From a virus, in the IMG/VR virus record IMGVR_UViG_3300032313_001910, positions 1-59,939 of that record: 59,939 nt of DNA; one strand, given 5' to 3'. The notes beneath the pieces were generated by a model. It had not been told where the DNA came from, did not search any database, and saw only the letters and a list, made by a program, of their open reading frames with translations. Positions within the stretch are counted from its first letter, which is position 1. Each line of letters starts with the position of its first letter. Below are positions 1 through 59,939 of this stretch, piece by piece. Position numbers and translations under genes: made by a program.

Positions 1-378
1 GCAGAAAACTTAGACAAGAATATCTCTTACTCTGAGTATTTAGGCGAAAATCTCGACAAGAACATCTCTTACTCTGAGTATCTAGCAGAAAACTTAGACA
101 AGAATATCTCTTACTCTGAGTATCTAGCAGAAAACTTAGACAAGAACATCTCTTACTCTGAGTATCTAGCAGAAAACTTAGACAAGAACATTTCTTACTC
201 TGAGTATCTAGCAGAAAACTTAGACAAGAATATCTCTTACTCTGATTATCTAGCAGAGAATTTAAACGGATCTATCAATTATGCTGAATACTTAGCAGAA
301 AAAGTTAAGACAGGAATTGAATACTCAGAATACATTGCAGAAAATCTAAACAGCAATTCCCCAGAAAAACAAATGACC
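1..378 (+). repeat. 42-base in-frame tandem repeat, nine units
   Basis: Units start at 1, 43, 85, 127, 169, 211, 253, 295 and 337. The first six are almost identical at the DNA level and the last three are diverged but keep the AEN...YSEY or YAEY frame. The array encodes a 14-residue helical repeat and probably continues left of the window. Near-identity of neighbouring units suggests recent expansion by slippage or recombination. Confidence 0.9.
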
Positions 379-966
379 AAGAAGATAAACGAATCAGCTT
401 CACAAGGTAAAAGAACTTCAGGATTTTCCGGGAATTACACTTCTCTATCTTCTAAAGTTGATCAACTGATTGAATCAGTTAACAACAAGAAGTTGGAACA
501 AACTATTAATGAAAATAAATATTCTTTCTTGAAACTCGTGGACAACACAACCAAGGAAGGATTTCTATCTTTGAACGAGGCCGAAAAACAGAAGGTCGTA
601 CAAGCTCTTAATGAGCGAGATTACAATTCGGGTACGGATGTAGTCAGAATCATGGGATCAGCTTTAACAGAACAAGCTAACTCAGGAATGAAATTCTTAG
701 ACATGATGCCAGAAGATTGTGCATCTGTGTGGGAGAATCTAAATGAAGCTGCTAGAGCATCTATTATTGCTCAAAGCAAATTCTATAAATTAGAAACTCC
801 TTATCAGATCAACCACTTCTGGAAAACTCGTCCTGGATTTTCTACTCCTGTAGCTAATCTTGAGAAATTAAACGAGTCCCAGAATCCAGAATCAGTTGCA
901 AAAATGGGTGTTAGCAACAGCTATATCCAAAGCATTGCTGCTGAACTGGAAAAACGATTCAAATAA
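1..966 (+). CDS. Scaffold-like repeat protein upstream of the major capsid gene (5' partial)
   Basis: The reading frame is open from base 1, so the N-terminus lies outside the window; the ATG at 373 is in frame and probably internal. The first ~120 visible residues are nine copies of a 14-residue unit (A-E-N-L-D-K-N-I-S-Y-S-E-Y-L), six nearly perfect, likely helical. The C-terminal ~190 residues are non-repetitive and contain several [IL]-N-E sites (KINES, KLNES) resembling T4 prohead-protease sites. Position directly before the gp23-type capsid gene, repetitive helical character and multiple cleavage-like sites suggest the prohead core scaffold (gp22 role). That assignment is inference from position and style, not from a recognised domain. 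Confidence 0.6.
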   Translation, partial: AENLDKNISYSEYLGENLDKNISYSEYLAENLDKNISYSEYLAENLDKNISYSEYLAENLDKNISYSEYLAENLDKNISYSDYLAENLNGSINYAEYLAEKVKTGIEYSEYIAENLNSNSPEKQMTKKINESASQGKRTSGFSGNYTSLSSKVDQLIESVNNKKLEQTINENKYSFLKLVDNTTKEGFLSLNEAEKQKVVQALNERDYNSGTDVVRIMGSALTEQANSGMKFLDMMPEDCASVWENLNEAARASIIAQSKFYKLETPYQINHFWKTRPGFSTPVANLEKLNESQNPESVAKMGVSNSYIQSIAAELEKRFK

Positions 967-982
967 ATGATCTTTAAATAAG

Positions 983-2782
983 ATGCAACTTTTAAATCAA
1001 AATGAGATCTACGAAACGTGGTCTCCTATTATCGAAAGTAAGACCGGCATCGCTGATCGTACAAAGGTTGAATGGCTTTCTAAATACTGCCACTTCCACT
1101 CTCTGAACGAATCTGCCGGAGCTTACAACACCCTTGGCGCTTTAAACGGCATGGGTTCAGTAGCACCCCCTACTAACTATGCTGGCGGTATCGCAGGCTT
1201 AGGAAATAACGCTGCAGGTCCTGCTGGTTTTTATTACAACAACACTTATGACGCTGGTCGTCCTTATGTTGGTTCTGGTGATAAATTCCCATCACTTCTT
1301 CCATTGGCTATTCAGGTAGCTGCTAAAACCGTTGGTTTTGACGTAGTTCCTGTTATCCCTATGTCTGGTCCTACAGGTGTACTTTCATACCTTGACTATG
1401 TGTATGCAGGTGGTACTCTTGCTGGTACTTCTACCAACAGTGAAAACAACTACACTGCTAACACTCCAGACATGATTAAGATCCCTACTGACATTGCTTC
1501 TCCAGCAACTGGTCTTACAGTAGCTAACTATTACATCATTGGGGTTGCTTTATCAGGTAACCAAAACTTAACTACTGGTGCTAATGCTCTTATCGGAGAA
1601 TTCGTTGGTTACTCACGTATCGACGGTTTTCCTATTTTCAGAGTTTGGGCAATCGGAAGTGGTGACTCTGTAGCAACTGTTATTCCTTCAACTGGTACTG
1701 CTGATATCTACGCAACTACTTGGACAGAAGGTACAGCTTTAACTGCTGTTAACGTTGGCTCATTGGCTGCTACCACAGCTGGTTCTGCAGTTCTAGTTAA
1801 AACTCTAGAAGATCACATCCAAGGTTTCTCTGGTGCTGGCACCAACAACACCAACAGCTGGCAAGGTCCTTATGTAGATGGAACTCAAAACTACGATCCT
1901 ATGGCAAGAGGTGTAGCCGAGAGCACTTATTACAAGTCTCTAGGTCTTTCTACCTTCACTAAGTTCGTAGAAGCTGGTACTTTCCAAGTTGCTGCTTCTG
2001 TTACTACTGAGCAAATCCAAGACCTTAACAAGCAGTTCGGTATCGATGTAGTTTCTATGATCGAAAACGCTCTTGTTAACGAAGTTTCTCAGGCTATTAA
2101 CAAGCACATCCTTTCCAGAGGATTCGCTCTTGGTTGGTCTAACCACTCAGAGTTCTTCTTAACTGAAGCAACCAACCTTAACCTTAACTTGGTTATCGGT
2201 GGTACTGCTTCTTACTCGGTTCCTAACTACATTGGTAAAACGGGTGCTGCTATCTCTGGTCCTTCTAAGCCAGGTGCCGTTGCAGGTCCTGCATCAGGTG
2301 GTTTCGAAAACCAGTCAACTGTTCAAAGAAGACTGTTCTCAAGAATCCTTGCATCTGCTAACGTAATCGCTAACAGAGGTAGAAGAGGTCCTGCTAACTT
2401 CATCGTTACTAACGCTCAGATCGCTTCTGCGCTTCAGGACATTAGCCAGTTCACTTTTGCTCCTTTCACTAACACTCTAACTCAGAACAACGGTACACTT
2501 TACCCAGTAGGTTCACTTGCTGGTATGACAGTTTACGTTGATCAGAACATGTCATTCGGTGACACCAGAGTATTAGTTGGTAGAAAAGGTGCTGACGATG
2601 AGCCTGGTATGAAGTTCATGCCTTACATGATGGCTGAATCTATTCAGACTATCTCTGAAGGTACCATGTCACCAAAGATCGCGGTTAAATCTCGTTACGC
2701 TTTGGTTGAAGCTGGTCACCACCCAGAGACCATGTATTTCTGCTTCCACGTTAACGTTGGAACTTCTACTGCTATCATCTAA
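983..2782 (+). CDS. Major capsid protein, T4 gp23-like
   Basis: A 599-residue protein resembling the T4 gp23 family (HK97 fold). The N-terminus (NEIYETWSPIIES) matches the gp23 opening 'LLNKWKPLLE'. The segment LLPLAIQVAAKTVGFDVVPV followed by PMSGPTGVL corresponds to the gp23 region with 'DICGVQPMNSPTGQVFALR'. A candidate prohead-protease site, L-N-E43|S44, lies in the sequence HSLNES and would remove a ~43-residue propeptide. It is somewhat longer than T4 gp23 (521). It sits 17 bases after the scaffold-like gene and is followed by a strong terminator. Codon use is biased to C-ending and T-ending codons, as expected for a very highly expressed gene. Confidence 0.93.
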   Translation: MQLLNQNEIYETWSPIIESKTGIADRTKVEWLSKYCHFHSLNESAGAYNTLGALNGMGSVAPPTNYAGGIAGLGNNAAGPAGFYYNNTYDAGRPYVGSGDKFPSLLPLAIQVAAKTVGFDVVPVIPMSGPTGVLSYLDYVYAGGTLAGTSTNSENNYTANTPDMIKIPTDIASPATGLTVANYYIIGVALSGNQNLTTGANALIGEFVGYSRIDGFPIFRVWAIGSGDSVATVIPSTGTADIYATTWTEGTALTAVNVGSLAATTAGSAVLVKTLEDHIQGFSGAGTNNTNSWQGPYVDGTQNYDPMARGVAESTYYKSLGLSTFTKFVEAGTFQVAASVTTEQIQDLNKQFGIDVVSMIENALVNEVSQAINKHILSRGFALGWSNHSEFFLTEATNLNLNLVIGGTASYSVPNYIGKTGAAISGPSKPGAVAGPASGGFENQSTVQRRLFSRILASANVIANRGRRGPANFIVTNAQIASALQDISQFTFAPFTNTLTQNNGTLYPVGSLAGMTVYVDQNMSFGDTRVLVGRKGADDEPGMKFMPYMMAESIQTISEGTMSPKIAVKSRYALVEAGHHPETMYFCFHVNVGTSTAII

Positions 2783-2803
2783 TCGATCTAGTAGATAAAA
2801 CTC

Positions 2804-2837
2804 AAAAAGAGCCTCAAGAAATTGGGGCTCTTTTTTT
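2804..2837 (+). terminator. Rho-independent terminator after major capsid gene
   Basis: Ten-base stem AAAGAGCCTC (2806-2815) pairs with GGGGCTCTTT (2824-2833) with one G-T pair and an 8-base loop, followed by a T run to 2837. It separates the abundant capsid transcript from the coiled-coil genes downstream. Confidence 0.88.
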
Positions 2838-2873
2838 GTGCACCTTTATATAATAGAAACACACCAATGTAAG

Positions 2874-2882
2874 GATATATAA
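2874..2882 (+). promoter_or_regulatory. Candidate late promoter GATATATAA
   Basis: GATATATAA, preceded by AAG, lies 16 bases before the ATG at 2899 and just after the capsid terminator. It is one of about a dozen copies of a (G/A)ATATATA(A/G) motif in front of leading genes of transcription units. Confidence 0.55.
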
Positions 2883-2898
2883 TAAAAATTATTGTTCC

Positions 2899-3849
2899 AT
2901 GTTATTAGAAAACATAAATCAATTTAAAAAGATAAAATCCCTATTCGAACAAGATTTTGGACCTAGTCAAGTTTATTCTGTGGTAAGAAAGGATCCAGAC
3001 TTTAGAAACATCTCTAACGTTGAATTAGCTTCAGCGGTAGATAAAGTTTATGAAGGATTTGGTGAAAAAATTCTAAATACTGCAAGCAAAGCTTTCGGTG
3101 GAGACATTTCTAAAATAGATACTGTTTTGACCCAAATGAAAGAACAAGAATTAAAATTCAACAAAGAAGAAAATGAAATTTATGTTGAGTTTTATAATCT
3201 CCTTGAAAAACAAAAAGATCTACAAAAGCAAAAGGATAATCCTGAGTATAAAAACATGATGAAAGAGATCACGCAGGCTATGAATTCTTTAAATTCTAGA
3301 ATGGATGAATTAACCAAGTCTCATGATAAAATTTTTAATGCTTTAGAGGAAAAGGTAAAATCACTTACAGGTAAAAACAACAGGAAGAAGAAGTACTTCA
3401 ATGCTAAAAGAGCTACCGATGTTCTAGAAACCCAATCGGACAGATACGAAAAAATTAAAAGCCTGACCAAAAAGAGCACAGAAAGGGCAAACTCACTAGA
3501 AAAATTCTTTGGTGTTAGACAGGAAGAAATAGAAAAAGATGTAAATGATGCAGAGAAAAAAGCTAAAGAAGCAGTTTCCAGCATAACACCATCTGCTAGT
3601 GATTCTGCTAATCTAACACAAGATCCAGAGAAAGGATTTTTTGCAAAGTTCGAATTGATTAAAAATTCTTCGCAGACAGACTCTAAAAAGAGATGGGCAA
3701 TGAAAGAACTATTAAAAAAACTGGATTCTTTGATTGATTCAAATGATTTTGACACTTTCGAAAACACAAGACAATCTGCAATTGTTCAGTTTTTTATGGA
3801 AGTTGAAAAAGAGATAGAAAAAGTCGAAAAAAAAATTTATAAGGCGTAA
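2899..3849 (+). CDS. Putative internal head protein, coiled coil
   Basis: 316 residues, highly charged (K/E-rich) and predicted mostly helical or coiled coil from ~80 to 240. The N-terminus (NQFKKIKSLFEQ) fits the shared hydrophobic-F-x-x-[IL]-x-E pattern of this phage's head proteins, with a candidate prohead-protease cut after L-F-E17. It is first of a rightward run of five genes joined by overlaps or short gaps after the capsid gene; its stop shares one base with the next start (TAATG). By analogy with T4 internal proteins it may be packaged in the head and trimmed. No known domain is recognised, so the function beyond packaging is unknown. Confidence 0.7.
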   Translation: MLLENINQFKKIKSLFEQDFGPSQVYSVVRKDPDFRNISNVELASAVDKVYEGFGEKILNTASKAFGGDISKIDTVLTQMKEQELKFNKEENEIYVEFYNLLEKQKDLQKQKDNPEYKNMMKEITQAMNSLNSRMDELTKSHDKIFNALEEKVKSLTGKNNRKKKYFNAKRATDVLETQSDRYEKIKSLTKKSTERANSLEKFFGVRQEEIEKDVNDAEKKAKEAVSSITPSASDSANLTQDPEKGFFAKFELIKNSSQTDSKKRWAMKELLKKLDSLIDSNDFDTFENTRQSAIVQFFMEVEKEIEKVEKKIYKA

Positions 3850-4712
3850 TGAGGATTCTCAGGGTAAATGAATTCTGCGGAATAAACGAAGGAATACTTT
3901 CCTCTATTGGTTATGGATTGTCTAAGCTTCTTAGTGGAAAAAAAGGAGAAATAGAATCTCTTTTAAAGAAGGTGAGACAAGCTAAAATGGATGAGGTAAA
4001 GGAAACAGTAGAAATCGAAAGGGAGATATCTAAATATTCAAAATCGGATTCAATGGAATCTAGATTTAATGTTCAAAACTTAAATAAGCAGTTAAGAACT
4101 ATCTCATCATTAAAAGAAAGGGAGGCTCAGTCCTATATAAAAGAACTGAATAAAATTTCCAAAAATAATCCAAAATTAGAAGCTATGGTAGCTTCCGAGC
4201 TTTCTAAAATACAAGTCGAAGCAACAAGGGAACTCATTAAGAGAATTTCTCCATACAAAGAAGAGACAGATTTACAGAGGCTAAACAGGGAATTTGATAG
4301 TTTAGTAAAATCCGCAACAGCAAAAGAAAAAGAATATCAAAGATCTGAATTATCGGACGAACCTAGATTTGTACCAGACGAGACGAGCGCAAATGTTATT
4401 TCTTTTGTTGATTTGGATTCTCAAAAAGCATCCGAGTTTTTAAAGAATTTGCCAGACACTGAATTAGAACAAATTCACAGGTCTTTGACTGACTGGAGAT
4501 TTAAGCTGGAGGTAGAGCTGGGAAACCAAGTCACTGAATTAAGAAAAGAAATCAAAAAAACGGAAAAGGAAGGAAGCACATGGATTATTCCGCAGCTAGA
4601 AGCAGAACTACTTAGAATAACATACCACAACAAAAAACCAATTGATAAGATCAAATCTAAAATACAATTGGTAGAAAAAGAAATTAAGACAAGAAGATAT
4701 GGCAATCAATAA
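3849..4712 (+). CDS. Putative internal head protein, coiled coil
   Basis: 287 residues. The N-terminus (MRILRVNEFCGINEG) carries the targeting-like pattern with a candidate cut after I-N-E14. The remainder is lysine/glutamate-rich and helical with heptad-like stretches at ~30-125 and ~215-285, and no recognised enzyme motif. The start overlaps the previous stop by one base and its end overlaps the next gene by 14 bases, so the genes are probably translationally coupled. The role is inferred from the N-terminal signal and location behind the capsid gene. Confidence 0.7.
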   Translation: MRILRVNEFCGINEGILSSIGYGLSKLLSGKKGEIESLLKKVRQAKMDEVKETVEIEREISKYSKSDSMESRFNVQNLNKQLRTISSLKEREAQSYIKELNKISKNNPKLEAMVASELSKIQVEATRELIKRISPYKEETDLQRLNREFDSLVKSATAKEKEYQRSELSDEPRFVPDETSANVISFVDLDSQKASEFLKNLPDTELEQIHRSLTDWRFKLEVELGNQVTELRKEIKKTEKEGSTWIIPQLEAELLRITYHNKKPIDKIKSKIQLVEKEIKTRRYGNQ

Positions 4713-4977
4713 ATACCTAGATTTTTTAAACGAGGAAGATGTCAAGGCAAAAACCAAAGAAATGCAGGATAAAACTAATGCAGAAAAAGAGATTTTGGAG
4801 ATAGACAAAAGAATTTCTGACGTGGATCTTGCTATAGCCAATCTAATGAAAAGAGAGAAAGACGGAACACTCAAAAGAAGTGAATCTCTTGTCCAACAAG
4901 CTATTGAATTACAGAAGAAGGTAGCAGAGTATCAAAAGAAATCTGTTTCTGTCAAAAAGATAGAAGATTTGGAATAA
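4699..4977 (+). CDS. Small putative internal head protein
   Basis: 92 residues. It starts MAINKYLDFLNEED, one of the clearest targeting-like leaders, with a candidate protease cut after L-N-E12. The remaining ~80 residues form one long charged helix, probably a coiled coil. It begins 14 bases inside the preceding gene. After cleavage the product would be ~80 residues, in the size range of T4 internal proteins. No other similarity recognised. Confidence 0.68.
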   Translation: MAINKYLDFLNEEDVKAKTKEMQDKTNAEKEILEIDKRISDVDLAIANLMKREKDGTLKRSESLVQQAIELQKKVAEYQKKSVSVKKIEDLE

Positions 4978-4981
4978 AACA

Positions 4982-4990
4982 GATATATAA
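4982..4990 (+). promoter_or_regulatory. Candidate late promoter GATATATAA
   Basis: GATATATAA lies 17 bases before the ATG at 5008, in the 30-base gap between two head genes. It matches the motif found before other leading genes. Confidence 0.5.
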
Positions 4991-5007
4991 AACAATAATA
5001 TAAAAAG

Positions 5008-5553
5008 ATGAAGCCTATTTACAATCCACTATTTGAGTCCTTATACGGACAGGCAAAAACAAGACCAATCACTTTCGAAGTTTATGAAGAGGAATCTCCA
5101 GGAGCTATGAAGACAGAAGATGTTAAAAAATACTTTATGGAGATATTAAATTCTCTACAGCTAAACGTAAGTAGTTACATTCTAGGCTATCCTCTGGCAG
5201 AAAGCAGAGCCGAAATGATAAAGAAATACTTGGATCTTTTTCCTAAACTTGAAAATAATTCTTCTCTAGAGGATCTAGTTAAAGCTTTGGTTGGTGCTTG
5301 GAACGATATTGCAATAGCACAAGTTCAAAAATCTTCAAAGAAAAAAGTTTTAGAGCCAGTTTACGGAAGGGTTAATGCAGGAATTAAAGAATTGGAGGGA
5401 GCTTTTGAAGAACTAAAAAAGAAAGCAGGAGATAACATTAATTCTAAAGAAATTATTGACTCTATTAACACAGAAATGAAATCTCTTTTAGGAAAATTAA
5501 GTTCAGAAATACTTAAAAAATACCAAGAGTATTTAAACCCGGTAAAAAAATAA
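5008..5553 (+). CDS. Putative internal head protein
   Basis: 181 residues, K/E-rich and mostly helical. The N-terminus (MKPIYNPLFESLYG) has a possible protease site after L-F-E10; this leader is shorter and less typical than in its neighbours. It follows its own candidate promoter and is six bases from the next gene. No catalytic motif or known domain is visible. Assignment to the packaged set rests on location and the leader only. Confidence 0.6.
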   Translation: MKPIYNPLFESLYGQAKTRPITFEVYEEESPGAMKTEDVKKYFMEILNSLQLNVSSYILGYPLAESRAEMIKKYLDLFPKLENNSSLEDLVKALVGAWNDIAIAQVQKSSKKKVLEPVYGRVNAGIKELEGAFEELKKKAGDNINSKEIIDSINTEMKSLLGKLSSEILKKYQEYLNPVKK

Positions 5554-5559
5554 TTAAAA

Positions 5560-7014
5560 ATGAGCAATAAAAGATTTAGTCCAAATTTTATGTCCTTGAT
5601 GGAAAGCCTACACTCTTCGGAAGAAGTTTATAACGTTCAAGAAGACAGAGAAACAAGACAAGAAAAAAGACAAGAAAGAAGAGAAAAAAGATTCGAAGAG
5701 AAAGGAAACTTAAAAGCTTTTATTCAAAATCTAGAAACTCTAAAAAGCCAGCTTATTTCTAACGTCGTAGATACAGATCATTGGATCCAACAAAATCCGG
5801 GTTCAACATTTTATCCAGGATACAAAAAAACATTCATAGATCTTCTGGAAAGAGTAGCAAAAATCATGGGAGATGCTATTTACATTTCTAAAAAGGAAGG
5901 TAAAAAACTAGAAGCAGAAGATCAAGAAGTTCTAAAAGGACTCCTAGATAACTATAATGATATCAAAGGAGAATATGAGTCTACAGCTGGTAAATATTCT
6001 AGCGGATCAACTCAAGAGGTTATCAAGGGCCAGAAAGAATTAAAATACAAAGAGATTTCTGCAAAACTTATTGCAGCGGCTAAATATTTTCAAGAGGCTG
6101 CACAAGAAAATCTTAAACTTCTAGATTCTTTAAAATCTGGAAAAGATCCCGAAGGATCAGAGGCAAAACAAGGAGAATCTGCTGGTGAAGTTAAAGTTGA
6201 ATCCCCTATAAAGAAAGGAGCAGGTTCCAAAAAAGAACCTAACGAAAAAGTAAGGGAGGTACAAAAACTCATTCTGGGTAAATTTAAAAACAACGAAAGA
6301 GTTAAAAAAAGCAGTGTTTGGAAAAACTTTGCTAAATATAAACCAGACGGAATCTTTGGAAATGCCACTGCTAGTATTATTCCTCCTTTAAAAGCCGGAT
6401 TTGGTATGAGTGACACCACATCGGACATCACACAGGATTTCATCAACAAGCTTACTGCTGTTAAAGAAGCTTTGATGGAATCAGTCATTACTAGTTTTTC
6501 GGATTTTATGAGAATTAACGAGGATTTTGATTTTGATGCCTTTGAAAAATCTGCCAAATCATCTTCAAGTGCTTCTGGTAAATCTAAATCACAGGGGTCT
6601 TCAGGTTCAGGAGAATCTAAAAAAGAAGAAACCAAAAAAGAAGAAACCAAAAATAAGGTGGTAAAATCTTATGACACGAAAGCAATCAACGAAAAAGCTT
6701 TTAAAATTTTTCTCGGCTTCAGTGGTGACTTTGACGAAGACGAGCAAGCGATTTTTGATGTTATAAAAACAATAAAGGATAAAAGAGAATTTGAACTCGT
6801 GGAAGCTAGTTTTGCCAAGATGAAAATACAGAAGCTAGACCTAAATAACAACCGGCTTTCAAATGCCAAGAGAGATTGGCAATATTTTGTAGATAAAAAC
6901 AAGGATTACAAAACATACTGGGGGCTGAGAAAAGGATGTGTCCCTGAATATTTTAATTCATCAGAGATCGCTAGATTGAATAGTTATCTTCCTGACGGGG
7001 TAGAAAAATTCTAA
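5560..7014 (+). CDS. Large putative internal head protein with PG-binding-like and annexin-like segments
   Basis: 484 residues in three blocks. The N-terminus (RFSPNFMSLMES) has a targeting-like leader with a candidate cut after L-M-E15, then an R/E/K/Q-rich helix and a helical domain to ~200. Residues ~225-285 contain VQKLI... and PDGIFGNATASIIPPLK, which fit the D-G-x-F-G-x-x-T signature of the PG_binding_1 fold. At ~305-330 a second leader-like peptide (FSDFMRINED) appears, followed by a Ser/Gly/Lys/Glu-rich linker. The C-terminal ~110 residues (GFSGDFDEDEQAIFDVI) recall the annexin-like 'G-x-D-E-x-x-I' helix repeats seen in some phage proteins. Domain calls are by eye. The protein could be cut into pieces by the prohead protease. 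Confidence 0.65.
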   Translation: MSNKRFSPNFMSLMESLHSSEEVYNVQEDRETRQEKRQERREKRFEEKGNLKAFIQNLETLKSQLISNVVDTDHWIQQNPGSTFYPGYKKTFIDLLERVAKIMGDAIYISKKEGKKLEAEDQEVLKGLLDNYNDIKGEYESTAGKYSSGSTQEVIKGQKELKYKEISAKLIAAAKYFQEAAQENLKLLDSLKSGKDPEGSEAKQGESAGEVKVESPIKKGAGSKKEPNEKVREVQKLILGKFKNNERVKKSSVWKNFAKYKPDGIFGNATASIIPPLKAGFGMSDTTSDITQDFINKLTAVKEALMESVITSFSDFMRINEDFDFDAFEKSAKSSSSASGKSKSQGSSGSGESKKEETKKEETKNKVVKSYDTKAINEKAFKIFLGFSGDFDEDEQAIFDVIKTIKDKREFELVEASFAKMKIQKLDLNNNRLSNAKRDWQYFVDKNKDYKTYWGLRKGCVPEYFNSSEIARLNSYLPDGVEKF

Positions 7015-7036
7015 ATACGAAATTTTTAATTATTTT

Positions 7037-7064
7037 AGGGGTATAAATGAAAATTTATGCCCCT
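7037..7064 (+). promoter_or_regulatory. Stem-loop with GAAA tetraloop covering the start codon of the kinase gene
   Basis: AGGGGTATAAAT (7037-7048) pairs along 12 bases with ATTTATGCCCCT (7053-7064), one pair being G-T, closed by a GAAA loop. The ATG of the downstream gene (7057-7059) lies in the 3' arm. The upstream ATG at 7047 opens a nine-codon frame that ends at 7076, overlapping the real start. A translational switch or RNA-stability element is likely; there is no T-run, so a terminator is less likely. Confidence 0.6.
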
Positions 7065-7605
7065 ATTAATTGTTGAAGGTCCGAGAAAAGCAGGTAAATC
7101 CCACTTAGTGTCAAACCAAACTGTTTGTCCGGTATTTAAGTTTGATTTTAATAAAAACTTCTCGATGTGGAACATGGGGAGAGAATCTAAGGAAACGCAC
7201 TTTTGGGGACTAGGGAAAGAAGTTATGCTTCATGAACTAAATAAAGGGGGATATCTCAGGGATAACTGGCTTCTTGTAGATAGAGGAATATTAACTAATT
7301 CTGTTTGGGGAGTTTTTCAAAAAAGAATATCCAAACAACAAGCAATTGGGGATCTGACCAAATTTTCGGATCTTGGTCTTCTAGAGAATACAAGATTTCT
7401 ACTAATCGAAGGCAAATGGGAAGAACAAAGAAAAAAAGATATCTGGGACGTGGATGACACAAGAGGAGAAGAAGAAAGATTACTTTTTTCGTCATTTTCG
7501 CAAACGCTACTTGACTTAAATGTTCCGGTTGATACTTTCCATAACCAATTCAACGAAGATAGCTTAAAAAGCTTTATTTCGCTTTTAAAGAATATTACAA
7601 ATTAA
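7057..7605 (+). CDS. P-loop kinase, thymidylate-kinase-like fold
   Basis: 182 residues. Walker A is at residues 8-15 (G-P-R-K-A-G-K-S). A D75-R76 pair in the context WLLVDRGILTNSVWG resembles the DRY/DRW region of dNMP/thymidylate kinases. Length and fold suit a nucleoside-monophosphate kinase or a related deoxynucleotide or sugar kinase, but the lid region (EEQRKKDIWDVDD) is not diagnostic of substrate. The start is enclosed in a hairpin. The gene is six bases upstream of the asparagine-synthetase-like gene, probably one transcript. Substrate cannot be told from sequence. Confidence 0.75.
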   Translation: MPLLIVEGPRKAGKSHLVSNQTVCPVFKFDFNKNFSMWNMGRESKETHFWGLGKEVMLHELNKGGYLRDNWLLVDRGILTNSVWGVFQKRISKQQAIGDLTKFSDLGLLENTRFLLIEGKWEEQRKKDIWDVDDTRGEEERLLFSSFSQTLLDLNVPVDTFHNQFNEDSLKSFISLLKNITN

Positions 7606-7610
7606 AATAT

Positions 7611-9032
7611 ATGTGTGGAATTTTAGTAGCAAAGAGACCTTCTGACGAGAGAATAGCATCAATCTCTCATAGAGGTATAGAATATGACATAGTAGATGAA
7701 AACGGGATAACCCTTATTCATCACCGTTTACCCATACAAACAATAGACGGAGACGGTTGGAGACAGCCTATATCAATAGGAAAAAATAGGTGGCTTTTAT
7801 TTAATGGGGAGATTTTCAACTATAGTGGGGGTTACGATTCAGATACCGCTTATCTACAAAACCTTTTTAGCACCTTTAATTTTTCGGGAATAGGAATGCT
7901 TCAAGCATTATACGAACCACATGTTGTTTCATGGGACGGTTTTTGGGCAATAGTTTTAGTGGATACAGAGAAAAGAGAAGTATACGCATTCACCGACCCG
8001 CTTGGTAAAAAATGCCTTTATAAAAATAACGAGGGAGAAGTTTGCTCTGAAATAAAAGGACTTTTAGAAGAAGGCGAAACTCATCAGATAGACAGTTCTT
8101 TTTTAAGTGGTGTAGTTAAATTTGGATATTTACCAAATTCTCAGACATTATATGATAGGATCAAAAGGCTAGAACCAAACAGATTCCACCATTGGTCGTT
8201 CGACAACCCTGCAAAAATGGAATCTTCCGATCCGTATTATAATTTCAATGTTCCCGTTAAAGAATTTGGATCGTACGAAGAAAAGATGGATTGGTTATGG
8301 GAAAAATTAGAACTTTCAGTGGAAAGCAGATTAATCTCCAAAAACTACCCAACTTCTCTTTTACTTTCAGGGGGTTTGGATTCTTCTATAATAGCTGGTC
8401 TTCTTCTTAAACTGAATGCTGACGTCAAATTCTATTCTATTGCTAATGGAGAAGACGAGAAGTATGTACAGGAATGTGAGAGATATTGGGAAATCTCATC
8501 TAATAGATTGAATTATTCTATCGATCTAGAAAATCCGGACGAAAAAAAGAAAATAAGCGAAATCTATACAAAATGGAATGAATCACCTATTGATATGGGA
8601 AGCGTTGTTCCTCAATATCATTTGTTTGAAGCTATTAAGGAAGGAACTAACACTAGAATCGTTATTTCAGGGGATGGGGCAGACGAATTATTTGGTGGAT
8701 ATAGAAGAATAAATGAATATGATTCACAAAAGAGCGATGTGTTTCACGAATTAACTTATTATCATCTTCCGAGACTAGATAAATTATCCATGGCCCATAC
8801 ACTAGAACTGAGAAATCCTTTTTTAAATTTAGATATAGTTAGATTTGCTTTACATCTTCCCTTCGAGGAAAGGAAGAACAAGAAAATTCTTAAAGACACT
8901 TTTAAAGGATTAATACCTGATTCCATTATAGAAAGATCTAAATTAGCTCTGAAAAATACAAAAATTGTAGAGGATCAGATCCAATACAGAAAACAAATAG
9001 TTGGATTATTCGGTATCTTCACCGGTTTGTAG
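7611..9032 (+). CDS. Asparagine synthetase-like, glutamine-hydrolysing (AsnB family)
   Basis: 473 residues. The N-terminal class II glutamine amidotransferase domain starts M-C-G-I-L, so Cys2 is the nucleophile after Met removal, and includes RLPIQTIDGDGWRQP and LFNGEIFNY. The ATP-pyrophosphatase domain carries L-S-G-G-L-D-S-S near residue 250 and SGDGADELFGGYRR, both diagnostic of the family. It is shorter than E. coli AsnB (554), lacking part of the C-terminus. Known reaction: ammonia from glutamine amidates an aspartate carboxylate via an AMP intermediate; some family members amidate other carboxylates. It may serve asparagine supply or modification of a peptide or sugar acid. Its 3' end overlaps the convergent RimK-like gene by 27 bases. 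Confidence 0.9.
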   Translation: MCGILVAKRPSDERIASISHRGIEYDIVDENGITLIHHRLPIQTIDGDGWRQPISIGKNRWLLFNGEIFNYSGGYDSDTAYLQNLFSTFNFSGIGMLQALYEPHVVSWDGFWAIVLVDTEKREVYAFTDPLGKKCLYKNNEGEVCSEIKGLLEEGETHQIDSSFLSGVVKFGYLPNSQTLYDRIKRLEPNRFHHWSFDNPAKMESSDPYYNFNVPVKEFGSYEEKMDWLWEKLELSVESRLISKNYPTSLLLSGGLDSSIIAGLLLKLNADVKFYSIANGEDEKYVQECERYWEISSNRLNYSIDLENPDEKKKISEIYTKWNESPIDMGSVVPQYHLFEAIKEGTNTRIVISGDGADELFGGYRRINEYDSQKSDVFHELTYYHLPRLDKLSMAHTLELRNPFLNLDIVRFALHLPFEERKNKKILKDTFKGLIPDSIIERSKLALKNTKIVEDQIQYRKQIVGLFGIFTGL

Positions 9033-10484
9033 ATCTTGAACCCCTGCAAAAGGATCTCCTTTTGCTTCTCTAGGAGAATATCCTTCTGGACGATCAGTTA
9101 TAACAAAGTCTTCAGAAGGGTCTACGATTAATCCCGCATGACTTAAAAAGTCCCTATTAAGAAGTAACGGAGTACTCTTTTCTGTTCTGTCAACTAAAGA
9201 GAACTTAACTTTCTTGTAAACTATCCCTGAAAATTCAACCTCTAGGTTTATAACTGACCTATGATGTATTTTTTCTCCAACTTCTGCTTTCGAGGTCCCT
9301 GTGATTTTGTTTCTGAATTCACTACCTCCAAGTTTCCAGTAAACGTATCCTTCAGCCTCTTCTATTTCATCTGCGTGTAGAGAACAAGAGGTTGCGCCGT
9401 TACCAGTATCTAGTTTTGCTACGAAAGTACCTACCCCAGGAAGATTAACCATTTCTCTAAAACCTGCGGTTTTCTTAGGTTTAACCCAGTTTTTCTTGTC
9501 TAATAAAAAGTCAAGAACAATATCGGTTACCTTTATTCCTGTAGTTTTTTCAATCCCTGTTGTTCCAGGAGAGGAATTAACTTCTAGAACGTATGGTTTT
9601 TCTGAATCCTTACTTACAATAATATCAACACCACACCATAAACATCCGGTAGCTTTTGCGGATTCTATCGCTATTTTTTCTATCTCTGTGGGAAGATCTA
9701 CCATTTCAGTCTCCCCTCCCAATGAGAAGTTTGTTCTAAAATCTCCCTTAATCTTTAATCTTTTCATCGCTGCTATGACTTTATAGTTCCTACCAGACAT
9801 TCCATCGCTTTCAGCTAAAACGTGTATTCTAAGGTCATATTCAGCGTCAACTTTTTCTTGTAAAACTATTTCTGTCACAGGAGATAAGTGCCATAAAGCC
9901 TGTAAAGTGGAAATCAAAGAAGGACGGGAATCTATCATAAATACCCCTATTCCTTTAGTACCGGAAAGAAATTTACAAATAACTGGATATTTTCCCCCCA
10001 CCTCTCCCAAAGCTTTGTCTACATCACCCTCGGATGAGATCAACGATGTCTTAGGAACAGGAATACCTGCTAATTCTAATTTTCTGGTGGTCTGAAGCTT
10101 ATCTTCACAGATAATAACAGAATCATAGGAGTTAACACAAGGAAATCCTAGTTCTTCCATCTTCTGGAAAAATCCTTTAGCTGCGTTGTTTTTAATGGAA
10201 GATCTCCTGGTTAAAACTACGGTTTTGTCTAGATAAATTTCTTGCGGTTTTGATCCCCTTGATGATATCAGAAAAGTTCCTTTTGGAGTTTTTTGTATAG
10301 ATCCCTTTTCGGTGTCTATAATTATACACCTAACATCCTTTTCTTTGCATATCTGCATTATCTTTTCTGTGGTTGGTGCATTGATTTTTCCTTTACCTAA
10401 TTTGGTAGTTAGAATGACAATTGTAAGGGGTCTTTCTTTGCTTTTTATTCCCTTAAAAACGAATTTTTCTAATATCTCTTCCAT
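9006..10484 (-). CDS. RimK-like ATP-grasp ligase fused to a RimB-like aspartic protease domain
   Basis: 492 residues. The first ~330 are a RimK-type ATP-grasp: N-terminal domain, then KYPVICKFLSGTKGIGVFM (ATP lid), VLQEKVDAEYDLRIHVL, and metal-binding VLEVNSSPG. Residues ~345-460 resemble the retropepsin-like family that accompanies RimK ('ATP-dependent zinc protease' PF05618), with A-K-L-D-T-G-N-G-A-T-S-C-S-L-H-A and LLLNRDFL. RimK adds glutamate to C-termini (ribosomal S6 in bacteria) and RimB removes it, so this may be a bifunctional add/remove enzyme. A terminator and then a GGATATATAG motif lie just upstream, so it has its own promoter. Immediately upstream on the same strand is an extremely Asp/Glu-rich protein, a possible substrate (inference). 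Confidence 0.88.
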   Translation of the reverse strand: MEEILEKFVFKGIKSKERPLTIVILTTKLGKGKINAPTTEKIMQICKEKDVRCIIIDTEKGSIQKTPKGTFLISSRGSKPQEIYLDKTVVLTRRSSIKNNAAKGFFQKMEELGFPCVNSYDSVIICEDKLQTTRKLELAGIPVPKTSLISSEGDVDKALGEVGGKYPVICKFLSGTKGIGVFMIDSRPSLISTLQALWHLSPVTEIVLQEKVDAEYDLRIHVLAESDGMSGRNYKVIAAMKRLKIKGDFRTNFSLGGETEMVDLPTEIEKIAIESAKATGCLWCGVDIIVSKDSEKPYVLEVNSSPGTTGIEKTTGIKVTDIVLDFLLDKKNWVKPKKTAGFREMVNLPGVGTFVAKLDTGNGATSCSLHADEIEEAEGYVYWKLGGSEFRNKITGTSKAEVGEKIHHRSVINLEVEFSGIVYKKVKFSLVDRTEKSTPLLLNRDFLSHAGLIVDPSEDFVITDRPEGYSPREAKGDPFAGVQDLQTGEDTE

Positions 10485-10493
10485 GTGATATTT

Positions 10494-10503
10494 CTATATA
10501 TCC
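10494..10503 (-). promoter_or_regulatory. Candidate late promoter GGATATATAG (minus strand)
   Basis: Read on the minus strand, GGATATATAG lies 9 bases before the ATG of the RimK-like gene and immediately after the terminator of the acidic-protein gene. Confidence 0.55.
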
Positions 10504-10532
10504 GAAAAAAATAAAAGCCCGATTAGGGCTTT
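10504..10532 (-). terminator. Terminator after the acidic-protein gene (minus strand)
   Basis: On the minus strand, AAAGCCC (10532-10526) pairs with GGGCTTT (10520-10514) across a 5-base loop, followed by TATTTTTTT. It ends the leftward operon 12206-10556 and directly abuts the next promoter motif. A short T-rich stretch follows on the plus strand too. Confidence 0.75.
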
Positions 10533-10555
10533 AGTTCTTTTTATGTGTTTAGTTA

Positions 10556-11221
10556 TTAAAAGAATTTATCGAATCTAATAACTTTTACTTCTTCCTCTTG
10601 TGGTTCATCTTCGAGCTCTGATTCATCTTCATCTTCGCTTTCTTCATCTTCGTCCTCGTCTTCATCCTCGTCTTCATCCTCGTCGTCTTCGTCCTCTTCT
10701 TCAGAATCCTCGTCTTCATCCTCATCTTCATCCTCGTCGTCTTCGTCCTCATCTTCATCCTCGTCGTCTTCGTCCTCTTCTTCATCCTCGTCGTCTTCGT
10801 CCTCTTCTTCAGAATCCTCGTCTTCATCTTCATCCTCATCTTCATCCTCGTCGTCTTCGTCCTCTTCTTCAGAATCCTCGTCTTCATCTTCATCCTCATC
10901 TTCATCCTCGTCGTCTTCGTCCTCTTCTTCAGAATCCTCGTCGTCTTCGTCCTCTTCTTCAGAATCCTCGTCGTCTTCGTCCTCTTCTTCAGAATCTTCC
11001 TCTGAGTCCTCGTCTTCTGTTTCTGTAGATTCTTCTCCAGATTCTACTTCCTCTGTGTCCTCGTCCTCTACATCTTCAGATTCTTCCTCTGAATCGTCTT
11101 GGATTTCTTCTTCTTTTTCTTCTTCCTCTTCTACTTCAAAATCGTATTTTTTACCGAAGTGTTTAAATTTTCCTTCGTTTTGTTGGAAGAATTCATTAAA
11201 GGATAAAACTTTTTTTTCCAT
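10556..11221 (-). CDS. Extremely acidic (Asp/Glu repeat) putative internal head protein
   Basis: 221 residues. After an N-terminal segment (MEKKVLSFNEFFQQNEGK) matching the targeting-like leaders, with a possible cut after Q-N-E16, residues ~30-205 are almost solely Asp, Glu and some Ser in a shuffled EEDEDDEDSEEE pattern. The end (VKVIRFDKFF) echoes the start (KVLSFNEFF). Net charge is extremely negative. Possible roles are counter-charge or spacing during head assembly, a DNA mimic delivered with the genome, or a carrier for glutamylation by the neighbouring RimK-like ligase. No homologous domain is recognised. Opposite-strand frames here are artefacts of the repeat. Confidence 0.72.
   Translation of the reverse strand: MEKKVLSFNEFFQQNEGKFKHFGKKYDFEVEEEEEKEEEIQDDSEEESEDVEDEDTEEVESGEESTETEDEDSEEDSEEEDEDDEDSEEEDEDDEDSEEEDEDDEDEDEDEDEDEDSEEEDEDDEDEDEDEDEDEDSEEEDEDDEDEEEDEDDEDEDEDEDDEDEDEDEDEDSEEEDEDDEDEDEDEDEDEDEESEDEDESELEDEPQEEEVKVIRFDKFF
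10615..11060 (-). repeat. Low-complexity GAx/GAy codon repeat encoding poly-Asp/Glu
   Basis: Plus-strand sequence is a mosaic of tcctcgtcgtcttcg, tcctcttcttcagaa and tcatcttcatcc blocks, for example the 57-base-scale block beginning cctcttcttcagaatcctcg repeated at ~10690, 10801, 10861, 10921, 10951 and 10981. It is likely prone to length variation by slippage. Confidence 0.85.
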
Positions 11222-11236
11222 CTTTTTATTTTTTTT

Positions 11237-11485
11237 TTATCTTGTTGTTCCTGTATCTGCGTCTCCGCTTTCAACTGCTCCTTTTCCTGGATAGTCTATT
11301 TTAGATGTGTTATTGAAAACTGCGTCTTTGTAACCCACGTAATCGTAGGCAGGTTCAGGATTAATCTTGTGTAATCCTGTACGATCCTCACTACTCCAAT
11401 TTTTTGGATTCCATGGGTCTCTAGAAACTTCTAAAAATTCTTTGTAGTTTAGAACCTCTCTTTTTTTGATGTTTTTCTGATTCAT
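11237..11485 (-). CDS. Small putative internal head protein
   Basis: 82 residues. A basic N-terminus leads into EVLNYKEFLEVSR, a leader-like stretch with a possible cut after F-L-E19. The rest is polar, aromatic and proline-containing (RDPWNPKNW, PEPAYDYVGYKDAVF) and ends GDADTGTTR, with no recognised domain. It is 15 bases upstream of the acidic-protein gene and 13 downstream of the 235-residue gene, so it belongs to a leftward operon of three. An AATATATAAA motif lies just before the start. Confidence 0.6.
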   Translation of the reverse strand: MNQKNIKKREVLNYKEFLEVSRDPWNPKNWSSEDRTGLHKINPEPAYDYVGYKDAVFNNTSKIDYPGKGAVESGDADTGTTR

Positions 11486-11490
11486 AATCT

Positions 11491-11500
11491 TTTATATATT
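11491..11500 (-). promoter_or_regulatory. Candidate late promoter AATATATAAA (minus strand)
   Basis: Minus-strand AATATATAAA is 5 bases from the ATG of the 82-residue gene and overlaps the end of the gene upstream. It matches the recurrent motif more loosely and could be chance in AT-rich DNA. Confidence 0.35.
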
Positions 11501-12206
11501 AAAATTGAAGAATATTTCCCAAACCTGATTTCATTACTTTAGTGAAAATATCAGGATCTTTCGTTTCTGCTTTTTCTACCTCTCCTGCTAATTTTTGTTT
11601 GTCTGCCTGAGATATACCAGATCCGGATAAAATGTCGCCAAAATTAAATCCACAAATTTTATCAGAAATCATTTTTTCTATCCCACTTATAAAAGATGTG
11701 TTATTAATAGCATTGGTCAAAGCCTCTCTTAACGAAGAAACTATGGTTGCACCCATACCACCCTTTAAATCTATGTTTAGTCCAAGTTTAGGTAAAAGAT
11801 AGGAAATACCCCTTTCTTCCAGAGTTTCTAGTAAACCCTTTACTATTGCCTTGGACCAATTTTTACAGGATCCTTTTCCGAAATATTTTCCTAGTTCGGT
11901 AAAAGAAACCTCTTCAATTACGTTTCTTATAACCTGATAAAAAAAAGAGGGTTCTCCTTGTTCGTCAAATGGGTTAATTCCTAACTTCTCTGCCGCCCAG
12001 TCAACGACATACGTTTTAAATGTATCAGTAAAACCCCCTCCTAACGATCCTAAAAGGGAAGAAAAAATATTTTCATTAATTTCGGATTCGCTTAATCCGT
12101 CCACTTTCATTCGGAGGTATTCGTTTTCTAAAAGTTGAAGTCCTTGAGAAAATTCTACGTCTACTGAATTTTCGTTAATAAAATCTGTATATCTTTTTAG
12201 TTCCAT
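11499..12206 (-). CDS. Putative internal head protein, unknown function
   Basis: 235 residues. It starts MELKRYTDFINENS, a clear targeting-like leader with a candidate cut after I-N-E12. The body is mixed helical with Gly-rich hydrophobic stretches (SSLLGSLGGGFTDTF, LGLNIDLKGGMGATIVSSL) that could interact with membranes or pack in amphipathic helices. It has two cysteines (GSCKNW, ICGFNFG) and no catalytic motif. First gene of a leftward operon with the small and the acidic proteins, preceded by a GATATATAC motif. Divergent from the rightward gene at 12268. Function unknown. Confidence 0.68.
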   Translation of the reverse strand: MELKRYTDFINENSVDVEFSQGLQLLENEYLRMKVDGLSESEINENIFSSLLGSLGGGFTDTFKTYVVDWAAEKLGINPFDEQGEPSFFYQVIRNVIEEVSFTELGKYFGKGSCKNWSKAIVKGLLETLEERGISYLLPKLGLNIDLKGGMGATIVSSLREALTNAINNTSFISGIEKMISDKICGFNFGDILSGSGISQADKQKLAGEVEKAETKDPDIFTKVMKSGLGNILQF

Positions 12207-12224
12207 TTTGGAAAGCTTTTACAT

Positions 12225-12233
12225 GTATATATC
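12225..12233 (-). promoter_or_regulatory. Candidate late promoter GATATATAC (minus strand)
   Basis: On the minus strand, GATATATAC lies 18 bases before the ATG at 12206 in the 61-base divergent intergenic region. It is paired with a plus-strand copy 20 bases away. Confidence 0.5.
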
Positions 12234-12252
12234 GGTTTGATCCTATTTTTCT

Positions 12253-12263
12253 GATATATATAA
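12253..12263 (+). promoter_or_regulatory. Candidate late promoter GATATATATAA
   Basis: GATATATATAA is followed by only GAAC before the ATG at 12268. If this is the -10 element, the transcript would begin at or inside the start codon, so translation would be leaderless or nearly so. Confidence 0.5.
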
Positions 12264-12267
12264 GAAC

Positions 12268-12675
12268 ATGGGAAGAGTAAAACCATTAGACCTATATAAA
12301 AAGGATTTTCCGTCCCTCTTCGGACTAGAATTTGGAGAATATTACGAAACTCTAGAAGACTTCTTTTTAGAGGTTATAGATTCATATAGGGTTTCTTCCG
12401 AGAAAACTGGGATCAAGTATTTAAAACCAGAATGGTCCAGGATAAGATCCATACAGGGAGACCTTATAACAGTTAATCATTCCGGAGCATATTTAATTCC
12501 AAAGGGAGAAGAGTTTTTTATCCCATGTAAACCCGAATTTATTTCTAAAAAAGAGGAACCATCTTTTGATAAGTTTCCTATAAATTTCTTAAAGAAAATA
12601 GGAAAGGATGTTGTAGAAGGCCATTCCATGGGATTTGAAGACAGAAAAAAAATTATATTCACTAGGATATTATGA
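12268..12675 (+). CDS. Hypothetical protein
   Basis: 135 residues, aromatic-rich and near neutral: LYKKDFPSLFGLEFGEYYETLEDFF, then a beta-rich part (IQGDLITVNHSGAYLIPKGEE). It lacks the leader pattern of the head proteins. It overlaps the next gene by four bases (ATGA), implying co-translation with the leader-bearing 183-residue protein. The first promoter-like motif is four bases before its start. No family recognised; a partner or chaperone of the packaged protein is possible but unsupported. Confidence 0.6.
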   Translation: MGRVKPLDLYKKDFPSLFGLEFGEYYETLEDFFLEVIDSYRVSSEKTGIKYLKPEWSRIRSIQGDLITVNHSGAYLIPKGEEFFIPCKPEFISKKEEPSFDKFPINFLKKIGKDVVEGHSMGFEDRKKIIFTRIL

Positions 12676-13223
12676 AAAAAATATTAGATTTTAGTGGCTT
12701 TATCAATGAAAGCACAGCAGCAGGAAACAGAGACCACACTTTTGAGGTCCCCTTTAAATTTTCTTCGAATGACCCTAAATATGGGTATAATTCAAAAAGT
12801 TTTGTAGACGATCTAAAGGCTGTCTTTTTAGAAAAACCTCGAATGAAAGAAGAGATTTTAAAATTCTTAAAAGATGTAAGCATCTATAATATAGATGACT
12901 TAGGAGCAAAGCCTTTTTCTTTCGTCAGTCAGTTAATACCAGAAATAGAAAGAATTATAGAAGCTGGAGATTATAAACCAGATGCAATTATGCCGGGTGG
13001 TGCTATTCTCTTTATTAGAGATAAAAAGATAGAGGGTGGAAAAATGGCAGATTTCTATCTAAATAACAGAGGCACAAAAATAGAAGTTGTTACAGACGAC
13101 CAAAACGGTAAAGATTCTGTCCTACGTTTTCATGTAGAGGATTTTCCATACGACCAGTTTGATTTCACCAAGGAAGAAAAAGAAGAGTTGGAAGCCTTGG
13201 TAAAGGCTAAAGGATATTACTAA
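12672..13223 (+). CDS. Putative internal head protein
   Basis: 183 residues. It opens MKKILDFSGFINESTAAG, the most canonical targeting-like leader here, with a candidate cut I-N-E13|S14. The remainder is a compact mixed alpha/beta protein (GGAILFIRDKKIEGG, FYLNNRGTKIEVVTDD, VLRFHVEDFPYDQF) and does not look like a coiled coil, so it may be an effector injected with the DNA. No catalytic motif is recognised. Its last four bases overlap the convergent gene on the other strand. Confidence 0.68.
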   Translation: MKKILDFSGFINESTAAGNRDHTFEVPFKFSSNDPKYGYNSKSFVDDLKAVFLEKPRMKEEILKFLKDVSIYNIDDLGAKPFSFVSQLIPEIERIIEAGDYKPDAIMPGGAILFIRDKKIEGGKMADFYLNNRGTKIEVVTDDQNGKDSVLRFHVEDFPYDQFDFTKEEKEELEALVKAKGYY

Positions 13224-13927
13224 ATCCTGTGGAAATTATTTAGAATTATCTCTATAGATTTTTCTTTTCCTATCTCAGATCCTACCTCCATGTCTATTTT
13301 ATCCGATAGATCTGCAATTAGAATGCAATCTGAATTTTCCGAATAATCCTTGACATTTGTTTTTAGAAACCCCTTTATTTTTCTGATCTCTTTGGTGGTT
13401 TCACACTTAGGATCCAAAAGCTCGGTCATCAATAAAGCAATATTGTCTTTTTTATTGACAGTAACCATAGAAAAAAACCAGGTAAACACTCTCATATGTT
13501 CTTCCTTATTTTTTCTTATGACAAGAAATCCTTGGTCCCATAAACTGTATCCTGAACAATAGCTCTCTACATTAACCCTAGAATTATATTCGATTTCAAG
13601 CTCCTTGTTTTCTTCTATAAATTTTTCTATGAGTTCTATAGAATCAATAACTATCTGCTCGATCTCTCCAATTTTTTCTATGTTTTTGTCTAGTATGTTA
13701 TAAAAGTTATCCTTCTCTGAATCTGTCATGTTCATCATGGATCTCTGTGAAAGTTCTGTTTTCTCGTCGAAAGATTTCAGATCCCTGTAAATTGATTGCA
13801 ATTCTCTGAAATTTTTTTCAAATTCCTTTTTCTTGAAGCTTTTTTTGATTTTAACAAGCTTCGCCATAAGGATGTAGTACTTATGTTCTAGATCGATAGG
13901 ATCCTCTATAAACCAATAAGGTTTCAT
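13220..13927 (-). CDS. Hypothetical helical protein
   Basis: About 235 residues starting MKPYWFIEDPIDLEHKYYI; a TTG at 13936 in frame would add three residues but the ATG is preferred. Residues ~15-115 are a charged helical, coiled-coil-like region (KKSFKKKEFEKNFRELQSIY); the C-terminal half is mixed alpha/beta (GYSLWDQGFLVIRK, RVFTWFFSMVTV, NSDCILIADLSDKID). It has no targeting-like leader. It converges on the preceding gene with a 4-base overlap, so both stops share sequence. An AATATATAA-type motif lies 33 bases upstream. Family not recognised. Confidence 0.6.
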   Translation of the reverse strand: MKPYWFIEDPIDLEHKYYILMAKLVKIKKSFKKKEFEKNFRELQSIYRDLKSFDEKTELSQRSMMNMTDSEKDNFYNILDKNIEKIGEIEQIVIDSIELIEKFIEENKELEIEYNSRVNVESYCSGYSLWDQGFLVIRKNKEEHMRVFTWFFSMVTVNKKDNIALLMTELLDPKCETTKEIRKIKGFLKTNVKDYSENSDCILIADLSDKIDMEVGSEIGKEKSIEIILNNFHRI

Positions 13928-13960
13928 CTTCTTCAATTTCCCTGTTCATTGTTCAATATA

Positions 13961-13970
13961 TTATATATTG
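13961..13970 (-). promoter_or_regulatory. Candidate promoter CAATATATAA (minus strand)
   Basis: On the minus strand, CAATATATAATATATTG is a near-palindrome 33 bases before the ATG at 13927. The spacing is longer than for other copies of the motif, leaving room for a normal leader. Confidence 0.35.
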
Positions 13971-14117
13971 TCGAATGAAAAATATTCGATGTTTTATGAG
14001 AAAATACAAATTGTTAATAAAAAATTTCAGGAAAGATGAAACACTCCCCAAATCCTGGACTAAAATTTTTATCTAGTAAAAACTGGGTTTTGAACTATTA
14101 TTTATCTTAAGTGACTT
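13971..14117 (+). other. AT-rich spacer, no gene recognised
   Basis: Only a short frame from 14036 (MKHSPNPGLKFLSSKNW..., 24 codons) is open, with no homology recognised. It separates the leftward hypothetical gene from the glycosyltransferase remnant and may hold the promoter of the glycan cluster, but no clear element could be assigned. Confidence 0.4.
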
Positions 14118-14298
14118 ATGTGGCCCCAGATCTTAGTTGTAGCTTACTTCACACCAAACAATTCTTACCAAAGACTCTCGCAAAATCTTAAAGAGTCTCT
14201 CCAAAGCTTTAAATTACCACACTTAATCAAACCTGTGCAAGGCTTAAGATCTTGGGATACCACCTATCTCTGAAGATCCAGAAATACGAATCACCAAC
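14118..14298 (+). pseudogene. Remnant of a glycosyltransferase gene, disrupted upstream of the HNH gene
   Basis: In frame from 14118 the translation is MWPQILVVAYFTPNNSYQRL... FKLPHLIKPVQGLRSWDTTYL, then TGA at 14271. This aligns with the start of the intact glycosyltransferase at 14921 (IIAYCTNDPYYLGLSKSF, ENFNLPYHLDIIESLGDW). After the stop, the same frame gives RNTNHQRD, resembling HRNTNQKSN at the C-terminus of that intact enzyme; the 14 bases agaaatacgaatca are shared. The simplest reading is a related glycosyltransferase gene with the middle deleted, leaving only its two ends directly before the endonuclease gene. Confidence 0.6.
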
Positions 14299-14301
14299 GG
14301 G

Positions 14302-14931
14302 ATGAAGAAAAAAAGAACATATACGGAAGAGCAAAAGCTAAAACAAAAAGAGTCGATAGAATTGTGGAAGATAGCCAATAAAAAAGAGCTAAAGGAGAAA
14401 AACAAACTATATAACGAAAAAAATAAAGAAAAAATATCAATGTACCAAAAAGAGTATAGAGAATTAAATAAGGATAAAATAAGGGAGAAAAGAAAAGAAT
14501 ATTTTAAGGAATATAGAATATTAAATAAAGATAAAATAGAAAAAAGAAGAAAATTAAATTCTAAAAGGTATAATAAAGTTGGAAGAGAATCGACACTTAC
14601 AAGAAGAAAGAAAGATCCTGTATTAGATCTTCGATATAAAATATCTAAATTAATATGTATTTCTTTAAAAAATGGAGGTTATACAAAAAGATCTAAAACA
14701 TATCAAATATTAGGTTGTAGCTATGAAGAATTTAAAACATACATACAAAGCAAATTCTCCGAGAATATGTCATGGGAAAATCACGGAGAATGGCATTTAG
14801 ATCATAAAATCCCAGCATCATCCGCCAAAGACGAGGATACACTAATTAGATTAAATCATTATTCAAATTTTCAGCCATTATGGGCAAAAGATAATATTAG
14901 AAAAGGAAATAAATTAAACTGTGAAATATAA
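14302..14931 (+). CDS. HNH homing-type endonuclease
   Basis: 209 residues. The N-terminal ~95 are a very basic repetitive helix (NKDKIREKRKEYFKEYRILN), typical of DNA-binding arms of phage HNH enzymes. The C-terminal HNH core is visible: WHLDHKIPASSAKDED, then LNHYSNFQPLWAKDNIRKGNK, giving the H-D-H and N...N...K signature residues. A free-standing mobile endonuclease cleaves intron-less or variant alleles to promote its own spread. It begins right after a glycosyltransferase remnant and its 3' end overlaps the start of the next glycosyltransferase by 11 bases, consistent with insertion into this locus. Confidence 0.9.
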   Translation: MKKKRTYTEEQKLKQKESIELWKIANKKELKEKNKLYNEKNKEKISMYQKEYRELNKDKIREKRKEYFKEYRILNKDKIEKRRKLNSKRYNKVGRESTLTRRKKDPVLDLRYKISKLICISLKNGGYTKRSKTYQILGCSYEEFKTYIQSKFSENMSWENHGEWHLDHKIPASSAKDEDTLIRLNHYSNFQPLWAKDNIRKGNKLNCEI

Positions 14932-15541
14932 AATCATAGCATATTGTACGAATGATCCTTATTATTTAGGACTTTCTAAAAGTTTTGTAAAATCCTGTGA
15001 GAATTTCAATCTACCGTATCATTTAGATATCATAGAATCATTAGGCGACTGGTGTTTAAATACTCATTGGAAAGCAAAGTTTATTTATAAATGTATGAAT
15101 ACCATCGATTCTGAATATCTTTTATACGTGGACGTTGACGCAGTCTTTAAAGCTTATCCTCAAATCTTTGAAACATTAGATTGTGATATTGCTTATAGGA
15201 CGGAGAACTTTAGATGGAGAGCTGATGAAGCCCTTTCGGGCACAGTTTATTTCAGAAACAACGAAAAGGTTAAAAGGATGGTGGATCGGTGGATCAATCT
15301 TAACGAAGCCACTCCAGCAGAAAGAATGAAACCCGAAACATGGGAACAAAAAAATATGCAAAGGGCACAGAGAGAATTTAGTGACCTTGTTTATTATAAT
15401 CTTCCCCCAGAGTACACATTTATCACGGATCACACTAAAACAATGTATCCCGGATTATTTCCAGTCATTGAACATTTTCAAGCTTCTAGAGAGGTTCATA
15501 GAAATACGAATCAAAAATCCAATTTAAGAATAAGAAGATAG
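14921..15541 (+). CDS. Glycosyltransferase, GT-A fold (nucleotide-diphospho-sugar transferase)
   Basis: 206 residues. Start is GTG at 14921, inside the end of the HNH gene. The Rossmann-like N-terminus IIAYCTNDPYYLGLSKSF is followed by the metal-binding D71-V-D73 in LLYVDVDAVF, as in the nucleotide-diphospho-sugar transferase group. The C-terminal half contains GTVYFRNNEKVK and the conserved-looking TMYPGLFPVIEHFQASR. Acceptor and donor are unknown. First intact gene of a 21-gene rightward glycan cluster; two bases separate it from the next gene. Confidence 0.82.
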   Translation: MKYKIIAYCTNDPYYLGLSKSFVKSCENFNLPYHLDIIESLGDWCLNTHWKAKFIYKCMNTIDSEYLLYVDVDAVFKAYPQIFETLDCDIAYRTENFRWRADEALSGTVYFRNNEKVKRMVDRWINLNEATPAERMKPETWEQKNMQRAQREFSDLVYYNLPPEYTFITDHTKTMYPGLFPVIEHFQASREVHRNTNQKSNLRIRR

Positions 15542-15542
15542 T

Positions 15543-16277
15543 ATGCGTCTTAAATATGCCGTTGTTAGTTCCGACTCTAATCCTGAATACCTAGATTTTT
15601 GGCCTTATGTGGCAGCATCATGGCAAAGAATCGGAATAGAACCCGTTCTTGTTTATATTGATTCTAAAGGGCCTGACCCAAACGTGGCAGAATATGGCAG
15701 AACAGAATATCTAGAATCTATTCCTGAATGGAGTATAATTCAGCAAGCACAATCCATCAGATTTTGGGCAGCAAGGCTACTCGATGCACCTTTTATTATC
15801 TCGGATATGGACATGCTTCCTATATCTAGGGATTATTTTGAAAGCGGAGCTTCCCAGATAGGTGAAAGCGGGATAGTCTCGTATTCTTCTGATATTATTA
15901 AGTATAGATGGTATCGCACTAATCCACAGTACCCTATGTGTTATCTTGCGGGGGATCCGCAGAGCTTCGTAGATTTACTAGACCTAAATGACACGGATCA
16001 CAAAGAGTTTCTTCGTAGATTAATGAGAATGGGTATAAGATTTGGGACAGATCAAAAGTTTTTTTATAACCAGACCCTTGCTAAATCCAAGTATCTCATT
16101 AAACATCTAGAAAGGGGATGGATAGAAGAAAAATATGCTTCTAAAAGACTGGATAAGGTGAACTGGCCAAAAACGGGGTATAATGTAGAGGAATATATAG
16201 ATTGTCATTTACCAAGACCATACTCATCAAATAGAGAAATATGTGACGAACTTTTTAAGAAATTAGGAATTAAATAA
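15543..16277 (+). CDS. Glycosyltransferase-like, GT-A fold
   Basis: 244 residues. The N-terminus LKYAVVSSDSNPEYLDFWPY is followed by a DxD-type motif D88-M-D90 (FIISDMDMLPISRDYF), the usual Mn2+/nucleotide-sugar site. Downstream segments (MCYLAGDPQSFVDLL, FGTDQKFFYNQTL) fit a family of small phage and bacterial GT-A enzymes whose acceptors are unknown. It shares its last base with the next start. Probably cytoplasmic, with no signal or membrane segment. Confidence 0.75.
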   Translation: MRLKYAVVSSDSNPEYLDFWPYVAASWQRIGIEPVLVYIDSKGPDPNVAEYGRTEYLESIPEWSIIQQAQSIRFWAARLLDAPFIISDMDMLPISRDYFESGASQIGESGIVSYSSDIIKYRWYRTNPQYPMCYLAGDPQSFVDLLDLNDTDHKEFLRRLMRMGIRFGTDQKFFYNQTLAKSKYLIKHLERGWIEEKYASKRLDKVNWPKTGYNVEEYIDCHLPRPYSSNREICDELFKKLGIK

Positions 16278-16921
16278 TGATCCCCAAATTAATATCTTTT
16301 TATACTGGTGACCCCTATTATGCTTCTAAAGCATCTGAGCTTAAAAACAGGTGTTATTCTCTTGGAATAGAGGTGGAAATATCAGAGGTCAGAAATCAAG
16401 GGGATTATTGGAAAAACACTCTGTATAAGCCAGTTTTTATTTATAAAAATCTCATTGAGAAAAAAGAGGATTTAATCTGGATAGATGTAGACACAGAGAT
16501 TGTTTCTAAAAATAGTGAGATGTTTAATTGGACATCGGATCTTTATTTTGCTTCACACACTGGTGAGATGGACGGTATAAAGGCTTCTCCTATAGGATTT
16601 AGATTTAATGATCGCACTCTGAGTTTTGTAGATGAGTGGAAAAGATGTTGTGAATTGAAAATTTCTTCAGGTGATGTGGATTTTGATCATGACGTTCTAA
16701 AGTATGATATTCTTCCACAATTTAAAGGGAGGGTTTCTCTACAAATAATGAAAGGAAATCTAGAGGCAAAAGAATTTACCAACGGCAACATAATTAATAA
16801 TGGTAATTCTAGGGTCCACGGAAAAGCACAACAAACCAGGCACGTTCTAAGAAAAAATAATTCTAGAAGTTCTTTGTTTGAGTGTTTAAAAAAAGAAGAT
16901 TTTATTTATGAATCCAAATAG
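16277..16921 (+). CDS. Glycosyltransferase, GT-A fold
   Basis: 214 residues. Same architecture as the enzyme at 14921: LISFYTGDPYYASKASELKN, KPVFIYKN, then D70-V-D72 in IWIDVDTEIV. The acceptor-side half includes ASPIGFRFNDRTLSFVDEWK, a pattern shared with the next gene (ASPIFFRNTPQSKALIESWE), so the two look like paralogues. Donor sugar unknown. The next gene begins 14 bases before its stop. Confidence 0.8.
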   Translation: MIPKLISFYTGDPYYASKASELKNRCYSLGIEVEISEVRNQGDYWKNTLYKPVFIYKNLIEKKEDLIWIDVDTEIVSKNSEMFNWTSDLYFASHTGEMDGIKASPIGFRFNDRTLSFVDEWKRCCELKISSGDVDFDHDVLKYDILPQFKGRVSLQIMKGNLEAKEFTNGNIINNGNSRVHGKAQQTRHVLRKNNSRSSLFECLKKEDFIYESK

Positions 16922-17732
16922 AAGAAGGCAAATAGTAGTGTCTCGTCAAAGGGAAAGAAATGTTATAGATGGGGGCTCCCCTAGACCTATGCCTCCTATA
17001 GAGACTCAATCTAAACAACAAGAACAAATCATGCAAAACATTTTTTCTCCCTTGAAACCCCATAGACAAAGAGAGGTTGTTAAACAATGGGAAAACGTAA
17101 CAGGAAAATCAGTAATTTTTATAACCTTTGTTTCTGATCCTATAGGTTCTAATTTTTATTCAAGCCGAGTTCCTTCCCTTCTTTCTAAACTTGTCGATCT
17201 GGGTTATGATTACATCGTCAGGCAATATCCCTCCGATAGACACTATTTTCAAAACTGTTGTTTTAAGCCAGTTTTTATAAAAGAAATCATGGAGAAATAC
17301 GACAAGAATCTTGTTTGGATCGATGGCGACACTAACCTTAAAAAATCTCTGGATCTTTTCACTTTAGATCAAGATTACGATGTTGGTCTTGTTTCCTACA
17401 CCCATGATATTAGTTCCTTTGTTGCCTCCCCTATATTCTTCAGGAACACACCACAATCTAAAGCACTTATAGAATCGTGGGAATCACATTGTACATCTAA
17501 AATAGAAAATGGAATATGTGAATTAGACCACGATGCTATTAAGCATTCTATAATTCCGCAGTTCAGGAGCTCTCTAAGAATCAAATTAAATAATAACGAT
17601 TATCATAATGGGGAGGTATTAGAGAATGTTAATTCAGATGTTCCTGAAAAAGGAAGGGTGTTACAGGAGATGGTTCCTATAAACGCAAGAAGACCTTTCA
17701 ACCTAACTAACAAAGATTTTATAATTGTATGA
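16908..17732 (+). CDS. Glycosyltransferase, GT-A fold, with basic N-terminal extension
   Basis: 274 residues. The first ~60 are an Arg/Gln-rich, probably disordered extension (MNPNRRRQIVVSRQRERN) absent from its paralogue at 16277. The catalytic core follows: VIFITFVSDPIGSNFYSSR, KPVFIKEIM, and D139-G-D141 in LVWIDGDTNL. The C-terminal half matches the neighbour (ASPIFFRNTPQ, LDHDAIKHSIIPQF), indicating gene duplication. It overlaps the fucosyltransferase-like gene by four bases (ATGA). The basic tail could bind nucleic acid or a partner protein; unknown. Confidence 0.8.
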   Translation: MNPNRRRQIVVSRQRERNVIDGGSPRPMPPIETQSKQQEQIMQNIFSPLKPHRQREVVKQWENVTGKSVIFITFVSDPIGSNFYSSRVPSLLSKLVDLGYDYIVRQYPSDRHYFQNCCFKPVFIKEIMEKYDKNLVWIDGDTNLKKSLDLFTLDQDYDVGLVSYTHDISSFVASPIFFRNTPQSKALIESWESHCTSKIENGICELDHDAIKHSIIPQFRSSLRIKLNNNDYHNGEVLENVNSDVPEKGRVLQEMVPINARRPFNLTNKDFIIV

Positions 17733-18574
17733 AAAAATTAAAAACAAACTGGGCTCCTTTTCCTATCGAATTTTCTTCCTGCTCTAATCTTAGACCTAAA
17801 GGGTTTGAATGGTCAAGAACCGAGGGCATAGCAACCGTTTGGATAGACACTAGTATTCCGAATCATCAGGGCCCACCATCAGGAAACTTTGGGTGGTTCT
17901 GTGAATCTTCCGAGGTTTTGCCCGCTCTTAAATCCCAGCTTCTTAGCCAGACTGAAAGATTTAAAAGGCATTTCCAACACATTTTCACGTGTGATAATGA
18001 ACTAATAAACAGAGATCCTAGTTTTTTCCTTTTTAATCCACCAGGCTCAAACCTTCCTTGGACTAAGCCACAAGATTTTAGAATCCCAGAGAAAACCAAA
18101 CTCTGTTCTATGATCTCTAGTCCCAAAGACATGACTTCCGGACACAAGCTTAGAATTTCTATTGCTGAGAGCCTAAAAGGAAAGGTTGATCTTTTTGGTG
18201 GTGCAGCAGGGAGTGAAAGGTCAGGCCAAGGAACGGGTCCTAACGGAGATTGGTGGAGATCCAAGGAAGATTCTCTTTCCTCTTATATGTTTAGCGTGGT
18301 CATTGAAAATGCTTCTTATGGGGATTACTACACAGAAAAAATCACAGATTGTTTTGCATTGGGCGTTATCCCTATCTACTGGGGGAGTCCGTTGATACAC
18401 GAGAGGTTTAATAGGGATGGAATAATTTTATGGGACCATAATTTTGATCTCAACTCTTTAAGCACAGATCTATACCATTCAAAAATCGAAGCAGTAAAAG
18501 ATAATCTGGACAGAGTGAAAAATTTAGTTTCTGCAGATGATCTGCTTTTTAAAAAAATAGAGATGTTTATATAA
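17729..18574 (+). CDS. GT10-type fucosyltransferase-like protein
   Basis: 281 residues. The region ~185-230 (FSVVIENASYGDYYTEKITD, then CFALGVIPIYWGSP) matches the GT10 alpha-1,3/1,4-fucosyltransferase donor-binding signature, in which the E of 'FxLAFENS', the YxTEK and the G-x-x-P-I-Y-x-G contact GDP-fucose. GT10 enzymes transfer L-fucose from GDP-L-fucose, and this cluster also encodes both enzymes that make that donor (26228, 27147), which supports the call. No membrane anchor is visible. It overlaps the preceding gene by four bases and ends two bases before the next. Confidence 0.85.
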   Translation: MKKLKTNWAPFPIEFSSCSNLRPKGFEWSRTEGIATVWIDTSIPNHQGPPSGNFGWFCESSEVLPALKSQLLSQTERFKRHFQHIFTCDNELINRDPSFFLFNPPGSNLPWTKPQDFRIPEKTKLCSMISSPKDMTSGHKLRISIAESLKGKVDLFGGAAGSERSGQGTGPNGDWWRSKEDSLSSYMFSVVIENASYGDYYTEKITDCFALGVIPIYWGSPLIHERFNRDGIILWDHNFDLNSLSTDLYHSKIEAVKDNLDRVKNLVSADDLLFKKIEMFI

Positions 18575-18576
18575 AA

Positions 18577-19203
18577 ATGGAAAAAATATTAATAACGCCA
18601 TATTTTAAAACACAGGATTCAAACAGAAATATTGAATTAGATAGGGTTCTTTCTAGAAATCTAGATTCTAATCTTTTTGAGAAAATTATACTTTTCTGTG
18701 ATCCTGGTGCCATTCCACCTATCACAGATCAAAAGATTGAAGTGATCCAAACCAAACACAGATCAAAATATTGCGATTTCTTTAAGGAAGGAAACAAGCA
18801 CACTAATAAGATTGTGGTTGTAGCAAACAGTGATATATTTTTTGATGAAACCCTAAATTTTGCAGAAAAGTATCTAGTGGAAGAAAAAAGAGTTTTAGCT
18901 TTAACCAGATATGAATATGTTTTACAAAATAATGGCACATACTCTTCCCATATGCAAATGGGATGTGACAGCCAGGATTCATGGATATTTTTACCTGCTT
19001 TAGATACAGGAAACATGGATATTTCTTTTGGCTTAGGTGTTCCTGGGTGTGACAATAGATTGGCTTTTGAACTATCTAAAAAATATGAAGTGATAAATCC
19101 TAGTTTATCTATAAAAACTTACCATGTGCACGAAAGTAATTTTCGAACATATGATCCAAATAAAAGATTAGTCGGAGAATATTTACAGATACATATACAA
19201 TAA
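18577..19203 (+). CDS. Glycosyltransferase-like protein
   Basis: 208 residues. The N-terminus ILITPYFKTQDSNRNIELDR leads to a probable DxD-equivalent N84-S-D86 (VVANSDIFFDETL), followed by ALTRYEYVLQNNG, a D-S-Q-D-S-W-I-F segment and a conserved-looking GLGVPGCDNRLAFEL. This order resembles small GT-A-like enzymes of capsule clusters. The specificity is unknown. It lies in the same operon, two bases from each neighbour. Confidence 0.68.
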   Translation: MEKILITPYFKTQDSNRNIELDRVLSRNLDSNLFEKIILFCDPGAIPPITDQKIEVIQTKHRSKYCDFFKEGNKHTNKIVVVANSDIFFDETLNFAEKYLVEEKRVLALTRYEYVLQNNGTYSSHMQMGCDSQDSWIFLPALDTGNMDISFGLGVPGCDNRLAFELSKKYEVINPSLSIKTYHVHESNFRTYDPNKRLVGEYLQIHIQ

Positions 19204-19205
19204 AA

Positions 19206-19850
19206 ATGAATAAATTAGATTTAAAAAGAGTTACTCTTTTCTGTTTTGACGGGAGGGAGGAAGATAAGGAAAGAACCGCTAGATATTATAAAATATTAGA
19301 TTATATGTTATCTAGGGTAGAATTTCATGATGTAAAAATGTTTTGCACATTCGATTTTAAATTTCCCGGGGTCGAGATTTTAAATACTAGACCAGTTAAT
19401 ATAGGATATTATTCTGAATTTTGTGTTAAAAGATTAAATTCATTCATAAAAAGTGACTATTGTCTAATTTTTCAAGATGATGGGTTTATTCTAAATCCTC
19501 ATTTATGGGACGATGAATTTTTAGATTATGATTACATAGGTGCTCCCTGGCCACTTTATATAGGTTGGCCTAAAGAAGGGCAGCAAGTGGGAAATGGTGG
19601 ATTTTCTTTAAGAAGCAAAAATTTTCTAGAGGTTTCTTCTACTCTTCCCCCTACAACTGCAAACGAGGACACTTATATTTTAAATCAAAATCGAGAACAT
19701 CTTGATGTACATGGTATTAAGATAGCTCCTGTTGAGGTTGCTAGAAAATTTGCTGTTGAATTTGAACTAGACAAAGATCACAATATTTCTTCCTGTTTTG
19801 GCTTTCACTCAAAAAAGTATCTTGGTGATGCTATATCATATATAAAATAA
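19206..19850 (+). CDS. DUF5672-type glycosyltransferase
   Basis: 214 residues. The core pattern of the DUF5672 group is clear: CLIFQDDGFILNPHLWDDEF with the metal-binding D91-D92, YDYIGAPWP, VGNGGFSLRSKNFLE, NEDTYI, and IAPVEVARKFAVE near the end with SCFGFHS. The family is found in polysaccharide and lipopolysaccharide clusters; donor and acceptor are not defined. Ten bases separate it from the aminotransferase gene, where an A/T-rich stretch occurs. Confidence 0.82.
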   Translation: MNKLDLKRVTLFCFDGREEDKERTARYYKILDYMLSRVEFHDVKMFCTFDFKFPGVEILNTRPVNIGYYSEFCVKRLNSFIKSDYCLIFQDDGFILNPHLWDDEFLDYDYIGAPWPLYIGWPKEGQQVGNGGFSLRSKNFLEVSSTLPPTTANEDTYILNQNREHLDVHGIKIAPVEVARKFAVEFELDKDHNISSCFGFHSKKYLGDAISYIK

Positions 19851-19860
19851 AAAATAAAAG

Positions 19861-20496
19861 ATGTCAAAGGGAGTTTATAAAATTACGGAAGATTTTGAAA
19901 AAGCATTATCCGATTATACTGGTGCACCCTATGTTATTACAGTTGATAATGCAAGTAATGCACTTTTTTTAGCTCTAAAGTATGAAAAAATAGAGGGTAA
20001 AGAAATAACTATACCCTCTAGAACATACCCATCTGTTCCGTGTGAAATAATACATGCAGGAGGGAGAGTTAACTTTAAAAAAACCAAAGGAAAAACCATA
20101 AAGGGTGCTTATCAGCTAGAACCTACCAACGTGTGGGATTCTGCATTAAGGTTTACTAATGATATGTACATACCAGGATCTCATATGTGTATTTCTTTTA
20201 CTGGACCATATAAGCACTTTAAACTAAGTAAAGGAGGTGCTATATTGACAGACAACGAGGAAGCTTATTTTTGGTTTAAAAGAGCTAGATATTCAGGTAG
20301 AAGAGAATGTTCGTATCATGAAGATCATTTTGATATGCTCGGGTGGAATTTTTACATGATGCCAGAATTAGCAGCAAGAGGATTGCTAATGATAAATCAA
20401 TTTTATAAAGACGGCAAGCCACTAAGTAATGAGGATCTTGAACTACCTTATCCAGATCTATCTAAATTCACCATTTATACTAATAATGAGAAATAA
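19861..20496 (+). CDS. Short DegT/DnrJ/EryC1/StrS-family sugar aminotransferase
   Basis: 211 residues against ~370 for complete family members. Present are the N-terminal cofactor region (PYVITVDNASNALFLALKY), IPSRTYPSVPCEIIHAGG, and the region that carries the PLP lysine (SFTGPYKHFKLSKGGAIL) followed by RYSGRRECSYHEDHFDMLGW and MPELAARGLL. The C-terminal small domain is missing. Full-length enzymes transfer an amino group to keto-sugars bound to a nucleotide. This could be a minimal active form, a subunit, or a non-catalytic relic; length alone cannot tell. Eleven bases overlap with the next gene. Confidence 0.8.
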   Translation: MSKGVYKITEDFEKALSDYTGAPYVITVDNASNALFLALKYEKIEGKEITIPSRTYPSVPCEIIHAGGRVNFKKTKGKTIKGAYQLEPTNVWDSALRFTNDMYIPGSHMCISFTGPYKHFKLSKGGAILTDNEEAYFWFKRARYSGRRECSYHEDHFDMLGWNFYMMPELAARGLLMINQFYKDGKPLSNEDLELPYPDLSKFTIYTNNEK

Positions 20497-21193
20497 TATA
20501 CTTTGTGTAATTAATAGCTTTTATAATTATGAACATATAGCTGTTTTCTTCGATAGTATTTATGTGGATTATATAGATTACGTTGTGCTTGAAAATTACA
20601 GTAAAAACAGCGATCAGATTAAGGATTACTTCAAAGGAAAAAGAATAATTACACACTTAAGGTCTGAAGAAAATGTAACTCACGGCACAATGGATTATTT
20701 TTTAGAAAATTATAAAGAATTAATAAAGGAATACGAGTATCTTATTTTAACTGACGCTGACCTTTTAGTTGAAGATATTGATTCTTATATAGATGAGGCT
20801 AAATCTGTATTAGATATGGAAAAAGTTATGGTTTGTGGTATATCTCTTTGCCTTAATAATTTACCGCTAGATCATCATCCAGAATCTATCAATTGGGTTC
20901 CTAAAGGCGTGGTATATAATAAATATATAATTTCTGTTACTGGGACACATATGTTATTAATTAAAAATAAGGATCTAAATGTATTATTTGAATTGAAAAA
21001 TATAATAGATTCTTCTCTTTGGGAAAAGGTCTGTGAAAAAGATGGCCTATGGGTTAGAACATTAAAAAACAAAGCTAAACATTTAACCTGGGATTATTAT
21101 TATCCTGGTAACGAGTATTATGAATACAAAAGAAATAATGAATGGGTACAAAAATTACATAACAAAAAACCCGAAATAATAAAATTGAGATGA
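20486..21193 (+). CDS. Glycosyltransferase-like, GT-A fold
   Basis: 235 residues from the ATG at 20486; a longer frame from 20429 lies within the preceding gene and is not preferred. ILCVINSFYNYEHIAVFFDS leads to D90-A-D92 (YLILTDADLLVED), a DxD site. The later part (PKGVVYNKYIISVTGTHMLL, LTWDYYYPGNEYYEYK) is typical of small unclassified GTs. It overlaps the WbqC gene by four bases. Codon use is more A/T-rich from here to ~24160 than in the neighbouring genes, suggesting a separately acquired block. Confidence 0.7.
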   Translation: MRNNILCVINSFYNYEHIAVFFDSIYVDYIDYVVLENYSKNSDQIKDYFKGKRIITHLRSEENVTHGTMDYFLENYKELIKEYEYLILTDADLLVEDIDSYIDEAKSVLDMEKVMVCGISLCLNNLPLDHHPESINWVPKGVVYNKYIISVTGTHMLLIKNKDLNVLFELKNIIDSSLWEKVCEKDGLWVRTLKNKAKHLTWDYYYPGNEYYEYKRNNEWVQKLHNKKPEIIKLR

Positions 21194-21861
21194 GGATAGG
21201 TATAATGCAGCCTTATTTTTTACCATATATTGGATATTTTCAATTGATAGATTCTGTAGATACCTATGTTAATCTAGACCATGTATCCTTCATGAAAAGG
21301 AGTTATATGGTTAGAAATAAATTAAAGAATGAGGTCGGCATAAATTTAAGTGTAATAGGAGGTAGTCAAAACAAAAAGTGCAAGGAAGTTAACATATATT
21401 TTGATGATAAGTGGATAAAAAAATTTAAAACGTCCATTAATTATTTATATTCTAAAGAAGATAATTACTCATCGATAATGGATACTATAGTTAATCCTAT
21501 GATAGATGATTTAAGTCTTAATGTATCGGATTTTAATTTTAGTTCTGTAAAAAGAATATGTCACTATTTGGATATAAATAAGAATTTTATAGATTCTTCT
21601 GGGGGTGTAACCGAAAATAAGAAAGGTCAGGGATTAATAGATATATGCAAAAAAAATAACTCTAGTTCGTATGTAAATGCTATAGGAGGAATGAATCTCT
21701 ATAATAAGGAAGAGTTCAAAAAATCTGGCATAGAACTTTATTTCTGTAAGATGAACAATGACATAGATCTAGATGATCCGTATCTATCGATATTACATCA
21801 GTTGTTTGTTTATTCAAAAGAACATTTAAAGAATCAAATAAAAAAATATAAATTGATATGA
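21190..21861 (+). CDS. WbqC-family protein
   Basis: 223 residues. The N-terminus MRIGIMQPYFLPYIGYFQLI, then VNLDHVSFMKRSYMVRNKLK, is the diagnostic WbqC pattern (PF08889). WbqC proteins occur in O-antigen and capsule clusters of Bacteroidota and Proteobacteria, often beside DegT aminotransferases as here, and are thought to act in acylation of amino-sugars; the mechanism is not firmly established. The gene overlaps both neighbours by four bases. Confidence 0.9.
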   Translation: MRIGIMQPYFLPYIGYFQLIDSVDTYVNLDHVSFMKRSYMVRNKLKNEVGINLSVIGGSQNKKCKEVNIYFDDKWIKKFKTSINYLYSKEDNYSSIMDTIVNPMIDDLSLNVSDFNFSSVKRICHYLDINKNFIDSSGGVTENKKGQGLIDICKKNNSSSYVNAIGGMNLYNKEEFKKSGIELYFCKMNNDIDLDDPYLSILHQLFVYSKEHLKNQIKKYKLI

Positions 21862-22568
21862 ACCACGAGGGAAAATTTGAATATATTAAATTTCAGAAAT
21901 TGAGAAATAGCTATAAGGATGGCATTGATAATCTATCTAAAATGGATTTTAATTTTCAAGAGATCGTAGAGGATTTTCCTAGATTTTCTGGCCATATGAG
22001 TATAGGAAGATATTTAACACTATACGAACTTTATAAAAAAACATCTGGTATATCCGGTCATATTGCAGAAGTTGGGACTTACAAGGGTACTTCTTTATTG
22101 TGGTTCACTAAGCTAGTTCAATTATTTGAGCCTAATTCACTTACTCAAGTTCATGGATTTGATTGGTTTAAAGGGACTGGGGAAGATTCGGTTGAACTTA
22201 AAATCGAAAAAGGCAGCTATTCTTATGAATATGAAGATCTTCTTAATGTTATAAAATATCAGGGATTAGAAAATAATTGCTTTGTACACAAATTAAATGT
22301 TCTAACGGAGCTGGAAGAGTTCTTTAGTAAGAATCCGCATTTTTATTTTAAATGTGTATTCTTAGATGCTGGATTTTATGATGTTGTTAAAAAGTCCATA
22401 GAAATACTTTGGCCTAGACTTAATAAAGGGGGGATATTAATATTGGATCAATTTGGACACGAGCTATCCCCTGGTGAATCTATGGCAGTTAAAGAATTAC
22501 TTCCTGATGAAAAGATAGAGACATTAAATAATTCTTGGATGCCTACCGCTTATATTATTAAAAAATAG
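21858..22568 (+). CDS. TylF/MycF-like O-methyltransferase
   Basis: 236 residues. The S-adenosylmethionine motif I (GHIAEVGTYKGTS, residues 67-79) is followed by VHGFDWFKGTG and by FKCVFLDAGFYDVVKKSIE and GGILILDQFG, matching the TylF macrocin-O-methyltransferase family, which methylates sugar hydroxyls and needs Mg2+. In this cluster it probably caps a sugar residue. It is five bases before the acyltransferase gene. Confidence 0.83.
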   Translation: MNHEGKFEYIKFQKLRNSYKDGIDNLSKMDFNFQEIVEDFPRFSGHMSIGRYLTLYELYKKTSGISGHIAEVGTYKGTSLLWFTKLVQLFEPNSLTQVHGFDWFKGTGEDSVELKIEKGSYSYEYEDLLNVIKYQGLENNCFVHKLNVLTELEEFFSKNPHFYFKCVFLDAGFYDVVKKSIEILWPRLNKGGILILDQFGHELSPGESMAVKELLPDEKIETLNNSWMPTAYIIKK

Positions 22569-22572
22569 AGTT

Positions 22573-23244
22573 ATGAAAAAAGTTATAGTATTCGGAGTTC
22601 TTGATACTGCAGAATTAGCACATTATTACCTTACTAATGATTCTCCTTATGAAGTAGAAGCTTTTACTATTAACAAGGATTACATTAAGGAAAGTTCATT
22701 CAAACCTAGGGGTAGTGAAAAAGAATATCCAGTAGTTCCCTTTGAAGAGCTTGAAAAAATATACCCACCAGAGGACTATTATTTATTTTGTCCTATGACT
22801 GGAATTAAAATGAATACGCTCAGGAAAAAAATATATCAAGAGGGTAAAGATAAGGGATATGAATATATTTCTTACATTTCTTCAAAAGCAACGGTCTTTA
22901 ATAATCAAATAGGAGAAAATTGTTTCATATTAGAGGATAACACTATACAGCCCTTTACCATAATAGGAAATAACGTAGTATTATGGAGCGGTAATCATAT
23001 AGGACACCATGGAGTTATAGAGGATCATGTTTTTTTTACATCCCATGTAGTTATGTCTGGACATTGTCATATAAAAGAAAGGGCATGGATAGGGGTTAAC
23101 TCTACAATAAGAGACTTTACTACAATAGGAGAGGGATGTCTCATAGGAATGGGATCTCTCGTAACAAAAAATACCGAGGACGGAGCCTTTTATCTGGGAT
23201 CTCCGTCTAAAAAACAAGATAGAATAGCTATAGATGTATATTAA
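22573..23244 (+). CDS. NeuD/PglD-type sugar acyltransferase (hexapeptide repeat)
   Basis: 223 residues. The N-terminal ~95 form a Rossmann-like sugar-binding domain (KKVIVFGVLDTAELAHYYL). The C-terminal half is a left-handed beta-helix with I-G-x-x hexapeptides (QIGENCFILEDNTI, AWIGVNSTI, TIGEGCLIGMGSLV). A His cluster N141-H-I-G-H-H fits the catalytic His used for acetyl or formyl transfer from acetyl-CoA-type donors. With the DegT and WbqC genes upstream it suggests an N-acylated amino-sugar. The next gene begins 11 bases before its end. Confidence 0.84.
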   Translation: MKKVIVFGVLDTAELAHYYLTNDSPYEVEAFTINKDYIKESSFKPRGSEKEYPVVPFEELEKIYPPEDYYLFCPMTGIKMNTLRKKIYQEGKDKGYEYISYISSKATVFNNQIGENCFILEDNTIQPFTIIGNNVVLWSGNHIGHHGVIEDHVFFTSHVVMSGHCHIKERAWIGVNSTIRDFTTIGEGCLIGMGSLVTKNTEDGAFYLGSPSKKQDRIAIDVY

Positions 23245-24160
23245 TAATAGTAAAAATTGGAATAGGGTTAGGAACATATTTAATGAGCACCACTCACAGC
23301 TTCCTGTTGTTGATGTTATGAATAATTTCTATAGAATTTATTATTCTACTAGGGATGATAAAGGCAGGAGTATTCCAATGTATTTTGATTTATCTAAAGA
23401 TCTTTTAAAATACGAAGGACCGTTTAATGTTGATCTAAAATTAGGAGAGGCTGGTTTTTTTGATTGGTCTGGGATAATGCCTACTAAAATTATAACTCTA
23501 GAATCTGGGGAGAAATATTTGTATTATATAGGATGGTCTAGAAGATTAGATGTTCCATATCATAATAATTTAGGCCTTGCAATAAGTAATGACGGAGGGA
23601 ATACGTGGAATAAATTTTCAAATGGACCTGTATTTCATACATCTTATAAAGAGCCCGGATATATCGGAACTGCCGAAGTGATTAAAGATGAAGGTATATT
23701 TAAAATGTGGTATCTATCGTGTAGGAAATGGATACACAACAACGGGATTATGGAGCCAATATATGACATAAAATATGCAACATCTCTTGATGCTATTAAC
23801 TGGGATCCTTGGGATATTACCTGTATAGAATTACAGAACGAAGAAGGTGGGATTTCTTCTTCTCGTGTAATAATAGACAATGATGGTGTTTATAGAATGT
23901 GGTTTTCTATAAGGGATCGAACTGGATACAGGGAAGATCCTGAAAGATCCTATAGAATCGAAGGAGCTTTCTCTTATGATGGAATAAAATGGGAAAGAAC
24001 TGGCATAGAACTTTTCAGATCTGAATTTGATTCATGGGATAACATAATGGTAGCTTATCCATATATAGTTGAAGAATCTGATAAAAAAATAATGTTTTAT
24101 AATGGAAATGGATTTGGTAAAAGCGGAATCGGATACGCAGTATCTGAAAACCCAGTTTGA
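23234..24160 (+). CDS. Five-bladed beta-propeller protein, glycosidase-like (GH43/GH32 fold)
   Basis: 308 residues without a signal peptide. Repeated blade-like motifs NFYRIYYSTRDD, KYLYYIGWSRR, IFKMWYLSCRKW, VYRMWFSIRDR and KIMFYNGN each follow the 'x-x-M-W/F-Y-S/T' style of five-bladed glycoside hydrolases and related propellers. The conserved acids of known families could not be placed with confidence, so it could be a carbohydrate-binding or sugar-modifying relative. It sits between an acyltransferase and a dioxygenase gene and overlaps the latter by 59 bases. Confidence 0.65.
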   Translation: MYINNSKNWNRVRNIFNEHHSQLPVVDVMNNFYRIYYSTRDDKGRSIPMYFDLSKDLLKYEGPFNVDLKLGEAGFFDWSGIMPTKIITLESGEKYLYYIGWSRRLDVPYHNNLGLAISNDGGNTWNKFSNGPVFHTSYKEPGYIGTAEVIKDEGIFKMWYLSCRKWIHNNGIMEPIYDIKYATSLDAINWDPWDITCIELQNEEGGISSSRVIIDNDGVYRMWFSIRDRTGYREDPERSYRIEGAFSYDGIKWERTGIELFRSEFDSWDNIMVAYPYIVEESDKKIMFYNGNGFGKSGIGYAVSENPV

Positions 24161-24881
24161 AACTCAGGGGATTATTTTAATTAGAAATTTTTTTCCAGTA
24201 GAAAAAATAGAAATTCTAAGAAAAGATGCAGAGAGTGTCTTCGAAAGACAATTTATAAATTCTAATTATTCTGGTGATTTTAGACAAAATATCCAAAAAT
24301 TATTTGAAGAAGACTTTGAAACTTTTGTAAATTGCGGAAAAACTATACAACAAGGATTGTGGAGTCTTTATGAAATGGCAACAGACCAAAAAATAAAAAA
24401 TATACTGTCTAAATTGGGATTAAAAACACCAAATCTTTGTACAAGACCCGTTCTTTTTTTTAATAATAAAAGATTGGCTAAAGACACAGTCTACTACAAA
24501 ACACCCCCACACCAGGATTGGCCTTCTATGCAATCTTCTGACAATTCAGTTGTAATTTGGGTTCCTTTGATCAATGTAAATGCTCAAAATGGATCGGTTA
24601 TTTTTTATCCTAAAACACATCTTCTTGGCCCCCTTGAGTACGAAAAAACTGGAGGGTTTGCTAAAGTAAATATTCCGGAAGGGTATATGAACTCTATTCA
24701 ACCGGAAATGAATATTGGCGATGTCGCTATTTTTTCAACTCTATTAATTCATGAGTCTGGTGAAATAAAAGATGATTCTATAAGATGGTCGTGTCATTTC
24801 AGATATACCGATCTAGATAGCCAAGATTTTATTTCTAGAGGATTTCCTAATCCCTATGAATACAAACCAACATATAAATAA
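24102..24881 (+). CDS. PhyH-family Fe(II)/2-oxoglutarate oxygenase
   Basis: 259 residues. The iron site H137-x-D139 (TPPHQDWPS) and distal H217 (LIHESGE) with R228 for 2-oxoglutarate (SIRWSCHFRY) match the phytanoyl-CoA dioxygenase group, along with VPLINVNAQNGSVIFYPKTH. Relatives hydroxylate small molecules and sugars. The upstream start overlaps the propeller gene by 59 bases; no later ATG leaves the N-terminal strand GIILIRNFF intact, so a non-ATG start nearer 24150 remains possible. The likely target is a sugar in the glycan, by context only. Confidence 0.85.
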   Translation: MEMDLVKAESDTQYLKTQFETQGIILIRNFFPVEKIEILRKDAESVFERQFINSNYSGDFRQNIQKLFEEDFETFVNCGKTIQQGLWSLYEMATDQKIKNILSKLGLKTPNLCTRPVLFFNNKRLAKDTVYYKTPPHQDWPSMQSSDNSVVIWVPLINVNAQNGSVIFYPKTHLLGPLEYEKTGGFAKVNIPEGYMNSIQPEMNIGDVAIFSTLLIHESGEIKDDSIRWSCHFRYTDLDSQDFISRGFPNPYEYKPTYK

Positions 24882-24890
24882 AATCAGATT

Positions 24891-25598
24891 ATGAAATTTG
24901 GAATAGTCATACCAACATACAAAAGAAAAGACGGAAAAACCCCAGAATTGTTAAAAAGGGCTTTAGATTCAATTTTTAATCAAACCCACAAGGATTTTAA
25001 AGTTTTTGTAATAGGGGACAAATACGAAGATTCGTCCGAATTTGAAAATATAGTCAAACCTTATGGAAAAGAAAAAATGTATTCTGAAAATCTCCCCTTT
25101 GCTGCAGAGAGAGACAAGTACACAGATCAAAAAATAATATGGAATTATGGAGGATGTTACGCAAATAACTACGGTATAGAAAAAAGTATATCCGAAGGGT
25201 ACTCCTTTGTGTGTCACCTAGACCACGATGATTGGTGGTACGAAAACCATTTGGAGGAAATAAATAAATGTGTGGAAGAAACTGGGGCATCTTTTGTTTA
25301 TACCTCAGCAACTTATTGTTATCCACATAATTATTTACCTAAACTTGGCGGGAATAAATATAATTCTTCTATACCTGAGCCCTGTAAATTGATACATTCC
25401 TCTACCGCAATGGATTTTTCAAAGATTAATTTAAGACACGAAAACGTGTACGAAAGAGACGGCGTAATTGGACATGCAGGAGACGCAGATTTTTGGGAAA
25501 GGGTCGGAAAATTTATTACAGAAAATAGATTAAAATCTTTTCATATTAATATTATGACCTGTAGACACGACGAGGAAGGATACGAAAAAAATTATTAA
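24891..25598 (+). CDS. Family 2 glycosyltransferase
   Basis: 235 residues. The typical GT2 opening FGIVIPTYKRKDGKTPELL and ALDSIFNQTHKDFKVFVIGD is followed by NNYGIEKSISEGYSFVCHLD and the D111-H-D113-D114-W metal and donor site, then ASFVYTSATY and a G-D-A-D-F-W-E block near the end. It has no membrane segments, so it acts on a soluble or peripheral acceptor. Ten bases follow the PhyH gene; four bases precede the methyltransferase gene. Confidence 0.9.
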   Translation: MKFGIVIPTYKRKDGKTPELLKRALDSIFNQTHKDFKVFVIGDKYEDSSEFENIVKPYGKEKMYSENLPFAAERDKYTDQKIIWNYGGCYANNYGIEKSISEGYSFVCHLDHDDWWYENHLEEINKCVEETGASFVYTSATYCYPHNYLPKLGGNKYNSSIPEPCKLIHSSTAMDFSKINLRHENVYERDGVIGHAGDADFWERVGKFITENRLKSFHINIMTCRHDEEGYEKNY

Positions 25599-25601
25599 AC
25601 T

Positions 25602-26231
25602 ATGTTTAAAATAACAAAAAAATCCCTGGAAGTAAACAAGGAAATTTCAGAAAAAATGGAAGAAAAAACTTTCCATTTTCACACTCATATACTTTATGAC
25701 ATAAGAACCTCTATCGGAAAAGCATCTGCTGTAAAATATCTTGAGATAGGTGCATATGCTGGTGGATCAGCAAGTTTGATGTGCTCACATCCGTATCAAA
25801 CAAATTGTTTTTCTATAGACCTTTCTTATCCTATCGATCAAGGGGTTGTAGAGAGGAACGTAAATAAGTTTAAGAGAGAAAATAATTCTTTTAAATATAT
25901 AAAAGGAAACTCCCAATCTAGTGAAATTGTAAATTTTGTCAAAGAAAAAGTTGGAATGATAGATATCCTTTTTATAGATGGAGATCATTCTAAAGGAGGA
26001 GTTATTACAGATTACTTAAACTATTCGCCTCTAGTTAGAAAAGGAGGATATTTAATTTTTGATGATTATCTAGATTCTTTGCATAGTCCAGAAGTTAAAG
26101 TGGTAGTAGATGAAATGCTACAATCTGGAGAATTTAAAAATTATGATATTATAGGATCTTTAAAATATGATATTTTGTATGATTTTAGTGATATGGAGAG
26201 TAGTAATTTATTTATATTGAAGAAGAAATGA
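25602..26231 (+). CDS. Class I SAM-dependent methyltransferase
   Basis: 209 residues. Motif I is YLEIGAYAGGSASLM (46-60), followed by an acidic strand end in CFSIDLSYP and by MIDILFIDGDHSKGGVITDY and GGYLIFDDYLD, the Methyltransf_24-like order of sugar or small-molecule methyltransferases. It is related in style to the enzyme at 29458. The stop overlaps the next start (ATGA). The substrate is unknown; a sugar hydroxyl is likely from the surroundings. Confidence 0.85.
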   Translation: MFKITKKSLEVNKEISEKMEEKTFHFHTHILYDIRTSIGKASAVKYLEIGAYAGGSASLMCSHPYQTNCFSIDLSYPIDQGVVERNVNKFKRENNSFKYIKGNSQSSEIVNFVKEKVGMIDILFIDGDHSKGGVITDYLNYSPLVRKGGYLIFDDYLDSLHSPEVKVVVDEMLQSGEFKNYDIIGSLKYDILYDFSDMESSNLFILKKK

Positions 26232-27175
26232 AGAGTAAAGTCCTAATACTTGGATCAACCGGACTGGTAGGTTCTAATCTCTTGAAAAAATATGGAGAGA
26301 AATATCCAGGATCTAATATTTTTTCACCAAGAAGCTTTGAGGTTAATCTTTGTGATTGGAGAAAAACCACAGAATATATTTTTTCCATTAAGCCAGATTT
26401 GGTATTTCTTTGTGCAGCTAAGGTTGGCGGAATTAAAGCCAACAACGACTATAAGGCAGATTTTATCACAGAGAATCTTAAGATCCAAACCAATGTGATA
26501 GAAGCTTGTCATCTTTCTGGTGTTAAGAAGCTAGTTTTTTTAGGATCGTCTTGTATTTACCCAAAGGAGTGTCCACAACCAATTAAAGAGGAATACCTTT
26601 TAACTGGTCCATTAGAACTGACCAATGATGCTTATGCTGTTGCTAAAATAGCAGGAATCAAAATGTGTCAATCCTATAATCAACAGTACGGAAGCGATTT
26701 TATTTCAGTTATGCCTTCTAATCTTTATGGTCCAGGAGACAATTTTGATCTAAATAGTAGTCACGTGCTTCCTGCACTAATCAGAAAATTTCACGAGGCC
26801 AAAATTTTAGGATCTTCTTCAGTTGAGATCTGGGGAACAGGAAGACCAAGAAGAGAATTCTTGCATGTTGAAGATTTAGCAGAAGCATTAATTTTTCTTT
26901 CTGAAAATTACACTGGGCCAGAGATCATTAATGTCGGAACAGGTGAGGATCTGACGATTTTAGAATTGGCAAAGATGATCAAATCTGTAGTTAATTATAA
27001 AGGAGAGATCGTTTTTAATTCCTCTTATCCAGACGGTACAATGAGAAAGGTATTAGACGTTTCAAAGATTGAAAATATGGGCTGGTCCCCAAAAATTTCT
27101 CTCCGAGAAGGAATTAAAACCACTTATGAGTTCTATAAAGAGAGATATGAAAATAGCAATAATTACAGGAATTAA
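26228..27175 (+). CDS. fcl: GDP-L-fucose synthase (GDP-4-keto-6-deoxymannose epimerase/reductase)
   Basis: 315 residues, the usual length for the family. NADP-binding G9-x-x-G-x-x-G (LGSTGLVGSN), then FLCAAKVGGIKAN, GSSCIYPKECPQPI with catalytic Ser107/Cys109 neighbourhood, and Y136-x-x-x-K140 (AYAVAKIAGIKMC) followed by MPSNLYGPGDNFDLNSSHVLPAL are all characteristic of this enzyme (WcaG/Fcl). It converts GDP-4-keto-6-deoxy-D-mannose to GDP-L-fucose. The next gene encodes the preceding step, and a GT10 fucosyltransferase-like gene is at 17729. It overlaps the dehydratase gene by 29 bases. Confidence 0.93.
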   Translation: MKSKVLILGSTGLVGSNLLKKYGEKYPGSNIFSPRSFEVNLCDWRKTTEYIFSIKPDLVFLCAAKVGGIKANNDYKADFITENLKIQTNVIEACHLSGVKKLVFLGSSCIYPKECPQPIKEEYLLTGPLELTNDAYAVAKIAGIKMCQSYNQQYGSDFISVMPSNLYGPGDNFDLNSSHVLPALIRKFHEAKILGSSSVEIWGTGRPRREFLHVEDLAEALIFLSENYTGPEIINVGTGEDLTILELAKMIKSVVNYKGEIVFNSSYPDGTMRKVLDVSKIENMGWSPKISLREGIKTTYEFYKERYENSNNYRN

Positions 27176-28166
27176 TGGACAAGACGGCAGCTATTTAGCC
27201 GAGCTTCTCTTAGAAAAGGGGTACGAGGTACACGGAACTATAAGAAGAACCTCCTCCTTTAATACCAAAAGAATTGATCACCTAAGGGAACATCCTAGGT
27301 TTAAATGGCATTATGCTGATATCACAGACCCTGTTTCTATTAGTAACCTGGTTTCTGATCTTCAGCCCGACGAATTTTACAATTTAGCTGCACAGAGTCA
27401 CGTCAAGATCTCTTTTGAAATACCTTATTATACTGGTCAAGTGGATGCTATTGGCACATTAAATGTCCTAGAAGCAATTAGAACACATTCTCCGAAAACC
27501 AAACTCTATCAAGCATCTACCTCAGAGCTTTATGGTAAAGTACAAGAAATTCCACAGAATGAGAAAACTCCTTTTTATCCAAGATCTCCATATGGGGTTG
27601 CTAAGCTTTATGGATTTTGGATAATTAAAAACTATAGAGAAGCATATAATCTGTTTGCTTGTAACGGTATTCTTTTCAATCATACATCTCCAAGAAGGGG
27701 TGAGAATTTTGTTGAGAAGAAGATAGTAGATTCACTAGTTGATATTATTTACAACAAGAAGATAAAATCGTTTTCTTTAGGTAACCTCAACTCTCAGAGA
27801 GATATTGGACACGCCAAAGAATACGTTGAAGGAATGTGGAGGATACTTCAACAGGAAACCCCTGATGACTTTGTTCTTTCTACTGGAATTACCTATACTA
27901 TTAGATCTATTGTTGAAATGACTGCTTCTATTTTAGGTGTACATATAGTATGGGATGGTGAAGGATTAAACGAGGTGGGAAAAAATAAAGAAACAGGGGA
28001 AGTTATTGTTACGATTGATGAAAAATATTTTAGACCCTCAGAGGTTGATCTATTAATGGGGGATCCAGAAAAAGCTGAGTCTATATTAGGATGGAAAGCT
28101 AATATGGGACTTCATGAGATATTGGATGAGATGGTTAGATCTAAAATAAGTGAAAATGTACATTGA
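27147..28166 (+). CDS. gmd: GDP-mannose 4,6-dehydratase
   Basis: 339 residues from the ATG at 27147; a longer frame from 27069 adds an N-terminus lying inside the preceding gene and is unlikely. ITGINGQDGSYLAELLLEKG and HGTIRRTSSFNTKRIDHL are the family hallmark; the catalytic region has ASTSELYGKVQEIPQ and Y149-x-x-x-K153 (RSPYGVAKLYGFW), with LFNHTSPRRGENFV later. It turns GDP-mannose into GDP-4-keto-6-deoxymannose, the substrate of the enzyme at 26228. GDP-mannose itself must come from the host. The last 11 bases overlap the isomerase gene. Confidence 0.95.
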   Translation: MKIAIITGINGQDGSYLAELLLEKGYEVHGTIRRTSSFNTKRIDHLREHPRFKWHYADITDPVSISNLVSDLQPDEFYNLAAQSHVKISFEIPYYTGQVDAIGTLNVLEAIRTHSPKTKLYQASTSELYGKVQEIPQNEKTPFYPRSPYGVAKLYGFWIIKNYREAYNLFACNGILFNHTSPRRGENFVEKKIVDSLVDIIYNKKIKSFSLGNLNSQRDIGHAKEYVEGMWRILQQETPDDFVLSTGITYTIRSIVEMTASILGVHIVWDGEGLNEVGKNKETGEVIVTIDEKYFRPSEVDLLMGDPEKAESILGWKANMGLHEILDEMVRSKISENVH

Positions 28167-28734
28167 GTTACTTCTTAAAGAGATACACTATATTTCTAAA
28201 ATTCCATTAGATAAGATTGAATTTTTCGTAGAGCTTTTGCATTCGGTCATTTCTAAAAATAGCAGAATAATTTGTTCTGGTATGGGAAAAGCCGGTCAGA
28301 TAGCACACACATTTTCCACTACGTTAAGCTCTACCGGTACACCTTCTTACTTTTTACATCCATCAGAATCACAGCATGGGGATCTAGGTATTATCTGTCC
28401 AGATGATATTCTTATAGTATTTTCAAATTCGGGAAAAACTAGAGAGGTGCTAGAATTGATTAATTTATCTAAAAATCTTCATCCTGATTTAAGAATACTT
28501 TGTATATTTGGAGAATCTAACGATGAGGTAGAGTCTAAAACTTCTTTGGTTCTACAATTTGGTCCAGTTGAAGAAATATGCCCTTTGGGATTAACACCAA
28601 CAACCTCAACAACTTGTATGTCTGTTATATGTGATTTGATAGTTGTTGGTCTAATGAATAAAAGTAATTTTACTAAAGAAGAATATGCAAAAAGACACCA
28701 TGGTGGATATTTGGGGGAAAAATCGAAATCATAA
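28156..28734 (+). CDS. kdsD: SIS-domain sugar-phosphate isomerase, KdsD-like (arabinose-5-phosphate isomerase)
   Basis: 192 residues from the ATG at 28156 (a GTG two codons earlier is also possible). IICSGMGKAGQIAHTFSTTL, STGTPSYFLHPSESQHGDLG, FSNSGKTREVLELI, EICPLGLTPTTSTTCMSVIC and EYAKRHHGGYLGEK follow KdsD/GutQ closely, including the Lys, Glu, His and His positions used for catalysis. The two C-terminal CBS domains of E. coli KdsD are absent, a short form known in other bacteria. It converts ribulose-5-phosphate to arabinose-5-phosphate, the first step to Kdo, hinting at an LPS-like sugar. Confidence 0.9.
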   Translation: MYIELLLKEIHYISKIPLDKIEFFVELLHSVISKNSRIICSGMGKAGQIAHTFSTTLSSTGTPSYFLHPSESQHGDLGIICPDDILIVFSNSGKTREVLELINLSKNLHPDLRILCIFGESNDEVESKTSLVLQFGPVEEICPLGLTPTTSTTCMSVICDLIVVGLMNKSNFTKEEYAKRHHGGYLGEKSKS

Positions 28735-28741
28735 AGAGAAT

Positions 28742-29461
28742 ATGTCACAGTCGCCAAAAGCTGATATTGTTATTATAAGCTATTCCAAAGATGAATTCTG
28801 TCGAAAGACAACAGAGGAATGTTTAAGGTCTTTACTCCTTTCTGAAAAGGATTCGGAAACCCTTTTTAATGTGATCGTGATAGAATCACAAGAAGGTGTT
28901 TCGTGGGCCGAAATTTTTCCAAACGTTAAAACACATTTTGCACCCCTTCCATATGGTTATCACAAATTCTTAAACTATGGGAGAAAAAAAGGAGTCTCTG
29001 AATGGGTAGCTTTATGTAATAATGATCTTTTATTTTCCCCACGGTGGTTCACAAAAATACTAAAGGCCAGTGAGGAAAACCCAGATTGTCTTTCCTTTTC
29101 CCCCCTTTGTCCATTAACACAGACACAATACGGGATTAATCCGAATACGGGCTTTCATAAAGGACACGGGATAAGAAGAGAAATTTCCGGTTGGTGCATA
29201 GTACAAAAGAGAGAGATCTATGATAAGATAGGAGACCTTGATGAAAGATTTTTCCATTGGTTCTGTGATAATGACTATGCTATGACCTTACAATCATTAG
29301 ATCTCGAACATATTCTTGTGAGCGAGTCTATCGTGTTACATCACGAAAAAAACATAGGAAAAACAACAGAAAGGGTGGTGGAAACAAAAGAGGAAATGGA
29401 TAAATTAACTACTGGATCACAGCCAATCTTTCAAGAAAAATGGAAAAATTATTTAAAATGA
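28742..29461 (+). CDS. Family 2-like glycosyltransferase
   Basis: 239 residues from the ATG at 28742; an in-frame ATG at 28685 lies within the isomerase gene. ADIVIISYSKDEFCRKTTEE resembles a GT2 opening, then VALCNNDLLFSPRWFTKIL carries N93-N-D95 as the DxD-equivalent. GHGIRREISGWCIVQKREIY and GDLDERFFHWFCDNDYAM match the acceptor-side 'G...W...D-E-x-F...D-N-D' pattern of family 2 enzymes. The stop overlaps the next start (ATGA). Confidence 0.85.
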   Translation: MSQSPKADIVIISYSKDEFCRKTTEECLRSLLLSEKDSETLFNVIVIESQEGVSWAEIFPNVKTHFAPLPYGYHKFLNYGRKKGVSEWVALCNNDLLFSPRWFTKILKASEENPDCLSFSPLCPLTQTQYGINPNTGFHKGHGIRREISGWCIVQKREIYDKIGDLDERFFHWFCDNDYAMTLQSLDLEHILVSESIVLHHEKNIGKTTERVVETKEEMDKLTTGSQPIFQEKWKNYLK

Positions 29462-30081
29462 AAAGATACGATATTATTAACAAAATTATAGTCTCTAAGG
29501 GTTATAAAAATTATTTAGAGATAGGGGTCAGGGGCGGAGAATGTTTTCAGAAGATTGCCTGTGAAAATAAATTAGGAGTGGACCCAGTAAAGATTAGCGA
29601 ATCTACAACTCATGAAATGTCTTCTGATGATTTTTTTGCTTCTCTAAACGAAGACACTAAATTTGATTGTGTTTTTATAGATGGGTTACACCTAGATGAA
29701 CAGGTCTATCGGGACATAGAAAACTCTTTAAAATTTTTAAGTGAGGATGGGGTTATTTTACTACACGATTGTAATCCTCCTACAAAATTTCATGCAGGAG
29801 AGACTCCTGTATATGGCCCGCCAGCTAATGGTGACTGGAACGGGACGGTTTATTTAGCCCTGATAAAATTAAGGCTTTATAAGGCAGATCTTTGTCTAAC
29901 CACCATAGATACAGATTGGGGAGTAGGTATAATTAGGAAATCTCCCTCGGAAACACTTGATGTTTTTCCGAACGATGCTCTTAATTGGGATTTCTTCAAA
30001 GAAAATAAAAAACAAATTCTTAATCTTATCGCCGTAGAAGAATTCGACCGAGATTTTAATTTTATATTGGGATTGAAATAA
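29458..30081 (+). CDS. Class I SAM-dependent methyltransferase
   Basis: 207 residues from the ATG at 29458, chosen because it makes a 4-base ATGA overlap with the preceding stop; an in-frame ATG at 29440 would give a 22-base overlap. Motif I is NYLEIGVRGGECF (18-30), followed by KFDCVFIDGLHLDEQVYRDI and DGVILLHDCNPPT, typical of Methyltransf_24-like enzymes of sugar clusters. It is the last gene of the glycan cluster; the next gene has its own TATAAATA promoter-like element. Substrate unknown. Confidence 0.83.
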   Translation: MKRYDIINKIIVSKGYKNYLEIGVRGGECFQKIACENKLGVDPVKISESTTHEMSSDDFFASLNEDTKFDCVFIDGLHLDEQVYRDIENSLKFLSEDGVILLHDCNPPTKFHAGETPVYGPPANGDWNGTVYLALIKLRLYKADLCLTTIDTDWGVGIIRKSPSETLDVFPNDALNWDFFKENKKQILNLIAVEEFDRDFNFILGLK

Positions 30082-30096
30082 TTTCTACTTTTTATC

Positions 30097-30104
30097 TATA
30101 AATA
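30097..30104 (+). promoter_or_regulatory. Candidate late promoter TATAAATA
   Basis: An exact copy of the T4 late-promoter core TATAAATA ends six bases before the ATG at 30111, in the 29-base gap after the glycan cluster. Confidence 0.5.
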
Positions 30105-30110
30105 TAAATT

Positions 30111-30362
30111 ATGATCACAAAAGGACAAAAAATAATATGCTCTAATCCTAAAGGAACTTCTGCGGTGGAATTAAAGTTTCACAGTGATCCAGTTTTGGAT
30201 AATATAGTGATTGTAAATAGCCTTAAGAGTAAAAAATACAATGACACGTGGATAATACGAGAAGATATAGAGTCGTGGATTTCTAAACTTAGACAGGAAG
30301 GCTACACAGAAATAAAAATAGAAGAAGATGTGGAACCTTCTCAGAAAAATAAGAAGAAATAA
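30111..30362 (+). CDS. Hypothetical small protein
   Basis: 83 residues, near neutral with a Lys-rich end (QKNKKK). It looks like a small alpha/beta domain (ELKFHSDPVLDNIVIVNSL, DTWIIREDIESWISKLRQEG). No family is recognised. It leads the short block between the glycan cluster and the tail module and is followed, four bases after its stop, by the next gene. Confidence 0.6.
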   Translation: MITKGQKIICSNPKGTSAVELKFHSDPVLDNIVIVNSLKSKKYNDTWIIREDIESWISKLRQEGYTEIKIEEDVEPSQKNKKK

Positions 30363-30366
30363 AAAA

Positions 30367-30972
30367 ATGGATAATTTTCAAACCGAAATAGATTTAGAAC
30401 AACTCGATTCGGAATTAAAATATTTCGTATACAAGTGGACTAAAGGAGAAAACTCAGGCACTGTTTGTGAATATGATAAGGTTTTTAAAGAACCCACAAC
30501 AGGAACGATCTGGATTAATTTTAAAGACGGATCTAGGATAAATTACATTCTTTTAGATGAATTTATGCTTAGGCTGGAACCTTCCCAGTTGCAACAAAAT
30601 AAGGCTTTGCCCGCATCTCCTGTTTATAATACTCCTACAAGTCCCGGTAGAAACGTCATGTTATCGGAAGAAACGAGATCCATTCAATATACGGAATCTA
30701 ATCCCATTGTTTCCCTACTGGAAAAGCAAAAACCAAACTGGATAGAAGTTGGGATAAAATTAAAGCTTAATCTTCCAACTAAAAGCTTGTATAGTGTCCT
30801 TAGCGGTTCTTTTGATGACGCAGAAGAGGAAATTATAGAGTTTGTTGTTAAAGATCTTGATATTGAGTTGGTTAAGCAGAGCTTGCGTAATCAAATTAAA
30901 GAGATATATAAGGGTGATGGAACCATTAGAAAAACGAGAGGAAACATCTCTACACAAGAAGAAGAATATTGA
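30367..30972 (+). CDS. Hypothetical protein
   Basis: 201 residues from the ATG at 30367; an upstream ATG at 30328 lies in the preceding gene. The N-terminal ~75 look like a small beta-barrel (FVYKWTKGENSGTVCEYDKV, GTIWINFKDGSRINYILLDEF). A Pro/Ser/Thr linker follows and then a helical C-terminus (ELVKQSLRNQIKEIYKGDG). No catalytic motif or family recognised. The Nudix gene starts 56 bases before its end. It may be a structural or regulatory protein; unknown. Confidence 0.6.
   Translation: MDNFQTEIDLEQLDSELKYFVYKWTKGENSGTVCEYDKVFKEPTTGTIWINFKDGSRINYILLDEFMLRLEPSQLQQNKALPASPVYNTPTSPGRNVMLSEETRSIQYTESNPIVSLLEKQKPNWIEVGIKLKLNLPTKSLYSVLSGSFDDAEEEIIEFVVKDLDIELVKQSLRNQIKEIYKGDGTIRKTRGNISTQEEEY
30903..30911 (+). 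promoter_or_regulatory. Candidate late promoter GATATATAA inside a coding region
   Basis: GATATATAAGGGTG precedes the ATG at 30917 with a 5-base gap after the motif; the GGG also gives a weak Shine-Dalgarno. It lies within the end of the upstream gene, supporting 30917 as the true start of the Nudix gene. Confidence 0.45.
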
Positions 30973-31477
30973 GGTTGTTGAAATCGACAACAGACTATTC
31001 GTTAAGCAAATTAATCCAGGAGTTATTATTCTTCCGTATACCCAAGATGATGAAAAAATTCCTATTGAGATAGGAATATTGAACGAGATTTCAGATTCTA
31101 GAGCAGGAGGCATGACAAAAACATTAATTACTGGAACCCCTGATGATGACGACGATAACATTTTTCAGACTGCGGTTAGAGAATTAAAAGAAGAATCTGG
31201 GTTCGAAGTAACTGATCTTAAAAGATGGAAGTTCTTGGGAACTATTTATACTTCTAAATTAGTTGTTAATCCTAATCCATGTTTTGCAGTTAATATCACT
31301 TCGCTTGTTGCAAACGAAAAAGAAACAGACGGGTCACAAGACGAAGAAGATTCAAAATTTGAACTGATAAGTGTTTCTGAAGCATTAGAAATAGACGATG
31401 CTTTAGTTTCTGCTCTTTTCATTAAATGTTTCAAAGATTTATTTATCAAAAAAACAGAACAAAATGAGATTGCCTAA
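30917..31477 (+). CDS. Nudix hydrolase
   Basis: 186 residues from the ATG at 30917; the frame also opens at 30842, inside the previous gene, but the motif and GGG before 30917 support the later start. The Nudix box spans G73-T-P-D-D-D-D-D-N... R88-E-L-K-E-E-S-G-F, matching G-x5-E-x7-R-E-U-x-E-E-x-G-U except that Asp replaces the first Glu. Such enzymes cleave nucleoside diphosphates linked to another group (nucleotide sugars, dinucleotides, capped RNA). The substrate cannot be read from sequence; ADP-ribose or nucleotide-sugar removal are options. Its end overlaps the next gene by 14 bases. Confidence 0.88.
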   Translation: MEPLEKREETSLHKKKNIEVVEIDNRLFVKQINPGVIILPYTQDDEKIPIEIGILNEISDSRAGGMTKTLITGTPDDDDDNIFQTAVRELKEESGFEVTDLKRWKFLGTIYTSKLVVNPNPCFAVNITSLVANEKETDGSQDEEDSKFELISVSEALEIDDALVSALFIKCFKDLFIKKTEQNEIA

Positions 31478-31649
31478 TAGAAAAGAAAGAAGAAAGCTTG
31501 TAAAAGAAATGGGCTTAACTAAGGGAAAAACCAAAAAAGAAAAAGAGGAGATCTCCCATAGAGCTAAAGCAGTTGGAAACTTAATTAGATTAAGAAATTT
31601 AACTGAACAGAGAAACACGAGTAAAAAATCTAAGGAACAGGAGACTTGA
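31464..31649 (+). CDS. Small basic hypothetical protein
   Basis: 61 residues, about one-third Lys or Arg (NRKERRKLVKEMGLTKGKTK, HRAKAVGNLIRLRNLTEQ). It starts 14 bases inside the Nudix gene and ends by overlapping the next start by four bases, which supports it being translated. It is probably helical and nucleic-acid-binding by charge alone; no family recognised. Confidence 0.6.
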   Translation: MRLPNRKERRKLVKEMGLTKGKTKKEKEEISHRAKAVGNLIRLRNLTEQRNTSKKSKEQET

Positions 31650-31969
31650 AGGTTTTTTTAGTTGAAAAAATAGAAAGAATTAAAGAAGAAGATCTTTGTC
31701 CTAAAGATCCTATTAACATAGATGTGAATTCTTGGTTTAAAACCCACGGACTCACGCCAGGTGAGATGAATGGTGTAAGGCAATTCATTTTTGAGGACTG
31801 GATCACAAAAAAGGTGTCTTCTATCAAATTAAAAGAAGGGAACGAAACATTTGTTGTTATTGTTTATGAATCACCAAGCCCACATTTTTTATCATTTATC
31901 AAAGAGAAATTTTTAGAAGTTTTTGGACATGACTTTTATGATATAGTTTTAGTTGAGAATAAAAACTAA
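31646..31969 (+). CDS. Hypothetical protein (TTG start)
   Basis: 107 residues. The start is TTG at 31646 overlapping the previous stop (TTGA); AAGGAACAGGAG ten bases upstream is a rare good Shine-Dalgarno and supports this choice. The product is compact alpha/beta (GVRQFIFEDWITKKVSSIKL, ETFVVIVYESPSPHFLSFI) with no recognised family. It lies directly before the promoter-like element of the tail module. Confidence 0.58.
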   Translation: MKVFLVEKIERIKEEDLCPKDPINIDVNSWFKTHGLTPGEMNGVRQFIFEDWITKKVSSIKLKEGNETFVVIVYESPSPHFLSFIKEKFLEVFGHDFYDIVLVENKN

Positions 31970-31970
31970 A

Positions 31971-31980
31971 ATATATATAA
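31971..31980 (+). promoter_or_regulatory. Candidate late promoter ATATATATAA
   Basis: ATATATATAA followed by GAGAGT and the ATG at 31987. It precedes the first gene of the tail/baseplate block; GAGAG may act as a weak ribosome-binding site. Confidence 0.5.
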
Positions 31981-31986
31981 GAGAGT

Positions 31987-33834
31987 ATGCCAAATGATTT
32001 ACAAAATAGCCAAGGTGCTGTATCAGGAATTATTCTAGACTCTGACATCCAGAGGTTTGCTGGCGGTATTTTTGCAAATGAAGCCGATAAGACCTATGCC
32101 ACTTTCGAGGAGAGCGAATTAAAAGCACTCCCTAAAAGTTTATTTTATGATGGTGCAACATCCAGAGGACCTTATGAGGGCCTCTTTGCCTATTATGTTT
32201 TAGGTAAAAGTTCAGGAGGATCGGTTAAATACGCTCTTTCTGACAAACCAGAATATGTTTCAAAAATAACCTCAAAAGAATCTAGAAATCCCACTGCTCA
32301 ACAAATTATTTCTAGCGTTACTGCTTTGGGATCAACAGGGATACCAGCCTATGCGGATCCTTCTAGTCCTTATCGGGGGCAATTGTACAACGTTAAAGAT
32401 TTTATTTTTTGCAAGCACTATGGGGTCATTCCTAATAACAGAATGATAACATTAAGGAGATTTCCTTCCCCCACGTTGGATTCCTTAAGGACTATATCTC
32501 CCAGTGGAGCAAAGTATGATTATGTCATTGAAAATGGACAGATTGCAACAAAACCTGTTAATCAGGGGGACATTGGAAAATTATTAGATCCTACTGGTGA
32601 ATATAATTCAGTTCTACCTGTTGCTCAAGCGGTAACCTATTTTGGTGATGGAACAGGTAATAGTTTGAATACTATCCTTGGTATAAATACAGGGTTAAAT
32701 TTTAGTTATGAAGGGCAAACCCCAATGAAAAATGAAAAAACTGGGGATCCTGGACTCATGAATTCTCCTTTTGGTGATTTGATAAAAAGTTATTTAGCAA
32801 CAGGGACCACACAGATTAATCCTGATACGATAGATAATTTAGCAGGTGCTATAGTTAATCCACAGAAAAACCTGAATGCTTTAAAAAGAATGTACCTCGA
32901 TGCCGCTACGACAGGGGATGGACCACTTTCAAAAAAGATTTTTGTAAACGTTAATACAGTAGACCAGGTTTTAACTAGAAAGCAAGGATTTAATGGAGGT
33001 ACAGAAACATTTACTCTCAACTTTGATTATAACCTAACCTCTGTTGGTGATATGAATTCTAAACTTCTCTTTTTGGATTTGATGACCAACTTACTTTCAT
33101 TAGGTTCAGATTACGGAACTTTTCTGACACCTGAACTTAGATTGGAACAGAGCAATGTCGGTATAGGATTTCCTGGAGGAGCCGCTGGATATGCACAATC
33201 AATCACAGATCCAGTTCAATTCATTCAAAACCAGGTAACTGGTATGCTTTCTGGAGCAAATGTTCAAAAAATATTAGATGCAGAAAAAAATCTAAAAGCC
33301 GATATAGAAGGAGCCGTACAGGAGCTAAAAAACTTTGTTAATGATCCAGATAAAGGTATAAATAGAGATAGTAAATTGTACAAATCCCTGACTGTTTTGA
33401 TGACAGATGTCTTCCTAAAACAGATTTATTTTCAGCCGATTATGCTATCTGGATATCCTACAGGATCTTGGCATGTTGTGGTGGGAAACCCTTTGAACCC
33501 TATAGCAATGATGGGGAATTTAGTTTGTACCGGGATTAAGATAACTTTAGGAGAAGATTTAGGTCCCGACGATTTTCCAACAACAATGCAGGCTCAGTTC
33601 ACTCTCCAACCCGGAAGACAAAGACACAGAGGAGACTGGGAATCTATTTTTAATAGAGGCAACGGAAGATTATATCTTGGACAATTGGTGGAAGCTGGAG
33701 AATCCACTAATGCTTGGATCAACACTTCTGGAATACAGGTTAATGCAATCCAAAATAATCAAGGTGTATTACCCACAATAGGACAAAACATTTCAACAAC
33801 GGAAGGTAATACACCACCACAGGGAACCAGTTAA
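31987..33834 (+). CDS. Virion structural protein, baseplate/tail-associated
   Basis: 615 residues, low in Lys/Glu helices and rich in beta-type sequence and glycine, typical of a tail structural protein. The C-terminal region is distinctive: PTGSWHVVVGNPLNPIAMMG, ITLGEDLGPDDFPTTMQAQF and RHRGDWESIFNRGNGRLYLG. It heads a co-directional block with LysM/gp53-like, gp27-like and gp5-like genes two to nine bases apart, so it is probably a baseplate or tail-hub component. No single family is recognised with certainty. Confidence 0.7.
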   Translation: MPNDLQNSQGAVSGIILDSDIQRFAGGIFANEADKTYATFEESELKALPKSLFYDGATSRGPYEGLFAYYVLGKSSGGSVKYALSDKPEYVSKITSKESRNPTAQQIISSVTALGSTGIPAYADPSSPYRGQLYNVKDFIFCKHYGVIPNNRMITLRRFPSPTLDSLRTISPSGAKYDYVIENGQIATKPVNQGDIGKLLDPTGEYNSVLPVAQAVTYFGDGTGNSLNTILGINTGLNFSYEGQTPMKNEKTGDPGLMNSPFGDLIKSYLATGTTQINPDTIDNLAGAIVNPQKNLNALKRMYLDAATTGDGPLSKKIFVNVNTVDQVLTRKQGFNGGTETFTLNFDYNLTSVGDMNSKLLFLDLMTNLLSLGSDYGTFLTPELRLEQSNVGIGFPGGAAGYAQSITDPVQFIQNQVTGMLSGANVQKILDAEKNLKADIEGAVQELKNFVNDPDKGINRDSKLYKSLTVLMTDVFLKQIYFQPIMLSGYPTGSWHVVVGNPLNPIAMMGNLVCTGIKITLGEDLGPDDFPTTMQAQFTLQPGRQRHRGDWESIFNRGNGRLYLGQLVEAGESTNAWINTSGIQVNAIQNNQGVLPTIGQNISTTEGNTPPQGTS

Positions 33835-33836
33835 TT

Positions 33837-34442
33837 ATGTTAGCAATAGATGTCATAGAAAGCAAACCCTATTTCGTAAATCCAAAAACGAGACAGCAAT
33901 ATTTAGATTTAACTGTGGCCTCTTGGGACACAAGAAGAATACAATATCAGTTAAAAAATATTGCTATTGTGACTGAGGAGACTGAAGGGAGACCGGATCT
34001 TTTAGGTATGCTTTATTCAGGGGATCAAGGAAAGATGGGTACAATTTTAAAACTTAATAATATTTCAAATCCGTTAAGTTTAAAAATAAATGAACTTTTA
34101 CTTATTCCCAGTGATAAAATGACAAAGGATCTTTTTAAATCAGGACAAAAACTAACAGATCAAAAACAAAAGGCCAAAACTTTTAGAAAAGAACTACAGG
34201 AAAAAATATCACAGGTGAGTGCAGATAGACTAGAATACTTAAATGCTAGAAACATTTCTAATATATCCGAAGCACCTCTTCCACCTAACCTTTTACAGGA
34301 AGGAGAACAACAAATTCTAGTAGAGGATGGAAAATTAATTTTTGGACCTAATATAGGTCAATGTAGAAATAAACCAAGAAGGAACGTTTCGGTTACTGAC
34401 ATAAAAACAAAATTAGCACAAAAGAACATTTTTAGAAGATAA
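33837..34442 (+). CDS. LysM-containing baseplate wedge protein, gp53-like
   Basis: 201 residues. Residues ~45-95 (PDLLGMLYSGDQGKMGTILK, LNNISNPLSLKINELLLIPS) match the LysM-like unit of T4 gp53, in which a 'D-x-L-A-x-x-Y-G' helix is followed by 'N-N-I-x-N-P' and 'L-x-I-P'. The N-terminus (YFVNPKTRQQYLDLTVASWD) and Arg-rich C-terminus are otherwise unplaced. It sits between the structural protein and the hub, spaced by two and three bases. A role in joining baseplate wedges is inferred. Confidence 0.75.
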   Translation: MLAIDVIESKPYFVNPKTRQQYLDLTVASWDTRRIQYQLKNIAIVTEETEGRPDLLGMLYSGDQGKMGTILKLNNISNPLSLKINELLLIPSDKMTKDLFKSGQKLTDQKQKAKTFRKELQEKISQVSADRLEYLNARNISNISEAPLPPNLLQEGEQQILVEDGKLIFGPNIGQCRNKPRRNVSVTDIKTKLAQKNIFRR

Positions 34443-34445
34443 GTC

Positions 34446-36071
34446 ATGGCAGAATTTAATCTTAGAAAAGCAATACTTCAATATAGAAATCCTGACATTC
34501 AGTTGGACGAACTTTCTGCGATCGATACTTCTGTACAAAAGGGCGATTCTAAAGTCACTGACGAACAATCAAACAACATCCAAAAGAAATATTACGGGAT
34601 GTTGGAACCAGTGATTAAGGTTAATAATACTGTTGTTTCTGGATTAACATATTTTCAATTAAATTTAACTGAGTTTAAACCCACCTTAATATTTAGGTTT
34701 AATACCATCGACGAAAGGTTCATTTACACATCTTTTCCTAAAGATGGCGATATTGCTTCTATTTATATCAGGGCTTTCGGGGAGATGTTTAAACCCATAA
34801 GGATGGATTTTATAATAACTGGAGTTATATCCCCCTTTTCTAAAGGTGTTATGACACAGCAGCCGTATGATTTAGATTCTTCCTCCGGTGAATATCAAAC
34901 ATATACGATATTTGGTGAGGTTAGAATCCCTAAATTGTATAAGCACATTTCTAAGGTTTATGAAGGAACTAGTTCAGAAACACTACTTAAAATAGCAGAA
35001 GAACTGGGATTAGGATTCGCTGCTAACGAGGTTAAAACAGTAGACCGAATGAAATGGATTTCTCCTAATATTGATTACGAAACACTAATAAAACAAATTG
35101 TTAATTCCTCTTGGTTGGGTGAGGAAGATTATTTTGATTGTTGGATAGACCAATATTACAACATTAATTTTGTTAACCTTAAAAAACAGTTTGATGAGCA
35201 GAATGATGTGATAGAAACTATGAGAGTTGCTTATGGACCAGACGAGTTTCCTGATGTTGCTCCTGGTGCAGACACTCTAGAAGTTGAATTTCCTTTAGTC
35301 TTAACTAATGCAACCAATGTCTCTAAATCACCCTTATTTATTACCGCTATTTCATTAGAAAATAATGCGGGAAAGATTAATAACGAATTTGGATATTTTC
35401 AAACATTACAATTTTACGACGATACTCTTAAATCAGATAAACCTAAAAATAAATTTGTAGCTTATAATCTTGAAGCAGTTACCAATAAAAATCTTGGATC
35501 TAGGGACGTATTAAATAAGGGAAGGCTAGGAGAGGATATTTATAAAGAGGAGATCAAAAAAACATATGTAGGAACAGTATATTTCGATAATGTTCACGCT
35601 AACTTTCAACAGGCACAGGTTCAAAATATATTAAATAGAAGTGACAGCTATAAAATTCTTTTAAAGGTTAGAAATAGAAAATGGACTCCTTTTTTATACA
35701 GGGGTCAAAATTTCCCTGTTACAATTTTTCATTTTTCTAGTAACACTATTTCAGGAGATTCTAAATACACCGCAGCTAAAGGTGAGGAAACATCTTTGGC
35801 TAATTCACCCGATCAAAAAACACCAAATATATTTCTTTCTGGAAATTATGTTGTCTTGGGGTTCTCTATAGAGTATAATAATAAAGACGGAATGTATCAA
35901 TCTTTATTGTTAGGCAAGAAACAATGGGCACTTAACCCTGGGCTTTCTTCCGATCCTGAAACACTTAACCCTAGAGTTGATGATCCTAACTTCAATGATC
36001 TTGTTGCTAATGCTTCATCAGAAGTTACAGATTCACTAGGGCAAATAAAGAACGATATATTTGGAAATTAA
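34446..36071 (+). CDS. Baseplate hub protein, gp27/gpD-like
   Basis: 541 residues. The central part is characteristic of the gp27/VgrG hub fold: TYTIFGEVRIPKLYKHISKV, SSETLLKIAEELGLGFAANE, RMKWISPNIDYETLIKQIVN and CWIDQYYNINFVNLKKQF. In T4 the gp27 trimer forms the hub ring to which the spike (gp5) attaches. The gp5-like gene is two genes downstream. It is larger than T4 gp27 (391 residues), with an added C-terminal third. Nine bases separate it from the next gene. Confidence 0.82.
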   Translation: MAEFNLRKAILQYRNPDIQLDELSAIDTSVQKGDSKVTDEQSNNIQKKYYGMLEPVIKVNNTVVSGLTYFQLNLTEFKPTLIFRFNTIDERFIYTSFPKDGDIASIYIRAFGEMFKPIRMDFIITGVISPFSKGVMTQQPYDLDSSSGEYQTYTIFGEVRIPKLYKHISKVYEGTSSETLLKIAEELGLGFAANEVKTVDRMKWISPNIDYETLIKQIVNSSWLGEEDYFDCWIDQYYNINFVNLKKQFDEQNDVIETMRVAYGPDEFPDVAPGADTLEVEFPLVLTNATNVSKSPLFITAISLENNAGKINNEFGYFQTLQFYDDTLKSDKPKNKFVAYNLEAVTNKNLGSRDVLNKGRLGEDIYKEEIKKTYVGTVYFDNVHANFQQAQVQNILNRSDSYKILLKVRNRKWTPFLYRGQNFPVTIFHFSSNTISGDSKYTAAKGEETSLANSPDQKTPNIFLSGNYVVLGFSIEYNNKDGMYQSLLLGKKQWALNPGLSSDPETLNPRVDDPNFNDLVANASSEVTDSLGQIKNDIFGN

Positions 36072-36080
36072 TAAAAAAGA

Positions 36081-38762
36081 ATGGCAGATTTTATATCAGA
36101 TTTTGGAGGCGGACTTAGGAATAGATTAATCCCTACTGGAGATGCACTACAGAGAAAAATAGATTTTCAGAGGGATAAGTTTCTAAAGGGAATATCGACC
36201 ACAAAGCACGGGAAAAAAGAAGATCCCACATACCTTTATTTTAAATTTATTTTTGATTTTGGTGACACTTCTTCTCTTGACGAAGAGGGTACTTTTTTAC
36301 CTATTTCTCCACTTTTTAGGAGATCTTCTGATGGATCACTCACAGAATCAGATTACGAAGCAGCATTTTCTAAAAGAGTTCAAGAGCAAGTCGCTTCGAA
36401 TCAGGCCGGTCCTACAGGAGGAATTCCAAACCCAACAACAGTACAACAACTTACTGATCCTGCCTCAGCGGGAGGATTTGGTACCGACACTGATTTTTTC
36501 TACGGAAGTAAGTTCAAATTAAATGGAATGATTAATACTGGTGCTTTTCCTGTGCACCAACCTTTAGCTTATGTCGGGGCACAAGAGTTTTTAAAAAGAA
36601 GATCAGATAAAAGATCCCAGATGATAGAGGCTTTTAAAAATGGATTGGATCACATCAATAGAAATTGCCCATATTATTTTCAAAGCCTTTCTGGATTGGA
36701 AACACTTTTAAAGGTTGATATACAAAACTATCACAAAAAAGGAAGCGCACCAAGAAGAGCAGGTACATTAACTATAGATTGTTTAGAATCTATTGACATG
36801 AGACTTTCTGCTATTGCAGAACTTTATAGAAAAGCTATTTATGATTATACACATCATAGGATAATGCTTCCCGAAAACCTCCGAAAATTTAGAATGTATT
36901 TGGTTATTACCGAAATACGAAATATACAATTAACTTATGGAATTAATGATATTTTAAATCCTTTTTCTATAGGATCTGTTGCACAAGCTGCTAACTTTTT
37001 AGATAGTTTTAATAGTCAAACTGGATTACTAGACGAAGCAGCGGGTCTTTTACAAAAATCAACAAATTCTCAAAATATAGGAGCAGATAAGGTGGGATCT
37101 TATGATATGATGCCTTATGCCTGGATTTATAAACTTGACCAATGCGAATTTGATTTTGACGAGACGTACCCTTCTTTTGGAACTATTGATAACAAGGGGG
37201 GACAACAAGTTTCAACTAAATTTAAAATTCATGTAGGAAGAGTAAAAGATTATAAAATACAATTTAACCAATTGGCAGATACTGTTAAGAAGGATAACAA
37301 TATTCAACAAATGGTTTTAGCTGATATTTGGGGAGGACCAAACTCTCCGTACAATTCTTTAGATTATGTTTCCACACAAGGTCTGAAATTTCCTACTGAG
37401 GGAGCTGATTCTGCAGGATTTTTTGCACAATTAGCTTCTGATTTTATTACTAACACCGTTGCAGATTTAAAAAATCAGGGTGTGTCTATAGTAGAGGGAG
37501 AGTTACTAGGAAACATCTATGGATTCCAACTTTCAAATCTCCAGCAAGGAGCACAGAGTGTTCAAGGTCTATCTGGATTAATTAACGGAGGAGCCCCTAC
37601 ACCTTTTAGTGATACCAGGCCACAGACTCAGGGATTAGGAGGACCAGGAGAAAGAGCATATCCTGCGATAAATGACGATGTTTATTTAGGTGTACCAGAA
37701 CCCACTCCAGAAAACTTAGGTAACGTATTACCAGGTTCAGGTCAACCCGGAACACCAACTGCTACAGACGTTTATGGAAACGTTCCTGGTTCGGATCTTG
37801 GTTTACCTGATAGAACATATCCTGTTAACAATGATGACCAATACGGAAACACTCCCGGATCGGATCTTGGAGTTCCTGGAAGAGTTTATCCTCCCCCTGG
37901 GGGAGATCAATATCAGGATGTTCCTGGTACAGATTTAGGTCTACCTAATAGAATTTACCCTTCTAATAATGACGATCAATACAACAATGTTCCTGGAGCA
38001 GAGTTGGGGGTTCCAGGAAGGGTTTATCCTCCACCCGGAGGGGACCAATATGCTGATGTTCCGGGGGCAGATTTAGGCCTACCTAATAGAACTTACCCTG
38101 TTAATAATGATGATCAATATCCAGATGTTCCTGGAGCAGAGTTGGGGGTTCCAGGAAGGGTTTATCCTAGTCTAAATGACGACCAATATCCAGATGTTCC
38201 CGGGGCAGATTTAGGCCTACCTAATAGAACTTATCCTGGTAATAATGATGATCAATATCCAGATGTTCCTGGAGCAGAACTCGGAGCTCCTAATAGAATT
38301 TATTCAGATCCTTCAGTAGATTTATATCCAACTTCTTCTGGACCAGATCTTGGACTTCCTGCTAGACAGTATACTGGTGCACAGGGAGACGAATATCCAG
38401 GGGTACCAGGTTTAGATCTAGGGGTTCTTGGAAGAGTTTATAATGAACCCAATGAAGACGTCTACCCAACATCTGAAGGATCCGATCTAGGTTTACCAGA
38501 CAGAGAATACAAAAATCCAGGCGGCGATGAATACCCCGGAGTTCCCGGAGAAGATCTTGGTCTGGTTGGTAGGGTTTATGATGAACCCGTAGAAGATATC
38601 TATCAAACATCGGATGGACCAGATTTGGGTCTTCCCTCCAGAGTTTATCCCTCGATAAATTCAGACGAATACCAAACAACAACGAGTAACGACGTTCTAA
38701 GAATCGGAAGAGTCTATCCAAACACCAATTCACAAGAAACTTCTCAGAATGATAATCTATAA
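36081..38762 (+). CDS. Tail/baseplate structural protein with 23-residue repeat tail
   Basis: 893 residues. The N-terminal ~530 are non-repetitive, with helical and beta parts (KLDQCEFDFDETYPSFGTID, MRLSAIAELYRKAIYDYTHH) typical of a structural protein. From ~560 the chain consists of about 14 units of 23 residues (D-Q-Y-x-x-V-P-G-x-D-L-G-L-P-x-R-x-Y-P-x-x-x-D). The repeat is Asp/Pro/Gly-rich and could form an extended, metal-binding or glycan-bearing arm. It lies between the hub and spike genes. No family recognised. Confidence 0.7.
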   Translation: MADFISDFGGGLRNRLIPTGDALQRKIDFQRDKFLKGISTTKHGKKEDPTYLYFKFIFDFGDTSSLDEEGTFLPISPLFRRSSDGSLTESDYEAAFSKRVQEQVASNQAGPTGGIPNPTTVQQLTDPASAGGFGTDTDFFYGSKFKLNGMINTGAFPVHQPLAYVGAQEFLKRRSDKRSQMIEAFKNGLDHINRNCPYYFQSLSGLETLLKVDIQNYHKKGSAPRRAGTLTIDCLESIDMRLSAIAELYRKAIYDYTHHRIMLPENLRKFRMYLVITEIRNIQLTYGINDILNPFSIGSVAQAANFLDSFNSQTGLLDEAAGLLQKSTNSQNIGADKVGSYDMMPYAWIYKLDQCEFDFDETYPSFGTIDNKGGQQVSTKFKIHVGRVKDYKIQFNQLADTVKKDNNIQQMVLADIWGGPNSPYNSLDYVSTQGLKFPTEGADSAGFFAQLASDFITNTVADLKNQGVSIVEGELLGNIYGFQLSNLQQGAQSVQGLSGLINGGAPTPFSDTRPQTQGLGGPGERAYPAINDDVYLGVPEPTPENLGNVLPGSGQPGTPTATDVYGNVPGSDLGLPDRTYPVNNDDQYGNTPGSDLGVPGRVYPPPGGDQYQDVPGTDLGLPNRIYPSNNDDQYNNVPGAELGVPGRVYPPPGGDQYADVPGADLGLPNRTYPVNNDDQYPDVPGAELGVPGRVYPSLNDDQYPDVPGADLGLPNRTYPGNNDDQYPDVPGAELGAPNRIYSDPSVDLYPTSSGPDLGLPARQYTGAQGDEYPGVPGLDLGVLGRVYNEPNEDVYPTSEGSDLGLPDREYKNPGGDEYPGVPGEDLGLVGRVYDEPVEDIYQTSDGPDLGLPSRVYPSINSDEYQTTTSNDVLRIGRVYPNTNSQETSQNDNL
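37766..38728 (+). repeat. 69-base in-frame repeat array (about 14 units)
   Basis: Units encode D-Q-Y-x-x-V-P-G-x-D-L-G-L-P-x-R-x-Y-P and alternate between two types: G-x-D-L-G-L-P-[ND]-R followed by NND, and G-A-E-L-G-V-P-G-R followed by PGG. The first eight units are most alike in DNA; the last five diverge and the final one is degenerate (NDVLRIGRVYP). Confidence 0.85.
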
Positions 38763-38773
38763 AAATATTGGAT

Positions 38774-39634
38774 ATGACTGTAGTAAATTCGAAAAGATTA
38801 AAAGAATCTAATGCTGAAATCACACACTATTTGGGTGTGGTTGTAGATAATAAAGACCCCGAATTTAGGGGAAGAGCCAAGGTTAAAGTTTTTGGGTTAT
38901 TTGATGATATTCCAGATGCTGATTTACCATGGGCATACCAAAGATTTGATATGTCTTTTGGTCTGGGCGGAGGATCTGGTAGAATGTCAGTTCCCAAACT
39001 CGGATCTGTAGTTCATGTTCAATTTAATAATGGTAATTATTATAGTCCGGAGTATAAAGCAGTTCAAGAGCTTTCACCGGATTTAATAGACGAGATATCA
39101 AGAAGTTATGATGGAGCTCATTCTCTGATTTATGATGGTATAGAACAGTTAAAAATATACTATACTGTTGAAAAGGGTCTTGTGATCGATCTAAAAGAAT
39201 CTAAGATCATTATAAGAAACGATAATTCTATTCTAATCACCCACGCAGACGAAACTTCCTCTATAGAATTAAAGGGAGGAAAAATAACTAAATATGCAGA
39301 CCAAGAAATAGAAAACACTGCTATAACTAGGATCAAGAATTCATCTGAGGAAGTTTGGATGGATGGAAAAACCACTAATCTGGGACATTCACCCCTCTTT
39401 TCTGCTGTTTGTGCTGAACCTCTCTGGGACTTTTTAAAAAAATTAGCAATAGCTGTAGATACAAAACTTCCTTCCACTCCAGGGGTTATGTCGACTCTGG
39501 CTTCTAGTTTTGAGCAATTAGCCACGAGTCAAACTGTTAGGGTAACAAGAGAGAACTTCCCCGAAGTGCCTAGTGTTCCTGCAGAAAATAACTTTCCGGT
39601 CTCTTTAGGACCTACTGGAGCAACTGGAGGTTAA
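38774..39634 (+). CDS. Baseplate spike, gp5/gpV-like OB-fold protein
   Basis: 286 residues from the ATG at 38774 (a TTG two codons earlier is possible). Residues ~12-105 are the gp5/VgrG N-terminal OB domain: HYLGVVVDNKDPEFRGRAKV, PDADLPWAYQRFDMS and PKLGSVVHVQFNNGNYYSPE. T4's lysozyme domain is absent. The next ~60 residues (EKGLVIDLKESKIIIRNDNS) look like the beginning of a beta-prism, as in other short spikes. The C-terminus ends in a collagen-like LGPTGATGG. It forms the membrane-puncturing spike on the hub encoded two genes upstream. Confidence 0.88.
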   Translation: MTVVNSKRLKESNAEITHYLGVVVDNKDPEFRGRAKVKVFGLFDDIPDADLPWAYQRFDMSFGLGGGSGRMSVPKLGSVVHVQFNNGNYYSPEYKAVQELSPDLIDEISRSYDGAHSLIYDGIEQLKIYYTVEKGLVIDLKESKIIIRNDNSILITHADETSSIELKGGKITKYADQEIENTAITRIKNSSEEVWMDGKTTNLGHSPLFSAVCAEPLWDFLKKLAIAVDTKLPSTPGVMSTLASSFEQLATSQTVRVTRENFPEVPSVPAENNFPVSLGPTGATGG

Positions 39635-39636
39635 AT

Positions 39637-42600
39637 ATGGCAGATAATTTTGAAAGCAGAATAGACAAACTCCTTAGTGTAGATCCGACAGAGCTGACGT
39701 CAGATTTTGTAATTAAGACGATAGCACCGGATATAGATCTCAACAAGCCTTATGTGGATCCTCAAAGTAAAGAGGGGGCAGAAAAAATACAATCCGACCT
39801 AAAAAAAGAGGTAGACAATCTTTTTTCTAGTTTACAACCAAAACCTCTTTCTATATCTGCTTCTAGGGTTGATGAATTAGCTTGTTTGTGTGAGGGAGAT
39901 TCTTTATATGCTTTGATCCTATTGGAGATAACAAAAGTTAAAAAACCATCTATTTACGAAAAAGCCATTAGAGAAGGGGTTGATAAACCAAGAAACATAA
40001 ACCCCGAAGATATTGGAATAAAAACTAATATCATCGAAAGAAAAAATTGCCCAGCTTCTAAGGAGGTAATAGAATTTTTAGAAGCTAATGATCCATCTTT
40101 CTTGTTAGAAATTAATGAAGAAATTTTTGATAACTTAGATCCTTTAGTTCTTGGAAAACCCAGCAACTCTTCAGTTAAGAAAAAAAGGAGCTTAAATATT
40201 CTGGGATTTCCTCTTCCTCTTGAGGTTATAATGGCAGGCACAACACCTGTTTATTTTAAATTGGATAGTCAAAAGAAAACAAATCAGGAGGCTATCAATA
40301 AGATCAATGAGATAATACAGAAAGCTAATCAAAATTCTAAAGGGTGTGATACTGAAAAAGAAAATTCAGATCTAGTAGATAGGAACTTAACTTCTAGAAT
40401 AGAAGATTATGATGCTAACTTTTTTCCTGACGGAGATGATCCTGCAATAGATCCTGACTGTTTTATTGGGTATGCAGAAGATCCTGTTACTGGTGATGTC
40501 ATTCAAACTTCTGCTGATGTTTTAGAAACATTTGATGATTTTTGTGATCCTCCACCTTTTGATTTTTCCGGTCTTAATCCAAACGAACCTGACCCAGAGC
40601 CTGCTCAAATTGATCCTAGTACTATACAGGCTTGTTTAGATTCTGCTTTAGATAAAGTCAACGAGATCCAAAAATCCACTCAGGAATTAGGGAGATGGCA
40701 AAAAATAGAAATGGACCTGCAGGAAATACTTTATCATATAGATATTATTCATGATTTTCAAAAGGATCTAGTTGATTTTTGGAGACAAAGGATAGGTGTT
40801 CCCCAAGAAGGACAGGAAAAACCTGTTGATCTAGTTTTTCAAATATTACTCTATAACGACCTGATATTAAATAAAGGGCAAGAAATACAAAAACAAAAAC
40901 TAGATCTAAAAAATTCACAGAACATTTTCGTCCAGAATAATCCTATTTTTAATAGCGATCTTTTTAGCATATCTTTAACAGACACTGAATTTTCTGGAAC
41001 ACAACTTCTAGATTTTTTCACACAATCCACGAACGGAAACAATAGTTTTATTAATATCAACCAAGAAAATAACACATATCCCATAAATGAGGCTATAAGT
41101 TTATTTACTGAAAAAATAGAGGAGATTAGGTATATTCTAATAAAAAATAACTTTATAAATTTATTAGAAGAAGACCTCGAAGATCTTTTTTCTGTTAGAC
41201 AATCTTATATTGAGTCCCTGGCTCAAAAAAAGGGAATTCAACCAGAAGAGATAGATCCAGAAAATCTAAATCCTCTTTTTGCTGGATTCAATCCGACGTT
41301 TAGCCTTTACCTACTTGCGGTACAGAGGGTATTTGAAGTTGCTCCTCTCCCTATCGGACTCCAGATCGGACAAGATGGAAGGGGATTTGAATTTATAAAA
41401 AAAGTCAAAGATTTTTCTGCTAGGTTCACCGACATTTCAGTGGATTTCACAACAGGGCTTTTAAAATTTACATTTGCTTATCCTGCAGATTTTGGATTTC
41501 CCTTACCTTATAAGCTAGTTGAAAAACCAGCAAAGCTTTCTATTACTGGGGAATCCACTAATCCTATAGAGCAAGTTCTTGAGCCCGATATTGAAAAAAT
41601 CAGAATAGGAAATGAATATGGGGCTAATGGCGGTCTTTTAATAGGTTACCCATCAGATTATCTTACACCAGTACCTAATTTTTATGATTTTGTAAATATT
41701 AGAACAGGTCAAGACGATGTTACAGATTTTTATTCTTTTATTGAAAGAGTTATCAACACATCAGATTCTAAGCAGGATATAATAAATGAAATGGTTTCTT
41801 CCCATGGCGTCTTGTACGGGCAACTCATAGAGAAATCAGCTTCAACTTGGTTATTTTTTAATCCAACAGAAAGAGGTGACAACGATGCCAGAGATCCTAG
41901 TAAATTAAGACCATCTAGCTATATTGGAGACGGAGAACCCAACCAACAATTTAGAGACTTCTGGGGAAATTTTAAACCTAAGTGGAGTGAAAAGTATAAC
42001 CAAAATAAGCAGAGTTTTGTAGATCCTGCTATCAGAGACATAAAGGAACAATCAAAAAATGCTGCACAAGGATTAGCCGAAACTCTACCTATTTTTGACG
42101 AGGTTACTGTCTCTATATTTGATTCATATTTTGAAATTAAAAGGAGAAAAGATCAAATAGAGGAGTTACTTCTTATTGCAGCTCAGAAGAGAGAAGAAAA
42201 AGAAGAAGAGACCTCAGGAGAGTCAGTTAGAACTAAATTTCAAAGTTGTAATTGTGGAGGAGAAGGAGAAATATCAGATCAGGAAAATTGCCCACCTGCT
42301 TGTTGTGGAGATGCTGGATCTGATTTTAATTTTGGTGATTTTTTAACTTCGCTCCCTCCTGCTTCAGATTGTCCTACGATTTATCAAACTTGCTGGTGGA
42401 AAAAATTCTGTGAACATGCTACGACAGTTGGATTATTACCTTATCCTAACGGAATACCACCAATAGAGGATCCTTCATTTTTTCTTGCTCAAGGTCCTTC
42501 TGTTCGTTTTGGTTTAAAATATTGGCCAGTTGGCTATCTTCCACCTGCTTTTATTCCTATACCTATTCCGAATCCTATTGATGGACAACCTTATATTAGG

Positions 42601-44721
42601 ATTCCTCTTCCTATGATCTGGAATGTTATTCCTCCTATAATATTGCCTTTACCGTTAGGATTAGGAATGATAGTTATTTTTATTCCTCTCATAGGAGGAT
42701 TTATGCCTACTCCTCTCGTGTATCTTAAAGAATTTATCACAGGAAGCTCTTTATTTTTAACGGGAATTAGAGGACCAAGATTTATTCCAAGAAGATCAGA
42801 TCCACCCCTCCCCGATCCTCTGGAACAAATTAAACAGGCACTAACTTTTGGAATCCCGGATAAACTAATCCCGTTACCTAACTTTGGATTAGATGATATA
42901 GATTCACCAGAAAGAATTCTTAGCGATCTTCAAACAAATTTTACCAAGATATTTGATAGTGTTCCTGCCCCAGGAAATATGAATGCTATAAGGAATTTAC
43001 AGGACAGGGAGATAGCTTTAAAAGCAGAGATAGATGGTAAAATTAAAGATTATCAAAAACAGGCAGCTCTTTTGGATGTTCCAGAGCCGGATGTAAATGC
43101 ACAAAAAGAAGCTCTTAGAGGCTTAATACAGGAAAGAAAAAATGCTCTAATCACAACGATTAAGGATTATATAGAAACGGGTATACCTGAGCCAAAATCT
43201 ATAGTTTTTCCTAAGGACAAAGATAAACTAAAAACTGATATCCCTGGTATTGTCAAATCTTTCTTGGATCTCAAAGACATGAAGGCTAGTTTTGTTCCTT
43301 TAAAGTGCCCTGAATATGTTAACATAAAGGAGGAAATTAAAGAGATTCTAAAACTTCTAAAAATTCCTACGCCTTCGCAATATTCTTCTGAAAATTCTGA
43401 ATTATCAAATCAAAGTAAAATTTTCCTTCGTGTGAATAAAGATCCACGTAGTATGAACGGGGTGGAGTTCGGCGAATTGGTAGACGGGATAAGATCCACT
43501 TCTCTGGTTATAACTCATATCCTTATGAGGGGGAACAAATTTTCCGTGTTGGAAAAAATAAAAGGTGGGTCATTTTCATCACTCTCGTTTTGCGATTACG
43601 GAGGGACATTTTCATTTCCACCACTAAGCATTACCAATTCTGCTCCTTCCCCTTTAGATCTTCCCAAGGTTTCCAATCCTATAATCGAAGAGATTTATCT
43701 AAGACTTATGGACGGAATGTCTTCAGCACAATATACTCCACAAGATTTTGCTAGATATGTGAGATATGATGGAGAAACCCCACAAATGGTTATTAGGGTT
43801 AAGGACCTCAAAAAATTAATCTCTAAAAAACTGGGTTTATCGAGAAGGGGTCCATTCGAGCTAGAAAGACCACTGGATTTAGAAGAACCACTAATTTCTA
43901 GATTTCCCCATCCAGAAGGTCCTTTGTGCTGTCTAGAATCTCTAAGCGGCGGGTTTGGTAATGCTATTTCAGCTTTTGAGCTGACCACATTATTTCCTCC
44001 TAAACAAGACCAACTTTCTCAGAGTCCTGGTTTAGGTGGAATACCACAAATAACTATACCCGGTTCAGTGATAAAGGGTTTTGTTAAAGAAGCAGTGGGA
44101 ACTGTTTTAAATGGTGGAATTTTAGAACAATTAATGCCAGAGATCAATGACATTGATTCACCAAAATTCATCAATCTACAGCCACAGGATATACAGAAAA
44201 TGGCCAGGAATTTAGTCAGAGATACACTTAACCCAGAAGGTGCTATTCCACCATTTTTAGAACTTACCCAGGTTCCCGTTTTGCCCTTGGCCAGGCCAAC
44301 CGATATGGTAGAGCAAGTTTCTGTTGGATTAGGGGTTCCTCCTATAGCAAGGTTACCACAGAGTCTTTTGTGGCAATATTTATTGGGATCCCCAAAAAGT
44401 CCCCTTCCGGAAGAAATAATCCAGCCGGTTGTCAAATTGGCTTCCTCCCTCCTTTCTAATGTTCCGTGGCCAATAGCTGTTCTTTTGGGAAGAAATGTAA
44501 TTAATTTAATTAACCCACTGCGTCTCAGAGATGACCACCCAGCATGGAGAAGAATGAGTTTAAATAATACACTCTATGTGGTCTATTTAGATGAATTTTT
44601 AAGATCTGCTGCAGATGTCTCTGGCCTCTTTAAATTCTTCTTTGGTGCTGCTGATCCTGTTTATCCATTACCAGAGCTTCCTGATGAACTACAAAAAGCT
44701 TTTAGCATCAAAAAAATATAA
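39637..44721 (+). CDS. Very large virion structural protein (1694 residues)
   Basis: It starts three bases after the spike gene and is part of the same block. Residues 1-780 are mixed alpha/beta with acidic, Pro-rich segments (NPNEPDPEPAQIDPS). A Cys-rich patch at ~869-890 (CNCGGEGE, ENCPPACC) and more cysteines at ~905-935 suggest a metal site. Residues ~964-1030 are strongly hydrophobic and Pro-rich (VGYLPPAFIPIPIPN, WNVIPPIILPLPLGLG), unusual for a soluble tail protein. The C-terminal ~650 are mixed, with Pro-rich parts. No known family recognised; baseplate, tail tip or tape-measure-like roles are all possible. Confidence 0.7.
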   Translation: MADNFESRIDKLLSVDPTELTSDFVIKTIAPDIDLNKPYVDPQSKEGAEKIQSDLKKEVDNLFSSLQPKPLSISASRVDELACLCEGDSLYALILLEITKVKKPSIYEKAIREGVDKPRNINPEDIGIKTNIIERKNCPASKEVIEFLEANDPSFLLEINEEIFDNLDPLVLGKPSNSSVKKKRSLNILGFPLPLEVIMAGTTPVYFKLDSQKKTNQEAINKINEIIQKANQNSKGCDTEKENSDLVDRNLTSRIEDYDANFFPDGDDPAIDPDCFIGYAEDPVTGDVIQTSADVLETFDDFCDPPPFDFSGLNPNEPDPEPAQIDPSTIQACLDSALDKVNEIQKSTQELGRWQKIEMDLQEILYHIDIIHDFQKDLVDFWRQRIGVPQEGQEKPVDLVFQILLYNDLILNKGQEIQKQKLDLKNSQNIFVQNNPIFNSDLFSISLTDTEFSGTQLLDFFTQSTNGNNSFININQENNTYPINEAISLFTEKIEEIRYILIKNNFINLLEEDLEDLFSVRQSYIESLAQKKGIQPEEIDPENLNPLFAGFNPTFSLYLLAVQRVFEVAPLPIGLQIGQDGRGFEFIKKVKDFSARFTDISVDFTTGLLKFTFAYPADFGFPLPYKLVEKPAKLSITGESTNPIEQVLEPDIEKIRIGNEYGANGGLLIGYPSDYLTPVPNFYDFVNIRTGQDDVTDFYSFIERVINTSDSKQDIINEMVSSHGVLYGQLIEKSASTWLFFNPTERGDNDARDPSKLRPSSYIGDGEPNQQFRDFWGNFKPKWSEKYNQNKQSFVDPAIRDIKEQSKNAAQGLAETLPIFDEVTVSIFDSYFEIKRRKDQIEELLLIAAQKREEKEEETSGESVRTKFQSCNCGGEGEISDQENCPPACCGDAGSDFNFGDFLTSLPPASDCPTIYQTCWWKKFCEHATTVGLLPYPNGIPPIEDPSFFLAQGPSVRFGLKYWPVGYLPPAFIPIPIPNPIDGQPYIRIPLPMIWNVIPPIILPLPLGLGMIVIFIPLIGGFMPTPLVYLKEFITGSSLFLTGIRGPRFIPRRSDPPLPDPLEQIKQALTFGIPDKLIPLPNFGLDDIDSPERILSDLQTNFTKIFDSVPAPGNMNAIRNLQDREIALKAEIDGKIKDYQKQAALLDVPEPDVNAQKEALRGLIQERKNALITTIKDYIETGIPEPKSIVFPKDKDKLKTDIPGIVKSFLDLKDMKASFVPLKCPEYVNIKEEIKEILKLLKIPTPSQYSSENSELSNQSKIFLRVNKDPRSMNGVEFGELVDGIRSTSLVITHILMRGNKFSVLEKIKGGSFSSLSFCDYGGTFSFPPLSITNSAPSPLDLPKVSNPIIEEIYLRLMDGMSSAQYTPQDFARYVRYDGETPQMVIRVKDLKKLISKKLGLSRRGPFELERPLDLEEPLISRFPHPEGPLCCLESLSGGFGNAISAFELTTLFPPKQDQLSQSPGLGGIPQITIPGSVIKGFVKEAVGTVLNGGILEQLMPEINDIDSPKFINLQPQDIQKMARNLVRDTLNPEGAIPPFLELTQVPVLPLARPTDMVEQVSVGLGVPPIARLPQSLLWQYLLGSPKSPLPEEIIQPVVKLASSLLSNVPWPIAVLLGRNVINLINPLRLRDDHPAWRRMSLNNTLYVVYLDEFLRSAADVSGLFKFFFGAADPVYPLPELPDELQKAFSIKKI

Positions 44722-44778
44722 TAAAATTGGAAATCTTTCCACAATCTTTGGATACAAAATAAGTAAAACTCTACAAAA

Positions 44779-45894
44779 ATGAAAAAAGGAAAATACAGTT
44801 GTTACGATTACGAACAAGCAGAGAGAGAAACTCTTGAAAAATTTTATTCAGACTCTCTTCCTGAAGAATTTGGCGCTTCTTGGTTCAAAGGAAAAGATCT
44901 ACAGGATAATTCCTCTACTAAGGTTAGAATAACAATCCACAACAAAGAAAACGGAACACTAATTGGGGAAACTCTCTTTGGACAGTCAATCGTTATCAAT
45001 CTTAAAAAAGAGGAAAAGAGCCTTAGAAAAATGGGATACCCCAATATCCAAGCTGAGATAGGAGATCTTATTGATGTGGTTGTGTATAAGGATGTCACTG
45101 GATCTTTTAATGGATCTCTTTCTGCAGGATATGAAAAAGTCCTGAGAGAGGAACTATTTAAAGCAATAAAGAATGAAGATTGCGCATTCTCCGTAAAAGT
45201 TAAGAGCGTATGCAACGGAGGATTTATGGTAGACCTGACTGGTCTTGAATGTTTTCTTCCTGGAAGTCTTGCAGCTGCAAACAGAATCATGAATTTCCAA
45301 GATTATGTTGGAAAACAGATTAACGTTATGATAGAGATGTATGATCAAAAAAGGGATATTTTTGTAGTTTCCTTCAAAAAATATCTAGGAAAGATTATAA
45401 CAGGAAAAGTTAGGGAACTTTCATTTAGTGAAAATTATGAGGGAACTGTTACTGGGACTTCTGCTAATGGTGTTTTTGTTGAATGGAATGATATTTTTAC
45501 AGGAATGATTCCTTTTGAAGAAAAAAATAAAGAAAAATTAGAAGGTTTAAAGCAGGGAGATACAATATCTTTTTATGTTGTTGACATTAAAAATCCACAA
45601 AGAATCACTCTTTCTCATACCGAGCCAAACCAAAAAATGAAAAATCTCCAAGAGCTTAAGGATAACTCCGGTGAAGTTTTAGGCGAAACTTATGAAACGA
45701 AAATATATAAAGGGGAGGTAACTAAATTAAAAACCTTCGGTGTTTTTGTTAAATTAGAAAACGGAATGACAGGACTTATTGAGAGGGAGAAATTAGTTAA
45801 CACTATTAAAGATTATGAGGAGGGACAATCGGTAAATTGCTCAGTCTCTAGCGTGGATCCATCCACACTAAAAGTGCAATTAATTGAGGTTTAG
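44779..45894 (+). CDS. Phage protein with three S1-type RNA-binding domains
   Basis: 371 residues. Three OB/S1 motifs are visible: ~133-200 (FSVKVKSVCNGGFMVDLTGL, FLPGSLA), ~218-285 (YEGTVTGTSANGVFVEWNDI, FTGMIPFEE) and ~308-370 (YKGEVTKLKTFGVFVKLENG, MTGLIERE). The pattern V-x-x-x-x-x-x-G-x-x-V...G-x-x-P resembles ribosomal protein S1, of which bacteria have 4-6 domains. The N-terminal ~110 residues are unplaced. It may help ribosomes load A/T-rich phage mRNAs lacking Shine-Dalgarno sequences, or bind phage RNA. It is followed by a terminator and is likely its own transcription unit. Confidence 0.88.
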   Translation: MKKGKYSCYDYEQAERETLEKFYSDSLPEEFGASWFKGKDLQDNSSTKVRITIHNKENGTLIGETLFGQSIVINLKKEEKSLRKMGYPNIQAEIGDLIDVVVYKDVTGSFNGSLSAGYEKVLREELFKAIKNEDCAFSVKVKSVCNGGFMVDLTGLECFLPGSLAAANRIMNFQDYVGKQINVMIEMYDQKRDIFVVSFKKYLGKIITGKVRELSFSENYEGTVTGTSANGVFVEWNDIFTGMIPFEEKNKEKLEGLKQGDTISFYVVDIKNPQRITLSHTEPNQKMKNLQELKDNSGEVLGETYETKIYKGEVTKLKTFGVFVKLENGMTGLIEREKLVNTIKDYEEGQSVNCSVSSVDPSTLKVQLIEV

Positions 45895-45922
45895 TACCTA
45901 ATCATAATGGGTTTTTTGAATT

Positions 45923-45960
45923 AGAGTTTTACTTAGATATCTAAGTAAAACTCTTTTTTA
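45923..45960 (+). terminator. Strong terminator, perfect 32-base palindrome plus T run
   Basis: AGAGTTTTACTTAGAT and ATCTAAGTAAAACTCT are perfect reverse complements (45923-45954) followed by TTTTTT. It lies after the S1-domain gene and ends the tail-gene block. Being symmetric it would also form on the opposite strand, where a shorter run of A/T precedes it. Confidence 0.9.
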
Positions 45961-45963
45961 TTT

Positions 45964-46104
45964 ATGGTTGTTTATAAAACAACAAACTTAATTAATAGTA
46001 AGATCTATATAGGAAAAAACTCAAAGAATGATCCTAAATTATATTGGACCAGGAAAGATTATAAAAAGATTAAAGAATTTATCTTTTCCTTTGTGAATAT
46101 ATAG
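45964..46104 (+). pseudogene. Truncated GIY-YIG endonuclease remnant
   Basis: A 46-codon frame beginning MVVYKTTNLINSKIYIGKNS followed by KNDPKLYWTRKDYKK. This is the start of a GIY-YIG homing endonuclease, in which 'IYKITNLINGKIYIGKdtKNDPnYfGSG' is standard; here the conserved Tyr/Ile-Gly part is present but the catalytic Arg/Glu region and the rest are missing. The C-terminus changes to an unrelated Lys-rich tail. Its stop overlaps the promoter motif of the next gene. It may be an inactivated mobile gene. Confidence 0.7.
46095..46104 (+). promoter_or_regulatory. Candidate late promoter GAATATATAG
   Basis: GAATATATAG is followed by AAC and the ATG at 46108. The same 10-mer occurs at 49603. 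Confidence 0.5.
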
Positions 46105-46107
46105 AAC

Positions 46108-47559
46108 ATGAATATTAGTTCAAGAGATTTTCTGTACTCTGCCACAGTGGGTTTTGAGTTTGAATTTTATAGTAATGAGAACAGGAACCAAATTGCGTAC
46201 GAATTAGGAAAAGTATTAGGTAAAAAGATTCTAGTTTTTAAAAAGTATCATTCTTTTTTTAAACCAACTCCTAGCACATTTAAGCTAGAGCCAGATTACT
46301 CTGGAGGATCCAAGATGGTTGAACTCGTCACTGGTCCTCTTCCTTATTTCGAGGCTATTCCCATTTTAATAAAAACCCTTAAGTGGATAGATCAAAACGG
46401 ATACACCGATAAAAAATGTGCATTTCAGTTTGGCGTTAGTTTTGATACATCAATTTATCCAGAAATTCCTTCAATTACTAAACTCAATATTCTAAAATTT
46501 GTATTGGGGTTTGACGAGAATCAAATCTATAGAAGATTTCCCGAAAGATCTGGCTCTTTATATGCTAAATCTATCAAAAGGATATTACCTTCTAATAAGT
46601 TTGTAGATCCATCCAATCTTTCTTTTATTGATAAGAATTTATTTGATGTTCCTTTAGAAAAAAATCTAGGAATAAATTTTCTTAAACTTCCAGAAGGATA
46701 TTTTGAGGTTAGATATTTAGGAGGAACAGATTATCAAAAAAAGTATACCTCTATAAAGGAGATAATTGATTACGTAATCACTTTCACTCTCCAGATTTTA
46801 CAATATAATGATTTCTTTACTGACAATGATTTAAAAATTCTAAAGAGTGGATTAAAGGAGATTTACAAGAGTGCTTCGAGTTTTTCTGATCCGGAAACCT
46901 TTCAAAAAAACTATCCGCATCTTACTATAATGATAGACCTCAGATCTGATCCTCAAATCATAAGATCTTTTTTTATAAACATAAGAGAAGTTCTTTATGA
47001 TTTAATAGTAGAGAATGGAATTAAAGAAGGATTAGTAAACTATGACAGTAATCTTGGAAAATTCCAAATAAAGGACGTTAAAACAAACAAGGCTTATCTT
47101 CTAAAAGATTATGACATTTTAGAATCTGATATAACAGGAAACCTTTTTAATTGTAGAATATTTAATTCCACATTAAGAGATTGTAGCATGGAAGAATGTG
47201 ATTTAATCACTTCTAATGAAATATACACATCTAAAATTATGGTTTCTGATATCATGTTTACTAATGTTCTCCATGATTCATATGTAGATAATAAGGACAA
47301 AGAAATTAACTGTGAAGTCTTTGGTGGTATAATTAGATCCGGGTTCATCGGAAAATTGGCTACAATTTCACCGGAAACCGAAGTTATTGGAGACACAGAG
47401 GATGATAAGAAATTAAAAGGAAGCATGAGAAAAAGACCGTTTCCAGACAGAAACGACGGTTTTCCTAAACATGAACATCCTCTATTTAAGGATAATAACA
47501 GTAAACCTTCTGGTATTCCAGGAATCAACTTTAAAGAAAATAACGAACCACCCCAATGA
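46108..47559 (+). CDS. Putative GS-like amidoligase (Amidoligase_2 type) with pentapeptide-like C-terminus
   Basis: 483 residues. The glutamine-synthetase-like amidoligase family opens with an acidic strand as in VGFEFEF (residues 14-20); then FKLEPDYSGGSKMVELVTGP and KCAFQFGVSFDTS follow the family pattern of 'D-x-S...E-L-V-S-P' and a later active-site strand. These enzymes form amide bonds between a carboxylate and an amine using ATP. Residues ~345-395 (NLFNCRIFNSTLRDCSMEEC) resemble pentapeptide repeats, a beta-helix. The tail is Pro/Asp-rich. It lies within the baseplate block, four bases before the next gene's stop-overlap. Call is by motif recognition, not search. Confidence 0.62.
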   Translation: MNISSRDFLYSATVGFEFEFYSNENRNQIAYELGKVLGKKILVFKKYHSFFKPTPSTFKLEPDYSGGSKMVELVTGPLPYFEAIPILIKTLKWIDQNGYTDKKCAFQFGVSFDTSIYPEIPSITKLNILKFVLGFDENQIYRRFPERSGSLYAKSIKRILPSNKFVDPSNLSFIDKNLFDVPLEKNLGINFLKLPEGYFEVRYLGGTDYQKKYTSIKEIIDYVITFTLQILQYNDFFTDNDLKILKSGLKEIYKSASSFSDPETFQKNYPHLTIMIDLRSDPQIIRSFFINIREVLYDLIVENGIKEGLVNYDSNLGKFQIKDVKTNKAYLLKDYDILESDITGNLFNCRIFNSTLRDCSMEECDLITSNEIYTSKIMVSDIMFTNVLHDSYVDNKDKEINCEVFGGIIRSGFIGKLATISPETEVIGDTEDDKKLKGSMRKRPFPDRNDGFPKHEHPLFKDNNSKPSGIPGINFKENNEPPQ

Positions 47560-48335
47560 CAGAAGTAGAACTAATCCAAGAGGTCAAAGACGAAATTTCA
47601 CATTCTTGTTCTTTGCCATATAACCTAAACGATCAAGAGATCAAAAGAATTATTAAACGTGCTAGGGCCTATATGTACGACAACTACCAATACGCAGTAG
47701 AGGATAGAATATTTGTACTAGGGAGGGAGCTTTTTTCTACCGCATCTTTTAGAGCAACGAGACAAATACAACTCCCTGGGTGTGTGGTATCTGTCTATGA
47801 CGTCAGAGAGGTAAATGGATCTGGATTAATAGGAACCCCAGACAAAGATTTTAGTGACTCTAAACTCCTTGGATCTGAGCTTATGCTTTCTCCTTTTGTT
47901 GGGGACAACTTAGTTTATAGAACGGTTCTCTATTCTTTCTTTGATCTTGCAAAGGCTTATCTCTTAGAAAGCTATGCCTTTAATTATAATAAAAACACCA
48001 AAAAATTAACCATAAATGGTAGAGATCCTAACAGAACATATCAGACAGATGGAGGAACATCTTCGAATCTTTTTACTGGTGTTGATGTAGGAGTTAGAGC
48101 TTATATAGCTATTCCAGAAGAAAGCTTATATGATGACGAATTGTTCGTTAGATACGTTCTAGCAGAGGCAAAAATTAATATAGGTAGATTACTTGGGACA
48201 TTCGAATATAACCTCCCTGGCGGTGTTAGAATTAACTATAATAACATCCAAACTCTTGGACAGAACGAGAAAACTGAGATAATAAACCAGATAAATTCTG
48301 AGAACACTCCAAGTTATTTTTTGCAGTGGAATTGA
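47556..48335 (+). CDS. Virion structural protein, unassigned
   Basis: 259 residues overlapping the amidoligase gene by four bases (ATGA). The N-terminus ELIQEVKDEISHSCSLPYNL with EIKRIIKRARAYMYDNYQYA looks like a helical neck or connector domain; then beta segments (FSTASFRATRQIQLPGCVVS), and the C-terminus has YVLAEAKINIGRLLGTFEYN. Style and position between baseplate genes suggest a tail, neck or baseplate component. It is not similar to T4 gp13, gp14 or gp15 by eye. Confidence 0.62.
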   Translation: MTEVELIQEVKDEISHSCSLPYNLNDQEIKRIIKRARAYMYDNYQYAVEDRIFVLGRELFSTASFRATRQIQLPGCVVSVYDVREVNGSGLIGTPDKDFSDSKLLGSELMLSPFVGDNLVYRTVLYSFFDLAKAYLLESYAFNYNKNTKKLTINGRDPNRTYQTDGGTSSNLFTGVDVGVRAYIAIPEESLYDDELFVRYVLAEAKINIGRLLGTFEYNLPGGVRINYNNIQTLGQNEKTEIINQINSENTPSYFLQWN

Positions 48336-48353
48336 AAAATATACATTATATTT

Positions 48354-48363
48354 GGATATATAA
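48354..48363 (+). promoter_or_regulatory. Candidate late promoter GGATATATAA
   Basis: GGATATATAA lies 15 bases before the ATG at 48379. The following ATATCC makes a weak inverted repeat with the GGATAT. Confidence 0.45.
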
Positions 48364-48378
48364 TATTAAAAATATCCA

Positions 48379-49584
48379 ATGTGCATATTACAAAAAATCG
48401 AAGGGTGGAGATCTAAGACAGGTAAAGCTTTTGGAACTATCATAAGGAATCTTTCAAAGGATTCTGAAGATATTGAACAATTAAAATCTCTGACTTCTTT
48501 TCTAAATCCAATTTATAATCCCGAAAAAATTTCTATTCAACAGAGATTTTATCATGTGTGGTTTGGGTTCTATGAAATTGAGAGGTGTCCCTATTGTGAC
48601 TCTCCTAGAATGTTTGCAAAGAAGCCAAAGTTTTCAATTGACAGATATGGGATAAAACCCACTAATTCTGTTAATTATTACGGGACGTGTATGTCTGAAT
48701 CTTGTAATAAAAAATATAACAAGGATAAAACTGACAAGGCTATGATGAAAAATCACGGAACTACAAATCCAACGGAGGTTCCTGGTGCTTTAAATAAGAT
48801 TAAGGAAAATAACAGGAAAAAATATGGAGTGGATTTCTATACAGAAACTGAAGATTTTAAAGAGAGGGTTAAAAAGACTTTCGAGGAAAAATATGGTGGT
48901 CATCCAACTAAGCTAAAAGAAACACAGGACAAGAAAAGAAAAACAAACAAAGAAAAATATGGATTTGAGCACTCTTTAGATAATCCAGAAATAAAAGAAA
49001 AATCTAGAATAACCAATAATTTAAAATATGGAGGAAATTCCAGTATGTGCTCGGAGGAGATAAAGAATAAATCTAAAGAAACGAACAGGAGAAAAAGAGG
49101 TACGGATTGGTATGTACAAAGTGAGGATTTTAAGAAAAAATTTAAAGAATCTATGCTTAAAAAATATGGAGTGGAGCAGGTTATGCACTACACCCCTTCA
49201 TTTGAAAAATCTTTAAACACGTCATACAAGAAAAAGATTTTTGTTTTCCCTTCAGGTAGGGTTGAAAAAATACAAGGGTATGAAGGATTTGCTTTAAATG
49301 ATCTTTTAGATGCAGGATATAAGGAAGATGACATAATTGTATCCAATAAAGAGATTGAATCGCACACGGGTACAATATGGTATTTAGATTCTGAAAGGAA
49401 GAAAAGAAAGTATTACCCAGATATTTATTTGATTGGGGATAATAAAATAATAGAGGTTAAGTCAGAATACACTTACAAAGCAGCATATTCAATAAATATT
49501 AGAAAAAAACAAGCATGTCTCGATCTAGGGATTTCTTTTGAATTTTGGATCTATAACTCAAGAGGTGAAAAATCAATAAAATAG
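48379..49584 (+). CDS. Homing-type endonuclease with KYG repeats and a PD-(D/E)XK-like C-terminus
   Basis: 401 residues. A Cys cluster C70-x2-C73 ... C104-x4-C109 probably binds zinc. Residues ~130-265 contain about six diverged repeats of the form N-x-x-K-Y-G-V-x-x-x-x-x-x-x-D-F-K-E-x-x-K (KYGVDFYTETEDFKERVKKT, KYGFEHSLDNPEIKEK), likely DNA-reading modules. The C-terminus has RKYYPDIYLIGDNKIIEVKS, fitting the PD...(D/E)xK nuclease core. This organisation is known from free-standing phage endonucleases. It interrupts the baseplate block between the structural gene at 47556 and gp25, consistent with mobility. Confidence 0.8.
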   Translation: MCILQKIEGWRSKTGKAFGTIIRNLSKDSEDIEQLKSLTSFLNPIYNPEKISIQQRFYHVWFGFYEIERCPYCDSPRMFAKKPKFSIDRYGIKPTNSVNYYGTCMSESCNKKYNKDKTDKAMMKNHGTTNPTEVPGALNKIKENNRKKYGVDFYTETEDFKERVKKTFEEKYGGHPTKLKETQDKKRKTNKEKYGFEHSLDNPEIKEKSRITNNLKYGGNSSMCSEEIKNKSKETNRRKRGTDWYVQSEDFKKKFKESMLKKYGVEQVMHYTPSFEKSLNTSYKKKIFVFPSGRVEKIQGYEGFALNDLLDAGYKEDDIIVSNKEIESHTGTIWYLDSERKKRKYYPDIYLIGDNKIIEVKSEYTYKAAYSINIRKKQACLDLGISFEFWIYNSRGEKSIK

Positions 49585-49602
49585 TTACACTCTTATTTTA
49601 TT

Positions 49603-49612
49603 GAATATATAG
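49603..49612 (+). promoter_or_regulatory. Candidate late promoter GAATATATAG
   Basis: GAATATATAG is followed by GTTAAG and the ATG at 49619. It restarts transcription of baseplate genes after the inserted endonuclease gene. Confidence 0.5.
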
Positions 49613-49618
49613 GTTAAG

Positions 49619-49990
49619 ATGGCAAGATTTTCCGAAATTTATCCAAAGAACCCAGACGATCCTAATTACAAAGAAGGACTTTTGCATACTGATGATGAGG
49701 TTGAAATTCTTATCGGTATGATCAAACAATGTATGTTAACTAGACCAGGAGAGGTCCTAGGAGATCCCTATTTTGGGATAGATTTGGAAGGTATGCTATT
49801 TGATCTAGAAGTGGACCAAGCAACACTAGAGCGTGCTATAAGATTACATCTTTTAACTTATGTCCCGTTGGCCTCTAGTAAATATGAAGTTGACTTTAGT
49901 GTTGGGTTTTTAAGAGGATCTACCAGGGACACGTGTGTTATTGATTTTGCAATTAAAGGAAACCCCTTAGTGGGAATAAAAATAGTATAA
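49619..49990 (+). CDS. Baseplate wedge protein gp25-like
   Basis: 123 residues, matching the GPW/gp25 family (PF04965): DEVEILIGMIKQCMLTRPGE, VLGDPYFGIDLEGMLFDLEV and the C-terminal beta segment YEVDFSVGFLRGSTRDTCVI. T4 gp25 (132 residues) is the core wedge protein that polymerises to link the baseplate to the sheath. The gene immediately precedes gp6, as in T4-like and P2-like clusters. Confidence 0.93.
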   Translation: MARFSEIYPKNPDDPNYKEGLLHTDDEVEILIGMIKQCMLTRPGEVLGDPYFGIDLEGMLFDLEVDQATLERAIRLHLLTYVPLASSKYEVDFSVGFLRGSTRDTCVIDFAIKGNPLVGIKIV

Positions 49991-49991
49991 A

Positions 49992-51689
49992 ATGGATTTA
50001 CTACAAAAAAATAAAGCAAAGATATCTGACCTGATCGCACAGACTTTTGATCTGATCCAAGCTAGATATTCTATGTCTAACCAGCTCTTCACAGTGGCTT
50101 CGGTTTGGGGACAAATTATATTTGTTCTTGATAACCTTTCCCAATTTATCCTTTTTTTCATAGAGGATTCTATCACAGAGCTCAACATAAACCAGGCAAC
50201 TAGAGAATCTTCGATTTACGGATTAGCAACTCTAGCTGGTCATAATCCAACAAGAGCAATTTCTGCAAAGGGTGAGGTAGTTATCACGTGGAACGGAAGA
50301 TCTTTTGAGAATGTTGGCGGTAGCGCTATTTTGGTTCCCAATTATGCACAATTAAATTGTGTTAACAACGGAAAAAATTATTTCTTAAAACTTCCACAAG
50401 AATACATTAGATTGAACCTTGAACCTGGTGCTAAAATTATTGCATCCATTTTCGAGGGAAGAAGAAACACAAATCAATACACGGGGACAGGTAATCTTTT
50501 ACAGAGTTATAACATCTCATCTAGGGGAACTTCAGGCATAGAAAACTATGAGGTGGAAGTTAAGGTTAATGGAGAAACATGGAAAAGATATGATTCCCTT
50601 TATGATATACCAAGAAACGGAAATGGTTATATTGTAAAAAGCTCTTTAATTTCAGGTATAGATATTTTCTTTGGTACTGTAGATTTTGGATTCCCTCCTC
50701 CCGCTGGCTCTATAATTGAAGTGACTTACCTAGAATCATCAGGTGCTTTTGGAAATATAACTGTTGAAGATTCTTCACAGGTTATTATGAGATTTGATTC
50801 AGACGGGACAGATCTTTTTGGTAACAACGTTACCCTATCTGATGTTCTTCAACCAACCTGTTCTATTGCTCCCCAATTGGGTGCTAACCAAGAACCAATT
50901 GATCTTACAAGAATTATTGCACCAAAGACATCAAGAAGTTTTGTTTTAGCAAATCCAACAAACTATGTAACATTTTTTGAAAAGTTTGGGCAATTTTCTA
51001 TCATAGAAGCTTTTACGACTTTTGATGATCAATACATAGATGACGATAATATCATTTATTTGATATTAGTCCCTAATATTCAACTCACTCTTAAAACCAA
51101 TGAAACTTATTTTGATATCCCTCCTTCTAGGTTTAAATTAACTGGCCCGCAAATAGATAGGATCTATCAACTTCTTGATGAAAGTGGACAAAAAATAGTT
51201 ACTACTGTAGTAAAAATTTTAGATCCATTGATATCTAGGTATGTTGTTAATGTAGCCATTACAATTTTCGAGGGATACGATCCAACCACAATAAAAACAC
51301 AGATTATAGACACACTGAGTGATTACTTCCTTAATATTAGAAGGAGAGATAAAATACCTAGATCTGATTTAGTTGCTGCTATAGAAGGATTAGACGGAAT
51401 AGATTCTGTTTCTCTCTATTTCATCTGTGAAAAAAATGAAGAATCTAAAATTCAAAACCCAAATGCACCCGAAATAGGATTAGACGAATTTGGTGACATA
51501 GTAATCGGGAAAGATGAAGTCGTTGTTATTTCTGGAGGATGGGAAGATAGAAATGGGATCTATTATGATTATGGAGCAGGTCTTGAAAATCTATCTTCTG
51601 TTAATGTAGATATTAGAGCTATTGTTCCTGTAACATACAATACCAGAATTAATCAACAATTGAAATCTTCTCTTAAAATAGGAAACTAA
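49992..51689 (+). CDS. Baseplate wedge protein gp6-like
   Basis: 565 residues (T4 gp6 is 660). The N-terminal region includes ATRESSIYGLATLAGHNPTR and AISAKGEVVITW, characteristic of the gp6/gpJ family, followed by repeating beta domains and, near the C-terminus, the helical and beta region YFLNIRRRDKIPRSDLVAAI with GLDGIDSVSLYF, as in J-like wedges. It forms the iris-like ring of the baseplate with gp25 and gp7 partners. It starts two bases after the gp25 gene. Confidence 0.9.
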   Translation: MDLLQKNKAKISDLIAQTFDLIQARYSMSNQLFTVASVWGQIIFVLDNLSQFILFFIEDSITELNINQATRESSIYGLATLAGHNPTRAISAKGEVVITWNGRSFENVGGSAILVPNYAQLNCVNNGKNYFLKLPQEYIRLNLEPGAKIIASIFEGRRNTNQYTGTGNLLQSYNISSRGTSGIENYEVEVKVNGETWKRYDSLYDIPRNGNGYIVKSSLISGIDIFFGTVDFGFPPPAGSIIEVTYLESSGAFGNITVEDSSQVIMRFDSDGTDLFGNNVTLSDVLQPTCSIAPQLGANQEPIDLTRIIAPKTSRSFVLANPTNYVTFFEKFGQFSIIEAFTTFDDQYIDDDNIIYLILVPNIQLTLKTNETYFDIPPSRFKLTGPQIDRIYQLLDESGQKIVTTVVKILDPLISRYVVNVAITIFEGYDPTTIKTQIIDTLSDYFLNIRRRDKIPRSDLVAAIEGLDGIDSVSLYFICEKNEESKIQNPNAPEIGLDEFGDIVIGKDEVVVISGGWEDRNGIYYDYGAGLENLSSVNVDIRAIVPVTYNTRINQQLKSSLKIGN

Positions 51690-51690
51690 A

Positions 51691-51933
51691 ATGAAAAAAA
51701 GCTGGTACGAATTTATAAACAACCAAAATACGGTTAGAACTAATGAGGGATTTGATTACGAGGGTAAGATTTTTGAAAAAACCCTTTCTAATCAGGTTTT
51801 ACAAGGGGACACTAACCGAATGGAAATTTTAGCTTCTATGGAGAGAATTGTTTTCCAATTATTTGAAACGACCAAGTACATTAAAAATTATATTAATTAT
51901 ACAGTCCCAAAAAATAACAAATACGTAAGATAA
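51691..51933 (+). CDS. Small baseplate-region protein
   Basis: 80 residues between the gp6-like and 2266-residue genes (one base from each). The N-terminus MKKSWYEFINNQNTV recalls the targeting-like leaders (hydrophobic-x-x-F-I-N) but lacks the Glu at the cut position; the rest is charged and helical (QVLQGDTNRMEILASMERIV). No family recognised. Placement suggests a small wedge component. Confidence 0.65.
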   Translation: MKKSWYEFINNQNTVRTNEGFDYEGKIFEKTLSNQVLQGDTNRMEILASMERIVFQLFETTKYIKNYINYTVPKNNKYVR

Positions 51934-54900
51934 ATGAATATTCAAAATCTTTTATTCTTTGATAAAAAAGGAGACAGATATAATTTTCAATGGAACGGAA
52001 ATTATTGGGAAGGTGCAGTACTTTTTCCTTTAGTTGCTGAAAGACTTTTTGAGATCGAGCATGTATTTGTTATTGAAAAGTTTATTAATGCTAGTACCCT
52101 CGAAACAGAGTATGGATTTCCTCACGAAGATACAACAAGTCCATCTACACCGGTCTGGAGAACAAGATGGGAATCTGATTACGACGGGCAGACCGACGTT
52201 AGCTCAATTATTTACACATATGAACTAGGGATAGATCCCGAGCTAGATGCCCCATATCTGGTGAAAGGTACCAGCATCGAGGTTTATCCTGAAGTTGTCC
52301 CAGGGGACACGGTAGATTCTCCAACAGGTATAGTAATCACTTCTCAGATCACTTCCTCTTCTATGCAAATAAACATTGCATTAAATTCAACCACAGAGGG
52401 GATTTACGACCGCACTTTAATTTTAGAAGATTATACAGATTCTAATAATCCCGTTACAATTTTAAAGCTTAGTTTTCATGGTGAAGTTGAAGGAGAAGAT
52501 AGTAGACTTTCTGTTTTGTTGTCAAATTTTGGAAGACAATTTACAGAAGCAGATTCTTTAATAACAAGAGAAACTGATCCTAAAGAACCGCTTCCTGATT
52601 GGACGGTAGTAAATAGAAAAAGAAAAGAGCTCCTTTTGACAGGAGAATCTATTTTTCCTTATCTTGGTTCTTATAAAAGTCTTTTTAATGCAATTAAATT
52701 TTTTGGGTATTATGATTTAAAGATCAAAGAATATTGGTTAAATGTCAAAATCGATTCTGCTGATGTCTTGACACCACTGCAGCAAAATTCGAAGGTGTTA
52801 AAGCAATTAAATCTTGGACTTAATAAATCTTCAGAATTAATTGATAATCTTTTACGGGACGAAAACGAAGGAAAATTCAAACAAGTAGAGGTTTATGGAA
52901 AAAAATCTGACGGGACTTTTGGTTTAAAAAAACAATATGAACAGATATTTCCCTCTAAATCTTATAAGAAAACTTCCTTATTTGGTCTTTTTTATGACAT
53001 AAACCGAGTGGTAGAAGATCAAGAAGAAGATCAATTTGGATATCCTGTTGTAGAAGATGTTTTTTTATTTAGCCCCGAAGAAGTTCTCATAAAGCTTTTT
53101 GGACTAAAGGAAAGACTAAAACAGGATTATCTTCCTCTTAATGCTAGAATAGTAGATATAACAGGGGAAGGGGTTTATTTTAACATCTACAAAACAAGGG
53201 GATGGGTAGACCAGCTAAAGATTGACGAGGTTAGATCTGGTATAGAAGTAGATTTTACTGTTTTTCCTGAAAATGGATTTATTGAAGATTTAAGAGTTTT
53301 TTACACCAAGCCAAACCAACAAGGCCTACTCTATCCAGCTGTAGAGGGAACCGAGCCAGGAATTAGCTACCTAGGAAACACTATAGAGCCATATTCTTTT
53401 TTTCAAAAATATCCAATTTCTAATATACCAGATTTAGCTAATTCAATTACAGGATTTTATCAAAAAATAGAAGACGGTACACTTCCTAAATTTTTAGGTG
53501 ACGGTGATTTTGATCCACCTACTTATAAACTGTTTTCTACAGGGGAAGATCATTTCTTTCCTGCAGGATTTCCTGTTGTCTTAACAAATAAAACATTTGA
53601 TCTAAGTTGGGGGGAAATGAGCGGGAATTGGGAAACATTAGATCCGAATTTTTTATCAACTGTCCTAGATATTGCTAATTACACTTCAACCTTAGTTGAT
53701 AATCCTGGTTATCCGTTATCTCTTGTCACTTCTTCATCTATTTTAGATTTAGATTCTGTTAATATACCCCAAGCGGTAACAATTAATATAGGAACAGGAA
53801 ATAATTGGTTTTCAGCAACTTCACCGGAGGTTTTGTTAATCAGAATAGAATCTGTGTCTTCTCCTGGTAATTTATTATTGGGATATGTCAGTCAAGGGGA
53901 TTATAACACACTAACCGGAGATTTAATAATTAGACCAACATATATTAGGGGAGGAGGAGCTTATTCAAGTTGGTATGTTATCCCAACAAACATTTCTTCC
54001 AGCTCTTATGTATTTAATTACTATGAAAATTGGTTTAAATCTGGTGGATTTTATTCATGGGAAAGATTACCTTATTTGGATTTTTATGAAATAGAGTGGA
54101 CAATCTCCAAAGAAGATGCAAGTCCATATTTTTTCCAAATCAGAGGAGGTCTCCCAGATCTAGATGTGCTACCACATTTTCTTCCTTATACAGGAGAATA
54201 TACAGTGCAGTGTAGGGTATGGGACACACTTAACGCTATTTCTTTGGGAATAAAAAAGAATGTCATAAAGGTAGAAAAGAGGGGGATCGAATTAAACACA
54301 TTAACTAGGTTCAGAAAATCTGAAATTTATAATTTTGATAATATGCCTTTACAATGGGATTCTTATCCATCACAGTGGATTTTTCCTGTTGAAAACACCG
54401 ACACTATTAAAGACCTTTCTGATTACATATCAAATTTCCCTGAATATTCTAACAATTTTAATGAGGGTCAATCTTGTGAGGTTTTAGTTGATATTCCGGA
54501 GGTTAGGGCAACCTGCACTTTTGATATAGGAGTCTTTCAAGTAGACATAACTTCGATTGTCAGCACCTTTACTGGAACAGGTTACACTTTTGCTATTGTT
54601 ACAACAACAACAAATCACAGCTTCTCTTCTGGTAGTCAGGTTTGGATTTATGATTCTTCTGGTAATCCTTATGGAAGTTTCCCTATAACCGTGCTTTCGC
54701 CCAACACCTTTGAAATACCCCAGATTGTAATATCTCCTATAACAGGAGCATATGTTTATGGATCCGGTACGATAAAGGTTATTGCTGATGGATTAGAAAT
54801 TGCCAGTGTTACTTTCCAAGGAGACATAGAATCCACTGCAAGTTTAATCTATAGCACAATAAACTCTTCTCCATTATTCCCGAAATATAAAGTTATTAGT

Positions 54901-57900
54901 CTAACGGATTCTACCGTCCCCAATTACAAAACATTTGTGTTACAAGCACCAAACAACACTGGGGTAATATGGAATGGAAAATTAGTTTCTGTTCCTGTTA
55001 CAGGCTCTTTACTTTCCAATCCTGGATCAGTTTTATTCAACGGAGGTGTAAATCAGACACAATCTTATGTTCCTTTTGATTTCACTTCTTATCCTAATCC
55101 AAAAATGAAGCTTTGGGGAACAAAAGGGATTTCTTGGGATGCTTTCGAAGATTTTGAATTCACTAAAGCATATGCTCACACTTGGGATATGTTTGATTAC
55201 CACAATGACTGGTTAGGCGGATTCTCTCTTTATTCTTTGCAATATGGAGACAGGGTGAGAGTTACCAGCCTTACCAATGGGGTTGTTTTAGGAGAAACTG
55301 ATTCTCCAAGTAATAACTATTTAGATCTTACTGAAGCTGCTGACCAACTAAACCAATCCCCGGACGAAAATATCTCTAGATTTAACTATGTGGTTAGGGG
55401 ATATTCAGATCTTCCTTTGTATTACAATGATAACGGAAATCCTATATCACCAGATCTTAGCACAAATCCAGGACCAAAAAATATTCTTTCCAGCTTCAGT
55501 AAAATCCCTACGTATTCACCAGTTCTTTTTACGCCTACGAGCATTGCTTGGGACGGTGATGGTGATATATGGGTAACTGGAGAAGATGTTATTAAATTTG
55601 ACGGTATTAATTTTACGACATATGATTCCAGTAACTCTCCATTACCGGGAGTTGGCTTATTGACTAATTGTATAAAAATAGACAGAAATGACGTTAAGTG
55701 GATCGGGATAGAAAACGATCTTATTCCTTTAGTTAAAATAGACGAAAGAGACCCTTCACAAAGTGTTGCTTACTCGGTTAATGATTTTATAGATAACGGA
55801 GGAAACCCTGTAGTTTATGGGGTTCCCTCCAGCATTAGAGTTATTGAGATAAACCCACAAACGGGAGACGTTTTTGCAGCATTTATTTCTGGATCTTCAC
55901 CTTCTTACGACGGACTTCTTTATTACGACGGATATGCAAAATCCTGGAGCTTATTAACTCCTAGTAATTCTAATTTATCTTCTGCAACTATTAGGGATCT
56001 TAGATTGCAGTATTATGACATAAATAAATGGTACCTTTGGATCGCAACAGATCAAGGACTTTCTAGATTTAATGGAATAGATTTTAAAAACTATGATACG
56101 AACAATTCTGGTATTCCTTCAAACGATGTTTATTCGATTGAATTGGATAAGCTTAACCACAAATGGATTGGAACCTCTTCTGGTCTTGTCTACTGGGATC
56201 ATTTAAGATGGGCGGTTTGGAATAACTCAACTAATCCTGAATTATCCTCTGGAAACATTACAAATATAGTTGAAACAGGAAATGCCAACATTTGGTTTGT
56301 TGTTGATCCCGTGTCTTCCCCAGGAGATAATGAACTTTATTTCTTTGATGGATATTATTTCACAAAAGTTCTTTATAGAAATGATGGAACTAGTTTAATT
56401 AGTCCTTGTCCTAACTTTTATGGAAAATCTGCACTTTCTGCACCATGGAAGACTATAAAAAATGGGGAGACAACTTATCCTAAAAATCTCATCTTTGTTA
56501 CAAACCAAGGGGAGATAGGAAAGCTAGATTATATCATTCCATATATACACGCCACTTCTAAATTTGCGGGAACTCCTGGATGGGATTTTGTTTACCACGA
56601 AACCTCCATCCCCCTTCCTGCAATCCAGTATGTTTACAATTCAGGAATTGGAATTTCACAGCTGAATTTTAATTTTATTGTTGGACCTCTTTACGACAAC
56701 ATCACACTTAATTCCGATATAACTAGACCTGTTATGCCTTCGGTTGATAGGTATTCATGGAGTAAACCAATTTGGCAGAGGTACAACATTGATTATCTTA
56801 AAAATCAGTTCCCTTCTTTAGATCTTGACAATGTGTTTTTGTATGCTCCTCTGAGAGATATTATCAAAGGAAAAGCCACAAAAGAAGCTTACTGGAGAAA
56901 TTCTCAGATAGAAAGAATAGCTCAAAAACAATCTAGAGATCTTTTTGAAAATTTTGAATGGATAATAACTCTAGGTAACACTAGCGTAGACCAGGGAGTA
57001 AAAGTCACAGTAGATACAGAGGGAGATATTATCGTTATTGGGGATTATAACGGAAGTATCTTTATGGGGGAAGTTAATAATATAGGAACCCAAGACGTCT
57101 ACCTCAATTCTGTAGATCCTAGTGTTTTTGTTGCAAAATACAATAAGGTTGGTGTTATTCAATGGGCAAGAGCAATTAATCCATCCCTAGGAAGTCAACT
57201 AAACGCCAGATCTATTATCACCGACGACAATTCAAATATCTATGTGGTTTTAGATGACAGCATAACAGGATTTATCCAAATAAATAAATACAACAGTTCT
57301 GGTGTTTTACTGAACACGATAAATGTACCAGTTTTCCCTGTTCAACTTCTTGCCGATATTAAAGTGGATCTCTATGAAAATCTTTATATCTGTGGAGAAT
57401 TTGAAGGCGCTTTATCTCTCGGAACGTTTAACCTAAACTCTATTGGCTTATCTTCTGGATTCCTAGCCAAACTTGATGCCACCTTAAATTTTGTGTGGGC
57501 TAAAAAACTAGAAACCACATCTTTTTCCTCTGGATTAGAATTGGGTATTTTGAAAGAAGATTATTTATATGTGACCGGAATTTTCACAACGGACGTAGAT
57601 TTAGGCCCTATAGTACTTTCTGGCCCAGGTGCTCCTGATATGTTTGTAGGAAAGTTTTCCACATCTGATGGGTCTTGTCTTTGGGCGGAATCTTTTGCAT
57701 ATGATTCTTCCACTTCCTTTGGTAATTCTTCGATCACAGTTGATCCAAAAGGACACGTTTTAGTAACAGGAAGTTTTTCGGGAACAATAGAAATAGAAAA
57801 TAAAACTCTTTCTTCTTTTCCTTCAACAACTGATATATTTGTAATAAAATTGCTATCAACTGGAAAACTTGTATGGATGAAGATGTGCGGAGGTGCCTCA

Positions 57901-58734
57901 GGAGACCAAGCATTTGATATTGAAAGTGACTCAGAGGAAAATGTTTATATCACAGGATCTTATACAGGAACAGCATATTTTTCTCCAGAGGAGGTTAATT
58001 CAAGGGGTGGAACTGATATCTATTTAACCAAGTTCAATAAAGACGGAACTTTGGTTGATATAGTTACTGCTGGTGGAGTTAGTAACGATAGGGGAGCAGA
58101 TCTAGTTTTAGACGAAGAAGAAAACATTTACATAACTGGATACTTTACTGGATCAGGTGCGGATTTTTCTCCTTTTGTGACCTCCTCTCCTCAGGGTGGA
58201 GCAATTGATGCCTTTTTAGGTAAAATACCAAAGGAAAGATTTCACTCAGGTCTTAAAATTGGCTCTGTTCAATCCTGGTTGGGATCACATTCTTGGTCTT
58301 GGAAGGAAGAAAAATTGTACGAGCAAGAATTTGAGATACCTTTAGCCTCTACTATATTTATAAACCCTATAGATTCATTAATACCAGGGAAGAAAAACCA
58401 TATATGGTCTCTTGTTGATACGGAATCAGGGGAAGAGGTGGTTAGAGTAAGAAAAACTCCATATTTTATCTGGACCTTTCTGAAGCCCGGTTTTTACACC
58501 ATTTCTTGTCAGCTACAAGACGCGAATGGAAATCTTTATGAAACCACACACAAAGGAAAAATTCGCGTTATAGATCACAAAACGCCTTTTGCTGGGGATT
58601 TAACTCCTGAGGTTGTAAATCCAGAAGACTTCTTAAAAAGAAGCATCTATGAAAACAGAAGAGAAGCTGGATTTCCCCCTCTTTCTAGGTTCATTATAGA
58701 TTCTCCTCCTCAAATACAAGAAAATACTATATGA
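51934..58734 (+). CDS. Giant baseplate wedge protein (gp7 position) with two beta-propellers
   Basis: 2266 residues. Residues 1-~470 are wedge-like (PEEVLIKLFGLKERLKQDYL, NARIVDITGEGVYFNI) and follow gp6, the usual place of gp7 (T4 gp7: 1032). Residues ~1205-1480 contain Reg_prop-like propeller blades (IWVTGEDVIKFDG, KWIGTSSGLVYWDHL, LWIATDQGLSRFNG), a type common in Bacteroidota sensors. Residues ~1675-2105 hold SBBP-like blades (VYITGSYTGTAYF, VLVTGSFSGTIEI, IYITGYFTGSGADF). Near the end a PKD-like domain (FIWTFLKPGFYTISCQLQDA). It probably serves host-surface or glycan binding. It overlaps the next gene by four bases. Confidence 0.82.
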   Translation: MNIQNLLFFDKKGDRYNFQWNGNYWEGAVLFPLVAERLFEIEHVFVIEKFINASTLETEYGFPHEDTTSPSTPVWRTRWESDYDGQTDVSSIIYTYELGIDPELDAPYLVKGTSIEVYPEVVPGDTVDSPTGIVITSQITSSSMQINIALNSTTEGIYDRTLILEDYTDSNNPVTILKLSFHGEVEGEDSRLSVLLSNFGRQFTEADSLITRETDPKEPLPDWTVVNRKRKELLLTGESIFPYLGSYKSLFNAIKFFGYYDLKIKEYWLNVKIDSADVLTPLQQNSKVLKQLNLGLNKSSELIDNLLRDENEGKFKQVEVYGKKSDGTFGLKKQYEQIFPSKSYKKTSLFGLFYDINRVVEDQEEDQFGYPVVEDVFLFSPEEVLIKLFGLKERLKQDYLPLNARIVDITGEGVYFNIYKTRGWVDQLKIDEVRSGIEVDFTVFPENGFIEDLRVFYTKPNQQGLLYPAVEGTEPGISYLGNTIEPYSFFQKYPISNIPDLANSITGFYQKIEDGTLPKFLGDGDFDPPTYKLFSTGEDHFFPAGFPVVLTNKTFDLSWGEMSGNWETLDPNFLSTVLDIANYTSTLVDNPGYPLSLVTSSSILDLDSVNIPQAVTINIGTGNNWFSATSPEVLLIRIESVSSPGNLLLGYVSQGDYNTLTGDLIIRPTYIRGGGAYSSWYVIPTNISSSSYVFNYYENWFKSGGFYSWERLPYLDFYEIEWTISKEDASPYFFQIRGGLPDLDVLPHFLPYTGEYTVQCRVWDTLNAISLGIKKNVIKVEKRGIELNTLTRFRKSEIYNFDNMPLQWDSYPSQWIFPVENTDTIKDLSDYISNFPEYSNNFNEGQSCEVLVDIPEVRATCTFDIGVFQVDITSIVSTFTGTGYTFAIVTTTTNHSFSSGSQVWIYDSSGNPYGSFPITVLSPNTFEIPQIVISPITGAYVYGSGTIKVIADGLEIASVTFQGDIESTASLIYSTINSSPLFPKYKVISLTDSTVPNYKTFVLQAPNNTGVIWNGKLVSVPVTGSLLSNPGSVLFNGGVNQTQSYVPFDFTSYPNPKMKLWGTKGISWDAFEDFEFTKAYAHTWDMFDYHNDWLGGFSLYSLQYGDRVRVTSLTNGVVLGETDSPSNNYLDLTEAADQLNQSPDENISRFNYVVRGYSDLPLYYNDNGNPISPDLSTNPGPKNILSSFSKIPTYSPVLFTPTSIAWDGDGDIWVTGEDVIKFDGINFTTYDSSNSPLPGVGLLTNCIKIDRNDVKWIGIENDLIPLVKIDERDPSQSVAYSVNDFIDNGGNPVVYGVPSSIRVIEINPQTGDVFAAFISGSSPSYDGLLYYDGYAKSWSLLTPSNSNLSSATIRDLRLQYYDINKWYLWIATDQGLSRFNGIDFKNYDTNNSGIPSNDVYSIELDKLNHKWIGTSSGLVYWDHLRWAVWNNSTNPELSSGNITNIVETGNANIWFVVDPVSSPGDNELYFFDGYYFTKVLYRNDGTSLISPCPNFYGKSALSAPWKTIKNGETTYPKNLIFVTNQGEIGKLDYIIPYIHATSKFAGTPGWDFVYHETSIPLPAIQYVYNSGIGISQLNFNFIVGPLYDNITLNSDITRPVMPSVDRYSWSKPIWQRYNIDYLKNQFPSLDLDNVFLYAPLRDIIKGKATKEAYWRNSQIERIAQKQSRDLFENFEWIITLGNTSVDQGVKVTVDTEGDIIVIGDYNGSIFMGEVNNIGTQDVYLNSVDPSVFVAKYNKVGVIQWARAINPSLGSQLNARSIITDDNSNIYVVLDDSITGFIQINKYNSSGVLLNTINVPVFPVQLLADIKVDLYENLYICGEFEGALSLGTFNLNSIGLSSGFLAKLDATLNFVWAKKLETTSFSSGLELGILKEDYLYVTGIFTTDVDLGPIVLSGPGAPDMFVGKFSTSDGSCLWAESFAYDSSTSFGNSSITVDPKGHVLVTGSFSGTIEIENKTLSSFPSTTDIFVIKLLSTGKLVWMKMCGGASGDQAFDIESDSEENVYITGSYTGTAYFSPEEVNSRGGTDIYLTKFNKDGTLVDIVTAGGVSNDRGADLVLDEEENIYITGYFTGSGADFSPFVTSSPQGGAIDAFLGKIPKERFHSGLKIGSVQSWLGSHSWSWKEEKLYEQEFEIPLASTIFINPIDSLIPGKKNHIWSLVDTESGEEVVRVRKTPYFIWTFLKPGFYTISCQLQDANGNLYETTHKGKIRVIDHKTPFAGDLTPEVVNPEDFLKRSIYENRREAGFPPLSRFIIDSPPQIQENTI

Positions 58735-59297
58735 CACGGGAGGAATTTATCAAGATATTAAATAAGAAGAAATACTCCTATGAAATGGAAGGGAACGAGA
58801 TCCTAGTGACTCACCAGGAGAATCTCTATTTGAGCTCCCTCGAGAGTCTCCCACCTGGTGTCCGGTTTCAGAACCAGGGTGATGTCAGGTTGGACTCTCT
58901 CAAGAGCCTGCCACCTGGTGTCCAGTTCCAGAACCAGGGTTATGTCAATTTGCCCTCCCTCAAGAGCCTGCCACCTGGTGTCCGGTTTGAGAACAAGGGT
59001 GATGTCTATTTGAACTCCCTCGAGAGTCTCCCACCTGGTGTCCGGTTTCAGAACCAGGGTGATGTCAGGTTGGACTCTCTCAAGAGCCTGCCACCTGGTT
59101 TCCGGTTTGAGAACCAGGGTGATGTCTGGTTGGGCTCTCTCAAGAGCCTGCCACCTGGTTTCCGGTTTGAGAACCAGGGTGATGTCTGGTTGGGCTCTCT
59201 AGTGGGGGGTTGGTTTGACGAGTGGGCGGGAAATATAGAGGGAGTGGATCACAAGAGGCTATTGCATCTGATGGTAGATAAAAAGTTATTCGTATGA
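58731..59297 (+). CDS. 20-residue-repeat protein, paralogue 1
   Basis: 188 residues. A small N-terminal cap (MTREEFIKILNKKKYSYEM) ends ILVTHQEN; seven strand-turn units of G-[DY]-V-x-L-x-S-L-x-S-L-P-P-G-[VF]-x-F-x-N-x follow, and a C-terminal cap SLVGGWFDEWAGNIEGVDHK completes it. The repeat suggests a right-handed beta-solenoid or LRR-like fold. The DNA is ~55% GC in the repeats, far above the rest of the window, with CTC, CTG and CGG codons rare elsewhere. It overlaps the next paralogue by four bases. Function is unknown; its position after the giant baseplate protein hints at a virion-surface or accessory role. Confidence 0.75.
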   Translation: MTREEFIKILNKKKYSYEMEGNEILVTHQENLYLSSLESLPPGVRFQNQGDVRLDSLKSLPPGVQFQNQGYVNLPSLKSLPPGVRFENKGDVYLNSLESLPPGVRFQNQGDVRLDSLKSLPPGFRFENQGDVWLGSLKSLPPGFRFENQGDVWLGSLVGGWFDEWAGNIEGVDHKRLLHLMVDKKLFV

Positions 59298-59800
59298 CAC
59301 AAGAGGAGTTTGAACAAGTATTAAAGAAAGAGAAATACTCCTTCAGGAGAGCAGGAGACGAGATCCTGGTGACGCACCAAGGGAATGTCTGGTTGGACTC
59401 CCTCGAGAGTCTCCCACCTGGTGTCCGGTTTCAGAACCAGGGTTATGTCTGGTTGGACTCTCTCAAGAGCCTGCCATCTGATGTCCGGTTTGAGAACAAG
59501 GGTGATGTCTGGTTGGGCTCTCTCGAGAGAGTCCCACCTGGTGTCCGGTTTGAGAACAAGGGTGATGTCAATTTGCCCTCCCTCAAGAGCCTGCCACCGG
59601 GTGTCCGGTTTGAGAACAAGGGTGATGTCGGTTTGCACTCCCTCGAGAGCCTGCCATCTGGTGTCCGGTTTGAGAACAAGGGTGATGTCTGGTTGGACAC
59701 TCTGGTGGGGGGTTGGTTTAAGGGATGGAAATGCAATATAGAGGGAGTGAATACCAAGAGGCTATTGCACCTGATGATAGATAAAAGCTTATTCGTATGA
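59294..59800 (+). CDS. 20-residue-repeat protein, paralogue 2
   Basis: 168 residues. Same layout as the previous gene: N-cap TQEEFEQVLKKEKYSFRRAG then ILVTHQGNVWLDSL, six strand units, and C-cap TLVGGWFKGWKCNIEGVNTK. It has one repeat fewer than its neighbour and a different order of variable residues. It overlaps the neighbours at both ends by four bases (ATGA), so all three are probably co-translated. GC-rich, as above. Confidence 0.75.
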   Translation: MTQEEFEQVLKKEKYSFRRAGDEILVTHQGNVWLDSLESLPPGVRFQNQGYVWLDSLKSLPSDVRFENKGDVWLGSLERVPPGVRFENKGDVNLPSLKSLPPGVRFENKGDVGLHSLESLPSGVRFENKGDVWLDTLVGGWFKGWKCNIEGVNTKRLLHLMIDKSLFV

Positions 59801-59939
59801 CACAAGAGGAGTTTGTACAAGTATTAAAGAAGGGGGAATATTCCTTCAGGAGAGTAGGGGACGAGATCGTTGTGACGCACCAAGGGAATGTCTGGTTGGA
59901 CTCCCTCGAGAGTCTCCCACCTGGTGTCCGGTTCGAGAA
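59797..59939 (+). CDS. 20-residue-repeat protein, paralogue 3 (3' partial)
   Basis: Starts ATG at 59797 overlapping the previous stop; 47 codons are visible: TQEEFVQVLKKGEYSFRRVG, then IVVTHQGNVWLDSLESLPPG, and the window ends within the first repeat. Nearly identical N-cap to paralogue 2 shows recent duplication. The array probably continues to the right. Confidence 0.8.
   Translation, partial: MTQEEFVQVLKKGEYSFRRVGDEIVVTHQGNVWLDSLESLPPGVRFE

What the first reader, a model, noticed from the sequence alone, without database searches (positions are those of the whole stretch)
14118..14931. Glycosyltransferase remnant with an HNH endonuclease directly behind it
Upstream of the HNH gene is an in-frame fragment similar to the N-terminus of the intact neighbour glycosyltransferase, and right after its stop the frame matches that neighbour's C-terminus (RNTN; the 14 bases agaaatacgaatca shared). 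This suggests a paralogue lost its middle at a point where a homing endonuclease gene became fixed. The HNH gene overlaps the intact GT gene, so the site sits at the junction of two paralogues.
Basis: partly seen in the sequence, partly recalled or inferred. Interest (0 to 1): 0.5.

Follow-up and report, generated by a model that had tools for sequence, protein, structure and literature searches.

The report
Homing nuclease that rebuilds its target
A selfish DNA-cutting gene has landed inside a phage sugar-transferase gene, leaving the old front end behind as a dead fragment while bringing a new front end with it, so the gene stays whole; yeast and fungal mitochondria have elements that work in a similar way.

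Summary
The fragment is real: 14118-14273 encodes 51 aa homologous to the first ~47 aa of a glycosyltransferase (GT), followed by an HNH gene (14302-14931) and a complete GT (14921-15541). The paralogue reading is wrong. In 24 of 25 related IMG/VR contigs this locus holds one GT and no HNH beside it, and the fragment matches that GT's start. The 25th, L001, repeats the window's layout with its own native fragment. The fragment is therefore the displaced 5' end of the single resident GT; the downstream GT has a different 5' end (first ~50 codons 33-43% identical to ten natives, which share 72%; 90% shared by window and L001). L001 is 90.8% identical to an HNH-less relative over 5.5 kb, ending inside its fragment; a foreign block of ~1.45 kb follows. 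An independent isolate set (Flavobacterium elemo phages; HNH in 5 of 68 records) shows a related HNH with a swapped 5' end on an unrelated downstream gene, flanks nearly all 100% identical. Best reading: a free-standing homing endonuclease that moves with a diverged replacement 5' end of its target, the mirror image of yeast WHO elements and fungal mORFs. The 14-base C-terminal match is weak. Cleavage was not tested.

The parts
13220..13936 (-). divergently transcribed neighbour gene, marker on the left side of the locus
   Evidence: found left of the GT in 25 of 25 IMG/VR contigs
13990..14117 (+). native upstream region of the resident GT (conserved CTAAAATTTTTA..GTAA element), now in front of fragment, HNH and GT
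   Evidence: aligns with the upstream DNA of 18 HNH-less relatives
14118..14273 (+). displaced native 5' end of the glycosyltransferase gene (51 codons plus stop; native-like to about codon 46-51)
   Evidence: 41-53% identical to the start of ten natives, 25% to the window's own downstream GT; same position as the native start
14274..14301 (+). short leader between fragment and HNH; holds the 14-base match 14280-14293
   Evidence: no flanking similarity to the GT C-terminus; no unusual RNA fold (z -0.09 for 14220-14301)
14302..14931 (+). HNH-type endonuclease gene, 209 aa, with WHxDH..P...N.QPxW...N motif; putative homing endonuclease
   Evidence: H165, D167, H168, P171, N189, P192, W194, N198 invariant in 28 of 28 aligned proteins; PHROG 1035 'endonuclease VII' E 2e-9; model pLDDT 92 with helical N-terminal part and C-terminal strand-strand-helix end
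14760..15124 (+). block shared with L001 at about 92% DNA identity: HNH 3' part plus GT codons 1-68
   Evidence: 60-nt bins 88-95% from 14760 to 15119, then 65%
14921..15541 (+). complete GT-A glycosyltransferase (206 aa) with replaced 5' part (about 14921-15124) and native-like remainder
   Evidence: identity profile, third-position divergence, trees, model mean pLDDT 83 (residues 98-104 and 190-206 under 50) and PDB GT-A hits
15420..15541 (+). second block shared with L001 (GT C-terminus)
   Evidence: 60-nt bins 90% and 97%
15543..16277 (+). next gene (gt2), right-hand marker of the locus
   Evidence: found after the GT in 17 of 25 contigs; in L001 the foreign tract ends about half-way through its homologue

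Best explanation
The HNH gene is a free-standing homing endonuclease whose mobile unit includes a diverged copy of the 5' end of its target gene. The target was the single glycosyltransferase gene at this locus. When the unit entered, by repair of a break copied from an HNH-bearing phage, the HNH was placed inside the GT gene. The resident 5' end (upstream region, start codon, about 46 codons) was left upstream as a dead fragment, and the downstream GT was made whole again by the incoming 5' end, whose start codon overlaps the HNH stop. The incoming 5' end differs so much from the native one that the restored gene should no longer carry the cut site (inferred) and should not easily recombine with the displaced fragment (inferred). 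Shown: one native GT in relatives, native origin of the fragment, a foreign 5' end, two carriers with HNH plus that 5' end, recent entry in L001, and a 5'-end swap behind a related HNH in elemo phages. Inferred: that the HNH cuts the native GT (perhaps near codons 34-70) and that this drove the transfer.
For: 24 of 25 contigs have one GT, its match starting 155-174 nt from the divergent neighbour, and no HNH beside it; the 25th is L001 (682 nt). The 25 fall into 18 clusters at 97% GT identity, L001 being one. The fragment matches the native GT start in 24 of 24, also in upstream DNA in the 18 aligned. GT alignment columns 1-52: window-to-native protein identity 33-43% against 72% among ten natives; columns 81 on: 68-77% against 76.5%. 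DNA trees of 18 rows: the branch to window+L001 is about 1.2 changes per site for the 5' part (1.15 on its side of the midpoint root), 0.11 for the rest, where both fall on the natives' side of a 97/95 split. Window to L001 third-position divergence 0.20 / 0.55 / 0.11 for 5' part / middle / 3' part. L001 is 90.8% identical to HNH-less L012 over 5,554 columns ending at L001 5548, inside its fragment. L012 and L009 are 84-96% alike through gt2 while L001 is 67-84% to L012 from 6601 to about 7000, then 90-98% to 7300: a foreign tract of ~1.45 kb that begins at the fragment. Elemo phages: HNH in 5 of 68 records (4 isolates and a RefSeq copy), 63 of 68 match the HNH-less allele at 99% or more. Between L133 and HNH-less L132 all 50-nt bins are 100% except 901-1034 (90-94%) and the HNH junction; the first 14 codons of the 56-aa gene behind the HNH are replaced in L133, about 39 in L134, all of it in L099. 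The restored GT gives a good GT-A model.
Against: No cleavage, homing or expression was measured. The window has no close HNH-less relative, so its own tract edges are seen only against L001 and distant natives. Maximum chi-square breaks for the carrier-native pairs scatter from column 144 to 390 and one (window-L018) lies at 592 with 65 of 5000 permutations as extreme; some native pairs are uneven too. The HNH 5' part is only 55-78% identical between window and L001, which one recent transfer of a whole unit does not explain. In L001 the whole GT and half of gt2 are foreign, not just the 5' end. L001's HNH reading frame is broken. An AU test on the 5' part did not reject keeping the five outgroup rows as one clade (p 0.463), so topology alone proves nothing there; the case rests on branch length. 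Of 64 HNH loci tested (window included) only the window showed a detectable fragment upstream, and the elemo leader shows none. No donor of the new 5' end was found.
Confidence: 0.74

Rival explanations
1. Paralogue remnant: two tandem GT genes existed, the upstream one lost its middle where an HNH gene became fixed.
For: Fragment is GT-like and upstream of a complete GT; 14 shared bases with the GT C-terminus, 3 of 3000 shuffles as good.
Against: 24 of 24 HNH-less contigs have one GT here whose start the fragment matches; the fragment is closer to native starts (41-53%) than to the window's own GT (25%); L001 has no C-terminal piece between fragment and HNH; no flanking similarity around the 14 bases.
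Confidence: 0.06
2. Passenger HNH: ordinary mosaic recombination, not HNH-driven homing, replaced the GT region and happened to bring a neighbouring HNH gene.
For: GT genes in these phages vary a lot (L012-L002 30-nt bins 57-97%); L001's tract covers the whole GT and half of gt2; no cleavage data.
Against: The left edge in L001 falls abruptly at the fragment/HNH junction; in elemo isolates HNH presence and the swapped 5' end coincide in the three alleles compared, against otherwise identical DNA in L133; the tracts extend outward from the HNH.
Confidence: 0.15
3. The fragment is kept as a small translated peptide with a function of its own (for example coupling translation into the HNH).
For: Open for 51 codons under the native upstream region in the window.
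Against: In L001 native similarity ends at codon ~33 and the reading frame at codon 37, so length and end are not kept.
Confidence: 0.04
4. Split or spliced gene: an intron or trans-splicing joins fragment and GT body.
For: Fragment plus GT body would make a native-like protein.
Against: No Rfam match in the window at gathering thresholds; the downstream GT is complete by itself and is modelled as a GT-A fold.
Confidence: 0.01

Closest known systems
WHO elements of Torulaspora and Lachancea yeasts (Coughlan et al. 2020, PMC7282813; abstract and passages seen)
   Same: Homing endonuclease gene beside a whole host gene; incoming terminus of the host gene replaces the resident one; the displaced native end is left as a fragment; proposed resistance by allelic difference; decayed nuclease copies.
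   Different: WHO replaces the 3' end of FBA1 and is an intein-derived nuclease with zinc fingers; here it is the 5' end of a GT, an HNH nuclease, and a phage. Homology of the nucleases is not claimed.
Mobile ORFs (mORFs) of fungal mitochondria: Allomyces atp6, Glomus atp6/atp9/cox2/nad3 (Beaudet et al. 2013, PMC3630166; passages seen)
   Same: Endonuclease ORF carries a foreign terminus of the target gene and makes a hybrid gene; native terminus displaced.
   Different: C-terminal, LAGLIDADG or GIY-YIG, mitochondrial; here N-terminal, HNH, phage.
Free-standing homing endonucleases of T4-type phages: SegF, SegG, MobE (review PMC2988022; passages seen)
   Same: Nuclease gene without intron, near its target gene, spreading with co-conversion of flanking sequence; some overlap neighbouring ORFs.
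   Different: In the passages seen they sit between genes or split a gene (Aeh1 nrdA); no displaced duplicate 5' end with a regenerated target is described there.
HNH endonucleases of lactococcal Skunavirus (PMC12724721; passages seen)
   Same: Free-standing, intron-less phage HNH genes; 56 of 268 truncated.
   Different: Classed as HmuI-, PacI- or GVE2-like; no replaced target 5' end described in the passages seen.

Membership tests
Free-standing phage homing endonuclease (intronless homing) | nuclease gene present in some, absent at the same site in other close relatives | tested here: met
   1 of 25 IMG/VR contigs plus the window; elemo 5 of 68 records
Free-standing phage homing endonuclease (intronless homing) | no self-splicing intron or intein around it | tested here: met
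   no Rfam match at gathering thresholds; separate complete ORFs
Free-standing phage homing endonuclease (intronless homing) | flanking co-conversion tracts | tested here: met
   L001 tract ending about 7000; elemo tracts of differing length
Free-standing phage homing endonuclease (intronless homing) | cuts the nuclease-less allele, not the carrier allele | not testable with these tools
   needs protein or crosses
WHO-type (target-end-replacing) homing element, by mechanism | displaced native end of the target gene beside the nuclease gene | tested here: met
   window and L001; not seen in elemo nor in the 63 other HNH loci tested
WHO-type (target-end-replacing) homing element, by mechanism | host gene whole, with a terminus of foreign origin and discordant history of its two parts | tested here: met
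   AU test on the 5' part alone not significant (p 0.463)
[quoted passage not shown]
   no such domain in Pfam scans of the window protein; HNH-type motif at the C-terminus instead
DHHRN / Endo VII homing endonucleases (F-CphI, PMC6083498; abstract and section 7 read) | DHDH core flanked by CX2-4C and CX2C, plus R and N | tested here: not met
   window protein has WHLDHKIP without the second H and without the flanking cysteine pairs, despite the PHROG label 'endonuclease VII'
Pfam HNH (PF01844) | match to the model | tested here: inconclusive
   window protein 0 families; 1 of 28 aligned relatives matches at E 0.0015

The most novel reading that the evidence does not exclude
Some phage HNH genes are natural home-and-rescue drives. 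Each unit is a nuclease plus a cut-resistant, diverged replacement of its target gene's 5' end. It invades the target gene, keeps it working and can leave the old 5' end as debris, so target genes in phages are repeatedly rebuilt at one end. The unit has been fitted to unrelated targets (a GT here, a 56-aa gene in elemo phages).
Probability: 0.42. Interest if true: 0.75.

Novelty: new variant of a known kind. Interest (0 to 1): 0.55.

Why it matters
It would extend target-end-replacing homing, known from yeast nuclei and fungal mitochondria, to phages and to the 5' end, and it explains how a nuclease can sit inside a useful gene without splicing and without destroying it. It also gives a source of mosaic phage genes and of short orphan fragments that annotation may take for small genes. 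The elemo isolates (HNH-plus and HNH-minus phages of one Flavobacterium host, with nearly identical DNA around the site) make it directly testable by crosses.

Tried and rejected
Paralogue with lost middle: rejected on 24 of 24 HNH-less relatives. C-terminal remnant: the 14 bases have no flanking similarity; I also considered that RNTN is the native ..KNTH.. stretch after a small insertion (by eye on the alignment), equally unproven; left open. Intron or structured RNA: no Rfam match in the window, leader fold z -0.09. Donor of the new 5' end: the N-terminal query in viral contigs returned only L001's contig; the whole GT in the phages collection gave 2 records, best 39.5% in LR756500, and in that record the window's 5' part is no closer (35%) than a native's (41%); genome contigs gave one MAG contig, L139, with a native-type GT and no HNH hit. 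Generality: one search kept 80 of 103 HNH-encoding loci; of 64 loci with a usable downstream gene (window included) only the window showed an upstream fragment, but that search is weak when fragment and new 5' end differ as much as here. More distant HNH genes in KpV52, 455E52-1 and 207E29.1 are followed by genes on the other strand, so they overlap no downstream start; in Roscha1 the gene overlaps the next one by 17 nt. PDB searches by sequence and by fold gave nothing useful for the HNH. PADLOC: 0 families. Paper searches whose listings (titles and starts of abstracts; one search showed 12 of 20) pointed me to no phage case of a displaced target end; passages seen in PMC10448857, PMC2988022, PMC12724721. 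This covers only the held open-access library and these words, so absence from print is not shown. Rows left out of counts: identity and tree figures use ten and sixteen natives of 24 (near-duplicates dropped); the last, 10-base bin (7301 on) was not used.

Full report
What is there. Reading the window gives, on the + strand, a 51-codon ORF 14118-14273 whose product resembles a GT N-terminus, an HNH-motif ORF 14302-14931 (209 aa), and a complete GT ORF 14921-15541 (206 aa, GTG start) that begins inside the last 11 bases of the HNH gene. To the left lies a divergent gene (13220-13936, - strand), to the right further sugar-related genes. The major capsid homologue at 983-2782 (PHROG 138 major head protein) marks the window as tailed-phage DNA; it is a virus record of 59,939 bases.

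Relatives. A search with the GT gave 18 viral contigs and one with an alignment gave 25; these fall into 18 clusters at 97% GT identity, L001 being one of them. In 24 of 25 the divergent gene is followed by a single GT, its match starting 155-174 nt later, and there is no HNH hit beside it (one, L126, has a 31% HNH-like match about 3 kb upstream on the other strand). In 24 of 24 the window fragment matches the start of that GT. The 25th, L001 (a 148-kb contig), has the window's layout: 5' GT fragment, HNH, whole GT, with 682 nt between neighbour and GT. A contig from a Bacteroidetes MAG (L139) also has the single-GT form.

The fragment is the native 5' end. The DNA upstream of the fragment, its start codon and its first ~46 codons align with the native gene start in the 18 HNH-less relatives aligned. 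At protein level the window fragment is 41-53% identical to ten natives and 25% to the window's own downstream GT; L001's fragment is 46-68% identical to the natives. L001 is 90.8% identical to HNH-less L012 over 5,554 aligned columns ending at L001 position 5548, inside the fragment, which starts at 5475. So in L001 the event is recent, later than the split from L012.

The downstream GT has another 5' end. In alignment columns 1-52 (about the first 50 codons) the window GT is 33-43% identical to ten natives, which are 72% identical to each other; in columns 53-80 48-67% against 74%; from column 81 on 68-77% against 76.5%. Maximum chi-square tests give 0 or 1 of 5000 permutations as extreme for 8 of the 9 carrier-native pairs tested, with breaks scattered from DNA column 144 to 390; the ninth (window-L018) gave 65 of 5000 with its break at 592. 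For five control pairs of HNH-less relatives the figures were 2, 54, 236, 511 and 824 of 5000, so natives are not free of uneven divergence; the two lowest break at the variable C-terminus. In DNA trees of 18 rows the branch to window+L001 is about 1.2 changes per site for the 5' part and 0.11 for the rest, where the two lie on the natives' side of a 97/95 split. An AU test on the 5' part that held five outgroup rows together gave p 0.463, so branch length, not topology, carries the point. Window and L001 share the HNH 3' part and GT codons 1-68 at 88-95% per 60-nt bin, drop to 65% at 15120-15179, where the VDVDA codons begin, vary between 58 and 87% up to 15419, and rise to 90 and 97% over the last 120 bases of the GT; third-position divergence is 0.20, 0.55 and 0.11. 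The HNH 5' part is only 55-78% identical between the two, not far above the left flank. Window and L001 are not particularly close elsewhere (RimK-like gene 81%, others 80.6-82.8% except 56% in the outgroup L014 and L015). The shared block therefore moved between lineages, but not in one single recent step covering the whole unit.

Extent in L001. L012 and L009 are 84-96% identical to each other from 6601 to 7300 (L001 numbering), while L001 is 67-84% identical to L012 up to about 7000 and 90-98% from there. The foreign block runs from the fragment (5549) to about 7000, roughly 1.45 kb: HNH, the whole GT, half of gt2. Its left edge is abrupt. L001's HNH frame is broken: residues 55-122 of the window protein are missing and the frame shifts at a run of A, which could be decay or an assembly error.

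An independent case. The nearest HNH by DNA among annotated phages is in Flavobacterium elemo phages (67%). At that locus 68 records match; 5 carry the HNH (MT497068 and its RefSeq copy, MT497116, MT497123, MT497080) and 63 match the HNH-less allele at 99% or more. The HNH lies between a dihydroorotase-labelled gene and a 56-aa gene, and in L133 and L134 its end overlaps the start of that gene by 14 nt, as in L099. Comparing L133 with HNH-less L132, the 50-nt bins are 100% identical except about 130 bases left of the insertion (90-94%) and the first 14 codons of the 56-aa gene, which are replaced; in L134 the replacement reaches codon 39, and in L099 it covers the gene and runs beyond. There is no displaced fragment here, but a 103-nt leader with a terminator-like hairpin (z -2.65, 2 of 200 shuffles as stable). 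So a relative of this HNH, with a different target, travels with a new 5' end of the gene behind it.

The proteins. The restored GT gives a model with mean pLDDT 83 (residues 98-104 and 190-206 under 50) and matches GT-A enzymes, first the PBCV-1 capsid glycosyltransferase (E 4.5e-9), so the hybrid looks like a complete enzyme. In the HNH protein H165, D167, H168, P171, N189, P192, W194 and N198 are invariant in 28 of 28 aligned proteins; the model is confident (pLDDT 92), with a long helical N-terminal part and a strand-strand-helix end, as expected of an HNH domain (recalled). Foldseek found no PDB match at E 0.001 and Pfam gives the window protein no family. PHROG calls it endonuclease VII (E 2e-9), but the DHDH core and cysteine pairs described for the Endo VII / DHHRN group in PMC6083498 (section 7 read) are absent.

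Mechanism. The simplest account is homing: the HNH cuts the native GT, repair copies HNH and neighbouring DNA from a carrier, and the GT is restored by the carrier's 5' end, while the resident 5' end stays behind upstream. The incoming end is far enough from the native one to be resistant to the enzyme, as proposed for WHO elements (PMC7282813). Cleavage and resistance are inferred. Native DNA is best conserved at codons 1-10 and 46-55 (eleven natives), and the window fragment's native-like part ends at about codon 46; this makes codons 46-55 a candidate site, no more.

The 14 bases. A remnant of a GT C-terminus remains possible, for example from whatever preceded the HNH in the donor, but is not needed.

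Comparison with what is known. Free-standing phage homing endonucleases with co-conversion are well known (PMC2988022). Elements that carry a replacement end of the target and displace the native one are known as WHO elements (3' end of FBA1) and as mORFs of fungal mitochondria (C-termini of atp6, atp9, cox2, nad3). The present case works like these but at the 5' end, with an HNH enzyme, in a phage. In the open-access papers searched (listings only, plus passages of three phage papers) nothing pointed to a phage example. I rate it a new variant of a known kind.

Noticed in passing
48379-49584 (+): A second putative homing endonuclease (401 aa, PHROG 3339, E 2e-19), just before a gene at 49619-49990; not examined for a replaced neighbour end.
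   Followed up: no
10556-11221 (-): Protein made largely of acidic repeats (SEEEDEDDED...), 221 aa.
   Followed up: no
58731-59800 (+): Two neighbouring proteins built of repeated SLPPGVRFQNQG-type units, probably a duplicated gene pair.
   Followed up: no
15543-30081 (+): Long run of sugar-related genes (GT family 10 match at 17729-18574; others judged by eye, recalled); the part downstream of gt2 differs between relatives.
   Followed up: partly
L001:5588-6008: HNH copy lacking residues 55-122 with a frame break at a run of A: decayed copy or assembly error.
   Followed up: partly
L100:3518-4129 (MT497067): Another HNH relative (43% to the window protein) at a different place in an elemo phage that lacks the first one.
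   Followed up: no
L099:4604-5272 (MT497068): In this HNH-plus elemo isolate the 561-nt gene that follows the 56-aa gene in L132 and L133 is not annotated, next to the long conversion tract.
   Followed up: partly
LR756502.1: A 642-kb uncultured phage record with four places encoding relatives of this HNH.
   Followed up: no
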